This document shows positions 1 through 64,000 of a stretch of 64,000 bases of DNA, one piece after another. Numbering within the stretch: position 1 is the stretch's first letter; each line of letters starts with the position of its first letter. This stretch comes from Microbacterium endophyticum. GTDB lineage: Bacteria; Actinomycetota; Actinomycetes; Actinomycetales; Microbacteriaceae. Both the position numbers and the translations under genes were made by a program. Under the pieces are notes generated by a model. The model was not told the DNA's origin, did no database searches, and saw only the letters and a program-made list of their open reading frames with translations. The DNA is taken from contig NZ_CP049255.1 in assembly GCF_011047135.1 (NCBI RefSeq), positions 558,001-622,000 on the forward strand, read 5' to 3'.

Positions 1-750
1 GTAGCGGGAGAACCCGTGTTGAGCGACCGCTCGCTCGATTTCGTCGGCCGTAGTCGAGGCAGGCAACGTCACCAGGTCGGCTAGTGGGACCGCGACATCT
101 TTCGCTTTTTTGTCGGTGAACTCGACAACAGCTGCGACCGTTCCGGCGCTGTCATCGAGCACACCCTCAATGCGCGATTGGTTGACGATCGTGGCGACCT
201 CTTCGAGAGTGAATGTCGAGGCTGCCTCATCTTTCGGTTCCACTCGGAACAACCGCACGATGTGGTTCGCAACCCAGTTCAACGTCACGATGATCGGGTG
301 GAAGACCTTCGAAAGCCATACCAACGGCGGCGCGAGCATGAGCACAGCGCGATCGGGCAGCGAGAACGCGAGGTTCTTCGGCACCATCTCGCCGAACACG
401 ACGTGAAGATACGAAACGATGACGAGGGCCACAATGAACGCAAGAGTGTCGACGGCACCTTCGCTCAGACCGGTCAGCGCCAGCGGGTCGGCCAACAAAT
501 GGTGGATCGCCGGCTCCGAGACGTTAAGAATCAGAAGCGAACAGATCGTGATGCCGAGTTGGCAGGTGGCCAGCATCAACGTCGCGTGCTCCATCGCCCA
601 CAGCGCCGTCTTCGCTGATCGAGATCCCTGTTCAGCCCGCGGTTCGATCTGTGAGCGTCGTGCAGAGATCACGGCGAACTCAGCACCGACAAAGAAAGCA
701 TTCGCCGCGAGTAGTACGACGAGCCAAGCTAGTCCAGCCCAATCACTCAT
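1..750 (-). CDS. CNNM/CorC-type CBS-domain membrane protein (3' part outside window)
   Basis: This is the second of two consecutive HlyC/CorC (CNNM, DUF21) family genes; 250 codons are visible and it runs off the window edge. The visible part is the N-terminal DUF21 membrane domain (about residues 1-190, with the family's GEMVPKNLA motif near residue 120) followed by the beginning of a CBS domain. The family is linked to magnesium or cobalt export and resistance, but the transported ion cannot be read from sequence. The ATG at 748-750 overlaps the stop of the preceding gene by 8 bases (ATGAGTGA), so the two are translationally coupled and probably work as a hetero-oligomer. The gene is not broken within the window. 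Confidence 0.85.
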   Translation of the reverse strand, partial: MSDWAGLAWLVVLLAANAFFVGAEFAVISARRSQIEPRAEQGSRSAKTALWAMEHATLMLATCQLGITICSLLILNVSEPAIHHLLADPLALTGLSEGAVDTLAFIVALVIVSYLHVVFGEMVPKNLAFSLPDRAVLMLAPPLVWLSKVFHPIIVTLNWVANHIVRLFRVEPKDEAASTFTLEEVATIVNQSRIEGVLDDSAGTVAAVVEFTDKKAKDVAVPLADLVTLPASTTADEIERAVAQHGFSRY

Positions 751-2089
751 GGCGCTCGCCCCCTTCGCTGTCGTCGTCGCCGTCGAGGTCCGTCGGCACG
801 GCACGAGGCACGAACTTCACGCGATCAACACGGCGACCGTCCATTCGTGCCACAGTGAGTATTCCGTCGTCGATCTCGATCTCATCCCCAACGATCGGTA
901 TGCGTTCCAGCTCGCTCATGATGAACCCGCCGACAGTGTCATAGACATCGCCCGCCGGAACCTTGATTCCGCTGCGGTCACGCAGCTCATCGGGTCGAAG
1001 ACTCGCCGGGAACGTGACGGAGTCAGAGCTATGAACAACGTCTGCGCGCCGACGATCATGCTCGTCGAGCACTTCGCCGACGATTTCCTCTACGAGGTCC
1101 TCGAGTGTCACGACACCTGCGGTGCCGCCATACTCATCGACGACGATCGCCATCTGGTAACCACGGGCACGCAGCTCCGAAACAAGGGCATCGAGGTGCA
1201 CTGTCTCTGGCACGCGAAGCGGCTCAGTGGCGAGGGCAGCGGCCGGCACATCACGGCGTCGATCACGCGGGACGCTGATCGCGGCTTTCAGGTGCACGAT
1301 ACCGACGATGTCGTCCATCGACTCGTCGTAGACAGGGAAACGACTGTGGCCCGTGCGCCGAGCGAGAGCGATCACATCGTCGGCCGTATCGCCTGCGGCC
1401 ACGGCATGCACGCGCGGACGCGGCGTCATGACGTCATCCGCACTCAGTCGTGCGAAGTTCAAACTGCGGTCGAGTAGAGATGCCGTATCTTTTTCGAGCA
1501 CGCCGGCGCTCGCGGAGCGCCGGACCAAGCTCGAAAGTTCTTCGGCTGTTCGCGCTCCCGAAAGCTCTTCTTTCGGCTCTACCCCAAATGCGCGTAACAG
1601 ACCGTTGGCGCTTCCGTTCAGGAGCCGTACTGCGGGACGAAAAACGGTAGTGAATGCCACTTGAAAGGGCATCACGAGCTTTGCTGTGGCCAGTGGCACG
1701 GCGAGAGCGAAGTTCTTCGGCACGAGCTCGCCGAGAATCATCGAGAAGGTCGTTGCGATGGCGATACCGATTACAGCGGATACCGGAGTGGTCACCGCAT
1801 TCGGTAGACCCCATGACTCGAAGACCGGGCGAAGGAGGCTCGAAATTGCCGGCTCCATCGTGTAACCGGTGAGGAGCGTCGTCAGGGTAATACCGAGTTG
1901 CGCGCTCGAGAGGTGCGTCGACGTTATGCGCAACGCACCGATCGTCATCGCGAGACGAGATTCACCGGCCGACTGGCGAGCTTCGAGGTCGGCCCGGTCG
2001 AGATTCACGAGCGCAAACTCGCTCGCGACGAACAATCCAGTGCCGACTGTCAGGAGGAGCCCCACGCCGAGCATGACGTATTCCATCAC
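743..2089 (-). CDS. CNNM/CorC-type CBS-domain membrane protein
   Basis: The 448-residue protein has an N-terminal DUF21 membrane domain with the GELVPKNFA motif near residue 120, a CBS pair at about 215-335 and a C-terminal CorC_HlyC domain (about 350-435). This is the complete architecture of bacterial CNNM-like proteins, implicated in Mg/Co efflux, although annotation pipelines often call them hemolysins. The start is GTG at 2087-2089 or the adjacent ATG at 2084-2086; a perfect GGAGGTGAT Shine-Dalgarno sequence lies just upstream (about 2092-2100) and fits either. It is the first gene of a two-gene coupled unit with the paralogue at 1-750. The substrate is inferred from family only. Confidence 0.88.
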
Positions 2090-2191
2090 GCATCACCTCC
2101 CGAGTGGGAGGCTGGTCGGTGGGGCGAGGGTCTGCAAGAAGGAGGGTCGTCCATTGTGACCGTAATTCTATGTCACTCTTTCTTTGCAAAC

Positions 2192-2204
2192 GCCGGGCGC
2201 CGGC
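2192..2204 (-). terminator. Possible weak hairpin terminator after guaB1
   Basis: A short perfect inverted repeat (GCCGG-3 nt-CCGGC) lies 35 bases past the guaB1 stop and before the CNNM gene. There is only a weak T-rich stretch downstream, so it may be a poor terminator or chance in GC-rich DNA. Confidence 0.3.
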
Positions 2205-2238
2205 ATTCGTTCTTCCATGGCGAAATCCGGTTTTGCGT

Positions 2239-3696
2239 TCACCAGCTGACGGGAAGCGCTTTGCCTTCTTCGTAACCGGCGGCCGACTGCAGCCCCACGT
2301 GAGCGCGCTCGTGGAATTCGGCGACGCTCCCGGCGCCCGCGTAGCTGAACGACGAGCGCACGCCCGACGTGATCATGTCGAGAAGGTCTTCGAGCCCTGG
2401 GCGCAGCGGGTCGAGATAGATCTTCGACGAGGATATCCCCTCCGCAAAAAGCTCCTTTCGCGCTCGCTCGTATGCGTCCAACCTTCCGAACCGGGCTTGA
2501 ACCGCCTTTGTCGATGCCATCCCCCACGACTCTTTGTATGCCCGCCCGTCGGCATCGAGCAGCACGTGTCCAGGCGATTCGACAGTGCCGGCAAACCACG
2601 AGCCGATCATGACGGATGCCGCTCCCGCGGCGAGGGCGAGGGCAACGTCGCGCGGGTACCGCACTCCACCGTCGGCCCACACGTGCGCACCCCGAGCCCG
2701 GGCAGCCTCCGCAGTTTCGAGAACCGCAGAAAACTGCGGCCGTCCGACCGCCGTCATCATTCGAGTTGTACACATTGCCCCCGGGCCAACTCCCACTTTG
2801 AGAATGTTCGCGCCGGCATCGACAAGATCATTCACGCCATCGGCCGTCACGATGTTTCCGGCGACAAGCGGGATGCCGAGATTCAGATCCGCAACAGAGC
2901 GAAGTGCCGAGAGCATCCCTTCTTGATGCCCGTGAGCGGTATCGACGACGAGAACATCCACCCCGGCAGCGGCGAGCGCTTGAGCTTTCTGCGCGGCTTC
3001 GCCATTGATGCCGATAGCCGCGCCGACGATGAGGCGATTATTTCCGTCGACCGCGGGTCGGTACAGCGTTGACCGGAGCGCACTGCGCTGCGAAAGAGTG
3101 CCGACGACGTGCCCGCGATGCAAGACACAGACAGTGTCGGCTTCCGCGGCAACGATGAGGTCGAATGCCGCACGTGCATCGAGCACATCATCAGCGTCCA
3201 CTGCCGGTGGACGGCCGCGCGTGAGATCGCCGAGCCGCGCGTCAGGAAGTGCCGTGCCCAACCGCGGTGCACTCACGACCCCGAGCACGTCGTCGATCGA
3301 AAGTTGCGGGATCGTGGGGTCAGCGACAACGATTGCGTAACCCTCGCTGGCGGGAAGCACGCGAGATGCTTCAGCGACTGTGACAGACGGGCCGAGCACG
3401 AGCGGAGTGTCCCACCTCACCGGCTGCGATTTCACTGACCGAATTGCGGCATCGAGTTCCTGCAGCGGTAGGTCTTGTGGCAGCACTCCGAGTCCGCCAC
3501 GCCGCCCGAGTGTCGCGGCGAGGCGTGGGCCAGTCACCGAGTTCATATTCGCGGAAACCAGCGGAATAGTGGCCGTCGTTCCGTCGTGGGGCGAGAGATC
3601 GACGTCGAGTCGACTCGTCACCGCGGATCGCCGCGGAACGAGAAACACATCGGAGTATGTGAGGTCGACCTGGGGGCGTTCACCGGAGAAGTCCAT
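2239..3696 (-). CDS. guaB1: GuaB1-type IMPDH/GMP reductase family protein with CBS pair
   Basis: A 485-residue protein of the IMP dehydrogenase/GMP reductase family: a (beta/alpha)8 barrel interrupted by a CBS pair (roughly residues 80-205). The catalytic-loop motif VGVGPGAMCTTR places the nucleophilic Cys at about 309. The protein matches the actinobacterial GuaB1 group, whose mycobacterial member has been reported to be a CBS-containing GMP reductase (GMP to IMP, purine salvage) rather than an IMPDH; that assignment is transferred, not shown here. The reading frame stays open 17 codons upstream, but I chose ATG 3696 because a TACCCT -10 hexamer sits 8 bases before it and there is no Shine-Dalgarno sequence, which suggests a leaderless mRNA. 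It is divergent from kgd. Confidence 0.88.
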   Translation of the reverse strand: MDFSGERPQVDLTYSDVFLVPRRSAVTSRLDVDLSPHDGTTATIPLVSANMNSVTGPRLAATLGRRGGLGVLPQDLPLQELDAAIRSVKSQPVRWDTPLVLGPSVTVAEASRVLPASEGYAIVVADPTIPQLSIDDVLGVVSAPRLGTALPDARLGDLTRGRPPAVDADDVLDARAAFDLIVAAEADTVCVLHRGHVVGTLSQRSALRSTLYRPAVDGNNRLIVGAAIGINGEAAQKAQALAAAGVDVLVVDTAHGHQEGMLSALRSVADLNLGIPLVAGNIVTADGVNDLVDAGANILKVGVGPGAMCTTRMMTAVGRPQFSAVLETAEAARARGAHVWADGGVRYPRDVALALAAGAASVMIGSWFAGTVESPGHVLLDADGRAYKESWGMASTKAVQARFGRLDAYERARKELFAEGISSSKIYLDPLRPGLEDLLDMITSGVRSSFSYAGAGSVAEFHERAHVGLQSAAGYEEGKALPVSW

Positions 3697-3704
3697 GAGG
3701 CCCA

Positions 3705-3710
3705 AGGGTA
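3705..3710 (-). promoter_or_regulatory. -10 element of leaderless guaB1 promoter
   Basis: TACCCT on the minus strand, with 8 bases between it and the guaB1 ATG at 3696. No clear -35 is seen. The spacing puts the transcription start at or next to the A of the ATG. Confidence 0.5.
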
Positions 3711-3868
3711 GCCATTCGCCCTGTGCAAGAGAACGGGCAGAACACACACTGACGAGAGTTGCCGTATGCCCAGGATCGCGCCTTCAGACTGCGTTACGCT
3801 TGATGAAGTGCGTGGCGACCGACGGTGGCCGAGCACGTCTCTTCATCTATGAAAGCGGGCGATCGAAC

Positions 3869-6800
3869 GTGTCGAGCCAAGTGACGGGCGTCGGGGTGTC
3901 GAGCGAAGGGGAGTTCGGGGCCAACGAATGGCTTGTGGACGAACTTTACGAGCAGTACAAGGTCGATAAGAACTCGGTAGACAAGGCCTGGTGGCCTGTT
4001 CTCGAGTCCTATCACCCGGTAGACCCCGGCAGCGCCTCCGCCAACTCAGGAGAGCCCAAGCCGGTCACCGCACCAATCCCGGTGATCGGTGCACCTCCCG
4101 TAGCCCGAACAACGGCAAAGCCGGCGGCGCCGCAGCCGATTCCCGCGCAAGCGCCCAATGTGCAGGCTAAGACGAGCGAGACGCCGCCTGAGCGCGAAGA
4201 TTCGGTCACAGTCCTCAAGGGCATGACCAAGGCACTCGCGGCGAATATGGATGAGTCGCTCACTGTGCCCACCGCGACAAGCGTTCGCACAGTGCCCGCC
4301 AAACTCATGATCGACAATCGAATTGTCATCAATAACCACATGTCACGCACCCGTGGCGGCAAGGTCAGCTTCACTCACCTCATCGGGTGGGCTCTCATTC
4401 AAGTGTTGAAAGAGTTTCCGAGCCAAAACGTCTTCTACTCCGAAGTTGACGGAAAGCCGTCGGTTGTTTCTCCTGCGCACGTCGGTCTGGGTATCGCCGT
4501 CGATATCCCGAAGCCAGACGGCACCCGCGCGTTGATGGTACCGAGCATCAAGCGTGCCGACACTCTCACTTTCGATGAGTACCTCTCCGCATACGAAGAT
4601 CTCATCAAGCGTGCGCGCAACAACAAGCTCACGGGTGCCGACTTTCAAGGCACGACACTCTCACTGACGAACCCGGGCGGCATCGGCACCGTGCACTCGG
4701 TGCCCCGCCTAATGAAGGGTCAGGGCTGCATTATCGGTGCGGGTGCTCTCGAGTACCCGGCAGAGTTCCAGGGCTCGAGTGAAAAAACTCTGACCGAGCT
4801 CGGCATCGGCAAGACGATCACACTCACGAGCACGTACGACCACCGCGTGATTCAGGGCGCAGGGTCCGGAGAGTTCCTGAAAAAAGTTCACGAACTCCTC
4901 ATCGGCCAGCGCGGTTTCTACGACGACATCTTCGCGTCGTTGCGTATTCCGTACTCCCCCATCCAGTGGGCGAGCGACATCAACGTCGACATTGCAGAAC
5001 GCGTTGACAAGACCTCTCGCGTACAAGAAATCATCAACTCATACCGCGTACGCGGCCACTTGATGGCCGACATCGATCCGCTGGAGTACGCGCAGCGCAC
5101 GCACCCCGACCTCGAGATCGAAAACCACGGCCTCACGTTCTGGGACCTCGACCGATACTTCGTCACGGGAGGTTTCGGGGGCAAGCGCCTGATGAAACTG
5201 CGTGACATCCTCGGCGTGCTCCGCGACTCGTACTGCCGCACGATGGGCATCGAGTACATGCACATTCAGGACCCTGTGCAACGCAAGTGGTTCCAAGACA
5301 ATGTCGAAGTCAAGTACCAGAAGCCCGGCCACGATGACCAGCTGCGTGTGCTGTCGAAGCTTAATGAGGCTGAGGCATTCGAGACGTTCCTGCAGACGAA
5401 ATATGTCGGCCAAAAGCGCTTCTCTCTCGAAGGCAGCGAGTCTTTGATCCCGCTGCTCGACGAAATTCTGCAGGGAGCTGCAACCGAAGGCTTGCAGGGT
5501 GCAGCGATCGGAATGGCTCACCGCGGTCGTTTGAACGCGCTCACGAACATCGCCGGCAAGACGTACGGCCAGGTTTTCCGCGAGTTCGAAGGAACCAGTC
5601 AGCCGGGCAACAAGCACGGCTCCGGAGACGTCAAATATCACCTCGGCACCGAAGGAACCTTCGTCTCGGACTCCGGAGACGAAATGCCCGTTTATCTCGC
5701 GGCAAACCCCTCTCACCTCGAGACGGTCGACGGTGTACTCGAAGGAATCGTTCGAGCACGTCAGGACCGCGGTCCGATCGGAAGCTTCTCATGGCTGCCG
5801 ATCCTCGTGCACGGAGATGCGGCATTCGCCGGACAGGGTGTCGTCGTGGAAACGCTCCAGATGTCCCAGCTGCGCGGATACCGCACGGGTGGCACGATTC
5901 ACGTCGTCGTAAACAACCAGGTTGGTTTCACGACTCTTCCGCAAGATGGGCGCACGTCGGTCTATGCGACAGACGTCGCAAAGACTATCCAGGCGCCGAT
6001 TCTCCACGTGAACGGTGATGACCCCGAAGCGGTCGTTCGTGTTGCCGAACTTGCCTTCATGTACCGCCAGGAGTTCCACCGCGACGTCGTTATCGATCTC
6101 GTCTGCTACCGACGTCGCGGGCACAACGAGGGCGATGACCCCTCGATGACGCAGCCCCTCATGACAAATCTCATTGAGGCCAAGCGTTCGGTCCGACGTC
6201 TCTACACGGAGTCGCTGGTCGGCCGCGGTGACATCACCGAAGAAGAGTATGAACAAGCGAAGCGTGACTTCCAGCAGCGACTCGAGATCGCTTTCGCCGA
6301 GACTCATGAAGCGCAAACCGGTACGTCGACGGTAGTTCCTGAACCGGAGCCGGAGAGTGACCTCGCAGGCGAGCCCGAGACCACGGGAGTGTCAGCCGAG
6401 GTCGTTCAGCTCATCGGCGACACGTTCGTCAACAAACCCGAGAACTTCACTGTGCATCCCAAGCTGCAGCAGCTTCTCGACAAGCGTCTCGACATGAGCC
6501 GAAAAGGCAACGTCGACTGGGCGTTTGGCGAGCTGCTGGCTTTCGGTTCTCTACTCGTCGAGGGCACTCACGTTCGGCTCGCGGGCCAGGATTCACGCCG
6601 CGGCACATTCGTGCAGCGCCACTCGGTGTTGCACGATCGCGCGAATGGTCAAGAGTGGATCCCGCTGGCAAATCTTGGTGAGAACCAGGGACGATTCTGG
6701 GTGTACGACTCGCTTCTGAGCGAGTACGCCACGATGGGCTTCGAGTACGGATACTCCGTCGAACGGCCGGACGCACTCGTTCTCTGGGAAGGGCAGTTTG

Positions 6801-7534
6801 GCGATTTTGCCAACGGAGCTCAGTCGATCATCGATGAGTTCATCTCATCGGCCGACCAAAAATGGGATCAGCAGTCGAGCGTCGTACTGCTCCTCCCCCA
6901 TGGTTATGAGGGCCAAGGCCCCGATCACTCTTCGGCACGCATCGAGCGCTACCTGCAGATGTGTGCACAAGACAACATGACAGTCGCTCGCCCATCAACG
7001 CCCGCGTCGTACTTCCACCTGCTGAGACGGCAGGCTTACGCGCGTCCGCGGCGACCGCTCATCGTCTTCACTCCCAAGGCGATGCTTCGGCTTCGAGGCG
7101 CGACGAGCCCCGTCGAGGACTTCACCTCGGGGAAGTTCCAGCCAGTACTCGACGACACACGTGGTCTCGACAAGGCGGCGGTGAAGCGCGTGCTTTTGCA
7201 CTCGGGAAAGATTCACTGGGATCTTCGCGGCGAGCTCGACAAGCACCCGAACGATGAGATCGCCCTCGTTCGTCTCGAGCAGTACTATCCGGCGCCGATC
7301 GCCGAACTCAACGCGATCGTCGATGAGTACCCGAACGCAGAACTGGTGTGGGTACAGGACGAGCCTGAGAATCAGGGCGCATGGCCCTTCATCGCCCTTG
7401 AGGTAGCAAAGAATCTCAGGGGTCGCACGATCCGCGGAATCACGCGTGAGGCGTCGGCCTCACCGGCAACCGGGTCACCGAAGGTACACGCGATCCAACA
7501 CGCCACTCTTATGGAACAGGCCTTGTCGCTCTAA
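3869..7534 (+). CDS. kgd: Multifunctional 2-oxoglutarate metabolism enzyme (2-oxoglutarate decarboxylase/dehydrogenase E1 fused to E2-like domain)
   Basis: A 1221-residue protein, close to the about 1230 residues of mycobacterial Kgd (SucA). In order: an E1o-type N-terminal segment (NEWLVDELYEQYK), a Pro/Ala-rich linker, a dihydrolipoamide succinyltransferase-like domain ending in TYDHRVIQGAGSGEF (catalytic His near 325), and the thiamine-diphosphate E1 domain with GMAHRGRLNAL and GHNEGDDP (about 752-759). It decarboxylates 2-oxoglutarate in the TCA cycle and, with E2/E3 partners encoded elsewhere, feeds the dehydrogenase complex; in mycobacteria the GarA FHA protein inhibits it. The frame is open upstream to 3380, but that part lies antisense to guaB1. 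GTG 3869 gives the conserved N-terminus (MSSQVTG). Confidence 0.95.
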   Translation: MSSQVTGVGVSSEGEFGANEWLVDELYEQYKVDKNSVDKAWWPVLESYHPVDPGSASANSGEPKPVTAPIPVIGAPPVARTTAKPAAPQPIPAQAPNVQAKTSETPPEREDSVTVLKGMTKALAANMDESLTVPTATSVRTVPAKLMIDNRIVINNHMSRTRGGKVSFTHLIGWALIQVLKEFPSQNVFYSEVDGKPSVVSPAHVGLGIAVDIPKPDGTRALMVPSIKRADTLTFDEYLSAYEDLIKRARNNKLTGADFQGTTLSLTNPGGIGTVHSVPRLMKGQGCIIGAGALEYPAEFQGSSEKTLTELGIGKTITLTSTYDHRVIQGAGSGEFLKKVHELLIGQRGFYDDIFASLRIPYSPIQWASDINVDIAERVDKTSRVQEIINSYRVRGHLMADIDPLEYAQRTHPDLEIENHGLTFWDLDRYFVTGGFGGKRLMKLRDILGVLRDSYCRTMGIEYMHIQDPVQRKWFQDNVEVKYQKPGHDDQLRVLSKLNEAEAFETFLQTKYVGQKRFSLEGSESLIPLLDEILQGAATEGLQGAAIGMAHRGRLNALTNIAGKTYGQVFREFEGTSQPGNKHGSGDVKYHLGTEGTFVSDSGDEMPVYLAANPSHLETVDGVLEGIVRARQDRGPIGSFSWLPILVHGDAAFAGQGVVVETLQMSQLRGYRTGGTIHVVVNNQVGFTTLPQDGRTSVYATDVAKTIQAPILHVNGDDPEAVVRVAELAFMYRQEFHRDVVIDLVCYRRRGHNEGDDPSMTQPLMTNLIEAKRSVRRLYTESLVGRGDITEEEYEQAKRDFQQRLEIAFAETHEAQTGTSTVVPEPEPESDLAGEPETTGVSAEVVQLIGDTFVNKPENFTVHPKLQQLLDKRLDMSRKGNVDWAFGELLAFGSLLVEGTHVRLAGQDSRRGTFVQRHSVLHDRANGQEWIPLANLGENQGRFWVYDSLLSEYATMGFEYGYSVERPDALVLWEGQFGDFANGAQSIIDEFISSADQKWDQQSSVVLLLPHGYEGQGPDHSSARIERYLQMCAQDNMTVARPSTPASYFHLLRRQAYARPRRPLIVFTPKAMLRLRGATSPVEDFTSGKFQPVLDDTRGLDKAAVKRVLLHSGKIHWDLRGELDKHPNDEIALVRLEQYYPAPIAELNAIVDEYPNAELVWVQDEPENQGAWPFIALEVAKNLRGRTIRGITREASASPATGSPKVHAIQHATLMEQALSL

Positions 7535-7542
7535 GACGAGAA

Positions 7543-7586
7543 GACGCCCCTAGCCGCAGCATGATCATGCTGACGCTAGGGGCGTC
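7543..7586. terminator. Bidirectional hairpin terminator between kgd and rsrA
   Basis: Perfect 12-bp arms (GACGCCCCTAGC at 7543-7554 and its complement at 7575-7586) flank a loop that is itself a 16-base palindrome (7557-7572). It lies between the convergent kgd and rsrA stops and is suited to both strands. Confidence 0.75.
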
Positions 7587-7597
7587 TCGTCGTTCAG

Positions 7598-7843
7598 CTA
7601 GTGATGGCTGGCTTGCGCGGCGCGAAGAGTTGCCATTACCTGATCACGCAGAGTCTCCGGAGCCGACTCTTTGCACGCTCGCGCGAGCACATCGGTCAGC
7701 GTCGTTGCGACGAGTGCTTCGTCGCGGCATGCCGGACAGTGTTCTAGATGCTCGCGAATGTCCGCGTGCTCAGTCGCGCACATCTCGTTGCGTAAATACT
7801 CTTCGAGGTCTTTCCTCGCTTTTTCACAACCGCAATCGGTCAT
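7598..7843 (-). CDS. rsrA: Mycothiol-system anti-sigma factor RsrA (ZAS family)
   Basis: A short 81-residue soluble anti-sigma factor with the zinc-binding signature HxxxCxxC ([11 protein letters not shown], about residues 32-42) preceded by additional Cys residues (DCGCEKA). In Streptomyces RsrA and mycobacterial RshA, oxidation of these thiols releases the partner ECF sigma factor during disulfide stress. Its ATG overlaps the stop of sigR by four bases (ATGA), so it is translationally coupled to the sigma factor it is expected to control. Length and context match the family. Confidence 0.9.
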
Positions 7844-8502
7844 CGTTCACTCCCAGAAGACGCGGGGACGATTCCCCGATCAGTCGCGTATTCGGCAAGA
7901 AGGTCACGCAGCATCCGCCTGCCACGATGCAGGCGGCTCATGACCGTGCCGATAGGTGTTTTCATAATCTCCGCGATCTCTTGATACGCGAATCCTTCTA
8001 CGTCAGCGAAGTACACCGCAAGGCGAAAATCTTCTGGAATCGATTGCAGGGCATCCTTCACAGCTGAGGATGGCATCCGATCGATTGCTTCAGCTTCGGC
8101 GGAACGCGAACTCGTCGCTGTCGTCGACTCAGCGCCGCCCAACTGCCAATCTTCGAGGTCATCGATCGTGCCTTGGTATGGCTCCCGCTGCTTCTTCCGG
8201 TACGTATTGATGTACGTGTTCGTCAGAATGCGATACAGCCAGGCCTTCAAATTCGTCCCCTGGGTGAACGTCTTCCACGACGAGAACGCTTTCACGAACG
8301 TCTCTTGCACGAGATCAGCGGCATCTGCCGGATTCCGCGTCATACGCATTGCGGCCGCGTACAGCTGATCCATATACGGCAACGCTTGATCCTCGAACTG
8401 CATTCGCGGATCTGTCGCAGTTTCACCCTCGTCATCCATCACCGGCCAGTCTACGTCGGCAAGCTGACGCGAGAGCGTTGGCCGCTCTAGCGTTGTGATC
8501 AT
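7840..8502 (-). CDS. sigR: RNA polymerase ECF sigma factor SigR/SigH (redox stress)
   Basis: A 220-residue group IV sigma factor: sigma region 2 (about 40-105, including [14 protein letters not shown]), a linker, and region 4 (about 150-205, [22 protein letters not shown]). The pairing with an HxxxCxxC anti-sigma gene identifies it as SigR/SigH, which directs thioredoxin, mycothiol and related genes under thiol oxidation. The start is ATG 8502 with a GGAGGA Shine-Dalgarno sequence six bases upstream. A sigma-R-like promoter (GGAAT-19-GTT) upstream suggests positive autoregulation. It is divergent from aroA by only 39 bases. Confidence 0.92.
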
Positions 8503-8527
8503 AGCTATCCTCCGTTCGGTGGTTCAG

Positions 8528-8533
8528 TAGGGT
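8528..8533 (+). promoter_or_regulatory. -10 element of leaderless aroA promoter
   Basis: TAGGGT followed by 8 bases and the aroA ATG at 8542, with no Shine-Dalgarno sequence. It overlaps the region the divergent sigR promoter would use. Confidence 0.5.
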
Positions 8534-8535
8534 AG

Positions 8536-8562
8536 AACGCGATGAGCATTCACGGGTATTCC
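8536..8562 (-). promoter_or_regulatory. Putative sigma-R autoregulatory promoter of sigR
   Basis: On the minus strand GGAAT (8562-8558) and GTT (8538-8536) are separated by 19 bases, matching the GGAAT-N18/19-GTT consensus of SigR/SigH promoters. Transcription would begin near 8530, giving a leader of about 28 nt that contains the GGAGGA ribosome site. The -35 lies inside the first codons of aroA. Confidence 0.6.
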
Positions 8563-9888
8563 CCCGAATCCAAGTTCCCCGCACCGGATGCCTGGCGCGC
8601 ACCGACCGCACCCGGCCCGCTGGAGGCGACAGTGAGCGTGCCCGGCTCGAAGTCACTCACCAACCGGGAACTGATACTCGCAGCGATTGCCGATGGCCCG
8701 AGCCTCGTGCGGGCCCCGCTTCACTCGGATGATTCCGCGCGCATGGTGGATGCGCTTCGCGCTTTGGGCGTCGACGTCACCGAGCACACCGGTCGCGGCT
8801 CCTTCGGCCCCGATCTCGCGATCACACCACGCTGGCCGCTCCGCGGCGGAGGCGTCGTCGATTGCGGCCAAGCAGGAACCGTGATGCGTTTCGTCGCAGC
8901 TGTCGCAGGCTTTGCAGAGGGAGACGTGACACTCACGGCGCACGCAAGTGCGCTCCACCGTCCGATGGGCGAAATGATCAAAGCGCTCCGTAGCGTGGGC
9001 CTCGACATCGACGATGGAGGCTCGTGGGCGCTACCGTTCACTGTTCGCGGTCACGGACAGGTGCGCGGTGGCGAAGTGACCATGGATGCCAGTGCGTCAA
9101 GTCAGTTCGTATCTGGGCTGCTGCTCGCGGCCCCCCGCTTCGACGTCGGTCTCCATTTGATTCACAGTGGCAGCCGCCTACCGAGCATGCCTCATATCGA
9201 TATGACGGTCGAGACGCTGGCCCACCGGGGCGTGCATGTCGAACGCCCCACTTCCACCGAGTGGATCGTTCCTCCGATGCCGCCGCGCGCGAAAGACGTG
9301 TCAATCGAGCCTGATCTTTCGAATGCCGCACCGTTTTTGGCTGCCGCACTTGTCACCGCGGGAAGCGTCACGGTCACCGATTGGCCTGCTCACTCGACCC
9401 AGCCGGGAATTTTGTTGAGTGATCTCCTCACGAAGATGGGCGGCCGCGCATCACGTCGCGCTGGCGCACTCACAATCATCGGCACCGGACATATCAACGG
9501 GGTCGAGCTCGACCTGTCGGCGGCAGGGGAACTCGCCCCTACTCTCGTTGGGCTCGCGACGCTCGCCGACGCCCCATCGACATTTACTGGCATCGGCCAT
9601 CTGCGAGGGCACGAGACCGACCGACTTGCAGCGCTCGTCGCTGAGATTCGCGGCCTCGGCGGCGAGGCCGAAGAGCTGGCTGACGGCATCAGAGTCTTCC
9701 CACGTCCGATGCACGGCGGGCTTTGGCACGCGCACCACGATCACCGCATGGCAACGACTGGCGCGCTCATCGGTTTGGCCGTTCCGGGCGTTCACGTCGA
9801 CGACATCGGCACCACCGCGAAGACGATGCCGGAGTTTCCGGAATTGTGGCAGCAGCTTCTCGGAAGCATGGAGACAGGTACCGCGTGA
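8542..9888 (+). CDS. aroA: 3-phosphoshikimate 1-carboxyvinyltransferase (EPSP synthase)
   Basis: A 448-residue EPSP synthase of the shikimate pathway, joining PEP to shikimate-3-phosphate. Seen: PGSKSLTNRELILAA near residue 35 (substrate-binding Lys 37), DCGQAGTVMRFVAA at about 112 (the LGNAGTA region in other bacteria, here in the actinobacterial form), the SQFVSGLLLAAP segment and the late DHRMATTGALIGL motif. The start ATG 8542 is supported by the -10 hexamer 8 bases upstream. Its stop overlaps the rsgA start by four bases, the usual aroA-rsgA pairing in Actinobacteria. The stress-responsive sigR promoter is read from inside its first codons. Confidence 0.95.
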   Translation: MSIHGYSPESKFPAPDAWRAPTAPGPLEATVSVPGSKSLTNRELILAAIADGPSLVRAPLHSDDSARMVDALRALGVDVTEHTGRGSFGPDLAITPRWPLRGGGVVDCGQAGTVMRFVAAVAGFAEGDVTLTAHASALHRPMGEMIKALRSVGLDIDDGGSWALPFTVRGHGQVRGGEVTMDASASSQFVSGLLLAAPRFDVGLHLIHSGSRLPSMPHIDMTVETLAHRGVHVERPTSTEWIVPPMPPRAKDVSIEPDLSNAAPFLAAALVTAGSVTVTDWPAHSTQPGILLSDLLTKMGGRASRRAGALTIIGTGHINGVELDLSAAGELAPTLVGLATLADAPSTFTGIGHLRGHETDRLAALVAEIRGLGGEAEELADGIRVFPRPMHGGLWHAHHDHRMATTGALIGLAVPGVHVDDIGTTAKTMPEFPELWQQLLGSMETGTA

Positions 9889-10925
9889 GTTGGCTCAACG
9901 ACGACGACGATGACGACGCGGCTTTCGACGAGTCATCCATCCGTATGCGGCCAAACCCCAAAGCAAACCGTCCCCGCACGAAGCGTCGCCCCGCTCATGC
10001 CGATGCGCAGAGCGCTCGCGTCCTTGGCGTTGGACGGGGTAGATACACGGTATTAGTCGCAGAAGACACCCCAGAAGAGCACGAAGTGCTCGCTGTCCGC
10101 GCGCGCGAGCTGCGCAAGCGGCCGATCGTTACCGGTGACATCGCTCGAGTCGTCGGAGACACAACGGGCGAGCAGGGCACACTCTCCCGCATTATCGGTA
10201 TCGAAGATCGAAAAACACTGCTTCGGCGTAGCGCCGACGATACGGACCAGGTCGAGCGAGTAGTCGTCGCCAACGCCGACCAGATGCTCGTGGTCGTTGC
10301 GGCCGCTGACCCCGAGCCGCGCGCTCGACTCGTGGACAGATACCTCGTGGCGGCACTGGATGCGGGCATCCGCCCACTACTCGTGGTGACAAAAACAGAT
10401 CTCGCCGATCCGACGGCATTCTTGTCGCACTTCGAGGGCGTTGATCTCGACGTCTTTACAAGCGCAAAAGGTGAGATGCCTCTCGAGCGAATCGGGGCCG
10501 CGATCACGGGGCATTCGACCGTATTCGTCGGACACTCGGGCGTAGGAAAATCGACGCTGGTGAATGCGCTCGTTCCGTCAGCACAGCGTGCCACGGGCCA
10601 CGTCAACGATGTCACCGGTCGTGGACGGCACACATCCTCGTCGACGGTGTCGCTACGATACCGAGGCGCTGAGGGCAACGGCTGGGTAATCGATACTCCG
10701 GGCGTTCGCTCGTTCGGACTTGGTCACGTAGACCCGACACACATCATCGATGCGTTTACCGAACTCGCTGTCATCGCTCAAGACTGCCCGCGTGGATGCA
10801 CTCATCTGCCGGATGCGCCCGACTGCGCACTCCAAGAGGCGGTCGCAGACGGGCGCCTCGGCCCGACTGGCGCAGCACGGTTAGATTCGCTTCAGCGCCT
10901 ACTCACGACCTTCGCGACTGCGTAG
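9885..10925 (+). CDS. rsgA: Ribosome small-subunit-dependent GTPase A
   Basis: A 346-residue circularly permuted GTPase: an acidic N-terminal tail (six consecutive Asp around 6-11), an OB fold, the G4 motif TKTD (169-172) before the G1 P-loop GHSGVGKST (216-224), then DTPGVRSFG and a C-terminal zinc-binding Cys/His cluster (CPRGCTHLPDAPDC). RsgA acts in late 30S subunit maturation. The GTG start at 9885 overlaps the aroA stop (GTGA), which fixes the start even though the frame is open further upstream within aroA. It forms an operon with aroA. Confidence 0.93.
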   Translation: MSWLNDDDDDDAAFDESSIRMRPNPKANRPRTKRRPAHADAQSARVLGVGRGRYTVLVAEDTPEEHEVLAVRARELRKRPIVTGDIARVVGDTTGEQGTLSRIIGIEDRKTLLRRSADDTDQVERVVVANADQMLVVVAAADPEPRARLVDRYLVAALDAGIRPLLVVTKTDLADPTAFLSHFEGVDLDVFTSAKGEMPLERIGAAITGHSTVFVGHSGVGKSTLVNALVPSAQRATGHVNDVTGRGRHTSSSTVSLRYRGAEGNGWVIDTPGVRSFGLGHVDPTHIIDAFTELAVIAQDCPRGCTHLPDAPDCALQEAVADGRLGPTGAARLDSLQRLLTTFATA

Positions 10926-10975
10926 CGCCCAGAGATCCGCGTCCGGCGATCGAGGAGCAGCCACCCGACGCAGAT

Positions 10976-10981
10976 TAGGCT
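10976..10981 (+). promoter_or_regulatory. -10 element of leaderless bcp promoter
   Basis: TAGGCT, then 6 bases, then the GTG start at 10988. The layout is typical of a leaderless transcript, separate from aroA-rsgA. Confidence 0.55.
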
Positions 10982-10987
10982 TGCACT

Positions 10988-11458
10988 GTGACGAATCTTC
11001 AAGAGGGCACTCCGGCACCCGATTTCTCGCTGGTCAATCAAGACGAAACCATCGTCTCGCTCGCAGACCTCCGCGGTAAGCGCGTGATTCTCTATTTCTA
11101 CCCCGCGGCGATGACACCAGGGTGTACAACGCAAGCGTGCGACTTCCGTGACAGCCTCGCCCCCCTGCAGGCGGCGGGTTACACGGTGCTCGGAGTTTCT
11201 CGCGACTCAGCGGAGAAGCTCCGCGGTTTCCGAGAGCGCGACGGTATTACCTTCGATCTACTGAGTGATCCCGACCACTCGATTCATGAGGCTTACGGCG
11301 CATGGGGCGAAAAGAAGAACTACGGAAAGACCGTCGTCGGAGTTATTCGGTCGACCTATGTCATCGACGAGAACGGCCTCATTGAGCACGCGCTCAGGAA
11401 CGTGAAAGCTACCGGTCACGTTGCGCGCTTGCGCACGATGCTCGGTATCGCTGCATAA
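10988..11458 (+). CDS. bcp: Thioredoxin-dependent thiol peroxidase (Bcp/PrxQ)
   Basis: A 156-residue peroxiredoxin of the Bcp/PrxQ class, reducing H2O2 and organic hydroperoxides with thioredoxin. The peroxidatic Cys is C46 in MTPGCTTQACDFRD and the resolving Cys C51 lies five residues later, as in atypical 2-Cys PrxQ. Later family positions (LLSDPDHSIHEAYGAWGEK, GVIRSTYVID) are intact. A GTG start is chosen because a TAGGCT hexamer lies 6 bases before it. It may belong to the same redox-defence theme as the nearby sigR-rsrA, but no sigma-R promoter was seen in front of it. Confidence 0.92.
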   Translation: MTNLQEGTPAPDFSLVNQDETIVSLADLRGKRVILYFYPAAMTPGCTTQACDFRDSLAPLQAAGYTVLGVSRDSAEKLRGFRERDGITFDLLSDPDHSIHEAYGAWGEKKNYGKTVVGVIRSTYVIDENGLIEHALRNVKATGHVARLRTMLGIAA

Positions 11459-11465
11459 CCGCGAG

Positions 11466-11858
11466 TCAGAGGGATGCCGCGTCGCGGCCACGTCCGGCGC
11501 GCCACGCAACGAGGACCAGCGCGATGAAGGTTACGAGCGCCGGCAGCGCGATTCCGACTGCGACCAACGGGTGCGCAAACTCCCCCGTTGCAGCTCCGAG
11601 GGCTACCGCGAGTATCAGAAGCTGAGCAACGATACCCCCGGAACGTCCCCAGGATGCTCCGCGCGGAACGGCAACAGCGAACGCGGCAAGAGCGAATGCG
11701 CCGATCACCGTGAGTACAGCCAACGCGATAGCCGTCGTGATGGCTTCAGTGTCACCGCTGAGCATGGCAATGACTTGCCACGCTGTGAGCATCACGAGCC
11801 CGAAAGCTTCGAGAGCGAGAAGCGTTGCGGCGGTTCGAGTAATGCCGTCCTTGTGCAC
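11466..11858 (-). CDS. Small four-helix membrane protein, unknown function
   Basis: A 130-residue protein with four predicted hydrophobic segments (about 12-34, 42-65, 75-93 and 98-119) and a basic C-terminal tail ending WRAGRGRD. It resembles uncharacterised small integral membrane proteins common in Micrococcales; I recognise no functional motif. The frame is open upstream to 11984, but GTG 11858 is preceded by AGAGAGG at Shine-Dalgarno distance and starts the hydrophobic region sensibly. It converges on bcp with a 7-base gap and diverges from whiB1. Confidence 0.7.
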   Translation of the reverse strand: MHKDGITRTAATLLALEAFGLVMLTAWQVIAMLSGDTEAITTAIALAVLTVIGAFALAAFAVAVPRGASWGRSGGIVAQLLILAVALGAATGEFAHPLVAVGIALPALVTFIALVLVAWRAGRGRDAASL

Positions 11859-11949
11859 GTTCTCGCCTCTCTGTGTTTTGGATGCTGCTGCGACATTCTT
11901 CGCGCGAAACCCAAACGAAACAAGAGTTAACCCTTGATTCACCTTCGTG

Positions 11950-11987
11950 GCTGTGGGACGATGGGAAACGTCGTGTGCTCCCACAGC
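11950..11987. repeat. Inverted repeat (9-bp arms) upstream of whiB1
   Basis: GCTGTGGGA (11950-11958) and its perfect complement (11979-11987), 20 bases apart, lie in the 233-base spacer between the small membrane protein and whiB1, about 105 bases before the whiB1 start. It could be an operator or an mRNA leader hairpin. Nothing else recognisable was seen in this spacer. Confidence 0.5.
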
Positions 11988-12091
11988 GGCGTGGGGCGAG
12001 CAAGAGGCTCGCGCACCACAAAAGGATATCGGACGCTGTTCCGACCCTGAAATCGCCCGTTAAATCGTCGTCTGCCCCAAGGAGCACCACT

Positions 12092-12340
12092 ATGGATTGG
12101 CGTGACAAAGCCGCTTGTCTCACTGTCGACCCCGAATTGTTTTTTCCAGTAGGAAACACCGGGCCCGCTGTCGATCAGATCGAGAAAGCCAAGGCCGTGT
12201 GCTCTAGCTGCACCGTCACTGAAATTTGCCTGCAGTACGCGCTGGAGTCTGGACAAGACTCCGGTGTGTGGGGTGGCCTTTCCGAGGATGAGCGTCGTGC
12301 GCTCAAACGTCGGGCCGCCCGTGCCCGTCGCGCAAGCTGA
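12092..12340 (+). CDS. whiB1: WhiB1-like iron-sulfur transcriptional regulator
   Basis: An 82-residue WhiB protein. Four Fe-S cysteines are present (C9, then CxxC at 37/40, and C46), followed by the G(V/I)WGG turn (GVWGGLSEDERR) and a basic C-terminal DNA-binding tail (ALKRRAARARRAS). Length and N-terminus (MDWRDKAACLTVDPELFFPVG) match mycobacterial WhiB1, an essential regulator whose [4Fe-4S] cluster reacts with NO and which binds sigma region 4. The start is ATG 12092 with a GGAG Shine-Dalgarno sequence at 12081; the open frame upstream has no WhiB similarity. A strong terminator follows. Confidence 0.93.
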   Translation: MDWRDKAACLTVDPELFFPVGNTGPAVDQIEKAKAVCSSCTVTEICLQYALESGQDSGVWGGLSEDERRALKRRAARARRAS

Positions 12341-12350
12341 CCTATGCACG

Positions 12351-12390
12351 AGAAAGCCCCGCCGCTCATTTAGAGCCGCGGGGCTTTCTT
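12351..12390. terminator. Bidirectional rho-independent terminator (whiB1 / histidine kinase)
   Basis: A near-perfect stem (AGAAAGCCCCGC.. with its complement ending GGGGCTTTCTT) and a short AT loop, directly after whiB1 and before the converging kinase stop. The A-rich and T-rich flanks allow function on both strands. Confidence 0.85.
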
Positions 12391-12414
12391 GCGAGGTGTC
12401 CGAAGATTTGTGTC

Positions 12415-13908
12415 CTACGATTTGTCCCCGGCGATGTACCGAAGGGGAATATCGATCGTCACCTCGGTGCCGCTACCCATAATCGTGTGCCAGTCGATGG
12501 TTCCGCCAAGTTCACCCTGAATCAGCGTTCGCACGATCTGGGTGCCGAGCCCCCGGCCGACCTGGCCTTCCGGCAGACCCGAACCGGTGTCGCGTACGCG
12601 AACTTCGAGGCGTGTCTCGTTTCGATCAGCACTGATCTCTACGTCGCCCTCCCGGCCTGCGAGCCCGTGTTCGACGGCATTCGTGACGAGCTCGGTGAGC
12701 GCCAGTGACAACGGAGTCGCATACTCGCTGGGCAGGATGCCGAACTCCCCGGTGGTGCGCGTGCGCGCACGGGTTGTCGGGGAGGCCGCCACTTCTGCGA
12801 CGAGTTTCATGACGCGTGCGAAGACATCGTCGAAGTCGACATTTTGGGCGAGCCCCTCTGACAGAGTGTCGTGAACCACGGCGATTGCAGAGACTCGCCG
12901 CATCGCTTGCGTCAACGCGTCTCGCGCCTCGTCTGAGTGCGTGCGTCGGGCCTGGATACGCAGTAGCGATGCAACCGTCTGCAGATTGTTCTTGACTCGA
13001 TGATGTATCTCACGAATTGTTGCGTCTTTCGTGATGAGTTCCTGATCGCGGTGTCTAAGTTCGGTGACGTCTCGACACAAGACGATCGCGCCGATTCGGG
13101 TGCCATGATCCCGCAGTGGAATAGCGCGGAGCGAGACGGTGACGCCTCGCGCCTCAATGTCGCTCCGCCATGGCGCACGGCCGGTCGCGACCACAGGAAG
13201 CGACTCGTCGAACTGACGCTTGTCTGGGAGTATCTCCGTGATGACTTCGACGAGCGATTCTCCCTCGAGCTCGTCGTCGAAGCCCATTCGATTAAACGCC
13301 GACAGGGCGTTCGGGCTCGCGAAGGTTGTCGTGCCATCGACGTCGAGCCGGATAAGGCCATCTGATGCGCGCGGCGCACCACGACGCGGGGCGGTGGGCG
13401 CCGACATGTCGGGAAAGTCCGACGCGGCGATCATGCCGAAGAGCTCGTCTGCGCAGTCATTGAAAGTAATCTGCTGACGTGAGGGCGTCCGGGTCTCGCC
13501 GAGATTCGTGTGACGGGTCAGCACTCCGATAGCGGCTGCCGCCTCTCCCTTTCGAGGCCGGGTGCGGAGAATCGGCACAGCTCTGACTCGGGTCGGGGTT
13601 TCTTCGAACCAATCCGGAGAAGCCGAATCCACGATCTGACCGGTACGGTAGGCGTCGCGAACTTGAGTGCGCCATTGCGGGCGCACCTGATCGCCCACGA
13701 TGTCGCGGTAGAACAGCGTGGCCGCACCGCTGGGGCGAGTGTGGGCTACCGCGACGAATGAATCATCTGACGTCGGAACCCATACGACGATGTCGGCGAA
13801 CGCAAGATCGGCGAGTAACTGGCCGTCTCCGGCAAGACGGTGCAGCCACTCGATGTCAGCGTCATCGGAGAAGCCCTGGGCAGAGACGAGATCGCTAAGG
13901 GTCGACAC
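12415..13908 (-). CDS. pdtaS: PdtaS-type sensor histidine kinase (GAF-PAS-HisKA_2-HATPase)
   Basis: A 497-residue soluble kinase: an N-terminal GAF-like domain (about 1-165), a PAS domain (about 180-290), the HisKA_2/HWE-like dimerisation helix with the phospho-acceptor motif IREIHHRVKNNLQT (His 302/303), and a HATPase_c domain (TELVTNAVEHG near 400; GRGLGTQIV near 470). It matches mycobacterial PdtaS, which phosphorylates the antiterminator PdtaR, binds c-di-GMP and is inhibited by Cu/NO; the partner is not in this window. The GTG start at 13908 is supported by a TAGGCT hexamer 6 bases upstream. It does not have transmembrane segments. Confidence 0.88.
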   Translation of the reverse strand: MSTLSDLVSAQGFSDDADIEWLHRLAGDGQLLADLAFADIVVWVPTSDDSFVAVAHTRPSGAATLFYRDIVGDQVRPQWRTQVRDAYRTGQIVDSASPDWFEETPTRVRAVPILRTRPRKGEAAAAIGVLTRHTNLGETRTPSRQQITFNDCADELFGMIAASDFPDMSAPTAPRRGAPRASDGLIRLDVDGTTTFASPNALSAFNRMGFDDELEGESLVEVITEILPDKRQFDESLPVVATGRAPWRSDIEARGVTVSLRAIPLRDHGTRIGAIVLCRDVTELRHRDQELITKDATIREIHHRVKNNLQTVASLLRIQARRTHSDEARDALTQAMRRVSAIAVVHDTLSEGLAQNVDFDDVFARVMKLVAEVAASPTTRARTRTTGEFGILPSEYATPLSLALTELVTNAVEHGLAGREGDVEISADRNETRLEVRVRDTGSGLPEGQVGRGLGTQIVRTLIQGELGGTIDWHTIMGSGTEVTIDIPLRYIAGDKS

Positions 13909-13914
13909 GAGACC

Positions 13915-13920
13915 AGCCTA
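13915..13920 (-). promoter_or_regulatory. -10 element of leaderless pdtaS promoter
   Basis: TAGGCT on the minus strand with 6 bases before the GTG start at 13908, in the 29-base gap after the upstream ATPase gene. It indicates separate transcription from that gene. Confidence 0.55.
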
Positions 13921-13937
13921 CGTGCCCGGTGTGCATC

Positions 13938-15209
13938 TCACCGTCCCGCGGCAGCCGCGCGCCTCAGCGCACGTCTTGGCGAGTTGGAAGCCGAAGATGC
14001 CGCGACCACCGGTGACGACTGTGGCAATAGAGCCTCACCTGCGATGCGGCGAATGGCGTGTGTAATTGCTGATCGTGGAGCGATATCTCCTATTGCGCGG
14101 GATGCGAGCATCGCGGCATCCGCGGCTCGCGTGTCTTCCGGAATGAACCACACCTCGTGGATGCCAGCGAACCTCTCGAGCGTGCGGCGAATCTGTCCGC
14201 GCGCGTCGATTCCGAGCGCCCCTGGCCGAAGTCGATTGGCAATCGCCACGACGCGAGTGGTGCCAACCGTCGCGCGCAACTCCGAATACGCGCGCAAGAA
14301 GCGCGCAACGCCGGAGGGGTCGGCCGAAAATACGGCGACAACGACATCTGCGGCCGCAAGAGCTGTGAGTGTGGCTGCGTTTCGGCGCGGACCGTCGTGC
14401 AGGTCGCTCACGATCTCTTCATCGCGCTCCAGAGACGCCGAAACATCGATCACAGTGTGATCTGCCCAGAATCTGGATGCATGCAGCACCTGAGAGAGGC
14501 GGGATGCACTGATTTCAGGCCAGCGGGAGGCACGGTTGACCCCAGTGAGCACATCGAGACGCCCGTCGCTTCCTCCGACGCTCGTACTCACTCGCTCGAG
14601 CTCGGCGATATCGAGGCCACCGAACTCCGCTTGCCGACACGCCGCGGCAAGTCCTGGAGCCTCGTCCGACAGGCCCAGCGAAAGAGCCAAAGATGGCGCG
14701 TGCGTGTCGCCGTCGATGAGAGCGACATGCCGCCCTCCCCGAGAGAGTTCACGCGCGAGCTCGATCGATAAAACTGAGCGGCCGGGTGCACCGTGCGGGC
14801 CCCATATTGCGAGCACTCCGGGTGGAAGCCGGGGTGAACGGGCCGACTGGGGAGACTTCAGAGGTGCGTTCAAAGCTGCGACGATCTCTACAGCGCCTGC
14901 CCCGAGCTCGAGAGCTTCACCGAGCCCGAAGGCCGCAACAAGTCGGTGATCTGCCGGATCGGCACACAGCGCCACGATTCGGATCCCCGCTCTGTCACAC
15001 CAACCGACGCCAGCTGCGGTCAATGTACCGGGAGATGTTTGCAATAGAACCGCATCAACGTCGGTGGGCAACGCGGCGTCTTCTGACCCTCGCCCTGCCG
15101 CATCGATTGCATCGGCTGCGCACAGCGCGACAACGTCGACACCGTAACGAGGAAGATCTTCGCTGAGTTGCTCCGCGCGCCGAGAGTCAGCTGCGACGAT
15201 CACTCTCAC
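13938..15209 (-). CDS. CpaE/MinD-like P-loop ATPase with degenerate Walker A
   Basis: A 423-residue protein with a receiver-like N-terminal domain (about 1-115, starting MRVIVAADSRRAEQL) and a SIMIBI-type ATPase domain (about 128-380). The nucleotide-binding loop reads WGPHGAPGRSVLS (about 136-148) instead of KGGVGKT, so both the signature and P-loop lysines are absent; LIDGDTHAPSLA (Walker A') and the later VIDVSASLERDEE segment remain. This architecture resembles CpaE proteins of Flp/Tad pilus loci, but no tad genes lie nearby. The GTG start overlaps the upstream SAF gene stop by four bases. The role is unknown; it may localise an envelope machine together with its SAF partner. Confidence 0.75.
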   Translation of the reverse strand: MRVIVAADSRRAEQLSEDLPRYGVDVVALCAADAIDAAGRGSEDAALPTDVDAVLLQTSPGTLTAAGVGWCDRAGIRIVALCADPADHRLVAAFGLGEALELGAGAVEIVAALNAPLKSPQSARSPRLPPGVLAIWGPHGAPGRSVLSIELARELSRGGRHVALIDGDTHAPSLALSLGLSDEAPGLAAACRQAEFGGLDIAELERVSTSVGGSDGRLDVLTGVNRASRWPEISASRLSQVLHASRFWADHTVIDVSASLERDEEIVSDLHDGPRRNAATLTALAAADVVVAVFSADPSGVARFLRAYSELRATVGTTRVVAIANRLRPGALGIDARGQIRRTLERFAGIHEVWFIPEDTRAADAAMLASRAIGDIAPRSAITHAIRRIAGEALLPQSSPVVAASSASNSPRRALRRAAAAGR

Positions 15210-15832
15210 GGCGCGGCCCCTCCCGTCGGCACAATCGATATCCGCGATTCCTGCGCGATCGCATCAAGTACATCTGCGACATCCGCCCGAGGGATCACCA
15301 CCTCGACCTGTGTACCGCTTTGGCCGATGACCGCGTCCTCCTCGTCGATCAGCGCCACTATCGCGTCACCGATAAGAATTCGGGGTGCGCCGTATGCGCC
15401 CGCTTCGCTCAGCGGCGTGGCCCATATCTCGACAGTGGAACCCGTGTCTACAGTGCCGGGGATAGCGATGCTGCTCGTCAGCGTGATTGTCGTGGAGCTG
15501 GCTGTCGCTGGCGCACCTAAAGCGTTCGAGGGCACGAGCTCGCCGCTCTCGATCGTTCGAAGCGCGACCGCGTCAGCGGGCAGCGCATCGGGCGAGAGAT
15601 ACGCATCGATCTGACCGAGAGCGACGTCGACTATTCGAAGGTCTGATGTGTCGATCTTCTCACCAGGCACGATCGTGCGGGATGCCGCCAGCATCGGCAC
15701 CGTTGTCTGAGCAGCCGCAACGACCGCCCAGACACCAGCAATCGAGAGGGCGATCAATCCGATGCCGAGGAGAAAACGGACGTCGCCCCATACACGGCGG
15801 GGACGCACCTGAGGCTGCGTACGCGAAGTCAT
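15206..15832 (-). CDS. SAF-domain membrane protein (CpaB/FlgA-like)
   Basis: A 208-residue protein with a short basic N-terminus, one transmembrane helix (about 20-42) and an extracytoplasmic SAF domain (about 48-112; LAASRTIVPGEKIDTSDLRIVDV, then ESGELVPSNALG). SAF domains occur in CpaB pilus-assembly and FlgA proteins, where they act in secretion or assembly at the cell surface. It is translationally coupled (GTGA overlap) to the CpaE-like ATPase, paralleling cpaB-cpaE pairing, although other pilus genes are not seen. The start is ATG 15832; the upstream gap holds a perfect DnaA-box 9-mer. Confidence 0.78.
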   Translation of the reverse strand: MTSRTQPQVRPRRVWGDVRFLLGIGLIALSIAGVWAVVAAAQTTVPMLAASRTIVPGEKIDTSDLRIVDVALGQIDAYLSPDALPADAVALRTIESGELVPSNALGAPATASSTTITLTSSIAIPGTVDTGSTVEIWATPLSEAGAYGAPRILIGDAIVALIDEEDAVIGQSGTQVEVVIPRADVADVLDAIAQESRISIVPTGGAAP

Positions 15833-15871
15833 CGCCCAATAGTGGCTGAGCTTCGCCCCAGGCGACAGCGG

Positions 15872-15880
15872 TTATCCACA
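15872..15880 (+). promoter_or_regulatory. DnaA-box 9-mer (TTATCCACA)
   Basis: A perfect consensus DnaA box in the 90-base spacer between the divergent SAF and helix-turn-helix genes. A single box is not an origin; it may be a DnaA regulatory or titration site, or chance. Confidence 0.45.
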
Positions 15881-15922
15881 GCACCGCGCGTGCGGACGCC
15901 GATGTCGCCTCGGACGCGGATA

Positions 15923-16213
15923 ATGAACAACATGCCCGAATCCCCCATGCCCGGCGCGCGTTTACTCGCGCCCGCGCAGGTCGCGGAAATGCTCGCGCTG
16001 TCGGTTGACGATGTGGTTTCGCTCGTGCTCGAAGCGCGCCTGCGTGGGTCGCGAGTCGGCACTCCCGGGCAGTGGCGCATCGAGTCCGAGAGTGTCGTGG
16101 AATACCTCGACGAGCAGGCAGAGGAAGCGCGAAGAATTGCGCTGTGGCGCCAGTCAAATGCTGCGAGTTTTCCCGAACTCTGGGGTCGGGGTCACGTGAG
16201 CCGGCCGGACTGA
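15923..16213 (+). CDS. Small helix-turn-helix (MerR/excisionase-like) DNA-binding protein
   Basis: A 96-residue protein with a helix-turn-helix of the excisionase/BldC-like type (LLAPAQVAEMLALSVDDVVSLVLEARLRGSRVGTPGQWRI, about residues 14-53), then a helical segment rich in Glu/Arg. Such proteins bind DNA as small dimers and act in developmental regulation (BldC) or excision; there is no integrase near, so a regulatory role is more likely. ATG 15923 is chosen; ATG 15932 is an alternative. It is divergent from the SAF-ATPase pair and plausibly controls it. Confidence 0.75.
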   Translation: MNNMPESPMPGARLLAPAQVAEMLALSVDDVVSLVLEARLRGSRVGTPGQWRIESESVVEYLDEQAEEARRIALWRQSNAASFPELWGRGHVSRPD

Positions 16214-16230
16214 CTTGCCAAGTATGCGAG

Positions 16231-16809
16231 TCACGTCGAGTCGACGCGGACCCATGCTGTCACGTTAAAAGGCACGAGCCGCGCCCCGGTTACTTGGCTC
16301 TCACGTCGCGAAGTACCGCGATCATGAAGAGCAAGCTCGAGATGGTCGACGCCCGCTCGATCGATCGTTCCAGAGAGCTGCTTTCCGTCGCTGAGAGTGA
16401 CCGTCACCGGACGTCTGCGCCGCATGAGGTCCCGCATGACGAAACCCCACGTCATGGTGTCTTCAAGGGCACGACGCGGCGAATCTGAATTGCGCGTCGT
16501 ACTCGCCACAATCGCGCGCTCGATGCCGATCAAGGTCACCGCACTGAGGTGTATCAGGACTCCCCCGAATGTCGCGTCGTCAAGCGCAAACCAGTCAGCT
16601 CCCACGACCGTCAGCGTTCCCGAAACGTCGCCGCCTCTCGTCGAGACCCGAATAAACGCGTGCGCGGAGGCAAAAGTCCGCAGCCGATCGCGGAGTGCGA
16701 TCGATGCAAGCCGCAATCTTTCGGACTCATTGTCGAGTGCTGCTCGTTCTGCTTCCTGCTCGCGGACAAATTGGTGCTCCATGTCTTCAAAGAACCGATC
16801 CCACTGCAC
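16231..16809 (-). CDS. Conserved actinobacterial protein with possible Sm-like/beta-barrel fold, unknown function
   Basis: A 192-residue soluble protein with no recognised catalytic motif. The N-terminal 40 residues are helical and charged (EDMEHQFVREQEAERAALD); two beta-rich segments follow (VSTRGGDVSGTLTVVGADWFALDD near 55-80 and VTVTLSDGKQLSGTIDRAGVDHLELAL near 134-160) that look like repeated SH3/Sm-like strands of the form hydrophobic-G-x-L-x-x-V-(D/G)-x-D. That repeat pattern is my reading of the sequence, not a database match. The GTG start is supported by TAGTGT 6 bases upstream. It converges on the helix-turn-helix gene with a 17-base gap. Confidence 0.6.
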   Translation of the reverse strand: MQWDRFFEDMEHQFVREQEAERAALDNESERLRLASIALRDRLRTFASAHAFIRVSTRGGDVSGTLTVVGADWFALDDATFGGVLIHLSAVTLIGIERAIVASTTRNSDSPRRALEDTMTWGFVMRDLMRRRRPVTVTLSDGKQLSGTIDRAGVDHLELALHDRGTSRRESQVTGARLVPFNVTAWVRVDST

Positions 16810-16815
16810 GCATGG

Positions 16816-16821
16816 ACACTA
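16816..16821 (-). promoter_or_regulatory. -10 element of leaderless promoter for the 192-residue protein
   Basis: TAGTGT on the minus strand, 6 bases before the GTG start at 16809. Confidence 0.4.
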
Positions 16822-16848
16822 CGACACCGGATTACGCCGCCGCCAGGG

Positions 16849-16857
16849 TTATTCACA
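16849..16857 (+). promoter_or_regulatory. DnaA-box-like 9-mer (TTATTCACA)
   Basis: It matches TTATNCACA and lies in the 131-base divergent spacer between the 192-residue protein and the Rv3235 homologue, about 1 kb from the perfect box at 15872 and in the same orientation. Confidence 0.35.
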
Positions 16858-16940
16858 CATGAGGACATTCTCATTCGCGGGATGCGGCCTGCGTGCTCTA
16901 CTGGGTTCACTCGCGGATCCCAAAAACTTGTGAGGCCGAA

Positions 16941-17375
16941 ATGAGATCGAACAGTCCAGCGCGTCAGGCATCGTTGGCTCACCAAAGCATTCGTAATGCC
17001 GAGTTCTTCGCTCCCCAGCCCACGGCCACAGCGGATTTACCGGACCCAGAACCGATCGTCCGCAATCTTGCATTTGGTGTACTCGAAGTCCTCGCGGGCG
17101 TGAGGGAAAGCGAGCAGCTTGCGCGATGGATGAGCGAAGACGCTTACCGAGCCTTGCTCGTGCGGGCGAATCTTTCGACGCGGGCGCGAAGTGCTCGTGG
17201 GATCCCTGTGGTGCGACCTGTCCACACGGTGCTGAGGATACGTCACACGGCGCCAGCTGACGGCGTTGTCGAGTCGGTCGTTATCGTCGGTGGCCCGGCC
17301 CGCACACGTGCCATCGCGATTCGGCTTGAAGGCATGGATCACAGATGGCGCGCTACCTCACTCGCGCTCCTTTAA
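16941..17375 (+). CDS. Rv3235 family protein (DUF6459)
   Basis: A 144-residue protein matching the Rv3235 family of Actinobacteria, whose members typically sit near secA as this one does (secA is 1.3 kb away). Features: a disordered N-terminus (about 1-35), then a compact alpha/beta domain with NLAFGVLEVLAGVRESEQLARWMSEDAY (about 45-72) and a C-terminal beta segment (VVIVGGPARTRAIAIRLEG). A helper role in envelope secretion has been suggested only by position; nothing here proves it. ATG 16941 is used although the frame opens at 16893. Confidence 0.75.
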   Translation: MRSNSPARQASLAHQSIRNAEFFAPQPTATADLPDPEPIVRNLAFGVLEVLAGVRESEQLARWMSEDAYRALLVRANLSTRARSARGIPVVRPVHTVLRIRHTAPADGVVESVVIVGGPARTRAIAIRLEGMDHRWRATSLALL

Positions 17376-17378
17376 GCG

Positions 17379-18605
17379 CTACTGACGGTAGGACGACAAG
17401 AAGTTGCCCATGCGCTCCACGGCGTCGGTCAGTACCCTCGTCTCCGGCAGAGTCACGATCCGCAGATGATCAGGTGTGGGCCAGTTGAATCCTGAGCCTT
17501 GGACCAGCAGAACGTGTTCGGCGACCAGAAGGTCATAGACGAACTTCGCGTCGTCATGAATTTCATGAACATTCGGATCAAGACGCGGAAATGCATACAG
17601 TGCTCCTTGCGGTTTGACACATGAGACGCCTGGAATCTGCTCAAGCGCCTCCCACGCGGCATCCCGCTGTTCGTGAAGTCGGCCCGATGGTGCGATCAAC
17701 GCATCGATTGATTGCACCCCCGAGAGCGCTGCCTGCACGGCGTGCTGCGCGGGAACGTTCGGGCAGAGCCGCGTAGACGCCAGCAGCGTGATGCCCTCGA
17801 GGAATCCCGCAGCGTGACCTTTCGGACCCGTCACAACGAGCCATCCCGAACGGTACCCCGCGACACGATAGGTCTTCGAAAGCCCATTGAACGTCAAACA
17901 CAGGAGATCAGGCGCGATACTCGCCATCGGGATGTGCACAGCATCGTCGAAAAGAATGCGGTCGTAAATCTCGTCAGCGAGAACGAGCAGGGAGTTCTCT
18001 CGCGCAATCTGCGCAATACCCTCCAATATCTCGCGCGTGTACACGGCTCCCGTCGGATTGTTGGGGTTGATGATGACGATGGCCTTGGTCCGTGGCGTGA
18101 CCTTCGCTCGAATATCCTCAAGGTCCGGTTGCCACCCATCCTCTTCGTCGCACAGGTAATGCACCGGGGTGCCGCCGCCAAGGCTCGTCATGGCAGTCCA
18201 GAGGGGGTAGTCCGGCGCCGGGATCAAGACTTCGTCGCCCTCATCGAGCAGCGCCTGCATCACCATCGTGATGAGCTCGGATACGCCGTTACCGAGGTAC
18301 ACATCATCGGGCCCGAATGGTGGGAATGATGCATCTTGCTCATACCGGTACATCACCGCTCGGCGTGCCGACAAGATCCCACGGCTGTCGCTATACCCGT
18401 GGGCGCTCGGCACGGCTTCGATCATGTCGCGCACGATCTGGAAAGGCGCCTCGAAGCCGAACGTTGCAGGGTTCCCCGTGTTGAGCTTGAGAATGTTGTG
18501 GCCGGCGGCCTCAAGCCGGTCAGCCTCAACAAGTGCCTGTCCTCGAATTTCGTAGAGGACATCCTTCAGTTTGCTCGACTGATCGAGGGTGCGAAGCGGG
18601 GTCAT
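17379..18605 (-). CDS. alaA: Alanine-type PLP aminotransferase (AlaA-like)
   Basis: A 408-residue class I aminotransferase, close to E. coli AlaA and actinobacterial AspC/AlaA. Seen: the N-terminal KLKDVLYEIRGQALVEAD typical of AlaA, NPNNPTGAVY (about 180-189), DEIYDRILFDD near 212 and the Schiff-base lysine in FNGLSKTYRVAGYRSGW (about 238). It should interconvert alanine/pyruvate with glutamate/2-oxoglutarate, using pyridoxal phosphate. The ATG start has TATCCT 6 bases upstream, so it is probably leaderless. It converges on the Rv3235 homologue with 3 bases between stops. Confidence 0.88.
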   Translation of the reverse strand: MTPLRTLDQSSKLKDVLYEIRGQALVEADRLEAAGHNILKLNTGNPATFGFEAPFQIVRDMIEAVPSAHGYSDSRGILSARRAVMYRYEQDASFPPFGPDDVYLGNGVSELITMVMQALLDEGDEVLIPAPDYPLWTAMTSLGGGTPVHYLCDEEDGWQPDLEDIRAKVTPRTKAIVIINPNNPTGAVYTREILEGIAQIARENSLLVLADEIYDRILFDDAVHIPMASIAPDLLCLTFNGLSKTYRVAGYRSGWLVVTGPKGHAAGFLEGITLLASTRLCPNVPAQHAVQAALSGVQSIDALIAPSGRLHEQRDAAWEALEQIPGVSCVKPQGALYAFPRLDPNVHEIHDDAKFVYDLLVAEHVLLVQGSGFNWPTPDHLRIVTLPETRVLTDAVERMGNFLSSYRQ

Positions 18606-18611
18606 CCGATC

Positions 18612-18617
18612 AGGATA
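18612..18617 (-). promoter_or_regulatory. -10 element of leaderless aminotransferase promoter
   Basis: TATCCT on the minus strand, 6 bases before the ATG at 18605, in the 47-base gap after secA. Confidence 0.5.
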
Positions 18618-18652
18618 TCCCCGCTTCTACCCAGCCAATCGACAGCGGGTGG

Positions 18653-21460
18653 CTACTTCTTCTTTTTGTCAGACGCCCGGCGCTGCGCGCGGTTCTGCGC
18701 CGCTGGCGCCGCAGCCGGGGCATCCGTGGCCTGCCCGAAAGCTCCGCGGGCGGCTTCTGGCCCACTTGGCGCAACCGGGGAAACGGATGCCGCAGCTTGC
18801 TGCCGAGCACGGTTTGTCGCAGCTTTCTGGACCTGACCGCGGTCATTTCGCACCTCGACCTCGCCGGCGTCATTCGCTGCCGAGTACTCGAGACGCTGGG
18901 CTTCGACAGGAGGTACAGCGAGCCCCTTGGCTTCAACCTCAGTGTGCTCGCCGTCAGGACGGCGGACTTCGACCTCGAGGTTGTAGAGGAAGCCGACGGA
19001 CTCTTCCTTGATCTGCCCCATCATCGACTGGAACATCTGGAAACCCTCGCGCTGATACTCGATCAGCGGATCGCGCTGGGCCATTGCGCGCAGACCAATG
19101 CCGTCCTTGAGGTAGTCCATCTCGTAAAGGTGGTCACGCCAGCGGCGATCCAGCACCTGGAGCACAACACGTCGTTCCAGCTCGCGCGTCGCTGCTTCAC
19201 CCAGCGTCTCTTCGCGCACTTGGTATGCAATCTTGGCGTCGGACTGAAGCTCTTTCTTGAGGCCCTCGGGCGTCACGCGACCCTTCGATCCGGACTCAGC
19301 AATGACCTCATCAATCGTCACGCTGACGGGGTAGACCGTCTTCAGCTCTGTCCACAGCGCGTCGAAGTCCCAGCTCTCAGTGTGACCGCGTCCGGTGTGG
19401 TCATCGACGATTCCCGCGATCGCATCTTCTATGAAGTGCTGCACGCGGTCCGCGATGTCGTCACCCTGCAGCATGTGGCGTCGGTCGGTGTAGATCGCTT
19501 CACGCTGTCGATTGAGGACGTCGTCGTACTTGAGAACGTTTTTACGCACTTCGGCGTTTCGCGACTCAACCTGGGTCTGAGCGCTGCGGATCGCACGGCT
19601 CACCATGCCAGATTCAATTGCGACGTCATCGGGAAAATTGGTCCGCGCGAGGATGGCCTCGGCCGCTCCCGACTGGAAGAGGCGCATCAGATCGTCAGTG
19701 AGGGAAAGGTAGAAACGGCTCTCTCCCGGGTCACCCTGACGGCCCGAGCGGCCACGAAGCTGGTTATCGATACGACGTGACTCGTGACGCTCGGTTCCGA
19801 GGACGTAGAGCCCACCGGCCTCGACGACCTTGGCAGCCTCAGCGGATGCGATTTCGCGAGCCGCTTCGTAGACGGCATCCCACTCAGCCTCATACTGCTC
19901 AGGGGTTTCGACCGGGTCGAGGCCCTTGGCCTTCATCTCTTGGACCGCGATGAATTCGGCGTTACCACCGAGCATGATGTCGGTACCGCGACCCGCCATG
20001 TTCGTCGCAACAGTGACGGCATTCAAACGACCCGCGCGAGCGACGATCTCGGCTTCACGTGCGTGGTTCTTTGCGTTGAGCACTTCGTGCTTGATGCCCT
20101 TTTTCGCAAGCGCGCGCGAGAGGTACTCGCTCTTTTCGACGCTCACTGTACCCACGAGAACGGGCTGACCCGTCGCGTGGCGCTCAGCGATGTCTTCGAC
20201 AACCTGCGTGAACTTGGCCTGTTCGTTCTTGTACACGAGGTCGGCTTGGTCTTTACGGATCATTGGTTTGTTCGTGGGGATCGTGACGACACCGAGGTCG
20301 TACGTCGACATGAACTCGGCGGCTTCGGTTTCGGCAGTACCCGTCATACCCGACAGCTTCGAGTACAGGCGAAAGTAGTTCTGCAGGGTCACGGTGGCGA
20401 GGGTCTGGTTCTCCGCTTTCACGGGAACACCCTCTTTGGCTTCAATCGCCTGGTGGATGCCTTCGTTGTATCGACGACCGGCAAGGATGCGGCCGGTGTG
20501 CTCGTCGACAATCATCACTTCATCATTGATGACGACGTAGTCGCTGTCGCGCTTGAACAGTGCAAGAGCCTTGATCGAGTTGTTGAGGAACGAAATGAGC
20601 GGCGTATTGGCGGACTCGTAGAGATTGTCTATGCCGAGGTAATCCTCGACCTTTTCGATACCCGGTTCGAGTACACCGATGGTGCGCTTCTTCTCGTCGA
20701 TCTCGAAGTCGACTCCGGGCTCGAGGGTGCGGGCGATTCGCGCAAATTCGGTGAACCAGCGGTTGGCCTCGCCCGACGAGGGCCCAGAAATAATGAGCGG
20801 CGTTCGTGCCTCATCGATGAGGATCGAGTCGACTTCGTCAACGATCGCGTAGAAGTGGCCTCGCTGCGTGAGGTCTTCTTTGCGCCAGGCCATGTTGTCT
20901 CGAAGGTAGTCGAAGCCAAACTCGTTGTTTGTGCCGTATGTGATGTCGGCTTCATACTGCTGGCGGCGCACATCGGGGGTCTGTCCCGAAACGATGGTGC
21001 CAGTGGTCATTCCAAGCGCACGGTACACACGGCCCATGAGATCTGCCTGGTAGCTCGCGAGAAAGTCGTTAACCGTGATGACGTGGACGCCTTCGCCTGC
21101 GATGGCGTTCAAGTATGCGGGGAGCGTGGCGACGAGGGTCTTACCCTCACCGGTGCGCATCTCTGCAATATTGCCCAGGTGGAGCGCCGCACCACCCATG
21201 ATCTGCACGTCGTAATGACGCTGGCCGAGCGTGCGCTTGGAGGCCTCACGCACTGCTGCGAAAGCTTCCGGCATGAGCTTGTCAAGCGTCTCGCCTGCTG
21301 CATAGCGCTCACGGAGCTCGGCTGTTTCGTTTCGCAGCTCGTCGTCGGTGAGGTGCGTGTATTCCTCTTCGAGCGCATTGACAGCCTTGGCTACCTGCTG
21401 CAGGCGTCTCAGCAGGCGTCCTTCGCCGGCTCGGAGCAGTTTCTCGAGAGGGTTGGCCAC
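18653..21460 (-). CDS. secA: Preprotein translocase ATPase SecA
   Basis: A 935-residue SecA1-type motor: Walker A MRTGEGKT near 100, [20 protein letters not shown] near 205-225, the preprotein cross-linking and helical scaffold regions, and the [17 protein letters not shown] segment near 560-575 (the second helicase lobe). The C-terminus is Ala/Pro-rich and ends in a Lys run without the zinc-binding Cys motif, as in other actinobacterial SecA1. It drives Sec-dependent export through SecYEG. GTG 21460 is preceded by a GGAGATG ribosome site. Long open frames antisense to it are codon-bias shadows. Confidence 0.96.
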
Positions 21461-21697
21461 GGAGCATCTCCATCTATCGGGTTTGGCGTTTGGCGCGCCG
21501 CATCCCGGGCACTCAGCACCCAGGCATACCCGGCTATGTTATCCGCCCGTGACCTTGGAGCGCACTGGGTACTGAAGATAAGGTCACCTAGCCGTACCCA
21601 CAATGGTGCTCTCGTCTCGAAAATCCGCGAGTTTCCGACCTATGCGCTCATAAAATTTGCACAGCAAAGGGCAGGGCGTGGGTATGTCACGGCGACG

Positions 21698-21703
21698 TAG
21701 AAT
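21698..21703 (+). promoter_or_regulatory. -10 element of leaderless promoter for the coiled-coil protein
   Basis: TAGAAT with 6 bases before the ATG at 21710. The rest of the 249-base secA/coiled-coil spacer holds the secA ribosome site; no further element is clear. Confidence 0.5.
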
Positions 21704-21709
21704 TAGAGG

Positions 21710-23032
21710 ATGGCCGGGCTCTGGGGCAAAAGAAAACGCGAACAGCAATCGGAACTGGCTGCGCGTGACGCCGACCTCGCGCGAAACGCGCAAAAGGCTC
21801 TGGTGTCCGCGGACGAGCGAGTACGTACCGCGACCGACGAACTCGCGTTCGCCGAAGCGGAGCTCGGAACGCGGGCGACATCAGATCTACACGAGGCGTT
21901 GGATGCCGTGCGCACCCATCTGGGCGAAGCTTTCCAACTACATCAGCTCAATCACGATGAGATTCCGGATACCGCTGAAGAGCTGCGCACCCGAAACGCT
22001 CGAATCGTTCAGCTCTGCGAATGGGCCGAAGAGGTTCTCAACGACCGCACTTCGGCGCTGTCCGACGACATCGACCGCGTGCGCCGCGCACCGGAGGTGC
22101 TTGCTCAAGTCCACAGCGATGCTGCTGCACTTCGCACACGCGTGCCCCACGCCCAGGAGGTTATCGATCGCCTCGCAAGCCGGTACTCGCAGAGCGCGCT
22201 TCGACAGGTAGAAAACAGTGCGCGAGAAGCCGCACACCTGCTGGATTTTGCGGAACACAGCGCTGACGTGTCGACAAGACGGCGCGAGAGCGGGCGGGGT
22301 GAAGAGGCTACTCTCGCGCTTGACACGGCAACCGAGTCGGTGCGCCGAGCCGCGACGCTTCTCGATGGCGTAGAAGACTTCGAGATAGAGGCTCTGCGAG
22401 CAGAATCCACGCTCACGGAGGTCATTGCAGACTCGCGCTCCGACCTCATGGCGACAGCGCGTGTCCCCTCGAGCGCAGCTGTTGTCTCTTCGGCAGCAGC
22501 GCTTGAAGCTGCGCTGGCCGCATTGCCGCCTGCGGGCGCCCTCGCCGATCCCTTTGCCGAACTTTCGCGGCTCCGCGATGCAAACTCGGCGCTCGACACC
22601 GCGGTCGCCGCTGCTGTACGTCGCGCCGAGAAACCGCTGCCGTCACCCGAACAGGTCAGGCACGCCATCGATGACGCCGACCACCAGATCGCAGTAACCC
22701 GTTCGGTGATTTCAGGCCACCGCGGCTGGATCGGCGCGGATGCACGCACGCGATTTGCTGAGGCGGAGCGAGTACGCGGAGAAATCGACCTGCTGCCGGA
22801 CGACGACGACGCACGTGAGCCAGCGCTCCAATACGCACGACGCTCCAGCTCGCTCGCGAGCGAGGCTCTTGCACTCGCCCAGCGTGATATCGATTCTTCA
22901 CGTCCGCAAGACCCCGGTGGGTGGAACGGACGCGGGTCCGGTGGTCGCGGCGGAATGGGCGGTGGCGACATCATGGGTGGGCTTATCGGCGGGGCGCTCT
23001 TGGGCGGTCTGCTGGGCGATATGTTCGACTGA
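21710..23032 (+). CDS. Coiled-coil protein with Gly-rich tail, related to the C-terminal half of actinobacterial TPM-domain proteins
   Basis: A 440-residue protein without a signal peptide. Residues about 10-50 and 70-390 are helical, rich in Ala/Glu/Arg heptads (QSELAARDADLARNAQ, ALQYARRSSSLASEAL), and the last about 40 residues are a Gly-rich stretch followed by GGLIGGALLGGLLGDMFD, a hydrophobic glycine-zipper-like tail. This helical region plus glycine tail is what I know from the cytoplasmic part of secreted TPM-domain proteins in Micrococcales; here the TPM domain and its signal peptide are missing, and no remnant of them lies upstream. The function is unknown; membrane association through the tail is inferred. 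Confidence 0.7.
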   Translation: MAGLWGKRKREQQSELAARDADLARNAQKALVSADERVRTATDELAFAEAELGTRATSDLHEALDAVRTHLGEAFQLHQLNHDEIPDTAEELRTRNARIVQLCEWAEEVLNDRTSALSDDIDRVRRAPEVLAQVHSDAAALRTRVPHAQEVIDRLASRYSQSALRQVENSAREAAHLLDFAEHSADVSTRRRESGRGEEATLALDTATESVRRAATLLDGVEDFEIEALRAESTLTEVIADSRSDLMATARVPSSAAVVSSAAALEAALAALPPAGALADPFAELSRLRDANSALDTAVAAAVRRAEKPLPSPEQVRHAIDDADHQIAVTRSVISGHRGWIGADARTRFAEAERVRGEIDLLPDDDDAREPALQYARRSSSLASEALALAQRDIDSSRPQDPGGWNGRGSGGRGGMGGGDIMGGLIGGALLGGLLGDMFD

Positions 23033-23042
23033 AGACACCACG

Positions 23043-23102
23043 GCGAATACGACGACGCCGAGTCCTCCTCGTGCGGGGAGGACTCGGCGTCGTCGTATTC
23101 GC
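23043..23102. terminator. Bidirectional terminator, 26-bp perfect stem
   Basis: Arms 23043-23068 and 23077-23102 are perfectly complementary over 26 bp with an 8-nt loop, exactly filling the space between the convergent coiled-coil and hpf genes. It is unusually long and perfect for a terminator. Confidence 0.85.
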
Positions 23103-23104
23103 GG

Positions 23105-23770
23105 CTAAGACGCTAGCTCGCTCAAATCTTCGGGCGGTGCTTGAGCCAAGAGTGAGATGACGCCATAGTCCCAACCTTTGCGTCGGTACACAACGCTGGG
23201 GTGATCGGTTCTGGCGTTGATAAAGAGGAAGAAGTCGTGACCGACGAGCTCCATTCGGTCCACCGCTTCTTCGACGGTCATCCACTCAGCGTCGAAATCC
23301 TTCGTGCGGATGACGACAGGGGTGTACTCCTCCTCGGCTTCTCCATGCTGAACTGGTACTTCGCCGGTAGCAACCGCGCGGAGGACATCAACCGATGCCG
23401 GTTCGACGTCGATCCCCTCGAGCTGACCGCTCCCCTTTTCGTAGTGCGCACCGCGAGGGTGATTACGCGCGTCAACGCGCTTGTCTTTTGCGCGCCGAAG
23501 TTGTTCTGCGAGCTTGTCGACCGCCATATCGAGAGCGGTGAACTTGTCGCCGTCTACGGCCTCCGCGCGAACAACGGGACCTTTACCGGTGAGGGTCATC
23601 TCCACAGTGGAATCTTCCATTCGGCCCTGATGATAAGCACGATGGGTGACCTTGACTTCGAGCAGCTGCGCTCGAGGTGCGAGGGTCTCTATACGGGCGG
23701 TCTTTTCCTCAACAACAGAGCGGAAGCGATCTGTAATTCCCACTCCCACGCCGACGATGTTGGTATCCAT
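23105..23770 (-). CDS. hpf: Ribosome hibernation-promoting factor, long form
   Basis: A 221-residue long-form HPF: an N-terminal S30AE/YfiA domain (about 1-105, binds the 30S subunit at the mRNA/tRNA sites), a charged linker and the C-terminal dimerisation domain (about 160-221: VVIRTKDFDAEWMTVEEAVDRMELVGHDFFLF), which pairs two ribosomes into 100S particles during stress or stationary phase. ATG 23770 is chosen because GGAGG lies seven bases upstream; the frame is open 11 codons further. A perfect inverted repeat precedes the ribosome site. Confidence 0.92.
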   Translation of the reverse strand: MDTNIVGVGVGITDRFRSVVEEKTARIETLAPRAQLLEVKVTHRAYHQGRMEDSTVEMTLTGKGPVVRAEAVDGDKFTALDMAVDKLAEQLRRAKDKRVDARNHPRGAHYEKGSGQLEGIDVEPASVDVLRAVATGEVPVQHGEAEEEYTPVVIRTKDFDAEWMTVEEAVDRMELVGHDFFLFINARTDHPSVVYRRKGWDYGVISLLAQAPPEDLSELAS

Positions 23771-23788
23771 CTTTGACCTCCTTGTTCC

Positions 23789-23812
23789 GGTCTGCCCGGT
23801 CAAGGGCAGACC
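23789..23812 (-). terminator. Hairpin between comF and hpf (terminator or leader hairpin)
   Basis: Perfect 9-bp arms (GGTCTGCCC and complement) with a 6-nt loop lie 19 bases before the hpf ATG. A second short palindrome (23844-23859) covers the comF stop. Neither has a U-run, so termination of mtrA-mtrB-lpqB-comF or a structured hpf leader are both possible. Confidence 0.4.
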
Positions 23813-23857
23813 ATCAGTCGCCTTGTCCTCACACCGTAACCCCGACAGCGCCCGCTG

Positions 23858-24565
23858 TCACCTACCAACTCGCTTTGCATGTTCCCCCTCGTTCCATTTC
23901 GGCGTCGCGGCGACAGTCGCGGCACCCAGAGGAATACCGCCGGCAGCGCGGATGGCGCGGGCACCCTCATCGAGAGTCGCGCCGCTGGTGACCACGTCGT
24001 CGATGAGCAACACGCGGGTGCCCGCAGCAGTGCTTGCTCGCATGCTGTCGCTGACATTACGCTGCCGTTCATCCCGTCCGAGCTCTCTCTGATCGACGGT
24101 TGCACGTGTGAGTTGAAGGATCCGGCGCGGGGCCAGCCCCGCGCACTTGCCGATCATCTCCACCACGCGAAAACCTCGTCGCCGCATCGCTGCACGGGAG
24201 GTGGGAATGGGGACGATCACGACATCATCTGGAGAAGTACCGGCCGACAGGGCACAAATGTCGTCGACGGCATGTCGCAGCGCCGGCGCGAGAGCTCGAA
24301 CGAGTGTTGCTGTCTTTCCCTCTTCTTTTACCGCACGGACGATGCGGGCACTCACGCCGGCAAACGCGAGCCCGCTGCAGACACGCATCCCGCTAGCCGT
24401 CTCTTGAACGATTGGCTCTGGAAGAAGTTCTGCTCGACACAGGTCGCAAAGCGCGACATCGTGCAGCCCACATCCCGCACACTCGATGGGGAACAAAAGG
24501 GTAAGAGCATCAGCGAAAGCGCGCCGCATGGAGTCAGAGATTTCGATAGGTGCCATGGCGTCCAT
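23858..24565 (-). CDS. comF: ComF family amidophosphoribosyltransferase-like protein
   Basis: About 235 residues: an N-terminal zinc ribbon (CAGCGLHDVALCDLC) and a C-terminal phosphoribosyltransferase fold with the PRPP-binding motif VLLIDDVVTSGATLDEG. ComF is needed for DNA uptake in naturally competent bacteria, but the family is widespread in Actinobacteria without known competence. The start is uncertain: I give ATG 24565; GTG 24601 in the same frame and ATG 24556 are alternatives, and none has a clear ribosome site. It follows lpqB on the same strand at a distance of about 80 bases and probably belongs to the mtrA-mtrB-lpqB unit. Confidence 0.85.
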   Translation of the reverse strand: MDAMAPIEISDSMRRAFADALTLLFPIECAGCGLHDVALCDLCRAELLPEPIVQETASGMRVCSGLAFAGVSARIVRAVKEEGKTATLVRALAPALRHAVDDICALSAGTSPDDVVIVPIPTSRAAMRRRGFRVVEMIGKCAGLAPRRILQLTRATVDQRELGRDERQRNVSDSMRASTAAGTRVLLIDDVVTSGATLDEGARAIRAAGGIPLGAATVAATPKWNEGEHAKRVGR

Positions 24566-24645
24566 CGTCGAACTCGCTCCACGCTCGCGTGAACCCCTCA
24601 CGTACTCCTGTGCGCACCCGGAGCGCTACTCTTCACTGTGGAGGG

Positions 24646-26319
24646 CTAAGACGAGGGCAAACCCTGCTGGGTCGCGAGGACACTCACGCCGGATGCCGAC
24701 GATACCCAGTTCGTTCGACGCACATACAACTCTCCGTCAGCGCCGAGCAATCTGACGAGGCCAGGTTGATTCGCACCCGCGAGAGAGATAACACCGGGTG
24801 GGGCGCTCGTCGTTGTGGCTATCCCACCCACGGGCTGTTGAGTGAACAGCACTCCATCTGAATCTCCGCTCAAAACCCCCAGCGTCGAACTATCAAGCCA
24901 ACCGACATCGATTCCGATCTCATCGAGCGTTGTCACAGCAAGCGCGTCCCCGAGACGCTCAGGCACTCCATCTGATGACCTCACGACGCCCGCGACCCAC
25001 ACCGACCATCGACCGTTCTCAGACACAAGTGCGGCCATTCGCGTACCGTCACGGGAGATTTGCATCGCCGTGATCTCCGTCGCCTCGGGCCATGCCGTCG
25101 CGATCTCAAACGAGTTTCCGTCGACGTCCACGGCGATCACAGCGTTGGGCTGATCGCGGGGAACGGACCAGATGTAACCCTCGGGGTCGATCGTCGGATC
25201 GATGACTCCTGCACGGTCATCGACGTCCTCGGCGGCCGCGTTCGCATCGACACGTACGACGACGACGTCGGTGGTGAGGACAGCAGCGCTCTTTTGATCA
25301 GCAGCCGTTTCGATTGCTTTCGCATCGACATCGGCCATCGCGTCCGAGAGCCCTTCTACTGGCGTCACATCACTGCCGGCAAGGAATCCAAATCCCGACT
25401 CGGTCTGCGCGAGTGGCCGCGCGTCCACGCGTGTCGATCGATATGTTGCAGGCTCCACGGTCAGCGGCGAGCCGCTGACGAGCATCTGCACGCCGGTGAC
25501 GCCAGCACTTGCGAGGCTTTCTGAAAGCTGAGTCTGCATGCGGGAGAGTGTGTCGGTCGGGACCGAGAGCGCCGTCTCGGTGAGCTCGACCTGCGCGACG
25601 CCATCCACTTCTGGAACGGAGGGGAGCGCCTCGACGTTCTCGGGGAACGCCGAAACCACCGACCCCGAAAGCCACGGTGTCGGTGAACCATCAATGAGCG
25701 CGTCCGCTATGCGTGTCGCGGCGTTCAGAGTTGGGAACCAACGGATGTCCGGCACGAGATACTCCCATGTCGGGTCGAAGTACATGAGCGAGTACGAGTG
25801 GAAGACGCTCGAAAACTGGTCCTCGTCCAGCACGACGCCATCTGGCGCTTGAGAAATGCGCCACTCCCCGCCTTCTTTTTCAAGAGTGAACGGCAGAACC
25901 GCTGATCCGCCATCAGTGGTCTGATAGACGCCACTTTCATCGACTGTCGCTGCGGTTTTCACTGTCAGCGTGACGGACTCGGGAGAAGCGTCAGTGTACT
26001 TTCGCTCGCTCAACACATCGACCGTCACACCCGCATCGGGCTGCCAGTCGTTTTGCGCGGATTCCGAAAGAAACAGTCGGGCAGTCGCCCAGTTCTGACG
26101 CGGCCCCGAGCCCGCACGAATGAATCCGTCGACAATCTGCTCAGCGGTCGCACCCGGCTGTGGCGGGTCTACGACGAACGAGAAGTCTGGGACGGTTTCT
26201 TCGCCGGAGGCGGGGAGGCCAGGATTGACCGTCCCGCTCGTCGGAAGCCCCGCGCACGCCACGAGTGCCAGAGCACACAGCGTGACAAGTGACGCGTACA
26301 GCGCTCGTATCACTCTCAT
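24646..26319 (-). CDS. lpqB: Lipoprotein LpqB (GerMN and beta-propeller)
   Basis: A 557-residue lipoprotein with a signal peptide and lipobox LVAC (Cys about 22), a GerMN domain (about 190-320) and a C-terminal propeller-like region rich in repeated sensing strands (IDPEGYIWSVPRDQ, ISRDGTRMAALVSENGRWSVW). In mycobacteria LpqB interacts with the extracellular domain of MtrB and modulates MtrA phosphorylation and cell-wall homeostasis. The start overlaps the mtrB stop by four bases (ATGA), so the sensor and its lipoprotein are translated together. Confidence 0.93.
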   Translation of the reverse strand: MRVIRALYASLVTLCALALVACAGLPTSGTVNPGLPASGEETVPDFSFVVDPPQPGATAEQIVDGFIRAGSGPRQNWATARLFLSESAQNDWQPDAGVTVDVLSERKYTDASPESVTLTVKTAATVDESGVYQTTDGGSAVLPFTLEKEGGEWRISQAPDGVVLDEDQFSSVFHSYSLMYFDPTWEYLVPDIRWFPTLNAATRIADALIDGSPTPWLSGSVVSAFPENVEALPSVPEVDGVAQVELTETALSVPTDTLSRMQTQLSESLASAGVTGVQMLVSGSPLTVEPATYRSTRVDARPLAQTESGFGFLAGSDVTPVEGLSDAMADVDAKAIETAADQKSAAVLTTDVVVVRVDANAAAEDVDDRAGVIDPTIDPEGYIWSVPRDQPNAVIAVDVDGNSFEIATAWPEATEITAMQISRDGTRMAALVSENGRWSVWVAGVVRSSDGVPERLGDALAVTTLDEIGIDVGWLDSSTLGVLSGDSDGVLFTQQPVGGIATTTSAPPGVISLAGANQPGLVRLLGADGELYVRRTNWVSSASGVSVLATQQGLPSS

Positions 26320-27998
26320 GATTCCTCCTGGGGGCGGGAAGGGAGTTCGATCGGCTGTGTGAGCCCGAGGTCATCGAAAGACATCGCTTCCTCGCCGGGA
26401 TCTGGTGTGATCGGAGGCGTACCGACAGTGTGATGACCGTGTCTCGGGAGTGTGAGTACGAAGTTCGTTCCGCGGCCCAACTGCGACCAGACCGCGAGAG
26501 TGCCGCCGTGCAAATGGGCATCACCGAGGGCGATAGAAAGACCAAGACCGGTTCCCCCGATCGTGCGTGTACGCGAGGGGTCAGCGCGCCAGAATCTATC
26601 GAACACTCGTTCCACCTCGTCAGGCGACATCCCGAGCCCGTAGTCACGAACCCCGAGCGCGACGGCATCCTGATTACTGTCGATGGTCAACACAATTGGA
26701 CGACCCTCGCCGTGCTCGATGGCATTCCCGAGCAGGTTACGCACGACGCGGCGCACACGTCGCGGATCCATATCGACCGGGGAGTATCCACCCGGCGCGA
26801 CGACTCGGATGTCGCTGCCGTGCTGTTCCGCAAGTTGATGCATAGATTCGACCACGTCTTCAGCGAGGTGCGCCAGAGCGGTGGGTTCCAGCTCGAGCTG
26901 AACGGAGCCAGCGTCGTACCGACTGATCTCCAACAGATCAGTCAAGAGCACTTCGAAGCGCTCCACCTGCGCGTGCATGAGTTCAGCCGCGCGTGAAGTT
27001 GCCGGGTCGAATTCCGAACGGCGATCGTTGAGCATATCGGCGGCCAACCGAATCGTTGTCAGGGGTGTGCGAAGCTCATGCGATACGTCGGACACAAAGC
27101 GCTGCTGCACGAGAGAGAGTTCCGCGAGTTCCTTTATCTGCGACTCGATACTGTCGGCCATCGCGTTGAAGGAACGTCCAAGAGTGGCGAGTTCGTCATC
27201 GCCGTGAACGCCTATGCGTACCTTCAGATCGCCCGCAGCCAGTTTGGCGCTCGTCTGTGCGGCCTCACCGATCGGGATCGTCACTGAGCGCAAGACGAAC
27301 CACGAAATCCCTCCGATCAGAACAACGAGGACCATCCCAACGAGCCAAAGGATGCCCTGAACGAAGCCAAGGGTGTTTTGGGCCGCACTGAAGTCGTAGG
27401 CGAGGTACAGCTCGTACGCACCGACTCCGGGCAGATCGAGCTGTTGGCCGACCACAATCCCGGCAGTCTCGTCACCGTTGCTTTGTAGAACGGGAATTGA
27501 TTGCCACCACTGCAGCTCCGCATTGCTCTGTACGCGCGCCCTCATCTCTGGCGATATGTCGCTATCGAGAAGTCCGCCCGATGTGAACGACTGCGGGGCG
27601 AGAGAGGATGGCGCTGTGTCCGTTCGGAGCACGGCAATCATGCCTGTTCCTGCTTGCCGCGCAAGAATCGTCCGGACGTTGCTCATGACGTTGCTAACCT
27701 TTGCGCTGTCACCCTCGGCCTCGGCTGCATTGAGCGTCGTCTGCGCCGAAAGCGTTGCGCGCTGTGCATCTTCGAGGGCCTGATCACGTCGCGAGGCGAA
27801 GAGGTCGTCTTGAATGGCAAGAGCCATCCAGACGCAGGCGACAAGAATCGCGAACGCGGTCAATACGATAGTGATGACGAGCGTGCGAAACCGGAGTGAT
27901 CGTCGCCACAATCGCGACAAGGTTTCTGGCCAAGTGCGCGCGTCTTGCAGTCCGAACACCCAGCGAGCGCGGGATGTTCCGGCGCGTGGGGTGCTCAT
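26316..27998 (-). CDS. mtrB: Two-component sensor histidine kinase MtrB
   Basis: A 560-residue membrane kinase: TM1 (about 41-62), an extracytoplasmic sensor loop (about 63-210), TM2 (about 213-236), HAMP (about 237-290), HisKA with phospho-acceptor His 307 in FVSDVSHELRTPL, and HATPase_c with GTGLGLSIA near 500. MtrAB controls cell-wall and division genes in Actinobacteria. It is followed by lpqB with a four-base overlap and preceded by mtrA with a 7-base gap; all three form the classical operon. Confidence 0.95.
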   Translation of the reverse strand: MSTPRAGTSRARWVFGLQDARTWPETLSRLWRRSLRFRTLVITIVLTAFAILVACVWMALAIQDDLFASRRDQALEDAQRATLSAQTTLNAAEAEGDSAKVSNVMSNVRTILARQAGTGMIAVLRTDTAPSSLAPQSFTSGGLLDSDISPEMRARVQSNAELQWWQSIPVLQSNGDETAGIVVGQQLDLPGVGAYELYLAYDFSAAQNTLGFVQGILWLVGMVLVVLIGGISWFVLRSVTIPIGEAAQTSAKLAAGDLKVRIGVHGDDELATLGRSFNAMADSIESQIKELAELSLVQQRFVSDVSHELRTPLTTIRLAADMLNDRRSEFDPATSRAAELMHAQVERFEVLLTDLLEISRYDAGSVQLELEPTALAHLAEDVVESMHQLAEQHGSDIRVVAPGGYSPVDMDPRRVRRVVRNLLGNAIEHGEGRPIVLTIDSNQDAVALGVRDYGLGMSPDEVERVFDRFWRADPSRTRTIGGTGLGLSIALGDAHLHGGTLAVWSQLGRGTNFVLTLPRHGHHTVGTPPITPDPGEEAMSFDDLGLTQPIELPSRPQEES

Positions 27999-28005
27999 TT
28001 CATGC

Positions 28006-28686
28006 TCACACCACGGCGCCAGCGCGGTAGCCCACGCCGCGGACCGTCGTCACGATCTTGGGATTATCGGGGTCGAGCTCCACCTTTGCGCGCAAACGCT
28101 GAACGTGCACATTCACAAGCCTCGTGTCGGCCTTGTAGTGATATCCCCACACTTGTTCAAGCAGCATCTCTCGGGAAAATACCTGCTGAGGCTTCAGCGC
28201 AAGCGCAACGAGAAGCTCGAACTCCAAGGGGGTGAGAGCGATTGACTCTGTTCCCCGGCGCACTTCATGAGCGGCGACATCAACTGTCACGTCACCGATG
28301 CGAAGTGTCTCCGCGGGTTCTTCCGACGCGGGGCGAAGCCGCGTACGAATCCGCGCGACGAGCTCTTTCGGGTTGAACGGCTTGACGATGTAGTCATCGG
28401 CACCGGACTCAAGTCCTTTGACGACATCGGCGGTGTCGGTGCGCGCGGTGAGCATGATGATGGGGACACCTGACTCAGCCCGGATCTCGGTACATATTTC
28501 TATGCCGTCCATACCCGGGAGCATGAGATCGAGAAGGATGAGGTCGGGTCGTTCCTCCCGCCAGATGTCCAGTGCTTTTGCTCCGTCTGCGCAGAAGGCA
28601 GTTTCGAAGCCTTCGGTTCGCAGCACAATGCCGATCATCTCGGCCAGCGCGGTGTCGTCGTCGACGACGAGGATGCGTGAGGTCAT
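28006..28686 (-). CDS. mtrA: Two-component response regulator MtrA
   Basis: A 226-residue OmpR/PhoB-type regulator: a receiver domain with phospho-acceptor Asp 53 (LDLMLPGMD) and a C-terminal winged helix (RRGTESIALTPLEFELL, ADTRLVNVHVQRLRAKVE). MtrA is an essential regulator of cell-wall metabolism, division and, in some genera, DnaA and osmoprotection genes. ATG 28686 is the conserved N-terminus (MTSRILVVDDD). The 164-base spacer to the divergent DUF7847-like operon must hold both promoters; I could not define them with confidence. Confidence 0.96.
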   Translation of the reverse strand: MTSRILVVDDDTALAEMIGIVLRTEGFETAFCADGAKALDIWREERPDLILLDLMLPGMDGIEICTEIRAESGVPIIMLTARTDTADVVKGLESGADDYIVKPFNPKELVARIRTRLRPASEEPAETLRIGDVTVDVAAHEVRRGTESIALTPLEFELLVALALKPQQVFSREMLLEQVWGYHYKADTRLVNVHVQRLRAKVELDPDNPKIVTTVRGVGYRAGAVV

Positions 28687-28850
28687 GAGAACGCGTTCGT
28701 CCTTTGAGTCGGGCTCGACGGCGGCTCCATGCCACCTGGTCGTGCGCTCCGGCTAGCGTAGTCGACACTGCGCAAACCTGCGGGAACCAAGCCGGATTCG
28801 TATGACACGATAGAAATTCCAGTTGCACTGCTCGAGGGGGAACTGCCACC

Positions 28851-30062
28851 GTGACATCTCCGTCTGGAAATGCCAACCACGCCTGGACCCCGGCATCGCG
28901 GCCGGGGATCATCCCCCTGCACCCGTTGTCGTTCGGAACGATTCTCGGAAAATCGTTCGTCGCACTCCGACACAACCCGCGCGTCCTGCTCGGATTCGCG
29001 CTGTGTGTGCAAGTTGCTGCATACCTGATCGTGAGCGTAGCGATCGGTGGCATCGCAATCGCATCGTTCTCTCGTCTCGATACGATGCCGATGGGCGACG
29101 ACTACTGGGCAGTCTTCTGGGGCTCCACCGCGATAACCGCTGCCGCAGGTGTCGTTCTCGGACTCGCCGCCGGTGCCCTCAGCGTGGTCGTGCAAGCTGT
29201 TGTGGTAGCCGAGGTCGCGTACGCCGCAGTGGCCGAAAAACGCACGTTGCGCGCACTTTGGGCACAGATAAAGCCCGTTTTCTGGCGACTCATCGGTTAC
29301 GCTGCCCTCGTTTCCGGTGCGTTCCTCATCGTGTTCGTCGCTCTCGCCGCGGGAATCACAGCGCTCGGATTCGTCCTCCTTCCGCTCTCGATAGCACTCG
29401 GCGTCGTGCTGATTCTGGCTGCGATTCCGCTTTGGTTGTGGCTGAGCACGAAGCTCGTTCTCGTGCCGGCGGTCATCATTCTCGAAGACATGACGGTTCG
29501 GGGCGCCATTGCTCGTTCGTGGCGACTGATTCGTGGGCGGTTCTGGTCCGCTCTCGGGATTATCGTCGTGGTTTCGCTGACGTTTGCAGTGCTCGCACAG
29601 GTCGTGACAGCCCCGTTCTCGATCATTCAGGTTGCGATTTCGACGATTCTCTCCCCCACGGGCGAAACGGATGTCACCGCTATCATCGCCATCATCGTGT
29701 CGACGGTTCTCGCACAAGCGCTTTCCGTGCTGGTCCAATCCGTTGCTCTCGTGGTTCAATCGACCGCGGCGTGCCTGATCTATCTCGACGTGCGAATGCG
29801 CCATGAAGGCCTGGACCTCGACTTGCTCGCATACACCGAACGGCGAGACAACGGCGAGCGAGAGCTTGCCGACCCTTTCCGCCAGAACGTGGGACGCGTC
29901 CTCCCGCGCGCGACGCCCGCGACAGCGTATGGCACCCCGGTGCTGCCGCCGCCATATATTCCGCCCGCGGCCCCTACCGCGACCGGCTCGGCTTGGACTC
30001 CGCCGGGCGCCGTGTCGTCCAGCGTCACGCCTCCGGTAGAAAACGGGCCCCCTCACGCATGA
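28851..30062 (+). CDS. Multi-pass membrane protein (DUF7847 / GDPD membrane-domain-like)
   Basis: A 403-residue protein with about six transmembrane segments between 40 and 320 and a Pro-rich, disordered C-terminus (PPPYIPPAAPTATG). It resembles the actinobacterial membrane proteins annotated as glycerophosphoryl diester phosphodiesterase membrane domain; no phosphodiesterase catalytic residues are present. The GTG start has GAGGGGG upstream at ribosome-site distance. It heads an operon of overlapping genes (DUF4129, DUF4350, moxR, DUF58); the overlaps suggest one membrane complex, function unknown. Confidence 0.8.
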   Translation: MTSPSGNANHAWTPASRPGIIPLHPLSFGTILGKSFVALRHNPRVLLGFALCVQVAAYLIVSVAIGGIAIASFSRLDTMPMGDDYWAVFWGSTAITAAAGVVLGLAAGALSVVVQAVVVAEVAYAAVAEKRTLRALWAQIKPVFWRLIGYAALVSGAFLIVFVALAAGITALGFVLLPLSIALGVVLILAAIPLWLWLSTKLVLVPAVIILEDMTVRGAIARSWRLIRGRFWSALGIIVVVSLTFAVLAQVVTAPFSIIQVAISTILSPTGETDVTAIIAIIVSTVLAQALSVLVQSVALVVQSTAACLIYLDVRMRHEGLDLDLLAYTERRDNGERELADPFRQNVGRVLPRATPATAYGTPVLPPPYIPPAAPTATGSAWTPPGAVSSSVTPPVENGPPHA

Positions 30063-30697
30063 CGACGTTGCTGACCGCAGTTCCTCTCATCCCGGACGGC
30101 GATGAAGCTCGCGGGTGGGCTGAAGATGAACTCAGCCGGAGCGCATACGAAATAGCGCGGCCCACGGCCTTCGACCGCGCCGTCAGCGGTTTTGTAGATT
30201 TTGTCGAGAGAATCCTCAACACTGAAGTTTCAGGTGGTTGGGGACGAAGTCTTGCCATCATCGCTGTCCTGGTTGTCATCGCGCTGATTATTGTGGGGTT
30301 TCTCATCTGGGGCCGCCCGCGAGCTCGGGTGCGCGTCCACCCGCACACTGCCGAACTTTTCGGGGTCCGGGAGACGCGATCAGCGGCAGAACTTCGAAAC
30401 GCGGCACAGGATCTCGCTTCAGAGAAAAAGTGGAGCGAAGCGATCGTTGTGCGTTTTCGCGCCCTGGCGCTTTCCCTCACCGAACGCGGATTGATCGAAA
30501 CGCCGCCGGGAACCACCGCTCAGGGATTCGCGCGCCGAGCTGCGCGAATAGTCCCCTCACACGGAAAAGCTCTCGTTCACGCAGCAACGCTCTTCGATGA
30601 CATCCGCTACCTGCGACGAAACGGCGAGGAGCGCCACTACGCGCAGCTCGCGGAAATTGATGAAGCGCTCGCTGCTGAAGCACGAGTCACAAGGTGA
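30059..30697 (+). CDS. DUF4129 domain membrane protein
   Basis: A 212-residue protein with one transmembrane helix (about 66-86, IIAVLVVIALIIVGFLIWG) and a cytoplasmic DUF4129 domain at the C-terminus (AELRNAAQDLASEKKWSEAIVVRFRALALSLTERGLIE). DUF4129 proteins are regular partners of MoxR/DUF58 operons and of transglutaminase-like membrane proteins. The ATG at 30059 overlaps the previous stop (ATGA). Confidence 0.88.
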   Translation: MTTLLTAVPLIPDGDEARGWAEDELSRSAYEIARPTAFDRAVSGFVDFVERILNTEVSGGWGRSLAIIAVLVVIALIIVGFLIWGRPRARVRVHPHTAELFGVRETRSAAELRNAAQDLASEKKWSEAIVVRFRALALSLTERGLIETPPGTTAQGFARRAARIVPSHGKALVHAATLFDDIRYLRRNGEERHYAQLAEIDEALAAEARVTR

Positions 30698-31854
30698 GGC
30701 AACTGTTGCGCTCCCCCGCAGCGCGGTCACGCCGAGGTCGGGTGATCGGATGGATCGCCATCGTACTTGTGCTCGTGGTAACCGCGATTATCGGCGCCGC
30801 CGTGACGGCCAACATCGGATGGAGCGCCCGTGGCGCATTCGATCCGGAGTCGCCGGGCCCGAACGGCGCTCAAGCGATCGCCGAGATATTGAAGGATCAG
30901 GGCATTAGGGTCGATGTGGTGCGCACCTACGACGATGCGCTTGCAGCGGTCAGTGACGATGCCGTCACTCTCGTTCTCCCGGATAGCCCTCTTCTCGAAG
31001 ATGATGACCTCCGAGAGCTCGCCGACAGTGCTGACCGAGTCGTCGTTCCGAACATCGGTTCGCGCGGCCTGCGTGTTCTCTTTCCAGGTGCTGAGTCCGT
31101 GGGTTATGGCGACTTCGCGCCAGTCGCCGCCGCCTGCGATAGCGACATCGCAGCGCGCGCCGGTGCGGTGGTCGTGGGCAACGAGTTCTCGGTCCCGGCG
31201 AGCGCCGCGGGGTGCTACCCCTCTCACGGCGGATTCGGCCTCCTGCTCGGTGACGGCATTTCAGCAATAGATGGCACAGAACTTTTCACCAACACCTATC
31301 TCGCCGAAAACGGCAATGCGTCTCTCGGACTGCAACTCCTCGGGTCCCTCCCCACCGTGGTTTGGTACGTTCCGTCGGCTGACGACCAGCGCGGTAACGC
31401 AGCCCCTGAGCTCGGGGATCTCACGCCTGGGTGGGTCACGCCCGCGATGACGCTCTCGATCATCGCCACGATTGCCGCCGCTGTGTGGCGTGGGAGAAGA
31501 TTCGGCCCGCTTGTCGCGGAGCGTCTTCCGGTCTCGGTGCGAGCGAATGAGACGACAGAAGGACGCGCTCGACTGTACGGGCGCGCACGCGACGCCGGCC
31601 ACGCCGCCGATCAGATTCGCTTGGGTGCTCTCGCTCGCATTCGGCGCCAGTTGTCGCTCGGCAAGGGGGCCACAACGCAAGAGATCTCGGATGCCGCCGC
31701 CACCCGAGCGGGTATGGATACGCAGCGGGTTCGCGGCATCCTGTTCGAATCGGTCCCTCACACTGACCGCGAGCTCGTTGAGCTCGTTTCGCAGCTCGAC
31801 GCTGTGGAAGCTGCCGTTGTCGCCGCTTCCCGCCCGGAAAGGAACTCTCAATGA
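30694..31854 (+). CDS. DUF4350 domain membrane protein
   Basis: A 386-residue protein with an N-terminal membrane anchor (about 15-40), an extracytoplasmic DUF4350 domain resembling a class-I glutamine-amidotransferase-like fold (GAQAIAEILKDQGIRVDVVRTYDDALAAV..LVLPDSPLLEDDDLREL), and a second helix near 250-268 with a basic cytoplasmic tail. The GTG start overlaps the preceding stop by four bases. It is part of the MoxR operon; substrate unknown. Confidence 0.88.
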   Translation: MRQLLRSPAARSRRGRVIGWIAIVLVLVVTAIIGAAVTANIGWSARGAFDPESPGPNGAQAIAEILKDQGIRVDVVRTYDDALAAVSDDAVTLVLPDSPLLEDDDLRELADSADRVVVPNIGSRGLRVLFPGAESVGYGDFAPVAAACDSDIAARAGAVVVGNEFSVPASAAGCYPSHGGFGLLLGDGISAIDGTELFTNTYLAENGNASLGLQLLGSLPTVVWYVPSADDQRGNAAPELGDLTPGWVTPAMTLSIIATIAAAVWRGRRFGPLVAERLPVSVRANETTEGRARLYGRARDAGHAADQIRLGALARIRRQLSLGKGATTQEISDAAATRAGMDTQRVRGILFESVPHTDRELVELVSQLDAVEAAVVAASRPERNSQ

Positions 31855-32822
31855 CCGGCACTCTTCCCTCAGACAGTGAACTGCGCGATGCGATGCATCG
31901 CGTGCGTCAGGAGATCGGCAAGGCCGTCGTCGGACAGGATGGCGCGATCACAGGGCTTTTGATTGCTCTCCTCGTTCGCGGTCATGTGCTTCTCGAGGGT
32001 GTGCCCGGCGTTGCTAAGACCCTGCTTGTGCGCACCTTCAGTCGCACGGTCGGCCTCGAGACGAAACGCATCCAGTTCACGCCAGACCTCATGCCGGGGG
32101 ATGTCTCTGGGTCACTCATCTACGACTCGCGTTCAGCAGAATTCGAGTTTCGCGAGGGACCGATTTTCACACATATCCTGCTTGCAGACGAGATCAACCG
32201 CACACCACCGAAAACACAGTCAGCGCTGCTCGAAGCCATGGAAGAGCACCAAGTGTCGGCCGACGGTGTCACTCGCGCGCTTCCCGATCCATTTCTCGTC
32301 GCCGCGACGCAGAACCCTGTCGAGCATGAGGGCACCTACGGGCTCCCCGAGGCCCAACTCGATCGATTCTTGTTGAAGCTGATCGTTGACGTGCCCGGTC
32401 GTGATGCCGAGATCGATGTGCTCCGTCGCCACGCCGAGGGCTTCCGTGCTGGCAGTCTCGCAGCCGCCGGCGTTGAAGCCGTACTCGATACGGGGCATCT
32501 CGAACACGCTCAGCGAGCCGTCGAAAACGTCGCCGTTACCGCTGATGTGCTCGCCTACATCGTCGACCTCGCCCGCGCGACTCGCGAGTCACCCTCGGTG
32601 CAACTCGGGGTGAGCCCTCGTGGAACCACAGCTCTTCTCTCGGCGGCCAAGGCTTGGGCCTGGCTAAGCGGGTATGCCGCTGTTACTCCTGATCATGTTC
32701 AGACGATGTTGGTGCCGACGTGGCGTCATCGCATCAGACTCCGGCCCGATGCCGAGCTCGAAGGCGTGTCGATTGATGCCGTGCTGAATGCGATCGTGCA
32801 GCAAACCCGCGTACCGATCTAA
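31851..32822 (+). CDS. moxR: MoxR-family AAA+ ATPase
   Basis: A 323-residue MoxR AAA+ ATPase: Walker A EGVPGVAKT (about 49-57), Walker B LLADEINRTPPKTQ (about 107-120), the sensor and arginine-finger segments (ATQNPVEHEGTYGLPEAQLDRF), and a helical lid. MoxR proteins act as chaperones that assemble or activate membrane/periplasmic complexes with DUF58 and VWA partners, which is the neighbourhood here. ATGA overlap with the DUF4350 gene. Confidence 0.93.
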   Translation: MTGTLPSDSELRDAMHRVRQEIGKAVVGQDGAITGLLIALLVRGHVLLEGVPGVAKTLLVRTFSRTVGLETKRIQFTPDLMPGDVSGSLIYDSRSAEFEFREGPIFTHILLADEINRTPPKTQSALLEAMEEHQVSADGVTRALPDPFLVAATQNPVEHEGTYGLPEAQLDRFLLKLIVDVPGRDAEIDVLRRHAEGFRAGSLAAAGVEAVLDTGHLEHAQRAVENVAVTADVLAYIVDLARATRESPSVQLGVSPRGTTALLSAAKAWAWLSGYAAVTPDHVQTMLVPTWRHRIRLRPDAELEGVSIDAVLNAIVQQTRVPI

Positions 32823-32829
32823 TAACACC

Positions 32830-34137
32830 GTGTACCTTTCTGGACGAATCGCCGCAGCCATAGCCGCCGGCATCCCGGTCGTCGTCTTGGCGACGGCGGC
32901 AGGGTTCAATGCGTGGGCCGCGACCAGCGCATGGCTCTTGCTATGCATTCTCGTGGTGGCGGGTGATGTGATCAGCGCAGCAAACCTTCGCGCCGTGCGC
33001 GTGCAGCGGAAAGCACCCGCACGCGTGCGGCGAGATATCCGGGCAGAGACCGAGCTTGTGCTCACTAACAATGGCACCCGGATTCTGCGTGGCCTCGTCA
33101 GGGACGCATGGCAGCCGACGGCCGGGGTCTCACCACAGCGCATTCCCATCGACATCCCTCCTCAGCACACGCACACCCTGGTCGTTCCCCTCCTCCCGCG
33201 ACGTCGTGGTCGTATCTCGTCGGGCTTCATCGTCGTCCGATCCTCCGGCTTCCTAGGTTTCGCCGGACGTCAGCGACGCATGAATTCCGCCGTCTCGGTC
33301 GTCGCACTTCCGCCTTTCCACTCCCAACGACACCTACCATCGCGCGTTGCTCGACTACGCGAGCTCGACGGAAACACGAGTGTGCAGGTCCGCGGGCCGG
33401 GAACCGAGTTCGACAGTCTTCGCGAATACGTGCGCGGAGACGACGTGCGCTCGATAGATTGGCGTGCCACAGCACGAGCAGGCACCACAATGCTCCGCAC
33501 ATGGCGGCCCGAGCGCGATCGCCACATCGTTATCGTCGTCGACTCCGGGCGCACCGCGGCAGCACGAGTAGGTGATGGCGTGCGACTCGATGCGGCAATG
33601 GAGACGGCACTCCTTCTCTCTGCGCTCGCTACTCGCGCCGGGGATCACGTTCACCTCGTGATGTTCGACCGAGTCGTCCGAGCCCGCGTGAGCGGAGTGG
33701 ATGGGTCTGCCCTCCTTCCGGCGCTCGTCGAGGCAATGGCTCCCATCGAGGCACGCCTGATCGATACCGACTGGGATGCCGCGTTCGCTCAGGTCCGGCG
33801 ATTGACGAATCGGCCTTCGCTCGTGGTGTTGCTGACAGCACAAGACGAGATCGAGGCATCCCGCGGCTTCTTAGGATCGCTTCCCGCCCTCTCCTCTCGC
33901 ACACGAGTGATCGTTGCGTCGGCAACCGATGATTCGGTCGTTGCCGCCACGCAGTCACGAGGGGATGCCGCGGCGGTGTATCGAGCTGCAGCAGCTGAGC
34001 GTTCGCTCCGTGATGCGGCCGCCGTTGGCACCGCTATCTCACGCACCGGGGCTGAAACTGTTGTCGCAGGCCCGGAAGAACTCCCCCCGCGCGTGGCCGA
34101 TCGGTATATAGCACTCAAGTCCGCGGGCCTCCTTTAA
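32830..34137 (+). CDS. DUF58 domain (VWA-like) membrane protein
   Basis: A 435-residue protein with two N-terminal transmembrane helices (about 8-48) and a DUF58 domain with the family signature EFDSLREYVRGDDVRSIDW (about 200-220) followed by a VWA-like fold (IVIVVDSGRTAAARVG). MoxR-DUF58 pairs are thought to function together at the membrane. The start is GTG 32830, seven bases after moxR; the open frame before it lies inside moxR. A strong terminator follows. Confidence 0.9.
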   Translation: MYLSGRIAAAIAAGIPVVVLATAAGFNAWAATSAWLLLCILVVAGDVISAANLRAVRVQRKAPARVRRDIRAETELVLTNNGTRILRGLVRDAWQPTAGVSPQRIPIDIPPQHTHTLVVPLLPRRRGRISSGFIVVRSSGFLGFAGRQRRMNSAVSVVALPPFHSQRHLPSRVARLRELDGNTSVQVRGPGTEFDSLREYVRGDDVRSIDWRATARAGTTMLRTWRPERDRHIVIVVDSGRTAAARVGDGVRLDAAMETALLLSALATRAGDHVHLVMFDRVVRARVSGVDGSALLPALVEAMAPIEARLIDTDWDAAFAQVRRLTNRPSLVVLLTAQDEIEASRGFLGSLPALSSRTRVIVASATDDSVVAATQSRGDAAAVYRAAAAERSLRDAAAVGTAISRTGAETVVAGPEELPPRVADRYIALKSAGLL

Positions 34138-34152
34138 TTCGAAGGCCACGAA

Positions 34153-34188
34153 AAAGGCGGCCCGCTCGAAGAGGAGCGGGCCGCCTTT
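34153..34188. terminator. Bidirectional terminator between the DUF58 operon and katG
   Basis: 15-bp perfect arms (AAAGGCGGCCCGCTC at 34153-34167 and complement at 34174-34188) with a 6-nt loop, A-rich on the left and T-rich on the right, between convergent genes. Confidence 0.9.
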
Positions 34189-34215
34189 TATGCGGACTTT
34201 ACGAGCCGGCGCTGG

Positions 34216-36510
<2,295 letters not shown>

Positions 36511-36972
36511 TCAGAGGGTTCGCGATGAAGCAGAAGAATTCGCATCGGCAGCGCACGCGGAACACAATCCCCAGTACGTCACCTCTGCGGTGTGAATTTG
36601 ATAGCCGTGTGTATCGACGGGGTGCAGGCACGGCGCTGCGCCGACGGAGCACGCGACATCTTCGACCCGACTGCACGAAGTGCACACGAGGTGATGGTGG
36701 TTGTCGTCGACACGCACTTCGAAGAGGCCGGGGCTCCCTGCAGGCTCAATCCGACGCACCAGTCCCGCGTCAACGAAGTCCCCGAGCACGTTGTAAACCG
36801 ACTGCAGGCTTGTCCCGTCGGAGTCTCGCTGCACACGGGCAAAGATCTCGTCGGCGCGCGAGTGCGGCATCCCTCGGAGAGCGTCGAAGACTGCTCGACG
36901 CGGGGCAGTGGCACGCAGCCCGACCGCGCGGATGACCGCATCAGTACCGGGATCGGGAGCAGCAGTCGACAT
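36511..36972 (-). CDS. furA: Fur family peroxide-responsive repressor (FurA/CatR-like)
   Basis: A 153-residue Fur family repressor: an N-terminal winged helix (RATAPRRAVFDALRG, SLQSVYNVLGDFVDAGLVRRIE), metal site residues in DNHHHLVCTSCSRVED and two CxxC zinc motifs (CTSC about 97-100; CSAC near the C-terminus). Linkage to katG marks it as FurA/CatR, repressing its own gene and katG. I choose ATG 36972 rather than GTG 36978 because a TACAGT -10 element lies 7 bases before the ATG, giving a leaderless message, whereas the GTG would lie only one base from it. Confidence 0.92.
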   Translation of the reverse strand: MSTAAPDPGTDAVIRAVGLRATAPRRAVFDALRGMPHSRADEIFARVQRDSDGTSLQSVYNVLGDFVDAGLVRRIEPAGSPGLFEVRVDDNHHHLVCTSCSRVEDVACSVGAAPCLHPVDTHGYQIHTAEVTYWGLCSACAADANSSASSRTL

Positions 36973-36979
36973 CAACACG

Positions 36980-37012
36980 ACTGTACCGTTATTTTGATTA
37001 ACTCAAAACAAC
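36980..37012 (-). promoter_or_regulatory. furA promoter with overlapping Fur-type palindromic operator
   Basis: -35 TTTTGA (37008-37003), 17-base spacer, -10 TACAGT (36985-36980). An imperfect palindrome with arms GTTaTTTTGA / TCAAAAcAAC around TTAAC (36988-37012; 9 of 10 pairs) covers the -35 and most of the spacer, so a bound repressor would block RNA polymerase. It stands out as an AT-rich island. Confidence 0.75.
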
Positions 37013-37046
37013 GACGCGCTGAACGGATGCCGCAGCACTCGCTCAC

Positions 37047-38042
37047 TCACCCGGCGACGAGTCGGGGCGTACCAGCTTCATACTCGGTGAGGTCACCGCT
37101 CTCACCGGCACGCACTGCCCGAGCGCCGATCACGAGCATGTAAAAAAGGAACACCCCGAGCGCTGCAGCGCCCAGCGCGATTTTCACCCACACCGGCCAA
37201 GGCTGTCCGGTAACAAAGCCCTCGACAACTCCCGAGAGTGCGAGAGCAAAGACAAGCCCGATGGCGACGGTCGCAAGCGACCTTCCTTCACGCGCCAGCG
37301 CATCTGCTCGGCTGCGGCGGCCGGGCGCCACCCATGCCCAGAAAATCTGGAGCCCTGCGGCGGCCGCAACGAAGACGCACGTGAGTTCAAGGAGGCCGTG
37401 CGGAAGAATGAAACTGAAGAACACATCGAGTCGATCAAACTCGACCATGACCGCGGCCGCTTGCCCCAGGCTGACGGCGTTCTGGATGACAATCATGAGC
37501 GGCCACAACCCCGTGACGCCGAATAGCACGCACTGCGCGGCTATCCACGCATTGTTCGTCCATACCGTTCCCGCAAACACAGCTGCGGGGTTCTCGCTGT
37601 AGTACGCGGTGAAGTCACCTTCGGCGTACTGCTGAAGATCTGCCCGGTCGCCGAGTGCTGCGACAGCCCGGGGGTCAGCCGAGATCCACAGAGTAACGAG
37701 AAAGGCAATCACGGTAAACCCGACGGCGACCGCGAGCGCTGTCCACCGCACACGGTAAAAGGCAGCTGGCAGCTGCAGGGCAAAAAACCGCGGAATCTGC
37801 GCCAACACGTTTTCGGGTGCGCCCGTAAGCTGGAGCCGCGCTCGCGCGATGACCGACGACAGGTAGTCTCCCTGCGGCGACCGCCCCGCCGATGTCTTGA
37901 GGTCTGCGAGGTCAGCGGATGCCGCGCGATAACGGGTGACGAGCTCATCGGTTTCACTACCCGAAAGGCGGCGCGAACGACTGAGCTCATCCAATCGCTG
38001 CCATTCGTCGCGACGAGCCGCGGCAAGAGCGTCGAGATCCAT
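37047..38042 (-). CDS. Stage II sporulation protein M-like membrane protein
   Basis: A 331-residue SpoIIM (DUF95) family protein: a helical N-terminus (MDLDALAAARRDEWQRLDELS, about 1-80) and about six transmembrane segments (first about 112-132). In Actinobacteria, where no endospores form, these proteins are genomically tied to RDD proteins and MoxR/DUF58 operons; function unknown. The frame is open far upstream (to 38573) antisense to the RDD gene, but ATG 38042 fits the family N-terminus and has TACAGT 7 bases upstream, so it is leaderless. It starts only 16 bases from the divergent RDD gene. Confidence 0.88.
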   Translation of the reverse strand: MDLDALAAARRDEWQRLDELSRSRRLSGSETDELVTRYRAASADLADLKTSAGRSPQGDYLSSVIARARLQLTGAPENVLAQIPRFFALQLPAAFYRVRWTALAVAVGFTVIAFLVTLWISADPRAVAALGDRADLQQYAEGDFTAYYSENPAAVFAGTVWTNNAWIAAQCVLFGVTGLWPLMIVIQNAVSLGQAAAVMVEFDRLDVFFSFILPHGLLELTCVFVAAAAGLQIFWAWVAPGRRSRADALAREGRSLATVAIGLVFALALSGVVEGFVTGQPWPVWVKIALGAAALGVFLFYMLVIGARAVRAGESGDLTEYEAGTPRLVAG

Positions 38043-38058
38043 TTGATTTACTGTACCC
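38043..38058. promoter_or_regulatory. 16-base divergent spacer with overlapping -10 elements
   Basis: TACAGT (minus, 38055-38050) sits 7 bases before the SpoIIM ATG, while the complementary TACTGT (plus, 38049-38054) sits 4 bases before the RDD ATG. Both promoters therefore overlap face to face and their -35 regions lie in the opposite gene. Confidence 0.45.
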
Positions 38059-38934
38059 ATGCCGGCCCTCCCCGCATCCGTTCCCGTCGATTCCGTTGCG
38101 CTCGACGTCTCGCCCGATGAAATTCTCACCGGCGAAGCCGTCGCACTCGACGTGCAGCCCGTTGGCTTTTTTCTTCGCGGGCTCGGAGCCATGATCGACG
38201 TCGCGCTCGGAGTTGCGCTCGTCGTTGTCATGTTGCTCGTTTCGTTTTGGCTGACATCGGCGGGGGCTCTCCCCGAGAGTGCGGGAACGATCCTGATGAT
38301 CGCGTCGTTGGTCACGGCACTCGTTATTCTGCCGACGGTCGTCGAAACAGCCACGCGCGGCCGCAGCCTGGGCAAGCTCGCAGTCGGCGGCCGAGTGGTG
38401 AGAGTCGATGGGGGCAGCGCAGGCTTTCGCCATGCCTTCATTCGCGCGCTTCTCGGAGTGTTGGAGGTGTGGATCACTCTTGGCGCGGTAGCCGCGCTCG
38501 TCGGCGCGTTTACGCCGCGCGCACAGCGCTTGGGCGACCTCGTCGCCGGAACATACAGCGAACGCACCCGCACCCCGATGCCCCCGGCAGTCGATCTCCC
38601 CGTGCCCCCGCAGTTGGCCGGTTGGGCTCAGACCGTCGACATCACGCGCCTCCCCGACCGCCTCGCGCGGCGGTGTGCTCAGTTCATAGCGGGCTCGGGA
38701 ACGTTGGATCCCGCCTCACGGGTACGCGTGGCATCCGCTCTGGTGTCGGAGTTGTCAGCGCACGTATCGCCGATGCCCGAAGGTGATGTCGTGAGCGCTG
38801 TATACGGAATCGTCGCGGTACGGCGGCGACGCGAACGCGGTGCCATAGAGGCACAGCGTGCAAGAGTGCTGAAACTCATGAGCGGGGCGACGGTCACGCC
38901 CCCGGGCTTTCCGAACCGGGAGAAGCGCGGCTAA
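38059..38934 (+). CDS. RDD family membrane protein
   Basis: A 291-residue protein with an RDD domain (about 28-180) containing the Arg/Asp motif LRGLGAMIDVALG, three transmembrane helices and GRSLGKLAVGGRVVRVDGG, followed by a cytoplasmic C-terminal region of about 110 residues. RDD proteins are paired with SpoIIM and DUF58 proteins in Actinobacteria; some RDD proteins elsewhere act as ion antiporters, but that is not evidence for this one. The ATG 38059 is presumably leaderless. Its TAA and the TAG of the convergent DUF3499 gene share three bases (CTAA). Confidence 0.88.
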   Translation: MPALPASVPVDSVALDVSPDEILTGEAVALDVQPVGFFLRGLGAMIDVALGVALVVVMLLVSFWLTSAGALPESAGTILMIASLVTALVILPTVVETATRGRSLGKLAVGGRVVRVDGGSAGFRHAFIRALLGVLEVWITLGAVAALVGAFTPRAQRLGDLVAGTYSERTRTPMPPAVDLPVPPQLAGWAQTVDITRLPDRLARRCAQFIAGSGTLDPASRVRVASALVSELSAHVSPMPEGDVVSAVYGIVAVRRRRERGAIEAQRARVLKLMSGATVTPPGFPNREKRG

Positions 38935-39137
38935 GCGCGCAGCGTCTCGTGACGAATGACCGTCCAGCCTTTCGGTACCGAGAGTCGGTCGGTGTGGATC
39001 GCACACAGGTCGTGAGCGTGCGGGTCATCGATTCGACCCAGCGGGCCCACGGCAGCCATCTGATCGCCGTAGTCGTAGGTCAAGGTCGTCACAGCTTCTC
39101 TCGTGCAACCGACTTTCGAGCACTGTCTCTCCCGCAT
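38931..39137 (-). CDS. DUF3499 small zinc-ribbon-like protein
   Basis: A 68-residue actinobacterial protein (DUF3499): MRERQCSKVGCTREA at the N-terminus and HDLCAIHTDRL later give three Cys and His residues in a likely metal-binding arrangement. Function unknown; it is widely conserved next to the zincin-like protein, WhiB2 and manA as here. The frame starts at 39170, but ATG 39137 gives the conserved N-terminus and has TATCGT 7 bases upstream. Confidence 0.88.
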   Translation of the reverse strand: MRERQCSKVGCTREAVTTLTYDYGDQMAAVGPLGRIDDPHAHDLCAIHTDRLSVPKGWTVIRHETLRA

Positions 39138-39144
39138 TCCACCG

Positions 39145-39150
39145 ACGATA
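39145..39150 (-). promoter_or_regulatory. -10 element of leaderless DUF3499 gene
   Basis: TATCGT on the minus strand, 7 bases before ATG 39137. Confidence 0.4.
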
Positions 39151-39189
39151 GTCGCGAGATGCTGCGCCACCAGGATGCCGCGCCGCGCC

Positions 39190-39195
39190 TAAGAT
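39190..39195 (+). promoter_or_regulatory. -10 element of leaderless zincin-like gene
   Basis: TAAGAT followed by 6 bases and the ATG at 39202, divergent from the DUF3499 promoter within the same 64-base gap. Confidence 0.5.
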
Positions 39196-39201
39196 AGGTT
39201 C

Positions 39202-39639
39202 ATGATGCGGCGTCGGGCAAAGCAGACTCCCGAACGAGGCAGGCCATCCCGCCACGGACGCCATGGGCGCGAGGGGCGAAGCCCCGTTGTTCGACCACCG
39301 CTCCCGCCAATCGATACTCGAATCGACCGATTCGATCTCGCCGTCGGTGCAGCCGCCGAGTTTCTCCGTTCCTCGTGGCCCGAGCTTCGAGACGTTCGTT
39401 TTGAGATCGCGGATATGCCGCTCGCAGCCAACGAGAACGGCATCCCGCGCTGGAAAGCCCTGCCCGATGAAAAACGCATCGTGATGTTCCGGTTGCCGAT
39501 TGAGCGCTTGAGCCACCTGCACCGCAACGACGACCTCCATCGACGAATGATGATCGAAAGCTGCGTCTTCCGAGCCGCCGCTGATTTTCTCGGGAGAGAC
39601 CCCTGGGATCTCGGGCCAGACCGCTTTCGATTCTTCTAA
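39202..39639 (+). CDS. Zincin-like metallopeptidase family protein lacking the HExxH motif
   Basis: A 145-residue member of the zincin-like family (PF06262 type; M. tuberculosis Rv3259 neighbourhood). The scaffold is recognisable (FDLAVGAAAEFLRSSWPELRDVRFEIADMP, RIVMFRLPIERL), but the region where active members have HExxHxxG reads MIESCVFRAAADFLGRDPWDLG: both zinc-ligand histidines are gone and only the Glu remains. So proteolysis by the usual mechanism is not expected. A basic, disordered N-terminus (about 1-30) precedes the domain. Start supported by the leaderless -10 element. Confidence 0.78.
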   Translation: MMRRRAKQTPERGRPSRHGRHGREGRSPVVRPPLPPIDTRIDRFDLAVGAAAEFLRSSWPELRDVRFEIADMPLAANENGIPRWKALPDEKRIVMFRLPIERLSHLHRNDDLHRRMMIESCVFRAAADFLGRDPWDLGPDRFRFF

Positions 39640-39664
39640 GCGGCCACCCTCTAGAGATCGATCG

Positions 39665-41065
39665 CTATGGGTACACCGTCACGGTAGACGCCGCGGCATC
39701 CGCTGGCCACACCGGATAACCCGAAAGCTGTCCGTCTCCCGAAAAAGTGATCGCCGCGTGCACGGGAGCATCGGGAGTCATGACATAGACGGCTTCTGCC
39801 ACGACGTTTGTCGTAACGGTCCCCCCTGCAGGCACGTCGATTTCGAGGTCTTTGCCGCGAGAACCGACAGCCTCAAGCGCGACGGTGGTGTCAGCATCGC
39901 TGCTGTTCGCGAGCGTTAGGGTCGGTGATGGGCCAGAAGCGACGGCAAACGTGCTCGAAAGGTTCACCTCCGGCGCTGAGCTGAACCACGCGATGTCTGA
40001 CCCCTCGCCAAGACCAGTGGCATGCCACACAGCAGCGACGACAGCGGCATCAGCGTTCACGGAGACCGTGTAGTCCCCCGCTTTGAGTTCCGATAAATCG
40101 ACTTCGACCGGCATGTCGGCCGTCAACGGGACTTCCTCGGTGAGCACAGCACCGTCCTCATCGGCAACAACAACGGATGCTGTCGCGTCTGTGCCCGCGG
40201 AAAGCACCCGAAGCACCGTTGTCACGGTGCCACTGCGGGCAGCCTTTGAAATGGTGACGCCGGGGATTACCTGCGTCTGCGAAGCGAGCTGGATTGCACC
40301 GACCTGATCCACGCCGCCCGGTACAAGCGTTCTCGTGACGCTCGATTGCAATGACGCTGCGACCGGTGCGCCGGACGCGGTGACACGGATGACCGGGGTG
40401 GGCTCGTTGAGGGCGAGCCCCGCGAGCGGCAGCACACGCTGGCTACCAGCGGGAATGACAACATCGGTTCCACCATCGGGGGTGATCGCACCGGTCGCTC
40501 CGTAGATCGTGAGCTGAACGGTCGCGGGCACGACGCCCGGGTTCGAAAGTACGATCAGATCCGCGGCGCCGGTCGTCGCGGAGCCAGCCACCAGCCACGA
40601 ATCCATGAGCGCTGGCTGACACGAAGAAGCAGCAAAACCGCGAAGGTCGTCAGCTTCAACTGATGCGGAACCTGCGCCAGCGATATCGGATGCCGCACCG
40701 TCTCGCGGCTGCGCGGTCAGACGTGACACCGTCGCGCCGTCGGCAACGGATGCGGCATTGAGGCTGTCTGCCTCAACGACTGAGGCGCCGGGAGCCGCTC
40801 CGGTTGTAAGTTTCTGGTCGCCTGCCACGCTCAACAGACTCGCCTGGGTCGAATCGCGGGCCGAGGCAAGCAGAGGCCCCGTGCATGCAAGAACGGAATT
40901 CGATAGCGCTGGCTCGGCATCTACCGCTACTGGCGTGGCGGAATAGCTTGGCCACGGCGCTGCGACGGCGACAACGACTCCCAACACTGTGGCGGCAGCG
41001 ATTGCTGCCCCCACGAGAACACGCGCACTCGTGAGAGCCCAACGTCGAATTCGCCGATTACTCAT
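39665..41065 (-). CDS. DUF5719 family secreted/membrane-anchored protein
   Basis: A 466-residue protein with one N-terminal transmembrane helix (about 14-38) and a long extracytoplasmic region made of repeated beta-sandwich-like segments (LIVLSNPGVVPATVQLTIYGATGAI; TVTTVLRVLSAGTDATASVVVADEDGA; SPTLTLANSSDADTTVALEAVG). DUF5719 proteins are actinobacterial, of unknown function, and encoded directly after the large glycosyltransferase as here. The ATG overlaps that gene's stop by four bases, implying a cell-envelope complex with it. Confidence 0.82.
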   Translation of the reverse strand: MSNRRIRRWALTSARVLVGAAIAAATVLGVVVAVAAPWPSYSATPVAVDAEPALSNSVLACTGPLLASARDSTQASLLSVAGDQKLTTGAAPGASVVEADSLNAASVADGATVSRLTAQPRDGAASDIAGAGSASVEADDLRGFAASSCQPALMDSWLVAGSATTGAADLIVLSNPGVVPATVQLTIYGATGAITPDGGTDVVIPAGSQRVLPLAGLALNEPTPVIRVTASGAPVAASLQSSVTRTLVPGGVDQVGAIQLASQTQVIPGVTISKAARSGTVTTVLRVLSAGTDATASVVVADEDGAVLTEEVPLTADMPVEVDLSELKAGDYTVSVNADAAVVAAVWHATGLGEGSDIAWFSSAPEVNLSSTFAVASGPSPTLTLANSSDADTTVALEAVGSRGKDLEIDVPAGGTVTTNVVAEAVYVMTPDAPVHAAITFSGDGQLSGYPVWPADAAASTVTVYP

Positions 41066-43923
41066 CGCACCTCCTGCGCGTGTGGCCCCACGATGCGAGA
41101 AGTCCGCCGGGCGGCTCGACGCGATGCGGATGTCGGAACCGCAAGCAACACGGCTGCTCCGAAGATGAGAAGTTGCACGATCGCGATGAGGCGTCCGGTC
41201 TCTCGCACGAAAATGGATGCTTCGGCGCGCGGCGCGACGTCGTCAGTCACGCGCCAGAGCAGGCCTTTTTCGGTGTCTCCCACGGCGTCGAGGTTCTCGC
41301 GTTGGTTGAGCGCGGTCTGTGCCGAAAGACGAATGGTGCGTGCCTCGTCGGTCTCGGAGCCCGGCGACGGCGCCAGCAGAACAAAGCCGATTCCCTCACT
41401 CGCCAATTGAGAAACGGCGTCCGACGATGTCGCTGTCACGAGGGCTGACGTAAGAGCTGCGGTCTCGTCGTCTGATGCCGTCGCCGTGACGCGGGTATTA
41501 ATGGCGGTGGACTGCCCGCCGATCGTTTCGCTCCCACCCCAGATGATCTCCGCGACGACTGAACCGTCTTCGAGTGGTGTCAAGACGATCGTGCCGACCG
41601 ACGCGTCATCTCGCCCCTGGGCCGCGACATAGGCGGGCAGCGTAGAGGTAGGGCCGTTTGTGAGCGCTGACTGTTCCCTGTTGACAGCGGTGAGCGCGGG
41701 GATTGCGAGAACGGCAAGGGTCGTCATGACGACGGTCGCACTCACCGCGCGCGCCACGTTCTGACGCGGAACAAGACCCGCTTCGAGCGTCACAACAGCG
41801 GCGCCGACGATGCCCATCCACGCCAAGCTCAGGCCGGTTCCTGGCCAGATCGCTACCGCGTCGGCGTTGTCGAACGAGACGGCGATTCCGACCTGCAGGA
41901 TCGCTGTCCCGATACCGAGCGCGGCGAACACGACCAGAACCATGCCCGGAAGCCAGCGGGGGGTGAGCGGCGCGAGGAGCGCGAGCACCACTATCGGCAC
42001 GGTGAGGAAGACTACTGACCAGACTGGAACGCCCGGAGCCAAATCTTGCAGGATCGATGTCCAGCCGCCAAAGTCGCCAGAAGGAAACCCAGCTGCGAGC
42101 AGCGCGCGCCCCGTCGAGTCAGCTGATGCCGTCGGCCCGGCCCACACGACGCCAGGGTCCGCGAGAAGCCCCCAAGGGTTTTGCAGCCGCAACTGCGTCC
42201 ACACCAGCGGAGCAAACAGCACTGCCGTTGGAACCATGGTCCAGACGATCCGCCCGGCGCCGCGGCCTGCCCGCATGATGATCGTGAGAATGATTGCGCC
42301 AAGCCAAAGCACAACGAGAGCCGGACCCAGAGATGGCGCAGACGCGATCGTTGCGGCCATCAGGAGCGACGCGGCTCCCGCAGCAGTCCAGGACCGGTGC
42401 ACGACCGATCCGGCATAAAAGAGCCAGGGCAAAAGCAAATGCACGATAACGCCCGTGGGTCGCCCGTCTATCAGCGCCGACCAGAATGTCGGAGCCAAGG
42501 CCCATGCGACGCCAGCGGTGATGCGCAACAGCGAACGTTCGGTAATACGGGTGACAGCAAACCAACCGCCGAGGACGGCGAGCGGCAGAGCAAGCAGCCA
42601 GAGAAACACCACCGCGCGCGATGGGTCGCCGGGCCACAGCGAACCGAGAACCGCGACGACAGCAGCGAATGGATCGGCGGCGGCGACGATGTTCAGACCG
42701 GTCGAGCGAATGCCGTACCCCGCGTCTGTCCAGAGTCCTGCAAGAGTCTCGCGAAGCGGCGCGATCGCCCCTCCACCAAGCACGGGCCAAGCCAGAAGCG
42801 CCGGAAAAACCGCTGCCGAGAGCAAAAGCGCGGCAAGGACTACCCACGCACCACCGCCGCTGAATAGCGCAAGATCGCTACGACGCGGCGCTTCACCGGT
42901 CTCATCCGGATCGATGTCGAGTCGTTCCCGTAGTGTCTCTCGTCCAACGCGTAATGGAGCGATAAGGGCCCACGACGATCGTCTCGTTCGCCGAATTCCG
43001 GCGCGCGCACGAGAAATCGCTCGCCATCGCACGAGCGCCAGAATGGCGGCTGCCCATTCCGGGACGACGCTCGCGGGTTCTTTCGCAAGAAGCTTCAAGA
43101 TGGTTCGCCACAGGGCGAGCGGCAAAAGCGAAAGCCAGTGGAGCGCAACACTCGCCGCGGGCGCGTAAACCAGGCGCCGATGCAACTGCGCTGTGCGGAC
43201 GGCGAACACGCGACGACGGATGCGTTTGCCACCCTGCGGCAGTGGAAGCCCGGCGACGCCATCGCCGTCGACTGCAACGATCGCTCGCGGTACAAGCTCG
43301 ACGCGGCCACCCGCGAGGCGAGCTCGCACACCGAGATCGAGTCCTTCATCCGCTCCAGCAAGCGCGGGATCAAGACCTCCGAGCTGACGCCAAGCGTCGG
43401 CGCGGACCAGTAGCCCTCGCACATCCGCAGCCATGGCATCCGCTTTTACGTCGTGCTGCCCTTGGTCGAGCTCGTCCTCGACGATCTCGACCGTGCGTCC
43501 GTAGCGAGTCATGCTCACTCCGAGGGAAACAATCTGTTGGCGGTTCTCACCATCAACGAGCTTCGGCGCGGCAACAGAGATCGACGGCGATAGTTCTAAC
43601 GCACCAGCAAGCCTCGCCAGAGCCTCGGGTTCGGGAGCCGTGTCTTGCGCAAGAAGCCAGACGGCCTCCCCAGTTAGTCGCGACGTCGCGAGACTGAGTG
43701 CATGTGCGTAGCTCGTGGAAGCTGCCGCCGTAATGACACCTTCAGCCCGCGAAGACCCCGCGACATCCGCGACAGCCTTGTCGCCGCCGCACATCACAAT
43801 CGTGAGCGTGTCGGGCTTGCGAGTCTGCGCCTCAAGCGCGGCTAAGGTGCGTTTGAGGTGAAGGGCAGCGGTCGTACGCCCTTCAGGGCGCACGACGAGA
43901 AAAGCATGTACTCGAGCGGGCAT
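41062..43923 (-). CDS. Large membrane glycosyltransferase (GT2 domain plus many TM helices)
   Basis: A 953-residue protein: an N-terminal GT2 domain (about 1-240; TSYAHALSLATSRLTGEAVWLLAQDTAPEPEAL with the DxA position of the nucleotide-sugar site, and GLDPALAGADEGLDLGVRARLAGG), followed by about 12 transmembrane helices (260-790) and a short extracytoplasmic domain with a final helix near 925. Homologues are conserved beside DUF5719, whiB2 and manA in Actinobacteria and are presumed to build a mannose-containing envelope glycan; the acceptor is unknown. The start is ATG 43923. Confidence 0.85.
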   Translation of the reverse strand: MPARVHAFLVVRPEGRTTAALHLKRTLAALEAQTRKPDTLTIVMCGGDKAVADVAGSSRAEGVITAAASTSYAHALSLATSRLTGEAVWLLAQDTAPEPEALARLAGALELSPSISVAAPKLVDGENRQQIVSLGVSMTRYGRTVEIVEDELDQGQHDVKADAMAADVRGLLVRADAWRQLGGLDPALAGADEGLDLGVRARLAGGRVELVPRAIVAVDGDGVAGLPLPQGGKRIRRRVFAVRTAQLHRRLVYAPAASVALHWLSLLPLALWRTILKLLAKEPASVVPEWAAAILALVRWRAISRARAGIRRTRRSSWALIAPLRVGRETLRERLDIDPDETGEAPRRSDLALFSGGGAWVVLAALLLSAAVFPALLAWPVLGGGAIAPLRETLAGLWTDAGYGIRSTGLNIVAAADPFAAVVAVLGSLWPGDPSRAVVFLWLLALPLAVLGGWFAVTRITERSLLRITAGVAWALAPTFWSALIDGRPTGVIVHLLLPWLFYAGSVVHRSWTAAGAASLLMAATIASAPSLGPALVVLWLGAIILTIIMRAGRGAGRIVWTMVPTAVLFAPLVWTQLRLQNPWGLLADPGVVWAGPTASADSTGRALLAAGFPSGDFGGWTSILQDLAPGVPVWSVVFLTVPIVVLALLAPLTPRWLPGMVLVVFAALGIGTAILQVGIAVSFDNADAVAIWPGTGLSLAWMGIVGAAVVTLEAGLVPRQNVARAVSATVVMTTLAVLAIPALTAVNREQSALTNGPTSTLPAYVAAQGRDDASVGTIVLTPLEDGSVVAEIIWGGSETIGGQSTAINTRVTATASDDETAALTSALVTATSSDAVSQLASEGIGFVLLAPSPGSETDEARTIRLSAQTALNQRENLDAVGDTEKGLLWRVTDDVAPRAEASIFVRETGRLIAIVQLLIFGAAVLLAVPTSASRRAARRTSRIVGPHAQEVR

Positions 43924-43989
43924 GGCCAGGTCAGCCTAGGCGGCAACAGCGCTGCAACCGCGCGAACGCGCCGCGAGTGTCGATCTCAG

Positions 43990-44316
43990 TCAGCTTGCGC
44001 GACGCTTCAGCTTGCGACGCTCGCGTTCGCTGAGCCCACCCCAGATGCCGAATCGCTCGTCATTCTGAAGGGCATATTCGAGGCATTGCGAGCGCACGTC
44101 GCACGTCGTGCAGATACGTTTCGCGTCGCGAGTCGAGCCGCCCTTTTCTGGAAAGAATGCCTCGGGATCGGTCTGCGAACACAGCGCATCAGTCTGCCAA
44201 GAGAGAACGCTTTCTTCCTCGGACTCCACAGTGCGCCGAACTCCTGGCACACCGAGATTCACCGGATCGACAAACCAGTCTTCGGGAACGCCCGAGCGGT
44301 AATTCGCAGCCGCCAT
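43990..44316 (-). CDS. whiB2: WhiB2/WhmD-like transcriptional regulator
   Basis: A 108-residue WhiB protein with a 40-residue N-terminal extension and four Fe-S cysteines (ALCSQTDPEAFFPEKGG; CTTCDVRSQC), the GIWGGLSERERR turn and a basic tail (KLKRRAS). The position beside DUF3499, manA and the large GT is that of WhiB2/WhmD, essential for division and septation in mycobacteria. The start has a GGAGAAC ribosome site a few bases upstream, and a clear sigma-70-type promoter lies in the spacer. Confidence 0.92.
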   Translation of the reverse strand: MAAANYRSGVPEDWFVDPVNLGVPGVRRTVESEEESVLSWQTDALCSQTDPEAFFPEKGGSTRDAKRICTTCDVRSQCLEYALQNDERFGIWGGLSERERRKLKRRAS

Positions 44317-44366
44317 ATCGTTCTCCTAGCGTTTAGCCCCCAGCACCTGAATAGTGCCTACGCATA

Positions 44367-44395
44367 ATTACACCGGTGTCATTCGCTGCGGTCAA
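44367..44395 (-). promoter_or_regulatory. Housekeeping promoter of whiB2
   Basis: -35 TTGACC (44395-44390), 17-base spacer, -10 TGTAAT (44372-44367) on the minus strand, giving a leader of about 45 nt. An ACACCGGTGT palindrome overlaps the -10. The rest of the 159-base spacer to manA shows no further element. Confidence 0.6.
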
Positions 44396-44475
44396 GTCGC
44401 AGATCGTAAACCCTCAAGTGTGTCTTGAATCTTTACGACGCGCCGTAGACATGTTTCGATGCAAAAACGTTCGAC

Positions 44476-45651
44476 TCATCGCCCGGGCGTTGCGACAAAG
44501 ACGACACCGTCACCATCGCTTCGCAGGTGCAGAAGCTCCTCGTCTGCGCTCGCGATCAGCGCCATTCCGGGCGAAAGCACGTGATGATCCGACTGATCGC
44601 TGGCCGAAACGTCGACGCGCCCGTCAATGACAAGCGCGATCGCTGGTCCCGAAATCGGCAAGACGACTGAAGTGTTCGCGAGCCGAACGCGAGTTAGGGA
44701 AAAATCCGCAATCCCCGCGTCGAAAACGTCGATGGCTTCATCTTTCGAGCTCGGAACAAGCCGCGGGGGCTCGATCGGGCTTGTGTTCAGAATGCGAGAC
44801 AGTTCTTCCGTGTCGATGTGCTTGGGGGTCAGCCCGCCACGCAGAACGTTGTCACTCGCAGCCATCAGTTCCACCCCGAGTCCGGAAACATAGGCGTGCA
44901 GCATGCCCGCCCCCACGAAGATCGCTTCCCCTTTCGAGAGAGTGACGTAGTTCATAAGCAGTGCAACGACGATGCCCGCATCTCCCGGGTAATACCCCTG
45001 GAGCCGTCCGATGAGCTGTGCTTCACGCGCGAACTCATGACTGGAATCGAGCTTCAGCTCCGACACGGCAGCGATAACATCATCCACTTCAGATCCTGCT
45101 TCGCCCGACAACACCCAGCCGATAACGCCGGCGAGCGCTACAGCGTCATCAGTGCCGCTGAGTCGCTCGGTGAGCTGTCGAACGCCTGGGCAATCGCGCA
45201 GCGTCGCGAGGAGACGGCGCGTCGCAGGGAGTGGGCGCAGACCCGCGAGTGCTTCGAATTCATCGCTGACAGCGACGATGAGTTCAGGCTTATGGTTATC
45301 GTCTCGATAATTTCGGTGCCCAGCATCTCTCGGAATTCCTGCTGCTTCTTCGCGCTCAAAACCTTCCTCAGCCTGGTGCTTCGAAGGGTGAACTTGAATT
45401 GACAGTGGAGATCCCGCAGCAAGCAACTTCAGGAGAAACGGAAGCTTCGACGTCGCGCTGGGCTGCTCGGCGAGCCACGCGTCGAGCGTGCGGCCGGTCC
45501 CATCTTCAACGACTGCGGGAGACCCGGGGTGGTCACCGAACCAGACTTCCGCTTCTGGCACGCCTGAGGGGGTGCGCCCCTGCAATCGAGCAATCAAAGA
45601 TGTCGAACCCCACGCGTAGTCGCGAGGCTCATTGGATATCTGCACAAGCAT
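44476..45651 (-). CDS. manA: Mannose-6-phosphate isomerase, class I
   Basis: A 391-residue type I phosphomannose isomerase interconverting fructose-6-P and mannose-6-P, the entry to GDP-mannose for envelope glycans. Zinc-site and active-site motifs: PLSIQVHPSKHQAEEGF (about 80-96), HKPELIVAV (about 117), GAGMLHAYVSGLGVELMAASDNVLRGGL (about 255-283). Its ATG has TAGGCT 6 bases upstream, a leaderless layout. It is divergent from the first O-antigen-ligase-like gene of the polysaccharide locus. Confidence 0.93.
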   Translation of the reverse strand: MLVQISNEPRDYAWGSTSLIARLQGRTPSGVPEAEVWFGDHPGSPAVVEDGTGRTLDAWLAEQPSATSKLPFLLKLLAAGSPLSIQVHPSKHQAEEGFEREEAAGIPRDAGHRNYRDDNHKPELIVAVSDEFEALAGLRPLPATRRLLATLRDCPGVRQLTERLSGTDDAVALAGVIGWVLSGEAGSEVDDVIAAVSELKLDSSHEFAREAQLIGRLQGYYPGDAGIVVALLMNYVTLSKGEAIFVGAGMLHAYVSGLGVELMAASDNVLRGGLTPKHIDTEELSRILNTSPIEPPRLVPSSKDEAIDVFDAGIADFSLTRVRLANTSVVLPISGPAIALVIDGRVDVSASDQSDHHVLSPGMALIASADEELLHLRSDGDGVVFVATPGR

Positions 45652-45657
45652 GACGCC

Positions 45658-45663
45658 AGCCTA
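45658..45663 (-). promoter_or_regulatory. -10 element of leaderless manA promoter
   Basis: TAGGCT on the minus strand, 6 bases before ATG 45651. Confidence 0.5.
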
Positions 45664-45673
45664 CTGAGGGCCG

Positions 45674-45701
45674 TTGGTCTCATCGGTGCGCCCGGTACCC
45701 T
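45674..45701 (+). promoter_or_regulatory. Promoter of the O-antigen-ligase-like gene pair
   Basis: TTGGTC (45674-45679), 16-base spacer, TACCCT (45696-45701), then 9 bases to the ATG at 45711. It lies within 30 bases of the divergent manA promoter. Confidence 0.45.
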
Positions 45702-45710
45702 GAAGAGACC

Positions 45711-47126
45711 ATGGCCGTACACACGAAGCATCCGATTGCAGCGCCCCCCGCTGCGCCTCCCAGGGAGAAGACGCGGCATCTGATGCTGCGCGCCTGGTGC
45801 GTCTTCGTGCTCTTCCAAGCATTCGCAGGAGTTGCCTGGGTCAACGCCTTCGGCGACTTCATCGCCGGAAGCATCGCTGCGGTATCCGCCATCATTTCAG
45901 CGGTGCTGTGGGTCAGCATCCGACCACCCCTGAACTGGCGGCGACTGCCCTGGTTCCCTCTCGGTTACGTTGCATGGGCGTTGACCTCGGTCTTCTGGTC
46001 TTCGTGGCTGTCTACGACAGCGCTGACATGGACGCTTCTTGCGTGCACAACGCTGCAAGGCCTCATGGTCGCGAGCATGCTGGGCTGGAAAGAACTTATC
46101 CGGGCGATGGCTGCTGCACTGAAGTGGGTCATCTCACTGTCGCTCCTGTTCGAGCTTGCAGTATCCGTCTTCATCAACGGGCCAGTATTACCCGGGTTCG
46201 TGATTCCAACGACGAAGTTGGACCCGATCGTCTACTGGTCCCGAAATAATCTGTTCGATGGCGGCCGCATCCAGGGCATCTTCGGCAACGCGAATCTGCT
46301 CGCGAGCGTCGCACTCACGGCCATGATTGTCTTCGCGCTGCTGTTCGCCGCGCACACGACTCGCCGTGTTCCGCTCGCGCTCTGGTTTTCCGCAGCAACC
46401 TACGCGTTCGTTCGCGCCGATTCCGCCACCGCGTACCTTTCGGCCATCGCTGTCGCTGTCGTGCTCACGACGTCTCTCCTCATGCGCACTGCGCGGCGTC
46501 CGGGGTCTCGCACAAAGTACTACGCTGCATTCGCCGGACTCGGAGCGCTGGGGATCGCTGCGGTATGGGTGTGGCGAGACGCGATCTTCACGGCGCTGGG
46601 GCGGTCATCCACTCTTACCGGGCGCGAGACCATCTGGCAGGCCGTTCTCGACCGTGCCGTCGAGCATCCCGTCGTCGGCTGGGGCTTCGCGACACCGTGG
46701 TTAGACTCGGACCCCGCTTTCGATGGCTGGATCATTGACCACGGGCAGAGCGTGATGCAAGCGCACAACATGTGGATCGACGTCTTTTTGCAGCTCGGAG
46801 CCGTCGGCCTCTTCATCATGGTCGGTATCTACTTCTCGGTCATCTGGCGGGCGTGGTTCTTCGCGGTCGACCGACCAAGATGGGACCTTGTGGACAGTCG
46901 TCCGTTCTCCCCCCTCACTCTCCTGCCGATCCTCCTCATGAGCATGCTTCTCGTGCAGGGTCTCGCTGAGTCCGGGCCCCTTTTGCTGTGGGGATGGTTG
47001 AGTGTCGTCATGCTCGGGTTCAAGATCAAGCAAGCGCCCCTGATCGGCGTCGGCCCAACCGGACAGACACTCGCGATGGAACGTGGCGATGGACTTGCCA
47101 CCCTCGCGAAGACTCAGCACACGTGA
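45711..47126 (+). CDS. O-antigen ligase/polymerase-like membrane protein (Wzy_C), copy 1
   Basis: A 471-residue protein with about 11 transmembrane helices and a Wzy_C/O-antigen ligase region: GRETIWQAVLDRAVEHPVVGWGFATPWL (about 305-332) followed by the His-containing QAHNMWIDVFLQLGAVGL (about 345-362), as in WaaL/Wzy-type enzymes that transfer or polymerise lipid-linked glycans on the outer face. It is the first gene of a coupled pair with a paralogue (TGATG overlap). In this Gram-positive a role in ligating or polymerising envelope glycans, possibly onto the wall, is inferred. Confidence 0.85.
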   Translation: MAVHTKHPIAAPPAAPPREKTRHLMLRAWCVFVLFQAFAGVAWVNAFGDFIAGSIAAVSAIISAVLWVSIRPPLNWRRLPWFPLGYVAWALTSVFWSSWLSTTALTWTLLACTTLQGLMVASMLGWKELIRAMAAALKWVISLSLLFELAVSVFINGPVLPGFVIPTTKLDPIVYWSRNNLFDGGRIQGIFGNANLLASVALTAMIVFALLFAAHTTRRVPLALWFSAATYAFVRADSATAYLSAIAVAVVLTTSLLMRTARRPGSRTKYYAAFAGLGALGIAAVWVWRDAIFTALGRSSTLTGRETIWQAVLDRAVEHPVVGWGFATPWLDSDPAFDGWIIDHGQSVMQAHNMWIDVFLQLGAVGLFIMVGIYFSVIWRAWFFAVDRPRWDLVDSRPFSPLTLLPILLMSMLLVQGLAESGPLLLWGWLSVVMLGFKIKQAPLIGVGPTGQTLAMERGDGLATLAKTQHT

Positions 47127-48448
47127 TGAGCGGATTCGGTGGAACGCCTGCATCGCTGCGGTTCGGCAGAGAGTTCTTTCGGTCAGCGGCGATCGCCCGA
47201 GCTTTCACGCTGACGACTCTCGGCACCGCGTTCGGCATGTTTGCCATCGAGCATGTCGCTGGTCGCATCTGCCTCATCACGATCATCGTCGGACTTTGTT
47301 TGCTTGGCGCAGCAATACTTTGGGCGCGAAGCGACGATCTCGAACTACCGCGCCTTGTGCCGCTGTCAGTGCTTGCCTTCGTCGTTTGGGCACTCGCCAG
47401 CACGATTTGGACCCATGACACCACAGAGACGATCGTCGGCTGGCTCGCATTAGCGGCGCTGGCATTCTTGGGAATTGTCGCGGCTCACGTGCGCGACACT
47501 CTCCAGATGGTTCGCGCCCTCGGTGATGTACTGCGACTACTGCTCGCGATATCGCTCGGCATCGAAATACTCTCCGGCATTCTCCTCGATACGCCGATAG
47601 CGTTCCTCGGTGTCGAAGCCAACATCGCCGCCGGTGGACCCATTCAGGGACTCTTCGGTACTCGCAACGCGCTTGGCTTCGTTGCCGTCATCGCCTTAAT
47701 CGCGTTCATGATCGAGTGGCGAACATCATCGGTTCGATCCGGAGTCGCGATCGGCTCCGTTGTTCTGGCTGGTGTGCTCGCTGTACTTTCCGATTCACCC
47801 ACCGTCGTCGTTCTCGGCGTTGCTGTCGGTGCCGCGGCGCTCATACTCATGCTGGTGCGCCATACCGCCAGCGAGAATCGAAACGTACTGCAATGGACGC
47901 TCGGCGCAATCGTCGCAGTAGGGCTCGCCGTTACATACGCGCTGCGACATCAAATTATCGCGTTCCTCGGCGCGGGCAGCGACTTCTCGACCCGGGTCGA
48001 TCTATGGAACACCATCGAGCAGTTCGTGCGCATTTACCCCGTCCAAGGGTGGGGGTGGATGGGACCGTGGCTGCGCAACCAAGCACCGTTCAACGCGATC
48101 AACTACGTCGAACAAGACCACCACGCCAGCGCGCTCAACGCCTTCGTCGATGTGGTCCTACAGTTGGGCTGGGTGGGACTCGCGCTATTCGTCTTGTTGG
48201 CGGGGATCGCTCTGGTGCGTTCTTGGCTCGTCGCAAGCGTTCGTCGCTCGGTCGTCTACGCCTGGACACCGCTCGTCGTTATTGCCCTAACCGTAGATTC
48301 GCTCTTTGAGAGCTTCACTCTTTCGGGCTTTGGTTGGCTGCTGCTCGTCATCTGTGCCGTGCGGGCCGGGCAGTCGCGGTCATGGCGCCAACACATCAAC
48401 GACGAGCCAGGAAGCTCAGACCTTCCCGCAGCTCACGCGGCGGAATAG
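47126..48448 (+). CDS. O-antigen ligase/polymerase-like membrane protein (Wzy_C), copy 2
   Basis: A 440-residue paralogue of the preceding gene, with about 11 transmembrane helices and the matching motif RVDLWNTIEQFVRIYPVQGWGW (about 290-311) and HHASALNAFVDVVLQLGWVGL (about 332-352). The start ATG 47126 overlaps the upstream stop; GTG 47123 in the same frame is an alternative. Its last 16 bases overlap the convergent ABC ATPase gene. Two adjacent, divergent-in-sequence copies suggest different acceptors or a polymerase/ligase split. Confidence 0.85.
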   Translation: MSGFGGTPASLRFGREFFRSAAIARAFTLTTLGTAFGMFAIEHVAGRICLITIIVGLCLLGAAILWARSDDLELPRLVPLSVLAFVVWALASTIWTHDTTETIVGWLALAALAFLGIVAAHVRDTLQMVRALGDVLRLLLAISLGIEILSGILLDTPIAFLGVEANIAAGGPIQGLFGTRNALGFVAVIALIAFMIEWRTSSVRSGVAIGSVVLAGVLAVLSDSPTVVVLGVAVGAAALILMLVRHTASENRNVLQWTLGAIVAVGLAVTYALRHQIIAFLGAGSDFSTRVDLWNTIEQFVRIYPVQGWGWMGPWLRNQAPFNAINYVEQDHHASALNAFVDVVLQLGWVGLALFVLLAGIALVRSWLVASVRRSVVYAWTPLVVIALTVDSLFESFTLSGFGWLLLVICAVRAGQSRSWRQHINDEPGSSDLPAAHAAE

Positions 48449-49179
48449 TCGGCGTTATACCGGTCCAGCACATCGGCGAGCGGAGCATCCATCTCCAACC
48501 GCCCCTTGTCGAAGTAGATTCCTCGCGTGCAAAATCTCCGCAAGTCGCGCTCGTTGTGGCTAACGAAGAACAGCGTCCGCCCCTCGGCCAAAAGCTCGTC
48601 GATGCGTCGGTAGCACTTCTCGCGGAAGGCCTTGTCTCCGACGGCCAGTACTTCGTCGACCAGAAGAATAGGTTGGTCGAGCTGGGATACAACGGCAAAC
48701 GCGAGACGAACCTTCATCCCATTCGAGAGGTGTTTGTAGGGAGTCTCGAGAAAATCCTCGAGCTCAGCGAACGCAATGATGCCGTCGAACCGACGGGCTA
48801 TCTCAGCGCGAGCCATCCCGTGGAGTCCAGCCGTGAGGCGGACGTTCTCGCGAACAGTGAGGTCTCCGACGAACCCCCCGGTGATCTCGATCAACGGTGC
48901 AACGCCGCCGTGCACCCGTACTTCGCCCTCATCGGCGAGAAGCACGCCCGCGACGAGCTTCAATAGCGTTGACTTTCCTTGACCGTTTCGCCCTACGACG
49001 CCGATAGACTCCCCCGGCCTCACCGAAAAAGTCACGTTTCGTAGCGCCCAGAATTCACCCGGCCGTGAGCGCCGCGAGGCACCGGCAAAAAGGTCTTTGA
49101 TACTTCGCCGCCCGCGCTTGTTTCGGCGAAAGCGGATGCCGAGGCCATCTACCTCGATAGCGAGCGAAGCAGTTGACAT
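48433..49179 (-). CDS. wzt: Polysaccharide ABC exporter ATPase (Wzt / Rv3781-like)
   Basis: A 248-residue ABC ATPase: Walker A GRNGQGKSTLLK (about 57-68), signature HLSNGMKVRLAFA (about 148), Walker B ILLVDEVLAVGD (about 168-179) and the H-loop VSHNERDLRRF. It lacks the C-terminal carbohydrate-binding domain of O-antigen Wzt proteins, like M. tuberculosis Rv3781, which with Rv3783 exports lipid-linked galactan. The start is ATG 49179, just overlapping the permease stop (TGATG). It energises export of the glycan made by the adjacent transferases (inferred). Confidence 0.88.
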   Translation of the reverse strand: MSTASLAIEVDGLGIRFRRNKRGRRSIKDLFAGASRRSRPGEFWALRNVTFSVRPGESIGVVGRNGQGKSTLLKLVAGVLLADEGEVRVHGGVAPLIEITGGFVGDLTVRENVRLTAGLHGMARAEIARRFDGIIAFAELEDFLETPYKHLSNGMKVRLAFAVVSQLDQPILLVDEVLAVGDKAFREKCYRRIDELLAEGRTLFFVSHNERDLRRFCTRGIYFDKGRLEMDAPLADVLDRYNADYSAA

Positions 49180-49970
49180 CACAGCTCCTTCAACATGGGG
49201 CGCTCGAGCGACCGGAACGTGTACATCCCGAGCGCCAAAAAGGCAAGACTCATCACCGCACCGACGACGACAGTGAACGTGTTCCATTGATCAGGAAAAA
49301 ACCCCATGCGATACAGCGCGAAGATCCCGGAAAGTGGGTTGAACGCCGCAACCGCAGAAAAGGCGCCGGGGAGATTCGCGACACCGTAGATGATCGGCGA
49401 AGCGTAGAAGAGCGCCCGCAGGATGAGCTTCGTTGTCCGTTCGAGGTCGGACCACAGCACGCACAGCGGCGCGATGAGTAAACCCAGGCCGGTTAAAAGC
49501 ACGAGCTGGAGGATCATCGCGACGGGGAAGAGCAACAGCCCCCAACCGACGGTTGCTCCAGAAAAAACAGCGAACACGACGAGGACGGGCAGCGAGAAAA
49601 GGAATTCGATTCCCTTGCTCAAAACGATGCGATTCACCCAGATAGAGCGCGGAATTGACGTCGAACGCACGAGCCTCGCGTCTTTATTGAATGCCCTTGT
49701 GAAGTCGCTCACAGATGAGTTGAACCATACCCAGGGCAGGAGGGCGGTGATCAGAAAGACGATGTAGGGCTCTTCGCCGACCGTGCGGTGAAATACCTGA
49801 GTGAAGACGAACCAGTAGATACCGGTCATTACCAACGGGTCGAGAACCGACCACAGGTATCCGAGGGCACTGGTGGAATATCGCACGCGAAGATCTCGCG
49901 CGGAGAGTATCCACAATGAGTGCAGATACCGGCGCGAAGATCCGGGGGCGCCGACGGCTGCGGTGGTCAC
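49179..49970 (-). CDS. wzm: Polysaccharide ABC exporter permease (Wzm / Rv3783-like)
   Basis: A 263-residue ABC-2 type permease with six transmembrane helices; SVLDPLVMTGIYWFVFTQVFHR and PWVWFNSSVSDFTRAFNKDARLV are typical of Wzm/TagG proteins. Paired with the ATPase it forms a glycan exporter for lipid-linked polymer. The GTG start at 49970 has TACACT 7 bases upstream, so it is leaderless. It is divergent from the GlfT2-like gene. Confidence 0.88.
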   Translation of the reverse strand: MTTAAVGAPGSSRRYLHSLWILSARDLRVRYSTSALGYLWSVLDPLVMTGIYWFVFTQVFHRTVGEEPYIVFLITALLPWVWFNSSVSDFTRAFNKDARLVRSTSIPRSIWVNRIVLSKGIEFLFSLPVLVVFAVFSGATVGWGLLLFPVAMILQLVLLTGLGLLIAPLCVLWSDLERTTKLILRALFYASPIIYGVANLPGAFSAVAAFNPLSGIFALYRMGFFPDQWNTFTVVVGAVMSLAFLALGMYTFRSLERPMLKEL

Positions 49971-49977
49971 GATTTCG

Positions 49978-49983
49978 AGTGTA
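49978..49983 (-). promoter_or_regulatory. -10 element of leaderless wzm-wzt promoter
   Basis: TACACT on the minus strand, 7 bases before the GTG at 49970. Confidence 0.5.
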
Positions 49984-50040
49984 GATGCCCAAACGCCGTA
50001 AGCGAGCGTTCACACCCAGGGATCAACATGGCGCGCACGG

Positions 50041-50046
50041 TAGGCT
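50041..50046 (+). promoter_or_regulatory. Possible -10 of the glfT2 operon
   Basis: TAGGCT about 52 bases before the GTG at 50099. A -35 is not clear; a GGAG ribosome site at 50089-50092 supports a leadered transcript. Confidence 0.35.
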
Positions 50047-50098
50047 TCTCTCCGGCTCGACGCTCCCGACGCCTGTCTCACACGCAATCGGAGAACCA

Positions 50099-52009
50099 GT
50101 GACACACGTCCTTCAGAATGTTGTCTTCCCGCTCGAGCGGGACCCCGACATCCTTCCGCTGTATGCCGACCCCGAAACGTGGTCGATCATCGACGAGGAA
50201 CCCGTGCGTGTCACCAGCGTTGCTCACCTCGCGAACGTCCTTGACCGCCACAGAGCGCGCATCGCAGCAAGCCGCCGCGTCTCGTTTGCTTCTTACTTCA
50301 ACGCTTTCCCGGCGTCCTACTGGCAGCATTGGACGCCCGTTCGCAACATCTCCCTGACTGTGCGCACCACGGGCACAGCGACAGTTCTCGTCTACCGCTC
50401 CACCGGCGGCGGCATCAAGCAGCGGATCGAGACACGCGAGGTAACCGGGTCTGCCACGACGACCGTCGAGCTTGTGCTCGATCAATACAGCGACGGCGGA
50501 TGGATCTGGTTCGACATCGTGGCCGACCACGAAGACACGATCTTCGAGGGCGCGGAGTGGACGACCGAACAACAGCCCGTACGTGCGGGCAAGGCGTCGC
50601 TCGGAATCACGACCTACAACAAGCCTGGCTATTGCGTTGAAACTCTGGCGAATCTGGCTCAGTCGCCCGAAGCGCTTGACGTTATCGACCGCATCTTCGT
50701 TATTGACCAGGGCACTGAGAACGTTGAAGATCGCCCTGAGTATGCGGGACTCGCTGCAGAGCTCGGCGAGACTCTGCAGGTCATCCGTCAGCCCAACCTC
50801 GGTGGCTCGGGAGGTTTCTCGCGCGCAATGATCGAGACCCTCGATCGCCCCGACAGCGACTTCGTTCAGCTCCTCGATGATGACGTGCGCATCGAACCCG
50901 AATCAATCCGCCGCTCCGTGATCTTCGGCCGGTATTGCACGACGCCCACCATCGTCGGAGCACACATGTTCGACCTACTCGATCGACCGAAGCTCCATGC
51001 ATGGGCCGAAGTGGTCGATGATGTTCCGTTCATGTGGCGAACACTCTTTCAAGAGCGGATGCCGCACGACTTCAGCGAAGCAAACCTTCGGCAGTCTCCG
51101 ATGTTGCACATGCGGCTCGATTCCGATTACAACGGGTGGTGGATGTGCCTCATCCCCGTTTCGGTGTTGCGTGAGATCGGGCTTGCTTTGCCTGCCTTCA
51201 TCAAGTGGGATGACGCCGAGCACTGCCTGCGTGCGCGAGCTGCTGGAGTGCCCACAGTTTCGCTGCCGGGCGTCGCGCTCTGGCACGTCTCCTGGGTCGG
51301 CAAGGACGACAGCATCGACTGGCAGGCGTACTTTCACGCGCGAAACCGCATCGTGGCAGCTCTCCTACACTCCCCCGTTCCTGACGGCGGCACACTGATC
51401 CGCCACAGCCGACGTGTGGATCTCAAGCACCTCATGATGATGCAGTACTACCCGGTAGAGCTGCGTCACCGCGCACTCCGCGACGTCATGTCGGGTCCGC
51501 AGCACATGTGGAAAAATCTCGAAACGGCGATGCCAGGCGCACGCGCCGCTGCCAAGGACTATCCCGAGACCGTGGTCCACAAAGAAGCGGCATCCGTTCT
51601 GCGCTCTCGCCGTGGCCGGCAGGTGTTCAAGCGCCTCAGGCGGCAGCAATTCGACAGCCCAACGGGAATGCAACTTCGCTGGTTTACACTCAGCACGCTT
51701 GTAGCGCACTGGATACACACTCCCCGGCCAGAAAATGTGGCTCAGCCCGAAGTTGAATTCGGCAAGCTCGACGCGCACTGGTGGCGCATACCTCGGTACG
51801 ACAGCGCGCTCGTCAGTACCGCCGACGGGGCGGGGAAGAACATTTACACTCGCGACCGCGCGGCGTACCGACGGATGATCGTTGAGAGTGTTCGTCTGCA
51901 CCGGCGTTTGCGTAAGGAATGGGCGCGCCTCTCGCATGAGTACCGAGATGCATTGCCTGATCTCACCTCGGCCGAGACCTGGCGCTCCAACCTTGGGGTG
52001 AATAAATGA
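50099..52009 (+). CDS. glfT2: Galactofuranosyltransferase GlfT2-like (galactan polymerase)
   Basis: A 636-residue GT2 enzyme, one residue shorter than mycobacterial GlfT2 (637). Beta-sandwich N-terminus (about 1-165), GT-A domain with the metal-binding DDD at 260-262 (QLLDDDVRIEP), WDDAEHCLRA with Asp 371/372 (the catalytic base position in GlfT2), a Trp-His motif WHVSW (His 396, a metal ligand in GlfT2) and the C-terminal helical region that forms the GlfT2 tetramer. GlfT2 extends lipid-linked galactan with alternating beta-1,5 and beta-1,6 galactofuranose from UDP-Galf. Start GTG 50099 (GGAG upstream), not the earlier open frame. Coupled to the next gene. Confidence 0.9.
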   Translation: MTHVLQNVVFPLERDPDILPLYADPETWSIIDEEPVRVTSVAHLANVLDRHRARIAASRRVSFASYFNAFPASYWQHWTPVRNISLTVRTTGTATVLVYRSTGGGIKQRIETREVTGSATTTVELVLDQYSDGGWIWFDIVADHEDTIFEGAEWTTEQQPVRAGKASLGITTYNKPGYCVETLANLAQSPEALDVIDRIFVIDQGTENVEDRPEYAGLAAELGETLQVIRQPNLGGSGGFSRAMIETLDRPDSDFVQLLDDDVRIEPESIRRSVIFGRYCTTPTIVGAHMFDLLDRPKLHAWAEVVDDVPFMWRTLFQERMPHDFSEANLRQSPMLHMRLDSDYNGWWMCLIPVSVLREIGLALPAFIKWDDAEHCLRARAAGVPTVSLPGVALWHVSWVGKDDSIDWQAYFHARNRIVAALLHSPVPDGGTLIRHSRRVDLKHLMMMQYYPVELRHRALRDVMSGPQHMWKNLETAMPGARAAAKDYPETVVHKEAASVLRSRRGRQVFKRLRRQQFDSPTGMQLRWFTLSTLVAHWIHTPRPENVAQPEVEFGKLDAHWWRIPRYDSALVSTADGAGKNIYTRDRAAYRRMIVESVRLHRRLRKEWARLSHEYRDALPDLTSAETWRSNLGVNK

Positions 52010-52971
52010 GCGCTGCTTTCGACCCCGCTACAGCGACGATCGCAATTGTGACGTTCAACCGCTCACACCTGCTCTCGAAGCTGCTCGACAGCATTATTGT
52101 GATGGACCCGAAGCCCGGTCACGTCGTCATTATCGACAATGCATCAACCGATGACACCACTTCACTCGTCGAGTCATACCGCGATCGAATTGGCGCGACG
52201 CTCGTGTACCGGCGACTCGACGAAAACACCGGTGGTTCCGGCGGGTTCAGTGAGGGCATGCGCGTCGCGTACGAGCTGGGATCGACCTGGATGTGGCTCA
52301 TGGATGACGACGTCGAAGTCATTCCCAATGGACTCGCACGAATGGGCGCCTGGGCACCGCGTTTCAAGAGCATCCAGGGCCGTCGTTACGATTACGACGG
52401 AAGCGAGTTCTACTGGCAGTACCGCATCGCCGAGCCTCTCGGCATCCCCATCCCGTTCGCGCCTGCTGGGTTCGACGAGTCGGGCTTCAAACCGATGAAT
52501 TCGGGATGCTTCGAGGGCATGTTCATTCACCGTGACATCGTGCAGCAGATCGGTCTTCCTGATCCGCGTTTCTTCATCTACTGGGATGACCAGGTTTATG
52601 GCTGGCTTGCGTCACGCAAGACGCAATCGGTCATAGTCAACGAGTTTGTGCTCAAACGCACCCGCGAAATCAAACAGTGGGACATGGGCATTCGTCATAT
52701 GAATGCCTCGAGCAACGCTTACAGGTACTACATCATGCGCAATCGCGCGCACATCAAGCAGTACTACCGGTCCGTTGGCATTTACAACCCTGTGCTCTTC
52801 GGTGCAGGTACGGCGCTCACGTTTGCGAAAGAGCTCATCCGCCTGCTGTTCGTCGAACGCACCGTGCGTGGCACGAGTAATCTCATTCGCGGGATTCGCG
52901 ACGGGAGAAAGATTTCCCAGGATGCCAGTTGGCGCCCTATGCCCGCGCTCGATAGAGGAATGATCGAGTGA
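52006..52971 (+). CDS. GT2 glycosyltransferase, GlfT1-like
   Basis: A 321-residue GT-A transferase: IVTFNRSHLLSKLLDSI at the N-terminus, IDNASTDDT (about 44-52), the NTGGSGGF loop and DDDVEV at the metal site (about 102-107), WDDQVYGW (about 189). Length and NTGGSGGF/DDD pattern are close to GlfT1 (Rv3782), which starts the galactan on rhamnose; Rv3782 lies between the ABC genes Rv3781 and Rv3783, the same company as here. It overlaps both neighbours by four bases (ATGA and GTGA). The specificity is inferred. Confidence 0.78.
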   Translation: MSAAFDPATATIAIVTFNRSHLLSKLLDSIIVMDPKPGHVVIIDNASTDDTTSLVESYRDRIGATLVYRRLDENTGGSGGFSEGMRVAYELGSTWMWLMDDDVEVIPNGLARMGAWAPRFKSIQGRRYDYDGSEFYWQYRIAEPLGIPIPFAPAGFDESGFKPMNSGCFEGMFIHRDIVQQIGLPDPRFFIYWDDQVYGWLASRKTQSVIVNEFVLKRTREIKQWDMGIRHMNASSNAYRYYIMRNRAHIKQYYRSVGIYNPVLFGAGTALTFAKELIRLLFVERTVRGTSNLIRGIRDGRKISQDASWRPMPALDRGMIE

Positions 52972-53936
52972 AGCGACTAGCTCTCGTCGCCCACTTCAAC
53001 CCGCTCGGACGCGTCGCACCGCACGTGCTGCGCCAGCTCCAGGACCTTTCGCGAACATTCGATCGAGTCGTTCTCGCCTCCACGAGTACTTTCACGCCGG
53101 AAGATCGCACCGCGATATCTCCGTACGCCGAAATTCTTGAGCGCGCAAACGTTGGCCAAGACTTCGGGTCGTGGCACGAGGCACTCCAGATGACGGACTT
53201 CGCGGCCGACTACGACGAGCTGCTGCTCACGAACGACTCCTACGTGCAGCTAGTCCCCGTCGAGTCGATGATCACCAAAATGCAGTCACAACCGGTGGAA
53301 ATGTGGGGAGCAACACGAACCTGGCGCCGCGGAGAGCATATCCAGTCCTACTTCCTGTATTTCTCAACCGAAGCACTGAAATCTGCGACCTTCACTTCGT
53401 TCTGGGACCTATACCGTCCCGCGGTGGATCGAAAAGCAGCGATCGCGCAACAAGAGCTTGGCATCAGCCTGCAGATGCGTGAAGCGGGATTCCGGCTCGG
53501 CTCCTACTTCGAGCCGACGACCGCCGAAATGAAGCGTGCATCCAGACGCGGAACACACTGGCTGCAGCGTCGACGCCACCGGTATCCGTCAAAGTTCCTC
53601 GACCTCGTCGACAGCGACTTCGATGTATCCCGGCGCCGTGACCCGCGCGAAAGTCGCTTCCTTAACCCGTCGACCGTCTACGCAGACTCCGTCTTCGACA
53701 ACACGAGATTTCCTCTGGTGAAGTTCGACACACTCCGCTACGACCCCTATTGGCTCGACTCGGCCGCGCTGCTCTCGATGTGCGAAGCACGGTTCCCTAA
53801 CGAATTCGATGGGGTGCGCGAATACATCGACGCCACAGCTTCTTTCTACCCTGGGCGACGCTGGGAGAACGACAGCTCAAGCTCACTCTCTGCGCTGCAA
53901 CGCCGGCGAGTGGGCTACACATCGCGGCAGGCATGA
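52968..53936 (+). CDS. RgpF-like (rhamnan synthesis F family) protein
   Basis: A 322-residue protein of the RgpF family (PF05045): AHFNPLGRVAPHVLRQLQDLSRTFDRVVLASTS, then YDELLLTNDSYVQL, FYLYFS and FASFW-type segments, as in streptococcal RgpF, which acts in rhamnan chain or side-chain assembly. Here the acceptor would be the galactofuranan-like chain (inferred). The GTG start at 52968 overlaps the GlfT1-like stop by four bases and its own stop overlaps the next gene. Confidence 0.78.
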   Translation: MKRLALVAHFNPLGRVAPHVLRQLQDLSRTFDRVVLASTSTFTPEDRTAISPYAEILERANVGQDFGSWHEALQMTDFAADYDELLLTNDSYVQLVPVESMITKMQSQPVEMWGATRTWRRGEHIQSYFLYFSTEALKSATFTSFWDLYRPAVDRKAAIAQQELGISLQMREAGFRLGSYFEPTTAEMKRASRRGTHWLQRRRHRYPSKFLDLVDSDFDVSRRRDPRESRFLNPSTVYADSVFDNTRFPLVKFDTLRYDPYWLDSAALLSMCEARFPNEFDGVREYIDATASFYPGRRWENDSSSSLSALQRRRVGYTSRQA

Positions 53937-56900
53937 TGAAAGAGAACAAGGACACCCAGATGAACCGACTGCGTGAGATGAGTCGCCACCTTCGCCGTCT
54001 TCCCGTCGTGCGACATGCTCTGGAAAAAAGCGATCCACGTCGACGGATCGCGCGAATCATCGCAGCAGGGATCGTTGACCCCGTGCTCTACGCGGCTCAG
54101 CTCGGCGTCGATGAAATGAGCACGGCAGAAGCCGCCAAGCATTACATTCGCTGGGGCTATCGGCACGGCTACGCCGTCAATATTCTGATCGACAACTTCG
54201 TCCTCAAGCAGAATATGCCTGGCACTCCCCGTCCTCTCGCGTATGACTACATCGCAAGCGCGGAGTGGAACACGCCGGTGAGTCCCGTTTGGGATCCCGC
54301 GTCTTATCTGGCAGAGCACCCAGAAGCAAGACAACATCCCGGCGGCCCCGTGGGGCACTTGTGGGGGCGCGTTCAAAGCGACCCGCAGAACGTGAAGATA
54401 CCCATTCAGGATGCTTCGGGTGTGCGAACTGTCGCGTGGACAGATCTTTACCAGGATGCACTGCAGGCGATTTCAGCGTGGTCGGCCGCGCGAGCGGACC
54501 GCCGCCGCCGCCGCCCAAATTCATGGATGAAGAAACCGACTGAAGCACTGCCAGTCTGGGACAGTGCAAAAACGCAGCCCCTGGTATCCATCGTCATGCC
54601 GGCATGGAATAGATCTGGCGGGGTGAGAGTCGCGGCAGACTCAGTTCTTGCCCAGACATGGACGAACTGGGAACTCTTAATCGTCGACGACGGCTCGTGG
54701 GACGACACCGCGGCTATCGCTCAACTCCTCGCGCATCGAGACCAGCGCATTCGATTCATCCCTCGTGATCACAGCGGCGTGAGCGCGACACGCAACGCAG
54801 GCATTGACGCGGCGCGGGGCGAATACATCGCGTTTCTTGACAGCGACAATGAGTGGCAGCCGCTCTTCCTTGAGACGATGGTGTCGTCAATGGTCGAAGA
54901 AGGCGACACCGTCGCCTTCGCGACGATCGAGCTGGTGTACGAGGATCGCGTTGGCTATCGGCAAAGTGAGCCAACACATGACAGCTTGCTGCTCGGTAAC
55001 TCTGTCGATCTGAATTCGCTCGTGGTGCGCGCTGATGCCCTCACCGCGGCCGGAAACTTTGACACTGCCCTGCCACGCGCAGTCGACTTCGACCTCATTC
55101 TGCGGCTTGCGGAAAAAAACCGAATTCGGCACATTCCGGTACTCGGGGCTATATACGACAATCGCGAAGAATCTGCTGACCGCATTTCCACGACTGAGCC
55201 CATGGGGTGGAACACCTACGTGCGTCTTCGCGCACAAGTCTCCTGGGATGAGCTGCGTGAAAAAGAGCTACTTGCAGGAACTCACGTCATCGCGATCTTG
55301 AATCGGCGCGACGAAAACATCAGTCACAAGTTGAAAGAGCTTCTTCTACTTTCCGAGGATCCGTCATTCAGCGTGCTCGTGGCGTTCATCGCTCCCACCC
55401 GAGAGGAGTGGATGTCGGGGGCGGCAGCACGTCTCGGACGCCCAGACCTCGACACACAGCTTTTTGTCGAGCGCGAGTCCTTTTCGTACGCAGTGAACAT
55501 GTGTCTGACGAAGGTGCGCCGAACTGGAACGCTGGTCCTTGGCCCTCGCGCGCTCTTTGATGCCGATTCCGTCCGGAAGCTGGCCAACGCAGCAGAACCG
55601 ACGTCGCGACGAGTGGTCATACCTACCAACGTCACACCCCAAGGAGTGTTGGTCGGCGTCGGATCGGTGCAGCCCAAGCGCGGCGCGGCGCCCGAGCCGA
55701 TCCTGTCGGGCCACCCCCTTTCTGACGCCAAGGCTTTAGGGACGACCCACAAGATTCCAGCTCTCCACGGCGAGTCTTTCGCTATGCCGACAGCTGATCT
55801 CGTCAAAGTGCAGGGACTTTCGCCACTGCTTTATAACCAGTTCGAGCTGCCTGCCCTTTCGTCGGCGCTGAGTGCAGAGTGGCCTGACTACGAATTCGTC
55901 GTCCGAACTGACGTCGTGTGGCGTCAGTTCGAAAACGGCACCCCTCCGCGCGTTGATCCGATGGGTAACCTCAGAGCGCTAACCACTCTCATGCCCGAGG
56001 CACTGGGTGATGCTGCTGAACTTTATGCGGAGCTCGGCCAAAAACTCGCGCATTGGGAGTATCTCACCGCTGCAGACGGTGAGTCCCGGATGCGGCCTGT
56101 GATCCACCGTGCAATCGCAACCTCGTCGAGTATTCCGCGCCTGCGATGGGCGTTGAAGATCGCCTCGCCCTTCGGGCCGGTGGGCGAAACCTGGGGTGAC
56201 ACACACTTCGCGCGCTCGCTGGCGCGCGCTCTAGAACGCCTAGGACAAGAAGTCGTCATCGATTACCACGATGCACACAGTCGGGAGACCGCGTACATTG
56301 ACGATGTCAGTCTCGTGATCCGAGGTCTCGACGTGCACGTCACTCCCACCGCGGGGATCAATATGCTCTGGGTCATCAGCCACCCCGAGATGGTCACCCG
56401 AGCCGAAGCAAGCAAGTTTGACTTAGTGTTTGCCGCATCGGACTCATGGGCTCGAAGACAATCGAGCCGTTGGGGTCGCACTGTGACACCGCTTCTGCAG
56501 TGCACTGATCCAGAACTATTCCGCCCAACACAGCGGACACGAACGCAAGACATCGTTTTCGTGGGCAACAGCAGACACATCGCTCGCCCGGCAGTGCTCG
56601 AACCACTGCGGGCAGGCATTCCCCTGGTCGTCTACGGCGGCGACTGGGAGCAGTTCATCTCCCCCGACTCGATCGCAGCGACGAGCGTTCCGAACGCGGA
56701 AGTTCCCGCGCTCTACGAATCTGCATCAGTCGTCCTGAACGACCATTGGCGTGATATGCAGCGCGAAGGGTTTATGTCCAACCGCCTATTCGATGTCGTG
56801 GCTGCCTGCGGGCGTGTCCTCAGCGACCGTGTCGACGGGATCGACAAGGTATTCGGAAAAGCAGTGGCGACGTACAACTCACCGGCAGAGCTCGTGTCGA

Positions 56901-57040
56901 TCCTCGAGGGCGATCTGACCGCTGCCTTCCCGACCGAATCTGAAATCGCTGAAACCAGCGAGTACATTCGGCGTGAGCACTCGTTCGACGCGCGTGCTCG
57001 GGTTCTCATCGACGCGGCGATTGCGTGCCGAGATAGTTGA
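53933..57040 (+). CDS. Multi-module glycosyltransferase (repeat - GT2 - GT2-like - CgeB/GT-B)
   Basis: A 1035-residue protein. N-terminal region with two degenerate repeats of the D-P-x-x-Y type (VDPVLYAAQLG..HYIRWGYRHGY about 49-80, WDPASYLAEHPEARQ..GHLWGR about 120-146), which in other glycosyltransferases precede the catalytic domain. Residues 215-425: a GT2 domain with SIVMPAWNR, IVDDGSWDD and FLDSDNEW (DSD 303-305). About 440-690: a second GT2-like fold without a clear DxD. About 740-1035: a GT-B-like CgeB/DUF3880-type domain (GPVGETWGDTHFARSLARALE, IVFVGNSRHIARP, GDWEQFI). It may add more than one sugar. Ends 1 base before the convergent DUF2142 gene. Confidence 0.82.
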   Translation: MMKENKDTQMNRLREMSRHLRRLPVVRHALEKSDPRRRIARIIAAGIVDPVLYAAQLGVDEMSTAEAAKHYIRWGYRHGYAVNILIDNFVLKQNMPGTPRPLAYDYIASAEWNTPVSPVWDPASYLAEHPEARQHPGGPVGHLWGRVQSDPQNVKIPIQDASGVRTVAWTDLYQDALQAISAWSAARADRRRRRPNSWMKKPTEALPVWDSAKTQPLVSIVMPAWNRSGGVRVAADSVLAQTWTNWELLIVDDGSWDDTAAIAQLLAHRDQRIRFIPRDHSGVSATRNAGIDAARGEYIAFLDSDNEWQPLFLETMVSSMVEEGDTVAFATIELVYEDRVGYRQSEPTHDSLLLGNSVDLNSLVVRADALTAAGNFDTALPRAVDFDLILRLAEKNRIRHIPVLGAIYDNREESADRISTTEPMGWNTYVRLRAQVSWDELREKELLAGTHVIAILNRRDENISHKLKELLLLSEDPSFSVLVAFIAPTREEWMSGAAARLGRPDLDTQLFVERESFSYAVNMCLTKVRRTGTLVLGPRALFDADSVRKLANAAEPTSRRVVIPTNVTPQGVLVGVGSVQPKRGAAPEPILSGHPLSDAKALGTTHKIPALHGESFAMPTADLVKVQGLSPLLYNQFELPALSSALSAEWPDYEFVVRTDVVWRQFENGTPPRVDPMGNLRALTTLMPEALGDAAELYAELGQKLAHWEYLTAADGESRMRPVIHRAIATSSSIPRLRWALKIASPFGPVGETWGDTHFARSLARALERLGQEVVIDYHDAHSRETAYIDDVSLVIRGLDVHVTPTAGINMLWVISHPEMVTRAEASKFDLVFAASDSWARRQSSRWGRTVTPLLQCTDPELFRPTQRTRTQDIVFVGNSRHIARPAVLEPLRAGIPLVVYGGDWEQFISPDSIAATSVPNAEVPALYESASVVLNDHWRDMQREGFMSNRLFDVVAACGRVLSDRVDGIDKVFGKAVATYNSPAELVSILEGDLTAAFPTESEIAETSEYIRREHSFDARARVLIDAAIACRDS

Positions 57041-57041
57041 T

Positions 57042-58658
57042 CTACTGAGGTACAACTGGGGCTGGGCCGGATTCTGACAAGACCTTCTCCCGCGCACACA
57101 CCACAACGGCAACCACTGCGATCAAACCAGCAATGGCGTAAACGCAGATCGCAATCGCGAACGCGACGGAAGTAACCGCGCCACTAGCCAGCATGGCGTC
57201 GACTCCAGATTCCGACCACAGCACTCTGTATCCGAAGACCCATCCACCAATACCCGCGCATAGCCCCGCGAACATAATCAATCCCGCCACCGCTGCACGC
57301 AGCCAGGGAGTAACGCGACGGAAAAGAAGGGTCCAACACATGCCAAGGCTTACCGCCAAAGCGGTAAGCCCTCCGTAGAGATATCTCCCTTGAATCCCGC
57401 GAATGGTCCCGTTGTCCCAGAAGATCTCCCAGGCGTGGAAAGTGATGATTCCCATTGTTGCGAGTGGGTACAGCAGGAGAACCGCCAGCGCGAGACGTCT
57501 CCGAGAAAACGCGAGAGCACACACGATACTCAAGATGGCAACAATGCTTGCTGACGTCGTGAGCACGACAGGGAGATCAAGTTCCGCTCGGAAAGAGCCC
57601 CACATTGTCTCGTTTAAGCGCTCCCCGACTCGCAGGAAGAAGCCACTCAGACTGTACGCATCGGATGGCTCTTCTTCGTCGATACCGCTGCCGAAAACAC
57701 TCGGTTGAAGAACACCGTAAACGATCAGGTTTCGGAGCCACCACCAGCCTCCGATAGCGAAGGCCAGAGCCATTGTCACAGCAGCCGGGAGCAATCGCCG
57801 CATCGGACGAGAGTAGGCCCGCCAACCAGCGACGAGGAAACCGATAAATACAAGCGGTATCGCTGCAAGCAGCAAACCTTTGGTAAGCAGCGCCACGCCC
57901 AGCACTGCGCCGCCCACAAGTGAAAGCGCGATAACGCGCTTGGGCTTCGTCATCGCTCGAACCACGATGTACATGAGCGCAGCACCAAGAAAAGTCGCGA
58001 GGGCATCATTGGTAACGAGGGAAAGCACATGGTGATACTGCGGAATCGCGAGAAGAAGCGCGCCCCCGAGTACGCCTGCAGCCCGGGATCTTGTGATCCG
58101 CCGCACGCTGCCCGCGACAAAAGGCACGGCCAATGCAGCCGATGCAGCTGAGACTAGTCGCATTCCCAATAGCAGTTGGTCCCAGCGCCACTCGTTCGCG
58201 CCGAGCGCAGTGAGCGTACCCGCGACAATCGTGTAATAGGCGGGAGGATGCTGGGTCATCCAATCGGTCTGCTCTGGAGAACTCGGCTGGTTCTTGTCGG
58301 AAATAACCGAACGCTCGCTCGCGGAAGGAAGTGGGTCGTCCGCCTCCCCAGAGATCGGGTGCCCTGCCTCCCTCGACGCGACTGCCGTTCCCTCGAGCAT
58401 GGGCGCTGACTTGGGCGCCGGCCAGCCGCCGTCTTGCATCAAGCGCAAAACTGAGTTCATATGGCGCGGTTCATCGACGGTGCTAAACGGAGCGGTAGAT
58501 GTCGCCCAGCCAAAGAGGAGCACAAATGTCGCCACGGTGACCGCGGCGACTCCGGCTGCGTACCATGACGGTCTCGCTAGACGACGAGCCTTCAGCCGTC
58601 GCGCAGCGGCTCTAGAGACAGAATGATCTAGCCGCGTATCAGTCACTGACGATGTCAC
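57042..58658 (-). CDS. DUF2142 family GT-C-like membrane protein, copy 1
   Basis: A 538-residue membrane protein with about 12 transmembrane helices and the DUF2142 signature VDEPRHMNS after TM1 (Asp 62-Glu 63, His 66), plus MTQHPPAYYTIVAGTL and GANEWRWDQLL in the first outer loop. DUF2142 proteins resemble GT-C transferases that use polyprenyl-phosphate sugars on the outer face. It shares its motifs with the other DUF2142 gene at 63269. It overlaps the pyruvyl transferase by four bases (ATGA). The substrate is unknown. Confidence 0.82.
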   Translation of the reverse strand: MTSSVTDTRLDHSVSRAAARRLKARRLARPSWYAAGVAAVTVATFVLLFGWATSTAPFSTVDEPRHMNSVLRLMQDGGWPAPKSAPMLEGTAVASREAGHPISGEADDPLPSASERSVISDKNQPSSPEQTDWMTQHPPAYYTIVAGTLTALGANEWRWDQLLLGMRLVSAASAALAVPFVAGSVRRITRSRAAGVLGGALLLAIPQYHHVLSLVTNDALATFLGAALMYIVVRAMTKPKRVIALSLVGGAVLGVALLTKGLLLAAIPLVFIGFLVAGWRAYSRPMRRLLPAAVTMALAFAIGGWWWLRNLIVYGVLQPSVFGSGIDEEEPSDAYSLSGFFLRVGERLNETMWGSFRAELDLPVVLTTSASIVAILSIVCALAFSRRRLALAVLLLYPLATMGIITFHAWEIFWDNGTIRGIQGRYLYGGLTALAVSLGMCWTLLFRRVTPWLRAAVAGLIMFAGLCAGIGGWVFGYRVLWSESGVDAMLASGAVTSVAFAIAICVYAIAGLIAVVAVVVCAREKVLSESGPAPVVPQ

Positions 58659-59896
58659 GCGCGTGCACCACGGGTTTTTTGAACGATGTCAGAAATTAAG
58701 TCTGCCTGCATGAGCGATCGCGCTTTCACCGACGGCAGACGGGCATCAAGTTTTGCCTTGACCTCCACGCGCTGACTATCTAACTCGGAAAAGCGCTCGG
58801 TGAGGTATTTGAGCGTGAGCTTGTCGTGTCCGAACGCCCAATCCTCGAGTTCAAACATTTCGAGAACTTCGCGATATTTGTGGCTCCAGCCGATAACGAG
58901 TGTGGGAACCGCCATCGCGAGCGAGGAGACCATCGCGTGGAATCGGCTGGCGACGAAAAGCGAGCACTGCCCGATCAAAAATCTCAGCTGCTGCGACGTA
59001 AGCTCACGATCAACAAACAGCAGGTCAGCACCTAGCCGGAGGCGTGAGTGAATATCACGGCACAACGGCAGGTCATTGTTGTGTGTCTTCTCTGTTCCGG
59101 TTCGAACGCTGTGAGGGATCAACATCACGTGCTTTCCCTCGCTTCGAAGGTATTCGATAAAGGCGACCATCTGACTGACGTAGTCGCCGCCCCGCGCGTC
59201 GACCTTTTTTTGTAGCACGACGCTCGGGCACACGCCCACCACATCCTGCTCGAAGAATGTGAGATCGATCTGGCTCGATACATCAGTCGCTTCAGTGCCC
59301 GCGAGCTCGAGAGAGAATGCGTAGTCAGCCCCGGCAACAATATTGCTCAGGCCAAGACCCTCCGCGTACTCATGAGTGATCCTGCCGCGAGTGACGAGGG
59401 TACGCACCTTCGGCAAGAAAGTGCGAGAAGCCCAGCGATTCACAGGATTACGAAACGGTCCGACGGCCTGAGCGCATTTGAAAACGGGGGTTCTTACGTT
59501 GATCGCCGGAAGAATTGAGGCGATGTTGTAGAGCAGAAACTTCTCGCGTCCATCGGTGAAAGTGATTCCGCCTTGATCAAGAAGAACGTCTGCCTCGCTC
59601 AATGCACGAATAGCCTCCGACCGGCTACGCAAGACGCCGCGCAGAAATGGAAGAACCCGGTACGCGAGCGCGAGCGAATTGATCGTCACACCGAGCTGCT
59701 TTGCATTCGCAGCCACGATCTTTAGGTTCGGGTAAGGATTGAGCGCTGCATCCTCTTCGGGATACATGCTCAGCAACGTGAAGCTCGGGTTATCCAGACG
59801 CTCGGAGAGTGTCTGGACGGCGGCTTCGAGCATCGCCGACGCGCCCTTATTCCCCGACAGCGCAGAGCCAATGATGGCGATATTGGGAGAGGTCAT
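58655..59896 (-). CDS. Polysaccharide pyruvyl transferase family protein
   Basis: A 413-residue PF04230 protein: the N-terminus AIIGSALSGNKGASAMLEAA, DVLLDQGGITFTDG near 105-118 and a C-terminal half with VVGVCPSVVLQKK, LIPHSVR and ASRFHAMVSSLAMAVPTLVIGWSHKY (about 320-345), the segment that in CsaB/WcaK-like enzymes binds substrate. It should transfer pyruvate from PEP as a ketal onto a sugar, giving a charged glycan. It overlaps both the flippase-like gene upstream and the DUF2142 gene downstream by four bases. Confidence 0.85.
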   Translation of the reverse strand: MTSPNIAIIGSALSGNKGASAMLEAAVQTLSERLDNPSFTLLSMYPEEDAALNPYPNLKIVAANAKQLGVTINSLALAYRVLPFLRGVLRSRSEAIRALSEADVLLDQGGITFTDGREKFLLYNIASILPAINVRTPVFKCAQAVGPFRNPVNRWASRTFLPKVRTLVTRGRITHEYAEGLGLSNIVAGADYAFSLELAGTEATDVSSQIDLTFFEQDVVGVCPSVVLQKKVDARGGDYVSQMVAFIEYLRSEGKHVMLIPHSVRTGTEKTHNNDLPLCRDIHSRLRLGADLLFVDRELTSQQLRFLIGQCSLFVASRFHAMVSSLAMAVPTLVIGWSHKYREVLEMFELEDWAFGHDKLTLKYLTERFSELDSQRVEVKAKLDARLPSVKARSLMQADLISDIVQKTRGARA

Positions 59897-60861
59897 GGTC
59901 GGTACTCCTGAGGAATCGTGCGGCGGACACCGCCGTAGATGAGCGCAACAATCGCGTCACCGACGGTGCTGAGAAGACGTGCGAGAAGACTGATGATTAC
60001 CGCCTCCTCGACGGGAACATACTGGGTGAGAACAAGAACGATGATGGCCTCTCGAACGCCGAGACCGCTCGGCACAAAGAAGGCGAGTATTCCTATGGCA
60101 CCTGCAAGCACATAGGCGGCGGCGAATGGCACCCACTCCGCAGGGCCGATTCGGGAAACTGTGATAGCGATCAGTACGAAACCGACCCCGTTGAGAATCC
60201 TGGGGAGCAGAAATTCCACGAAGAACCGGAGTGTCTGCGCCGAGTTGAGAAAGTAGCGTTCGGGAACATCTTTCTTAAGGATGCGTCGAGCTGCGAGTCC
60301 GACGATCTTACGGAATGTCGGCTTATGGAGGATGAGTACCAGGGGCACGAGCACGAGCAGGGGAAGCAAGAGGAGCGTCGCGTTGTCACCAAAAATGCGA
60401 GGGCCAAGACTCACCAGCAGGATAAGTGCGCTGGGCACAATCGAAGCTAACTGCAGATAGACGTTCTCATATACGAAGGAGATGACGATCAGAGATCGGC
60501 TCACCCCCTTCTTCCCTGCCCAAACGATTTTGTTCATGACGGAACCGATTTGGCCAGGAATGTACTTGAGCAGCCAAGAAGCGCATTGCACGGCTATCGC
60601 CTCGGCCGCGGAAACACGCGCGGTGGGCTCAAGTACACGCACCATTCGGCCCCAGAGCAGCCCAGTAAGCGGCACAGCGAGGGCGAAGATCAGCGTTGCC
60701 GGAATCCATAGCCAGTCGAAGTCAAGATGCTTTTGCGAGATTTGATCCCAGTTGCTCCACAGTGAGGAGGCAAAGAAGTAACCCACTGCGGCGAGCACGA
60801 GCACAGTGATGCCCCAACGCAGCGCACGTTTTCGCCACCAGGGCGATGAATTATTCGTCAT
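59893..60861 (-). CDS. PF03706-type (LPG synthase TM region) membrane protein, flippase-like
   Basis: A 322-residue protein with about eight transmembrane helices, beginning WRKRALRWGITVLVLAAVGYFF. PGQIGSVMNKI, VYENVYLQLA and PSGLGVREAIIVLVL are typical of the membrane domain shared by MprF and AglD/flippase-like proteins. The soluble MprF catalytic domain is absent, so this is a stand-alone transmembrane unit, proposed for such proteins to move polyprenyl-linked sugars. Overlaps the pyruvyl transferase gene by four bases; 15 bases after the nitroreductase gene. Confidence 0.82.
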   Translation of the reverse strand: MTNNSSPWWRKRALRWGITVLVLAAVGYFFASSLWSNWDQISQKHLDFDWLWIPATLIFALAVPLTGLLWGRMVRVLEPTARVSAAEAIAVQCASWLLKYIPGQIGSVMNKIVWAGKKGVSRSLIVISFVYENVYLQLASIVPSALILLVSLGPRIFGDNATLLLLPLLVLVPLVLILHKPTFRKIVGLAARRILKKDVPERYFLNSAQTLRFFVEFLLPRILNGVGFVLIAITVSRIGPAEWVPFAAAYVLAGAIGILAFFVPSGLGVREAIIVLVLTQYVPVEEAVIISLLARLLSTVGDAIVALIYGGVRRTIPQEYRP

Positions 60862-60876
60862 TTGGACCGGCCGAAA

Positions 60877-61950
60877 CTAGTTGAATCGGCGGAAGGTATC
60901 GAGTTCCTTCTTCTGCGAATACGGAACTTGCCCCTCGGGATCTGCATACCCCACGGCGATGAGCATCACGACGCGATCCGAAAGTCCGAGCTTCAGTTCC
61001 TTTTGCATCTTGCGTTCTAGTGGCTCGAAATCGGGCCAGTTGATAACCGTGGAGCTGAGCCCAAGAGTCTCAAGACCGAGGATGAACTGCATCGCGGCGA
61101 GGGAACTGTCGACGTAGATCGCGTGGCGATCACGGGGGCTGAAGTACGACTCCAGCTTTCCAACGACAACGACGATCGAGGGGATGTTGTCGCCATAGCC
61201 AGCAGCCCCGAACGGAATGGACGATACCCGGCGCACAGCGTCAGGCTCGTCAAAGATCCGGAACTCATAGGGGAGCCGGTTGCAGGCGGTCGGCGCCTGG
61301 CGCGCGATCAGAAGCGCCTTGTCGAAGAGCTCCCGTGGGACGGGCTTCTGCTCAAACCAGCGAACACTTCGACGCTGGCGAACCAGCCGCTCGAGAGCAT
61401 CGAATTCGATATCAGAAAGATGCTCTTTCGGATGCGGAATCTTGCCGCTGAACTCTCCGATGAATTGCGTGCTTTCGAATCGCTCCCGCGCAGCTTCTAC
61501 TGTGGCATCTGTTCTAGCGCTGACCCGAAAGTACTCGGTGAGCACGTCATGTGCCCATGCCATCTCGCTTGCCTCCATAGAGGCTGGCGCCGAGTGCTGC
61601 TGCGCCACTGCGTCCTCGTAGAACTCGATGGTCTCGGTAATGTAATCGCGCGCGAAGACATCGCGTCGCGGGCGCATGATGAGGCCCTTCTCAAGGCGAT
61701 GAATGTTGCGGCGCAATTCCACGTGGGAGAGTCGATCGCGTTTCTTGTTGCGGTAGTAATCGCGACGGCCACGCAGCACCGCTGATTGTTCTCGATTGAA
61801 AGTCAGAAAGCTTAGAAAATACCAAAAGTGTGTCAAAAAGCGACTTGACCCGAAAGATTCGAGGACAATCCGATTGACAAGCTCATAGATGCGCCGAATC
61901 CATGTAATTGCGAGCAGATCCTTCGCGATGTTCTTGAGCGTATTCAGCAA
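60877..61950 (-). CDS. Nitroreductase-family protein with N-terminal HRLEKGL domain
   Basis: A 357-residue protein. The N-terminal 180 residues include hydrophobic helices (about 20-52) and the motif NIHRLEKGLIMRPRR (about 82-96), seen in nitroreductase-like proteins of polysaccharide clusters. The C-terminal part (about 185-357) is an FMN nitroreductase fold: RLVRQRRSVRWFEQKPVP (FMN phosphate site), ARQAPTACNRLPYEFRIF, and the late GYADPEG segment. The role in glycan synthesis is not established; a redox step on a sugar or lipid intermediate is possible, but catalysis is not proved. It sits between the flippase-like and GT2 genes. Confidence 0.72.
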   Translation of the reverse strand: MLNTLKNIAKDLLAITWIRRIYELVNRIVLESFGSSRFLTHFWYFLSFLTFNREQSAVLRGRRDYYRNKKRDRLSHVELRRNIHRLEKGLIMRPRRDVFARDYITETIEFYEDAVAQQHSAPASMEASEMAWAHDVLTEYFRVSARTDATVEAARERFESTQFIGEFSGKIPHPKEHLSDIEFDALERLVRQRRSVRWFEQKPVPRELFDKALLIARQAPTACNRLPYEFRIFDEPDAVRRVSSIPFGAAGYGDNIPSIVVVVGKLESYFSPRDRHAIYVDSSLAAMQFILGLETLGLSSTVINWPDFEPLERKMQKELKLGLSDRVVMLIAVGYADPEGQVPYSQKKELDTFRRFN

Positions 61951-61983
61951 CGGGTCTCCTGGTATTTGGATGGCGAATCTTGA

Positions 61984-63084
61984 CTAGCGTTGTGGGGCAG
62001 CGTGTTCAGTGGACGCTGCTCCTGCGATATCGCTAGTCCGCTCGGCACGAGCGATAACCGACTCGGCTGCGTGCATACTGACGGGCAATGACGGATGCTG
62101 GGCCACCTCTTCATGCACTGAAGTATTGGGATTGATGACTCGGTCAGGCGAGTATTGCAACAGCTTCACACGCTCGAGAGAATCTTCGAGAAGTGTGCGA
62201 TTTGTGCGGATCATGTCGGAAATTACGATGAGCGCAAGACTGAGCAATCCACCAACCAGCATGGCCGATCCGAAAACGAGCGACTGGATATGGCTTCCTG
62301 CCACTCCTAGCCAGCTGAGAACAAGAAACCGCCCGAAAGGAATTGCTGCCGCGATGAAGAAAGCGACTGCGAGACTCACGAACAGGGCATGTGGTTTGAA
62401 CATCACATAGCTGCGCATAATCGCTTGAGCGGAGCGGGCCATGTGCTGGAAAATATTCTTGAAGAGGCGAGATTCGCGGGTCTTGGGGTTAGTGCGGATC
62501 GGAACGCTAAAGATTCGCAGGCGCTTATTCCCTGCTTGGATGATCGTCTCCATGCAGTAGCTGAACTGGGTCACGACGTTGAGCCGAATGAGTGACTCAC
62601 GAGAATAAGCGCGAAACCCACTCGCGGCATCAGGAAGGTCGGTTTCAGCCGCGAAGTTTACAACTCGACTCCCGACGCTTTGCATGAGCTTTTTAAACGC
62701 AGAAAAGTGCTCGATTGTCTTCGTCTGGCGATCACCGATAACGATATCTGCCTCACCACGCAACATTGGAGCGACGAGATCCGCGATTCGCTCTTGCGGG
62801 TACTGGTTGTCGCCGTCGGTGTTGACAACGATGTCGGCTCCGTGTTGGAGCGCGTAATCAACGCCGTCGCGGAAAGAGCGAGCTAGCCCCATATTGCGGG
62901 TGTGGAAGACAAAGTGCTCGACGCCGAGTTGACGCGCCACCTCTACAGTCGCGTCGGTGGAGCCGTCATCCACCACGAGAATGTGGATTTCGTCGATACC
63001 GTCGATATGAGTCGGTATCCCCTTCAAGACCATCGGAAGGGTCTCTTCTTCGTTCAAACAGGGAATTTGGATGAACAGTCGCAT
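61984..63084 (-). CDS. Polyprenyl-phosphate-type GT2 glycosyltransferase with C-terminal TM helices
   Basis: A 366-residue protein: GT2 domain (about 1-230; IQIPCLNEEETLPMVLKGIP, VVDDGSTDAT, VNTDGDNQYP with DxD at about 93-97, FSAFKKLMQSVGSRVVN) followed by two transmembrane helices (about 250-275 and 290-315) and a cytoplasmic tail. This is the GtrB/Dpm1-like architecture that makes polyprenyl-phosphate sugars, the donor class expected for the two DUF2142 GT-C proteins. ATG 63084 is chosen; the earlier open frame to 63192 lies in the promoter region. Confidence 0.85.
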   Translation of the reverse strand: MRLFIQIPCLNEEETLPMVLKGIPTHIDGIDEIHILVVDDGSTDATVEVARQLGVEHFVFHTRNMGLARSFRDGVDYALQHGADIVVNTDGDNQYPQERIADLVAPMLRGEADIVIGDRQTKTIEHFSAFKKLMQSVGSRVVNFAAETDLPDAASGFRAYSRESLIRLNVVTQFSYCMETIIQAGNKRLRIFSVPIRTNPKTRESRLFKNIFQHMARSAQAIMRSYVMFKPHALFVSLAVAFFIAAAIPFGRFLVLSWLGVAGSHIQSLVFGSAMLVGGLLSLALIVISDMIRTNRTLLEDSLERVKLLQYSPDRVINPNTSVHEEVAQHPSLPVSMHAAESVIARAERTSDIAGAASTEHAAPQR

Positions 63085-63170
63085 TGTGACTTTCAGATCA
63101 TGTACCGGACGATAACGGAGCTGCAGCCCAGTAGAGCAGTGCCAGCTCTTGTCACGCAGCAGCCCGTAGT

Positions 63171-63176
63171 ATCCTA
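63171..63176 (-). promoter_or_regulatory. Possible -10 of the GT2-nitroreductase-flippase-pyruvyl-DUF2142 operon
   Basis: TAGGAT on the minus strand about 87 bases before ATG 63084. There is no clear -35. The 184-base spacer to the divergent DUF2142 gene otherwise holds only that gene's AAGGAG ribosome site. Confidence 0.3.
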
Positions 63177-63268
63177 GCCGATGGCCTCGCACGACTACCT
63201 CGAACGCACAATGACCCGCACAAGCTCCAAGCTTGACTTGTCCATCACAGACTCCTCAAGGAGAGCGC

Positions 63269-64000
63269 ATGCGATCTTCATTCCGTGCCGGCGGCTCAAG
63301 GGAGCTCAGCGAATCCCGCCAGGCCGAGCCGACAGAGCGGGCACCGCTGCTCGTCTGGGTGCTGACGGCCGCACTCGTTTTTATTTGCGCGACCTGGAGC
63401 ATTCTCACCCCGCCGTTGCTCGCCCCTGATGAGACATCACATCTATCGAGCGTGCTACGTGTTGCGGACGACCTGTCGTGGCCCGACCCGGGCGAAGCGC
63501 GAATCCCAGAATACGTAACGATGCTCGGTGAGGAGCGGCAGCTTGCGCCCGAGGATCGAAGCGTACTGAGCGACCTCGCCGCCCAGCATCCCGATGCCAG
63601 CGACCGACTTGATCAGATGACGCAGCATCCTCCGCTTTACTACGTGATCGCTGCAGGTGTCGTCAAGATATTCGGCGCTGAGGACTGGCGATGGGACCAG
63701 GCAGCGCTGCTCGTGAGACTGTTGGGGGCGATACTAGCGGCACCTCTGGTGTGGCTAGCATGGAGCGCTACGCGAACACTCACGCGATCTCGAAAAGCAG
63801 GCATCTTAGCGGCGATGGCGATATTTTTGGTTCCGGGATTGGCTCAAATGCTCGGCGTCGCGAACAACGACACGTTCGCGATTCTGGTCGGGTCTATCGT
63901 GGCGTGGCTGAGCATAAAGATCCTCTGTGGTGATCGCAGGAGATCCGTACTTCTTGGCCTCGGAGTCGCTTTTGGTCTGGCGGGCCTGGCGAAGGGCACC
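63269..64000 (+). CDS. DUF2142 family GT-C-like membrane protein, copy 2 (3' end outside window)
   Basis: 244 codons visible. After a basic N-terminus and TM1 (about 27-46) come LAPDETSHLSSVL (Asp 54-Glu 55, His 58) and MTQHPPLYYVIAAGV with GAEDWRWDQAALL, the same loop signatures as the copy at 57042-58658, so the two are paralogues with an alignable first half. ATG 63269 follows AAGGAGAG at ribosome-site distance. It is divergent from the GT2-led operon and probably a second outer-face transferase of the locus. It is not broken inside the window. Confidence 0.8.
   Translation, partial: MRSSFRAGGSRELSESRQAEPTERAPLLVWVLTAALVFICATWSILTPPLLAPDETSHLSSVLRVADDLSWPDPGEARIPEYVTMLGEERQLAPEDRSVLSDLAAQHPDASDRLDQMTQHPPLYYVIAAGVVKIFGAEDWRWDQAALLVRLLGAILAAPLVWLAWSATRTLTRSRKAGILAAMAIFLVPGLAQMLGVANNDTFAILVGSIVAWLSIKILCGDRRRSVLLGLGVAFGLAGLAKGT

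Follow-up and report, generated by a model that had tools for sequence, protein, structure and literature searches.

Whether an ordinary actinobacterium can build a galactofuranose (Galf) polymer with enzymes of the kind that make the mycobacterial galactan is the question raised by a polysaccharide locus of Microbacterium endophyticum, a host that we consider non-mycolic on the basis of its genus. The locus lies in a 64,000-nucleotide stretch of contig NZ_CP049255.1 (positions 558,001 to 622,000), referred to here as the window, and comprises the following features in window coordinates.

48433..49287, minus strand: Wzt, ABC export ATPase, as the listed open reading frame (ORF)
49179..49970, minus strand: Wzm, ABC-2 polysaccharide export permease, assigned from profile matches, with genus relatives near glf
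50099..52009, plus strand: predicted GlfT2-type galactofuranan polymerase, 636 aa, with Glft2_N, GT-A and GlfT2_domain3
52006..52971, plus strand: GlfT1-like GT2 glycosyltransferase, 321 aa, with NTGGSGGF and DDD motifs
52968..53936, plus strand: accessory RgpF-domain protein, with four-base overlaps with both neighbours
53933..57040, plus strand: accessory two-module glycosyltransferase (GT2 + Glyco_trans_1_2)
58655..59896, minus strand: polysaccharide pyruvyltransferase family protein, possible decorating enzyme

The 636-residue protein carries the domains and landmark residues of the GlfT2 family. All three domains exceed their Pfam cut-offs (Glft2_N, 110.2 against 26.1 bits; GT-A/GT2, 66.2 against 27 bits; GlfT2_domain3, 146.7 against 27 bits) and residues 39 to 631 align at E 2.1e-140 with PDB 4fix, which we take to be GlfT2 of M. 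tuberculosis. Judged by sequence comparison, this resemblance to the GlfT2 family is beyond chance. The alignment places the landmarks at DDD 260-262, WDD 370-372 and W395-H396-V-S-W399, in agreement with the ORF positions and residues given by the initial annotation, whose 371-372 denotes the two aspartates of WDD and whose histidine is His 396. With Rv3808c-type GlfT2 (PDB 4fix, 9dtp) the protein shares its length, three domains, acidic and His residues and a glf partner. Its 636-residue form begins at a GTG codon, the first start in the ORF being an ATG at 49985 that would give 674 aa; among the 120 matches listed, relatives are mostly 635-637 aa long. A public protein (P0001) is 96% identical over 99% of the length, relatives already bear the GlfT2 name by automatic annotation, and the M. 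endophyticum genome (2.9 Mb, one contig) contains one GlfT2 copy. Across 141 grouped homologues the columns of DDD, D371, D372, H396 and Glu304 are invariant, while Trp and Lys columns near the catalytic residues vary in a few distant rows.

Candidate genes for the sugar donor, the lipid linker and a wall ligase are present in the same genome. The UDP-galactopyranose mutase gene glf, whose absence the initial annotation had named as an argument against a galactofuranan, is found at G000:C1:624937-626073(-), ~3 kb past the window end; other polysaccharide genes lie in the ~15 kb that separate it from the glfT2 end. The glf product scores 328.8 bits against TIGR00031 (cut-off 303.75). The search for wecA suggested there returned two PF00953 (WecA/TagO/MraY) proteins; reading of translations by eye shows a MurF-like ORF next to one and Sua5- and PrmC-like ORFs next to the other, and from these neighbours the first is presumably MraY and the second WecA-like. 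An LCP-family protein (LytR_cpsA_psr; L084:7382-8827, ~23-25 kb past the window end) scores 78.9 bits over a cut-off of 24.6. Genes for rmlA and rmlB, both over their cut-offs, are also near the locus, and the GT2 candidates beside them matched no curated model above its cut-off. Used as a WbbL query, the rmlA-adjacent GT2 gave weak matches in the 11 other genomes listed (best 65 bits) and no close match in the three same-genus genomes, and no WbbL orthologue was identified in this way. Neither the Emb arabinosyltransferase (PF04602) nor AftA (PF12250) gave a match in the M. endophyticum genome, in line with the lack of arabinan anticipated from the locus; in controls of 14 genomes, only Corynebacterium glutamicum was positive in each search. 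The end of the supercluster (L083:17108-18981 and L084:1-9339, ~13-25 kb past the window end) contains rmlA/rmlB, a GT2, a second Wzm/Wzt pair, the LCP gene and purE. This gene order recalls what we take to be the mycobacterial wbbL-rmlD-lcp1-purE region.

GlfT2 and glf occur together across the class. Profile searches for GlfT2 domain 3 and glf were carried out in a sample of 394 genomes and identified GlfT2 domain 3 in 92 (91 over the cut-off) and glf in 112, with both present in 91, glf alone in 21 and neither in 281; G264 has GlfT2 without glf, its GlfT2 match being broken and sub-threshold. Family f11 contributes 35 of the 92 GlfT2 genomes, and the other 57 belong to the 359 genomes outside f11. 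We take f11 to represent the mycolata since all 12 f11 genomes tested have Emb and AftA. Searches for Emb, GlfT1 and AftA covered 68 of the 92 genomes, namely 12 of the 35 f11 genomes and all 56 non-f11 genomes over the cut-off, the remainder being 23 f11 genomes and G264. Within the 56, Emb is present in two (G368, G390), an AftA-like match in four (G368, G237, G063, G354) and GlfT1 over its cut-off in four (G368, G390, G313, G158). Both from the same order and outside f11, G313 (L134) and G158 (L128) encode GlfT1 over the cut-off near glf-glfT2-wzm-wzt and have no Emb and no AftA match, representing a mycobacterial-type galactan kit without arabinan. Domain 3 scores separate the two groups, with 277-306 bits in f11 (best copy) versus 131-183 in most non-f11 genomes; four non-f11 outliers score 98.9, 97.1, 90.2 and 53.2 bits, the broken match of G264 scores 24.4, and G390 is intermediate at 248. 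Several f11 genomes contain second, weaker GlfT2 copies. Of the 12 genomes listed for the genus of the window, 9 have GlfT2, whereas every one has glf; G239, G265 and G389 encode glf with no GlfT2 domain 3 match, so that these three either put Galf to another use or rely on a different polymerase. Among the best matches, the carriers with names include Leucobacter, Naasia, Paenarthrobacter, Sinomonas, Kocuria and Demequina as well as Actinomadura, Thermomonospora, Spirillospora and Actinoallomurus. The separate class of wall galactan that this locus had been thought to define exists, but it is a broad one found in many families of actinobacteria, and this locus does not define it.

The gene order around glfT2 recurs in distant relatives and argues for Galf as the sugar used. 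Gene neighbourhoods were retrieved from 40 of the 57 non-f11 genomes, G264 included, with the window as one more and 16 genomes (15 of f34, 1 of f32) left out. Of the 31 non-f11 loci from other genera, 26 have glf immediately upstream of glfT2 in the same orientation and 17 show the order glf-glfT2-wzm-wzt, a count that may miss distant exporters because homologues were sought with the window's proteins as queries. The 60 genus loci with glfT2 (55 titled Microbacterium; L004, L018, L026, L047 and L058 with less exact actinobacterial titles) encode the GlfT1-like protein in 57 cases, glf in at least 37, Wzt in at least 32 and Wzm in at least 31. Their usual arrangement is glfT2-glfT1L facing wzt-wzm-glf; the exporter of this window is located on the opposite side of glfT2, as in L053. 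A GlfT2 homologue with an altered donor or linkage, polymerizing a sugar other than Galf, would fit the identity of only 36-40% between the window protein and the 30 f11 rows and the existence of clade-specific columns such as position 240, which is Tyr in 30 of 30 f11 rows and Phe in 60 of 60 genus rows. We regard such a change as highly unlikely, as glf accompanies GlfT2 in 91 of the 92 genomes, often as the adjacent gene, and the acidic and His catalytic columns do not vary.

Phylogenetic analysis places the window protein in a GlfT2 clade beside that of the mycolata and not among other GT2 enzymes, the outcome that the initial annotation had predicted. Trees were calculated from 73 and 46 of 151 extracted rows, with the long rows L118 and L130 in the 73-row tree only. 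In the 46-row tree, for which the more careful method was used, f11 forms a clade (100/99), G390 joins it (99/98) and every one of the 36 non-mycolata GlfT2 rows belongs to a single clade (99/97); SH-aLRT values in the 73-row tree are 99 for f11, 95 for f11 plus G390 and 96 for the remaining rows. Both the mycolata clade and the non-mycolata clade are recovered intact in 100% of 200 bootstrap trees. These trees indicate that by descent the enzyme of the window belongs to GlfT2, and they do not show a recent gift from mycobacteria. The enzyme differs from Rv3808c-type GlfT2 in belonging to a separate clade and in residing in a genome where arabinan enzymes were not found. A recent horizontal gift from mycobacteria, which would deprive the locus of general meaning, could explain the patchy occurrence outside f11 (57 of 359 genomes) and the placement of L138 and L149 away from the other rows of their family in the 73-row tree; with the two clades separate in every bootstrap tree and the gene order recurring, we find it barely plausible. 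The divergent paralogues L146 (G255) and L151 (G368) fall outside both clades at a weak, long-branched root and make up a deep GlfT2 paralogue clade. L121 (G321) and L123 (G382), of the same genus, possess a GlfT2 on a long separate branch that adjoins glf and looks as if it had been replaced by transfer.

The gene following glfT2 probably encodes the priming galactofuranosyltransferase. The four-base overlap of the two genes is confirmed at 52006-52009, and the product is 97% identical to a Microbacterium halimionae protein (P0121), which together with the P0001 match puts the host close to that species. The GT-A fold and the NxGG[AS]GG and DDD motifs of Rv3782-type GlfT1 are also found in the window protein, in keeping with its description as a GlfT1-like GT2. 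It is not GlfT1 proper, however, scoring 63.4 bits against the GlfT1 equivalog NF050113 (cut-off 330; best match in a genome-wide search, 49.8 bits), forming its own clade relative to the Rv3782 type and possessing K/R at the His position. A structure model based on an alignment of 31 rows reached a pLDDT of 89.4; a model built from 12 close relatives, with a pLDDT of 51, was judged poor and set aside.

The exporter genes are divergent from glfT2 and encode an ABC-2 system of the same broad kind as the mycobacterial galactan exporter. Because the Wzt ORF as listed extends 109 bases into wzm, translation probably begins at a more internal start. The proposed similarity to Rv3781/Rv3783 extends to this broad type but is otherwise weak, both equivalog cut-offs being missed (Wzt, 156.9 bits against NF050108, cut-off 400; Wzm, 53.6 bits against NF050109, cut-off 380), and the ATPase is about equally near the teichoic acid exporter (NF010065, 174.7 bits). 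Among five Wzm proteins scanned from loci with the canonical order, four match NF050109 at 39.5-60.1 bits and the fifth (L144) matches a capsule model only; the sole canonical-order Wzt scanned scores 167.1 bits of 400. The second Wzm/Wzt pair of the genome (L084) has similar scores (37.2 and 167.7 bits), so sequence cannot say which pair carries the galactan, and the galactan role of the window pair is assigned from its gene neighbourhood.

The genes following the GlfT1-like gene represent a rare accessory cassette. Four-base overlaps are present at three successive junctions (glfT2/GlfT1-like, GlfT1-like/RgpF-like and RgpF-like/two-module glycosyltransferase), and glfT2, the RgpF-like gene and the two-module gene are probably co-transcribed. 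Only 2 of the 60 genus loci carry the RgpF and two-module genes, in addition to L120 and this window, and the capping function that the initial annotation had considered possible was consequently discarded as a general feature. The pyruvyltransferase family protein may possibly act as a decorating enzyme. Two consecutive Wzy_C (O-antigen ligase-like) membrane proteins are encoded between manA and wzt (45711-48448). The same enzymes could produce a Galf polymer or heteropolymer that serves as a capsule or lipid-anchored glycan unbound to peptidoglycan, as might be expected from a capsule-like supercluster with two Wzy_C proteins, a pyruvyltransferase, an acyltransferase and several glycosyltransferases, in which the RgpF and two-module genes overlap in a row with glfT2. 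The LCP-family protein in the same chromosomal region argues against this, as does the pairing of glfT2 with the GlfT1-like gene, which persists in 57 of the 60 genus loci while most neighbours are variable, and we consider a free glycan of this kind unlikely. Elsewhere in the window (24646-28686) are genes for an LpqB-like protein, a histidine kinase (MtrB by position) and MtrA (388 bits against a cut-off of 300 for the NCBIfam model).

Overall, the locus probably directs the synthesis and export of a galactan, a polymer of beta-linked galactofuranose, that lacks the arabinan of mycobacteria. From the genes, their families, motifs and order, their co-occurrence and the clades they form, we infer a route together with all its sugars and linkages, the order of its steps and the attachment to the wall. 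Glf would provide UDP-Galf while a WecA-type enzyme would start GlcNAc-PP-polyprenol, to which another linker sugar may or may not be added. Setting the first Galf unit(s) would fall to the GlfT1-like enzyme and chain extension to the GlfT2-type enzyme, after which Wzm/Wzt would export the lipid-linked chain and an LCP enzyme would join it to peptidoglycan. The RgpF-like and two-module enzymes of this strain may decorate the chain. The wall galactofuranan originally proposed for this locus agrees well with the genome evidence as regards glf, the PF00953 enzyme, the LCP protein, the GlfT2 clade and the lack of Emb and AftA matches, but not as regards GlfT1 and exporter equivalogs or the cap.

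Related polymers and enzymes have been described in other actinobacteria. The available text of a Galf review names a galactan of Bifidobacterium catenulatum, obtained from cell walls according to a title in its reference list, and a sulfated polysaccharide-peptidoglycan of Arthrobacter sp., in a passage that leaves Galf implicit (PMC7278926); these polymers are known from chemistry, and the available text links them to no genes. In the available part of another study, galactose is among the wall sugars of all five Microbacterium strains with fully legible entries, with the ring form absent and arabinose also listed for one of the five, and is a main wall sugar of the study's own strain (PMC10978784). 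WpsA, a GT2 of Actinoplanes missouriensis from an exopolysaccharide cluster, forms a clade with two galactofuranosyltransferases according to the available text of its authors (PMC13390465) and is likened here by description, not by sequence. Literature searches, which left most subscription journals, the likeliest for carbohydrate chemistry, outside their scope, found no publication joining galactofuranosyltransferase with Microbacterium or Nocardioides, nor one joining galactan, Micrococcales and galactofuranose.

As far as the available text of a 72-genome survey shows, arabinogalactan and its pathway genes occur solely in lineages that follow one node (PMC6194230). The noteworthy point of the present analysis, which contrasts with that statement, is that the galactan half is separated from the arabinan half across the class, suggesting that galactan can stand as an independent polymer without arabinan. 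We tentatively propose, as a reading that is quite possible though short of probable, that the glf-glfT2-wzm-wzt system for galactan is ancient and widespread among actinobacteria and that mycobacterial arabinan (Emb, AftA) and mycolate were later additions to it, galactan elsewhere in actinobacteria being still bare or otherwise decorated. If true, the 2018 view that confines arabinogalactan genes to lineages beyond one late node would apply solely to the arabinan half. In mycobacteria, the galactan layer anchors the outer membrane. If our reading is right, relatives of this layer would exist in ordinary laboratory actinobacteria where galactan can be studied alone, and whether the mycobacterial envelope acquired its galactan first and its arabinan later would become testable.
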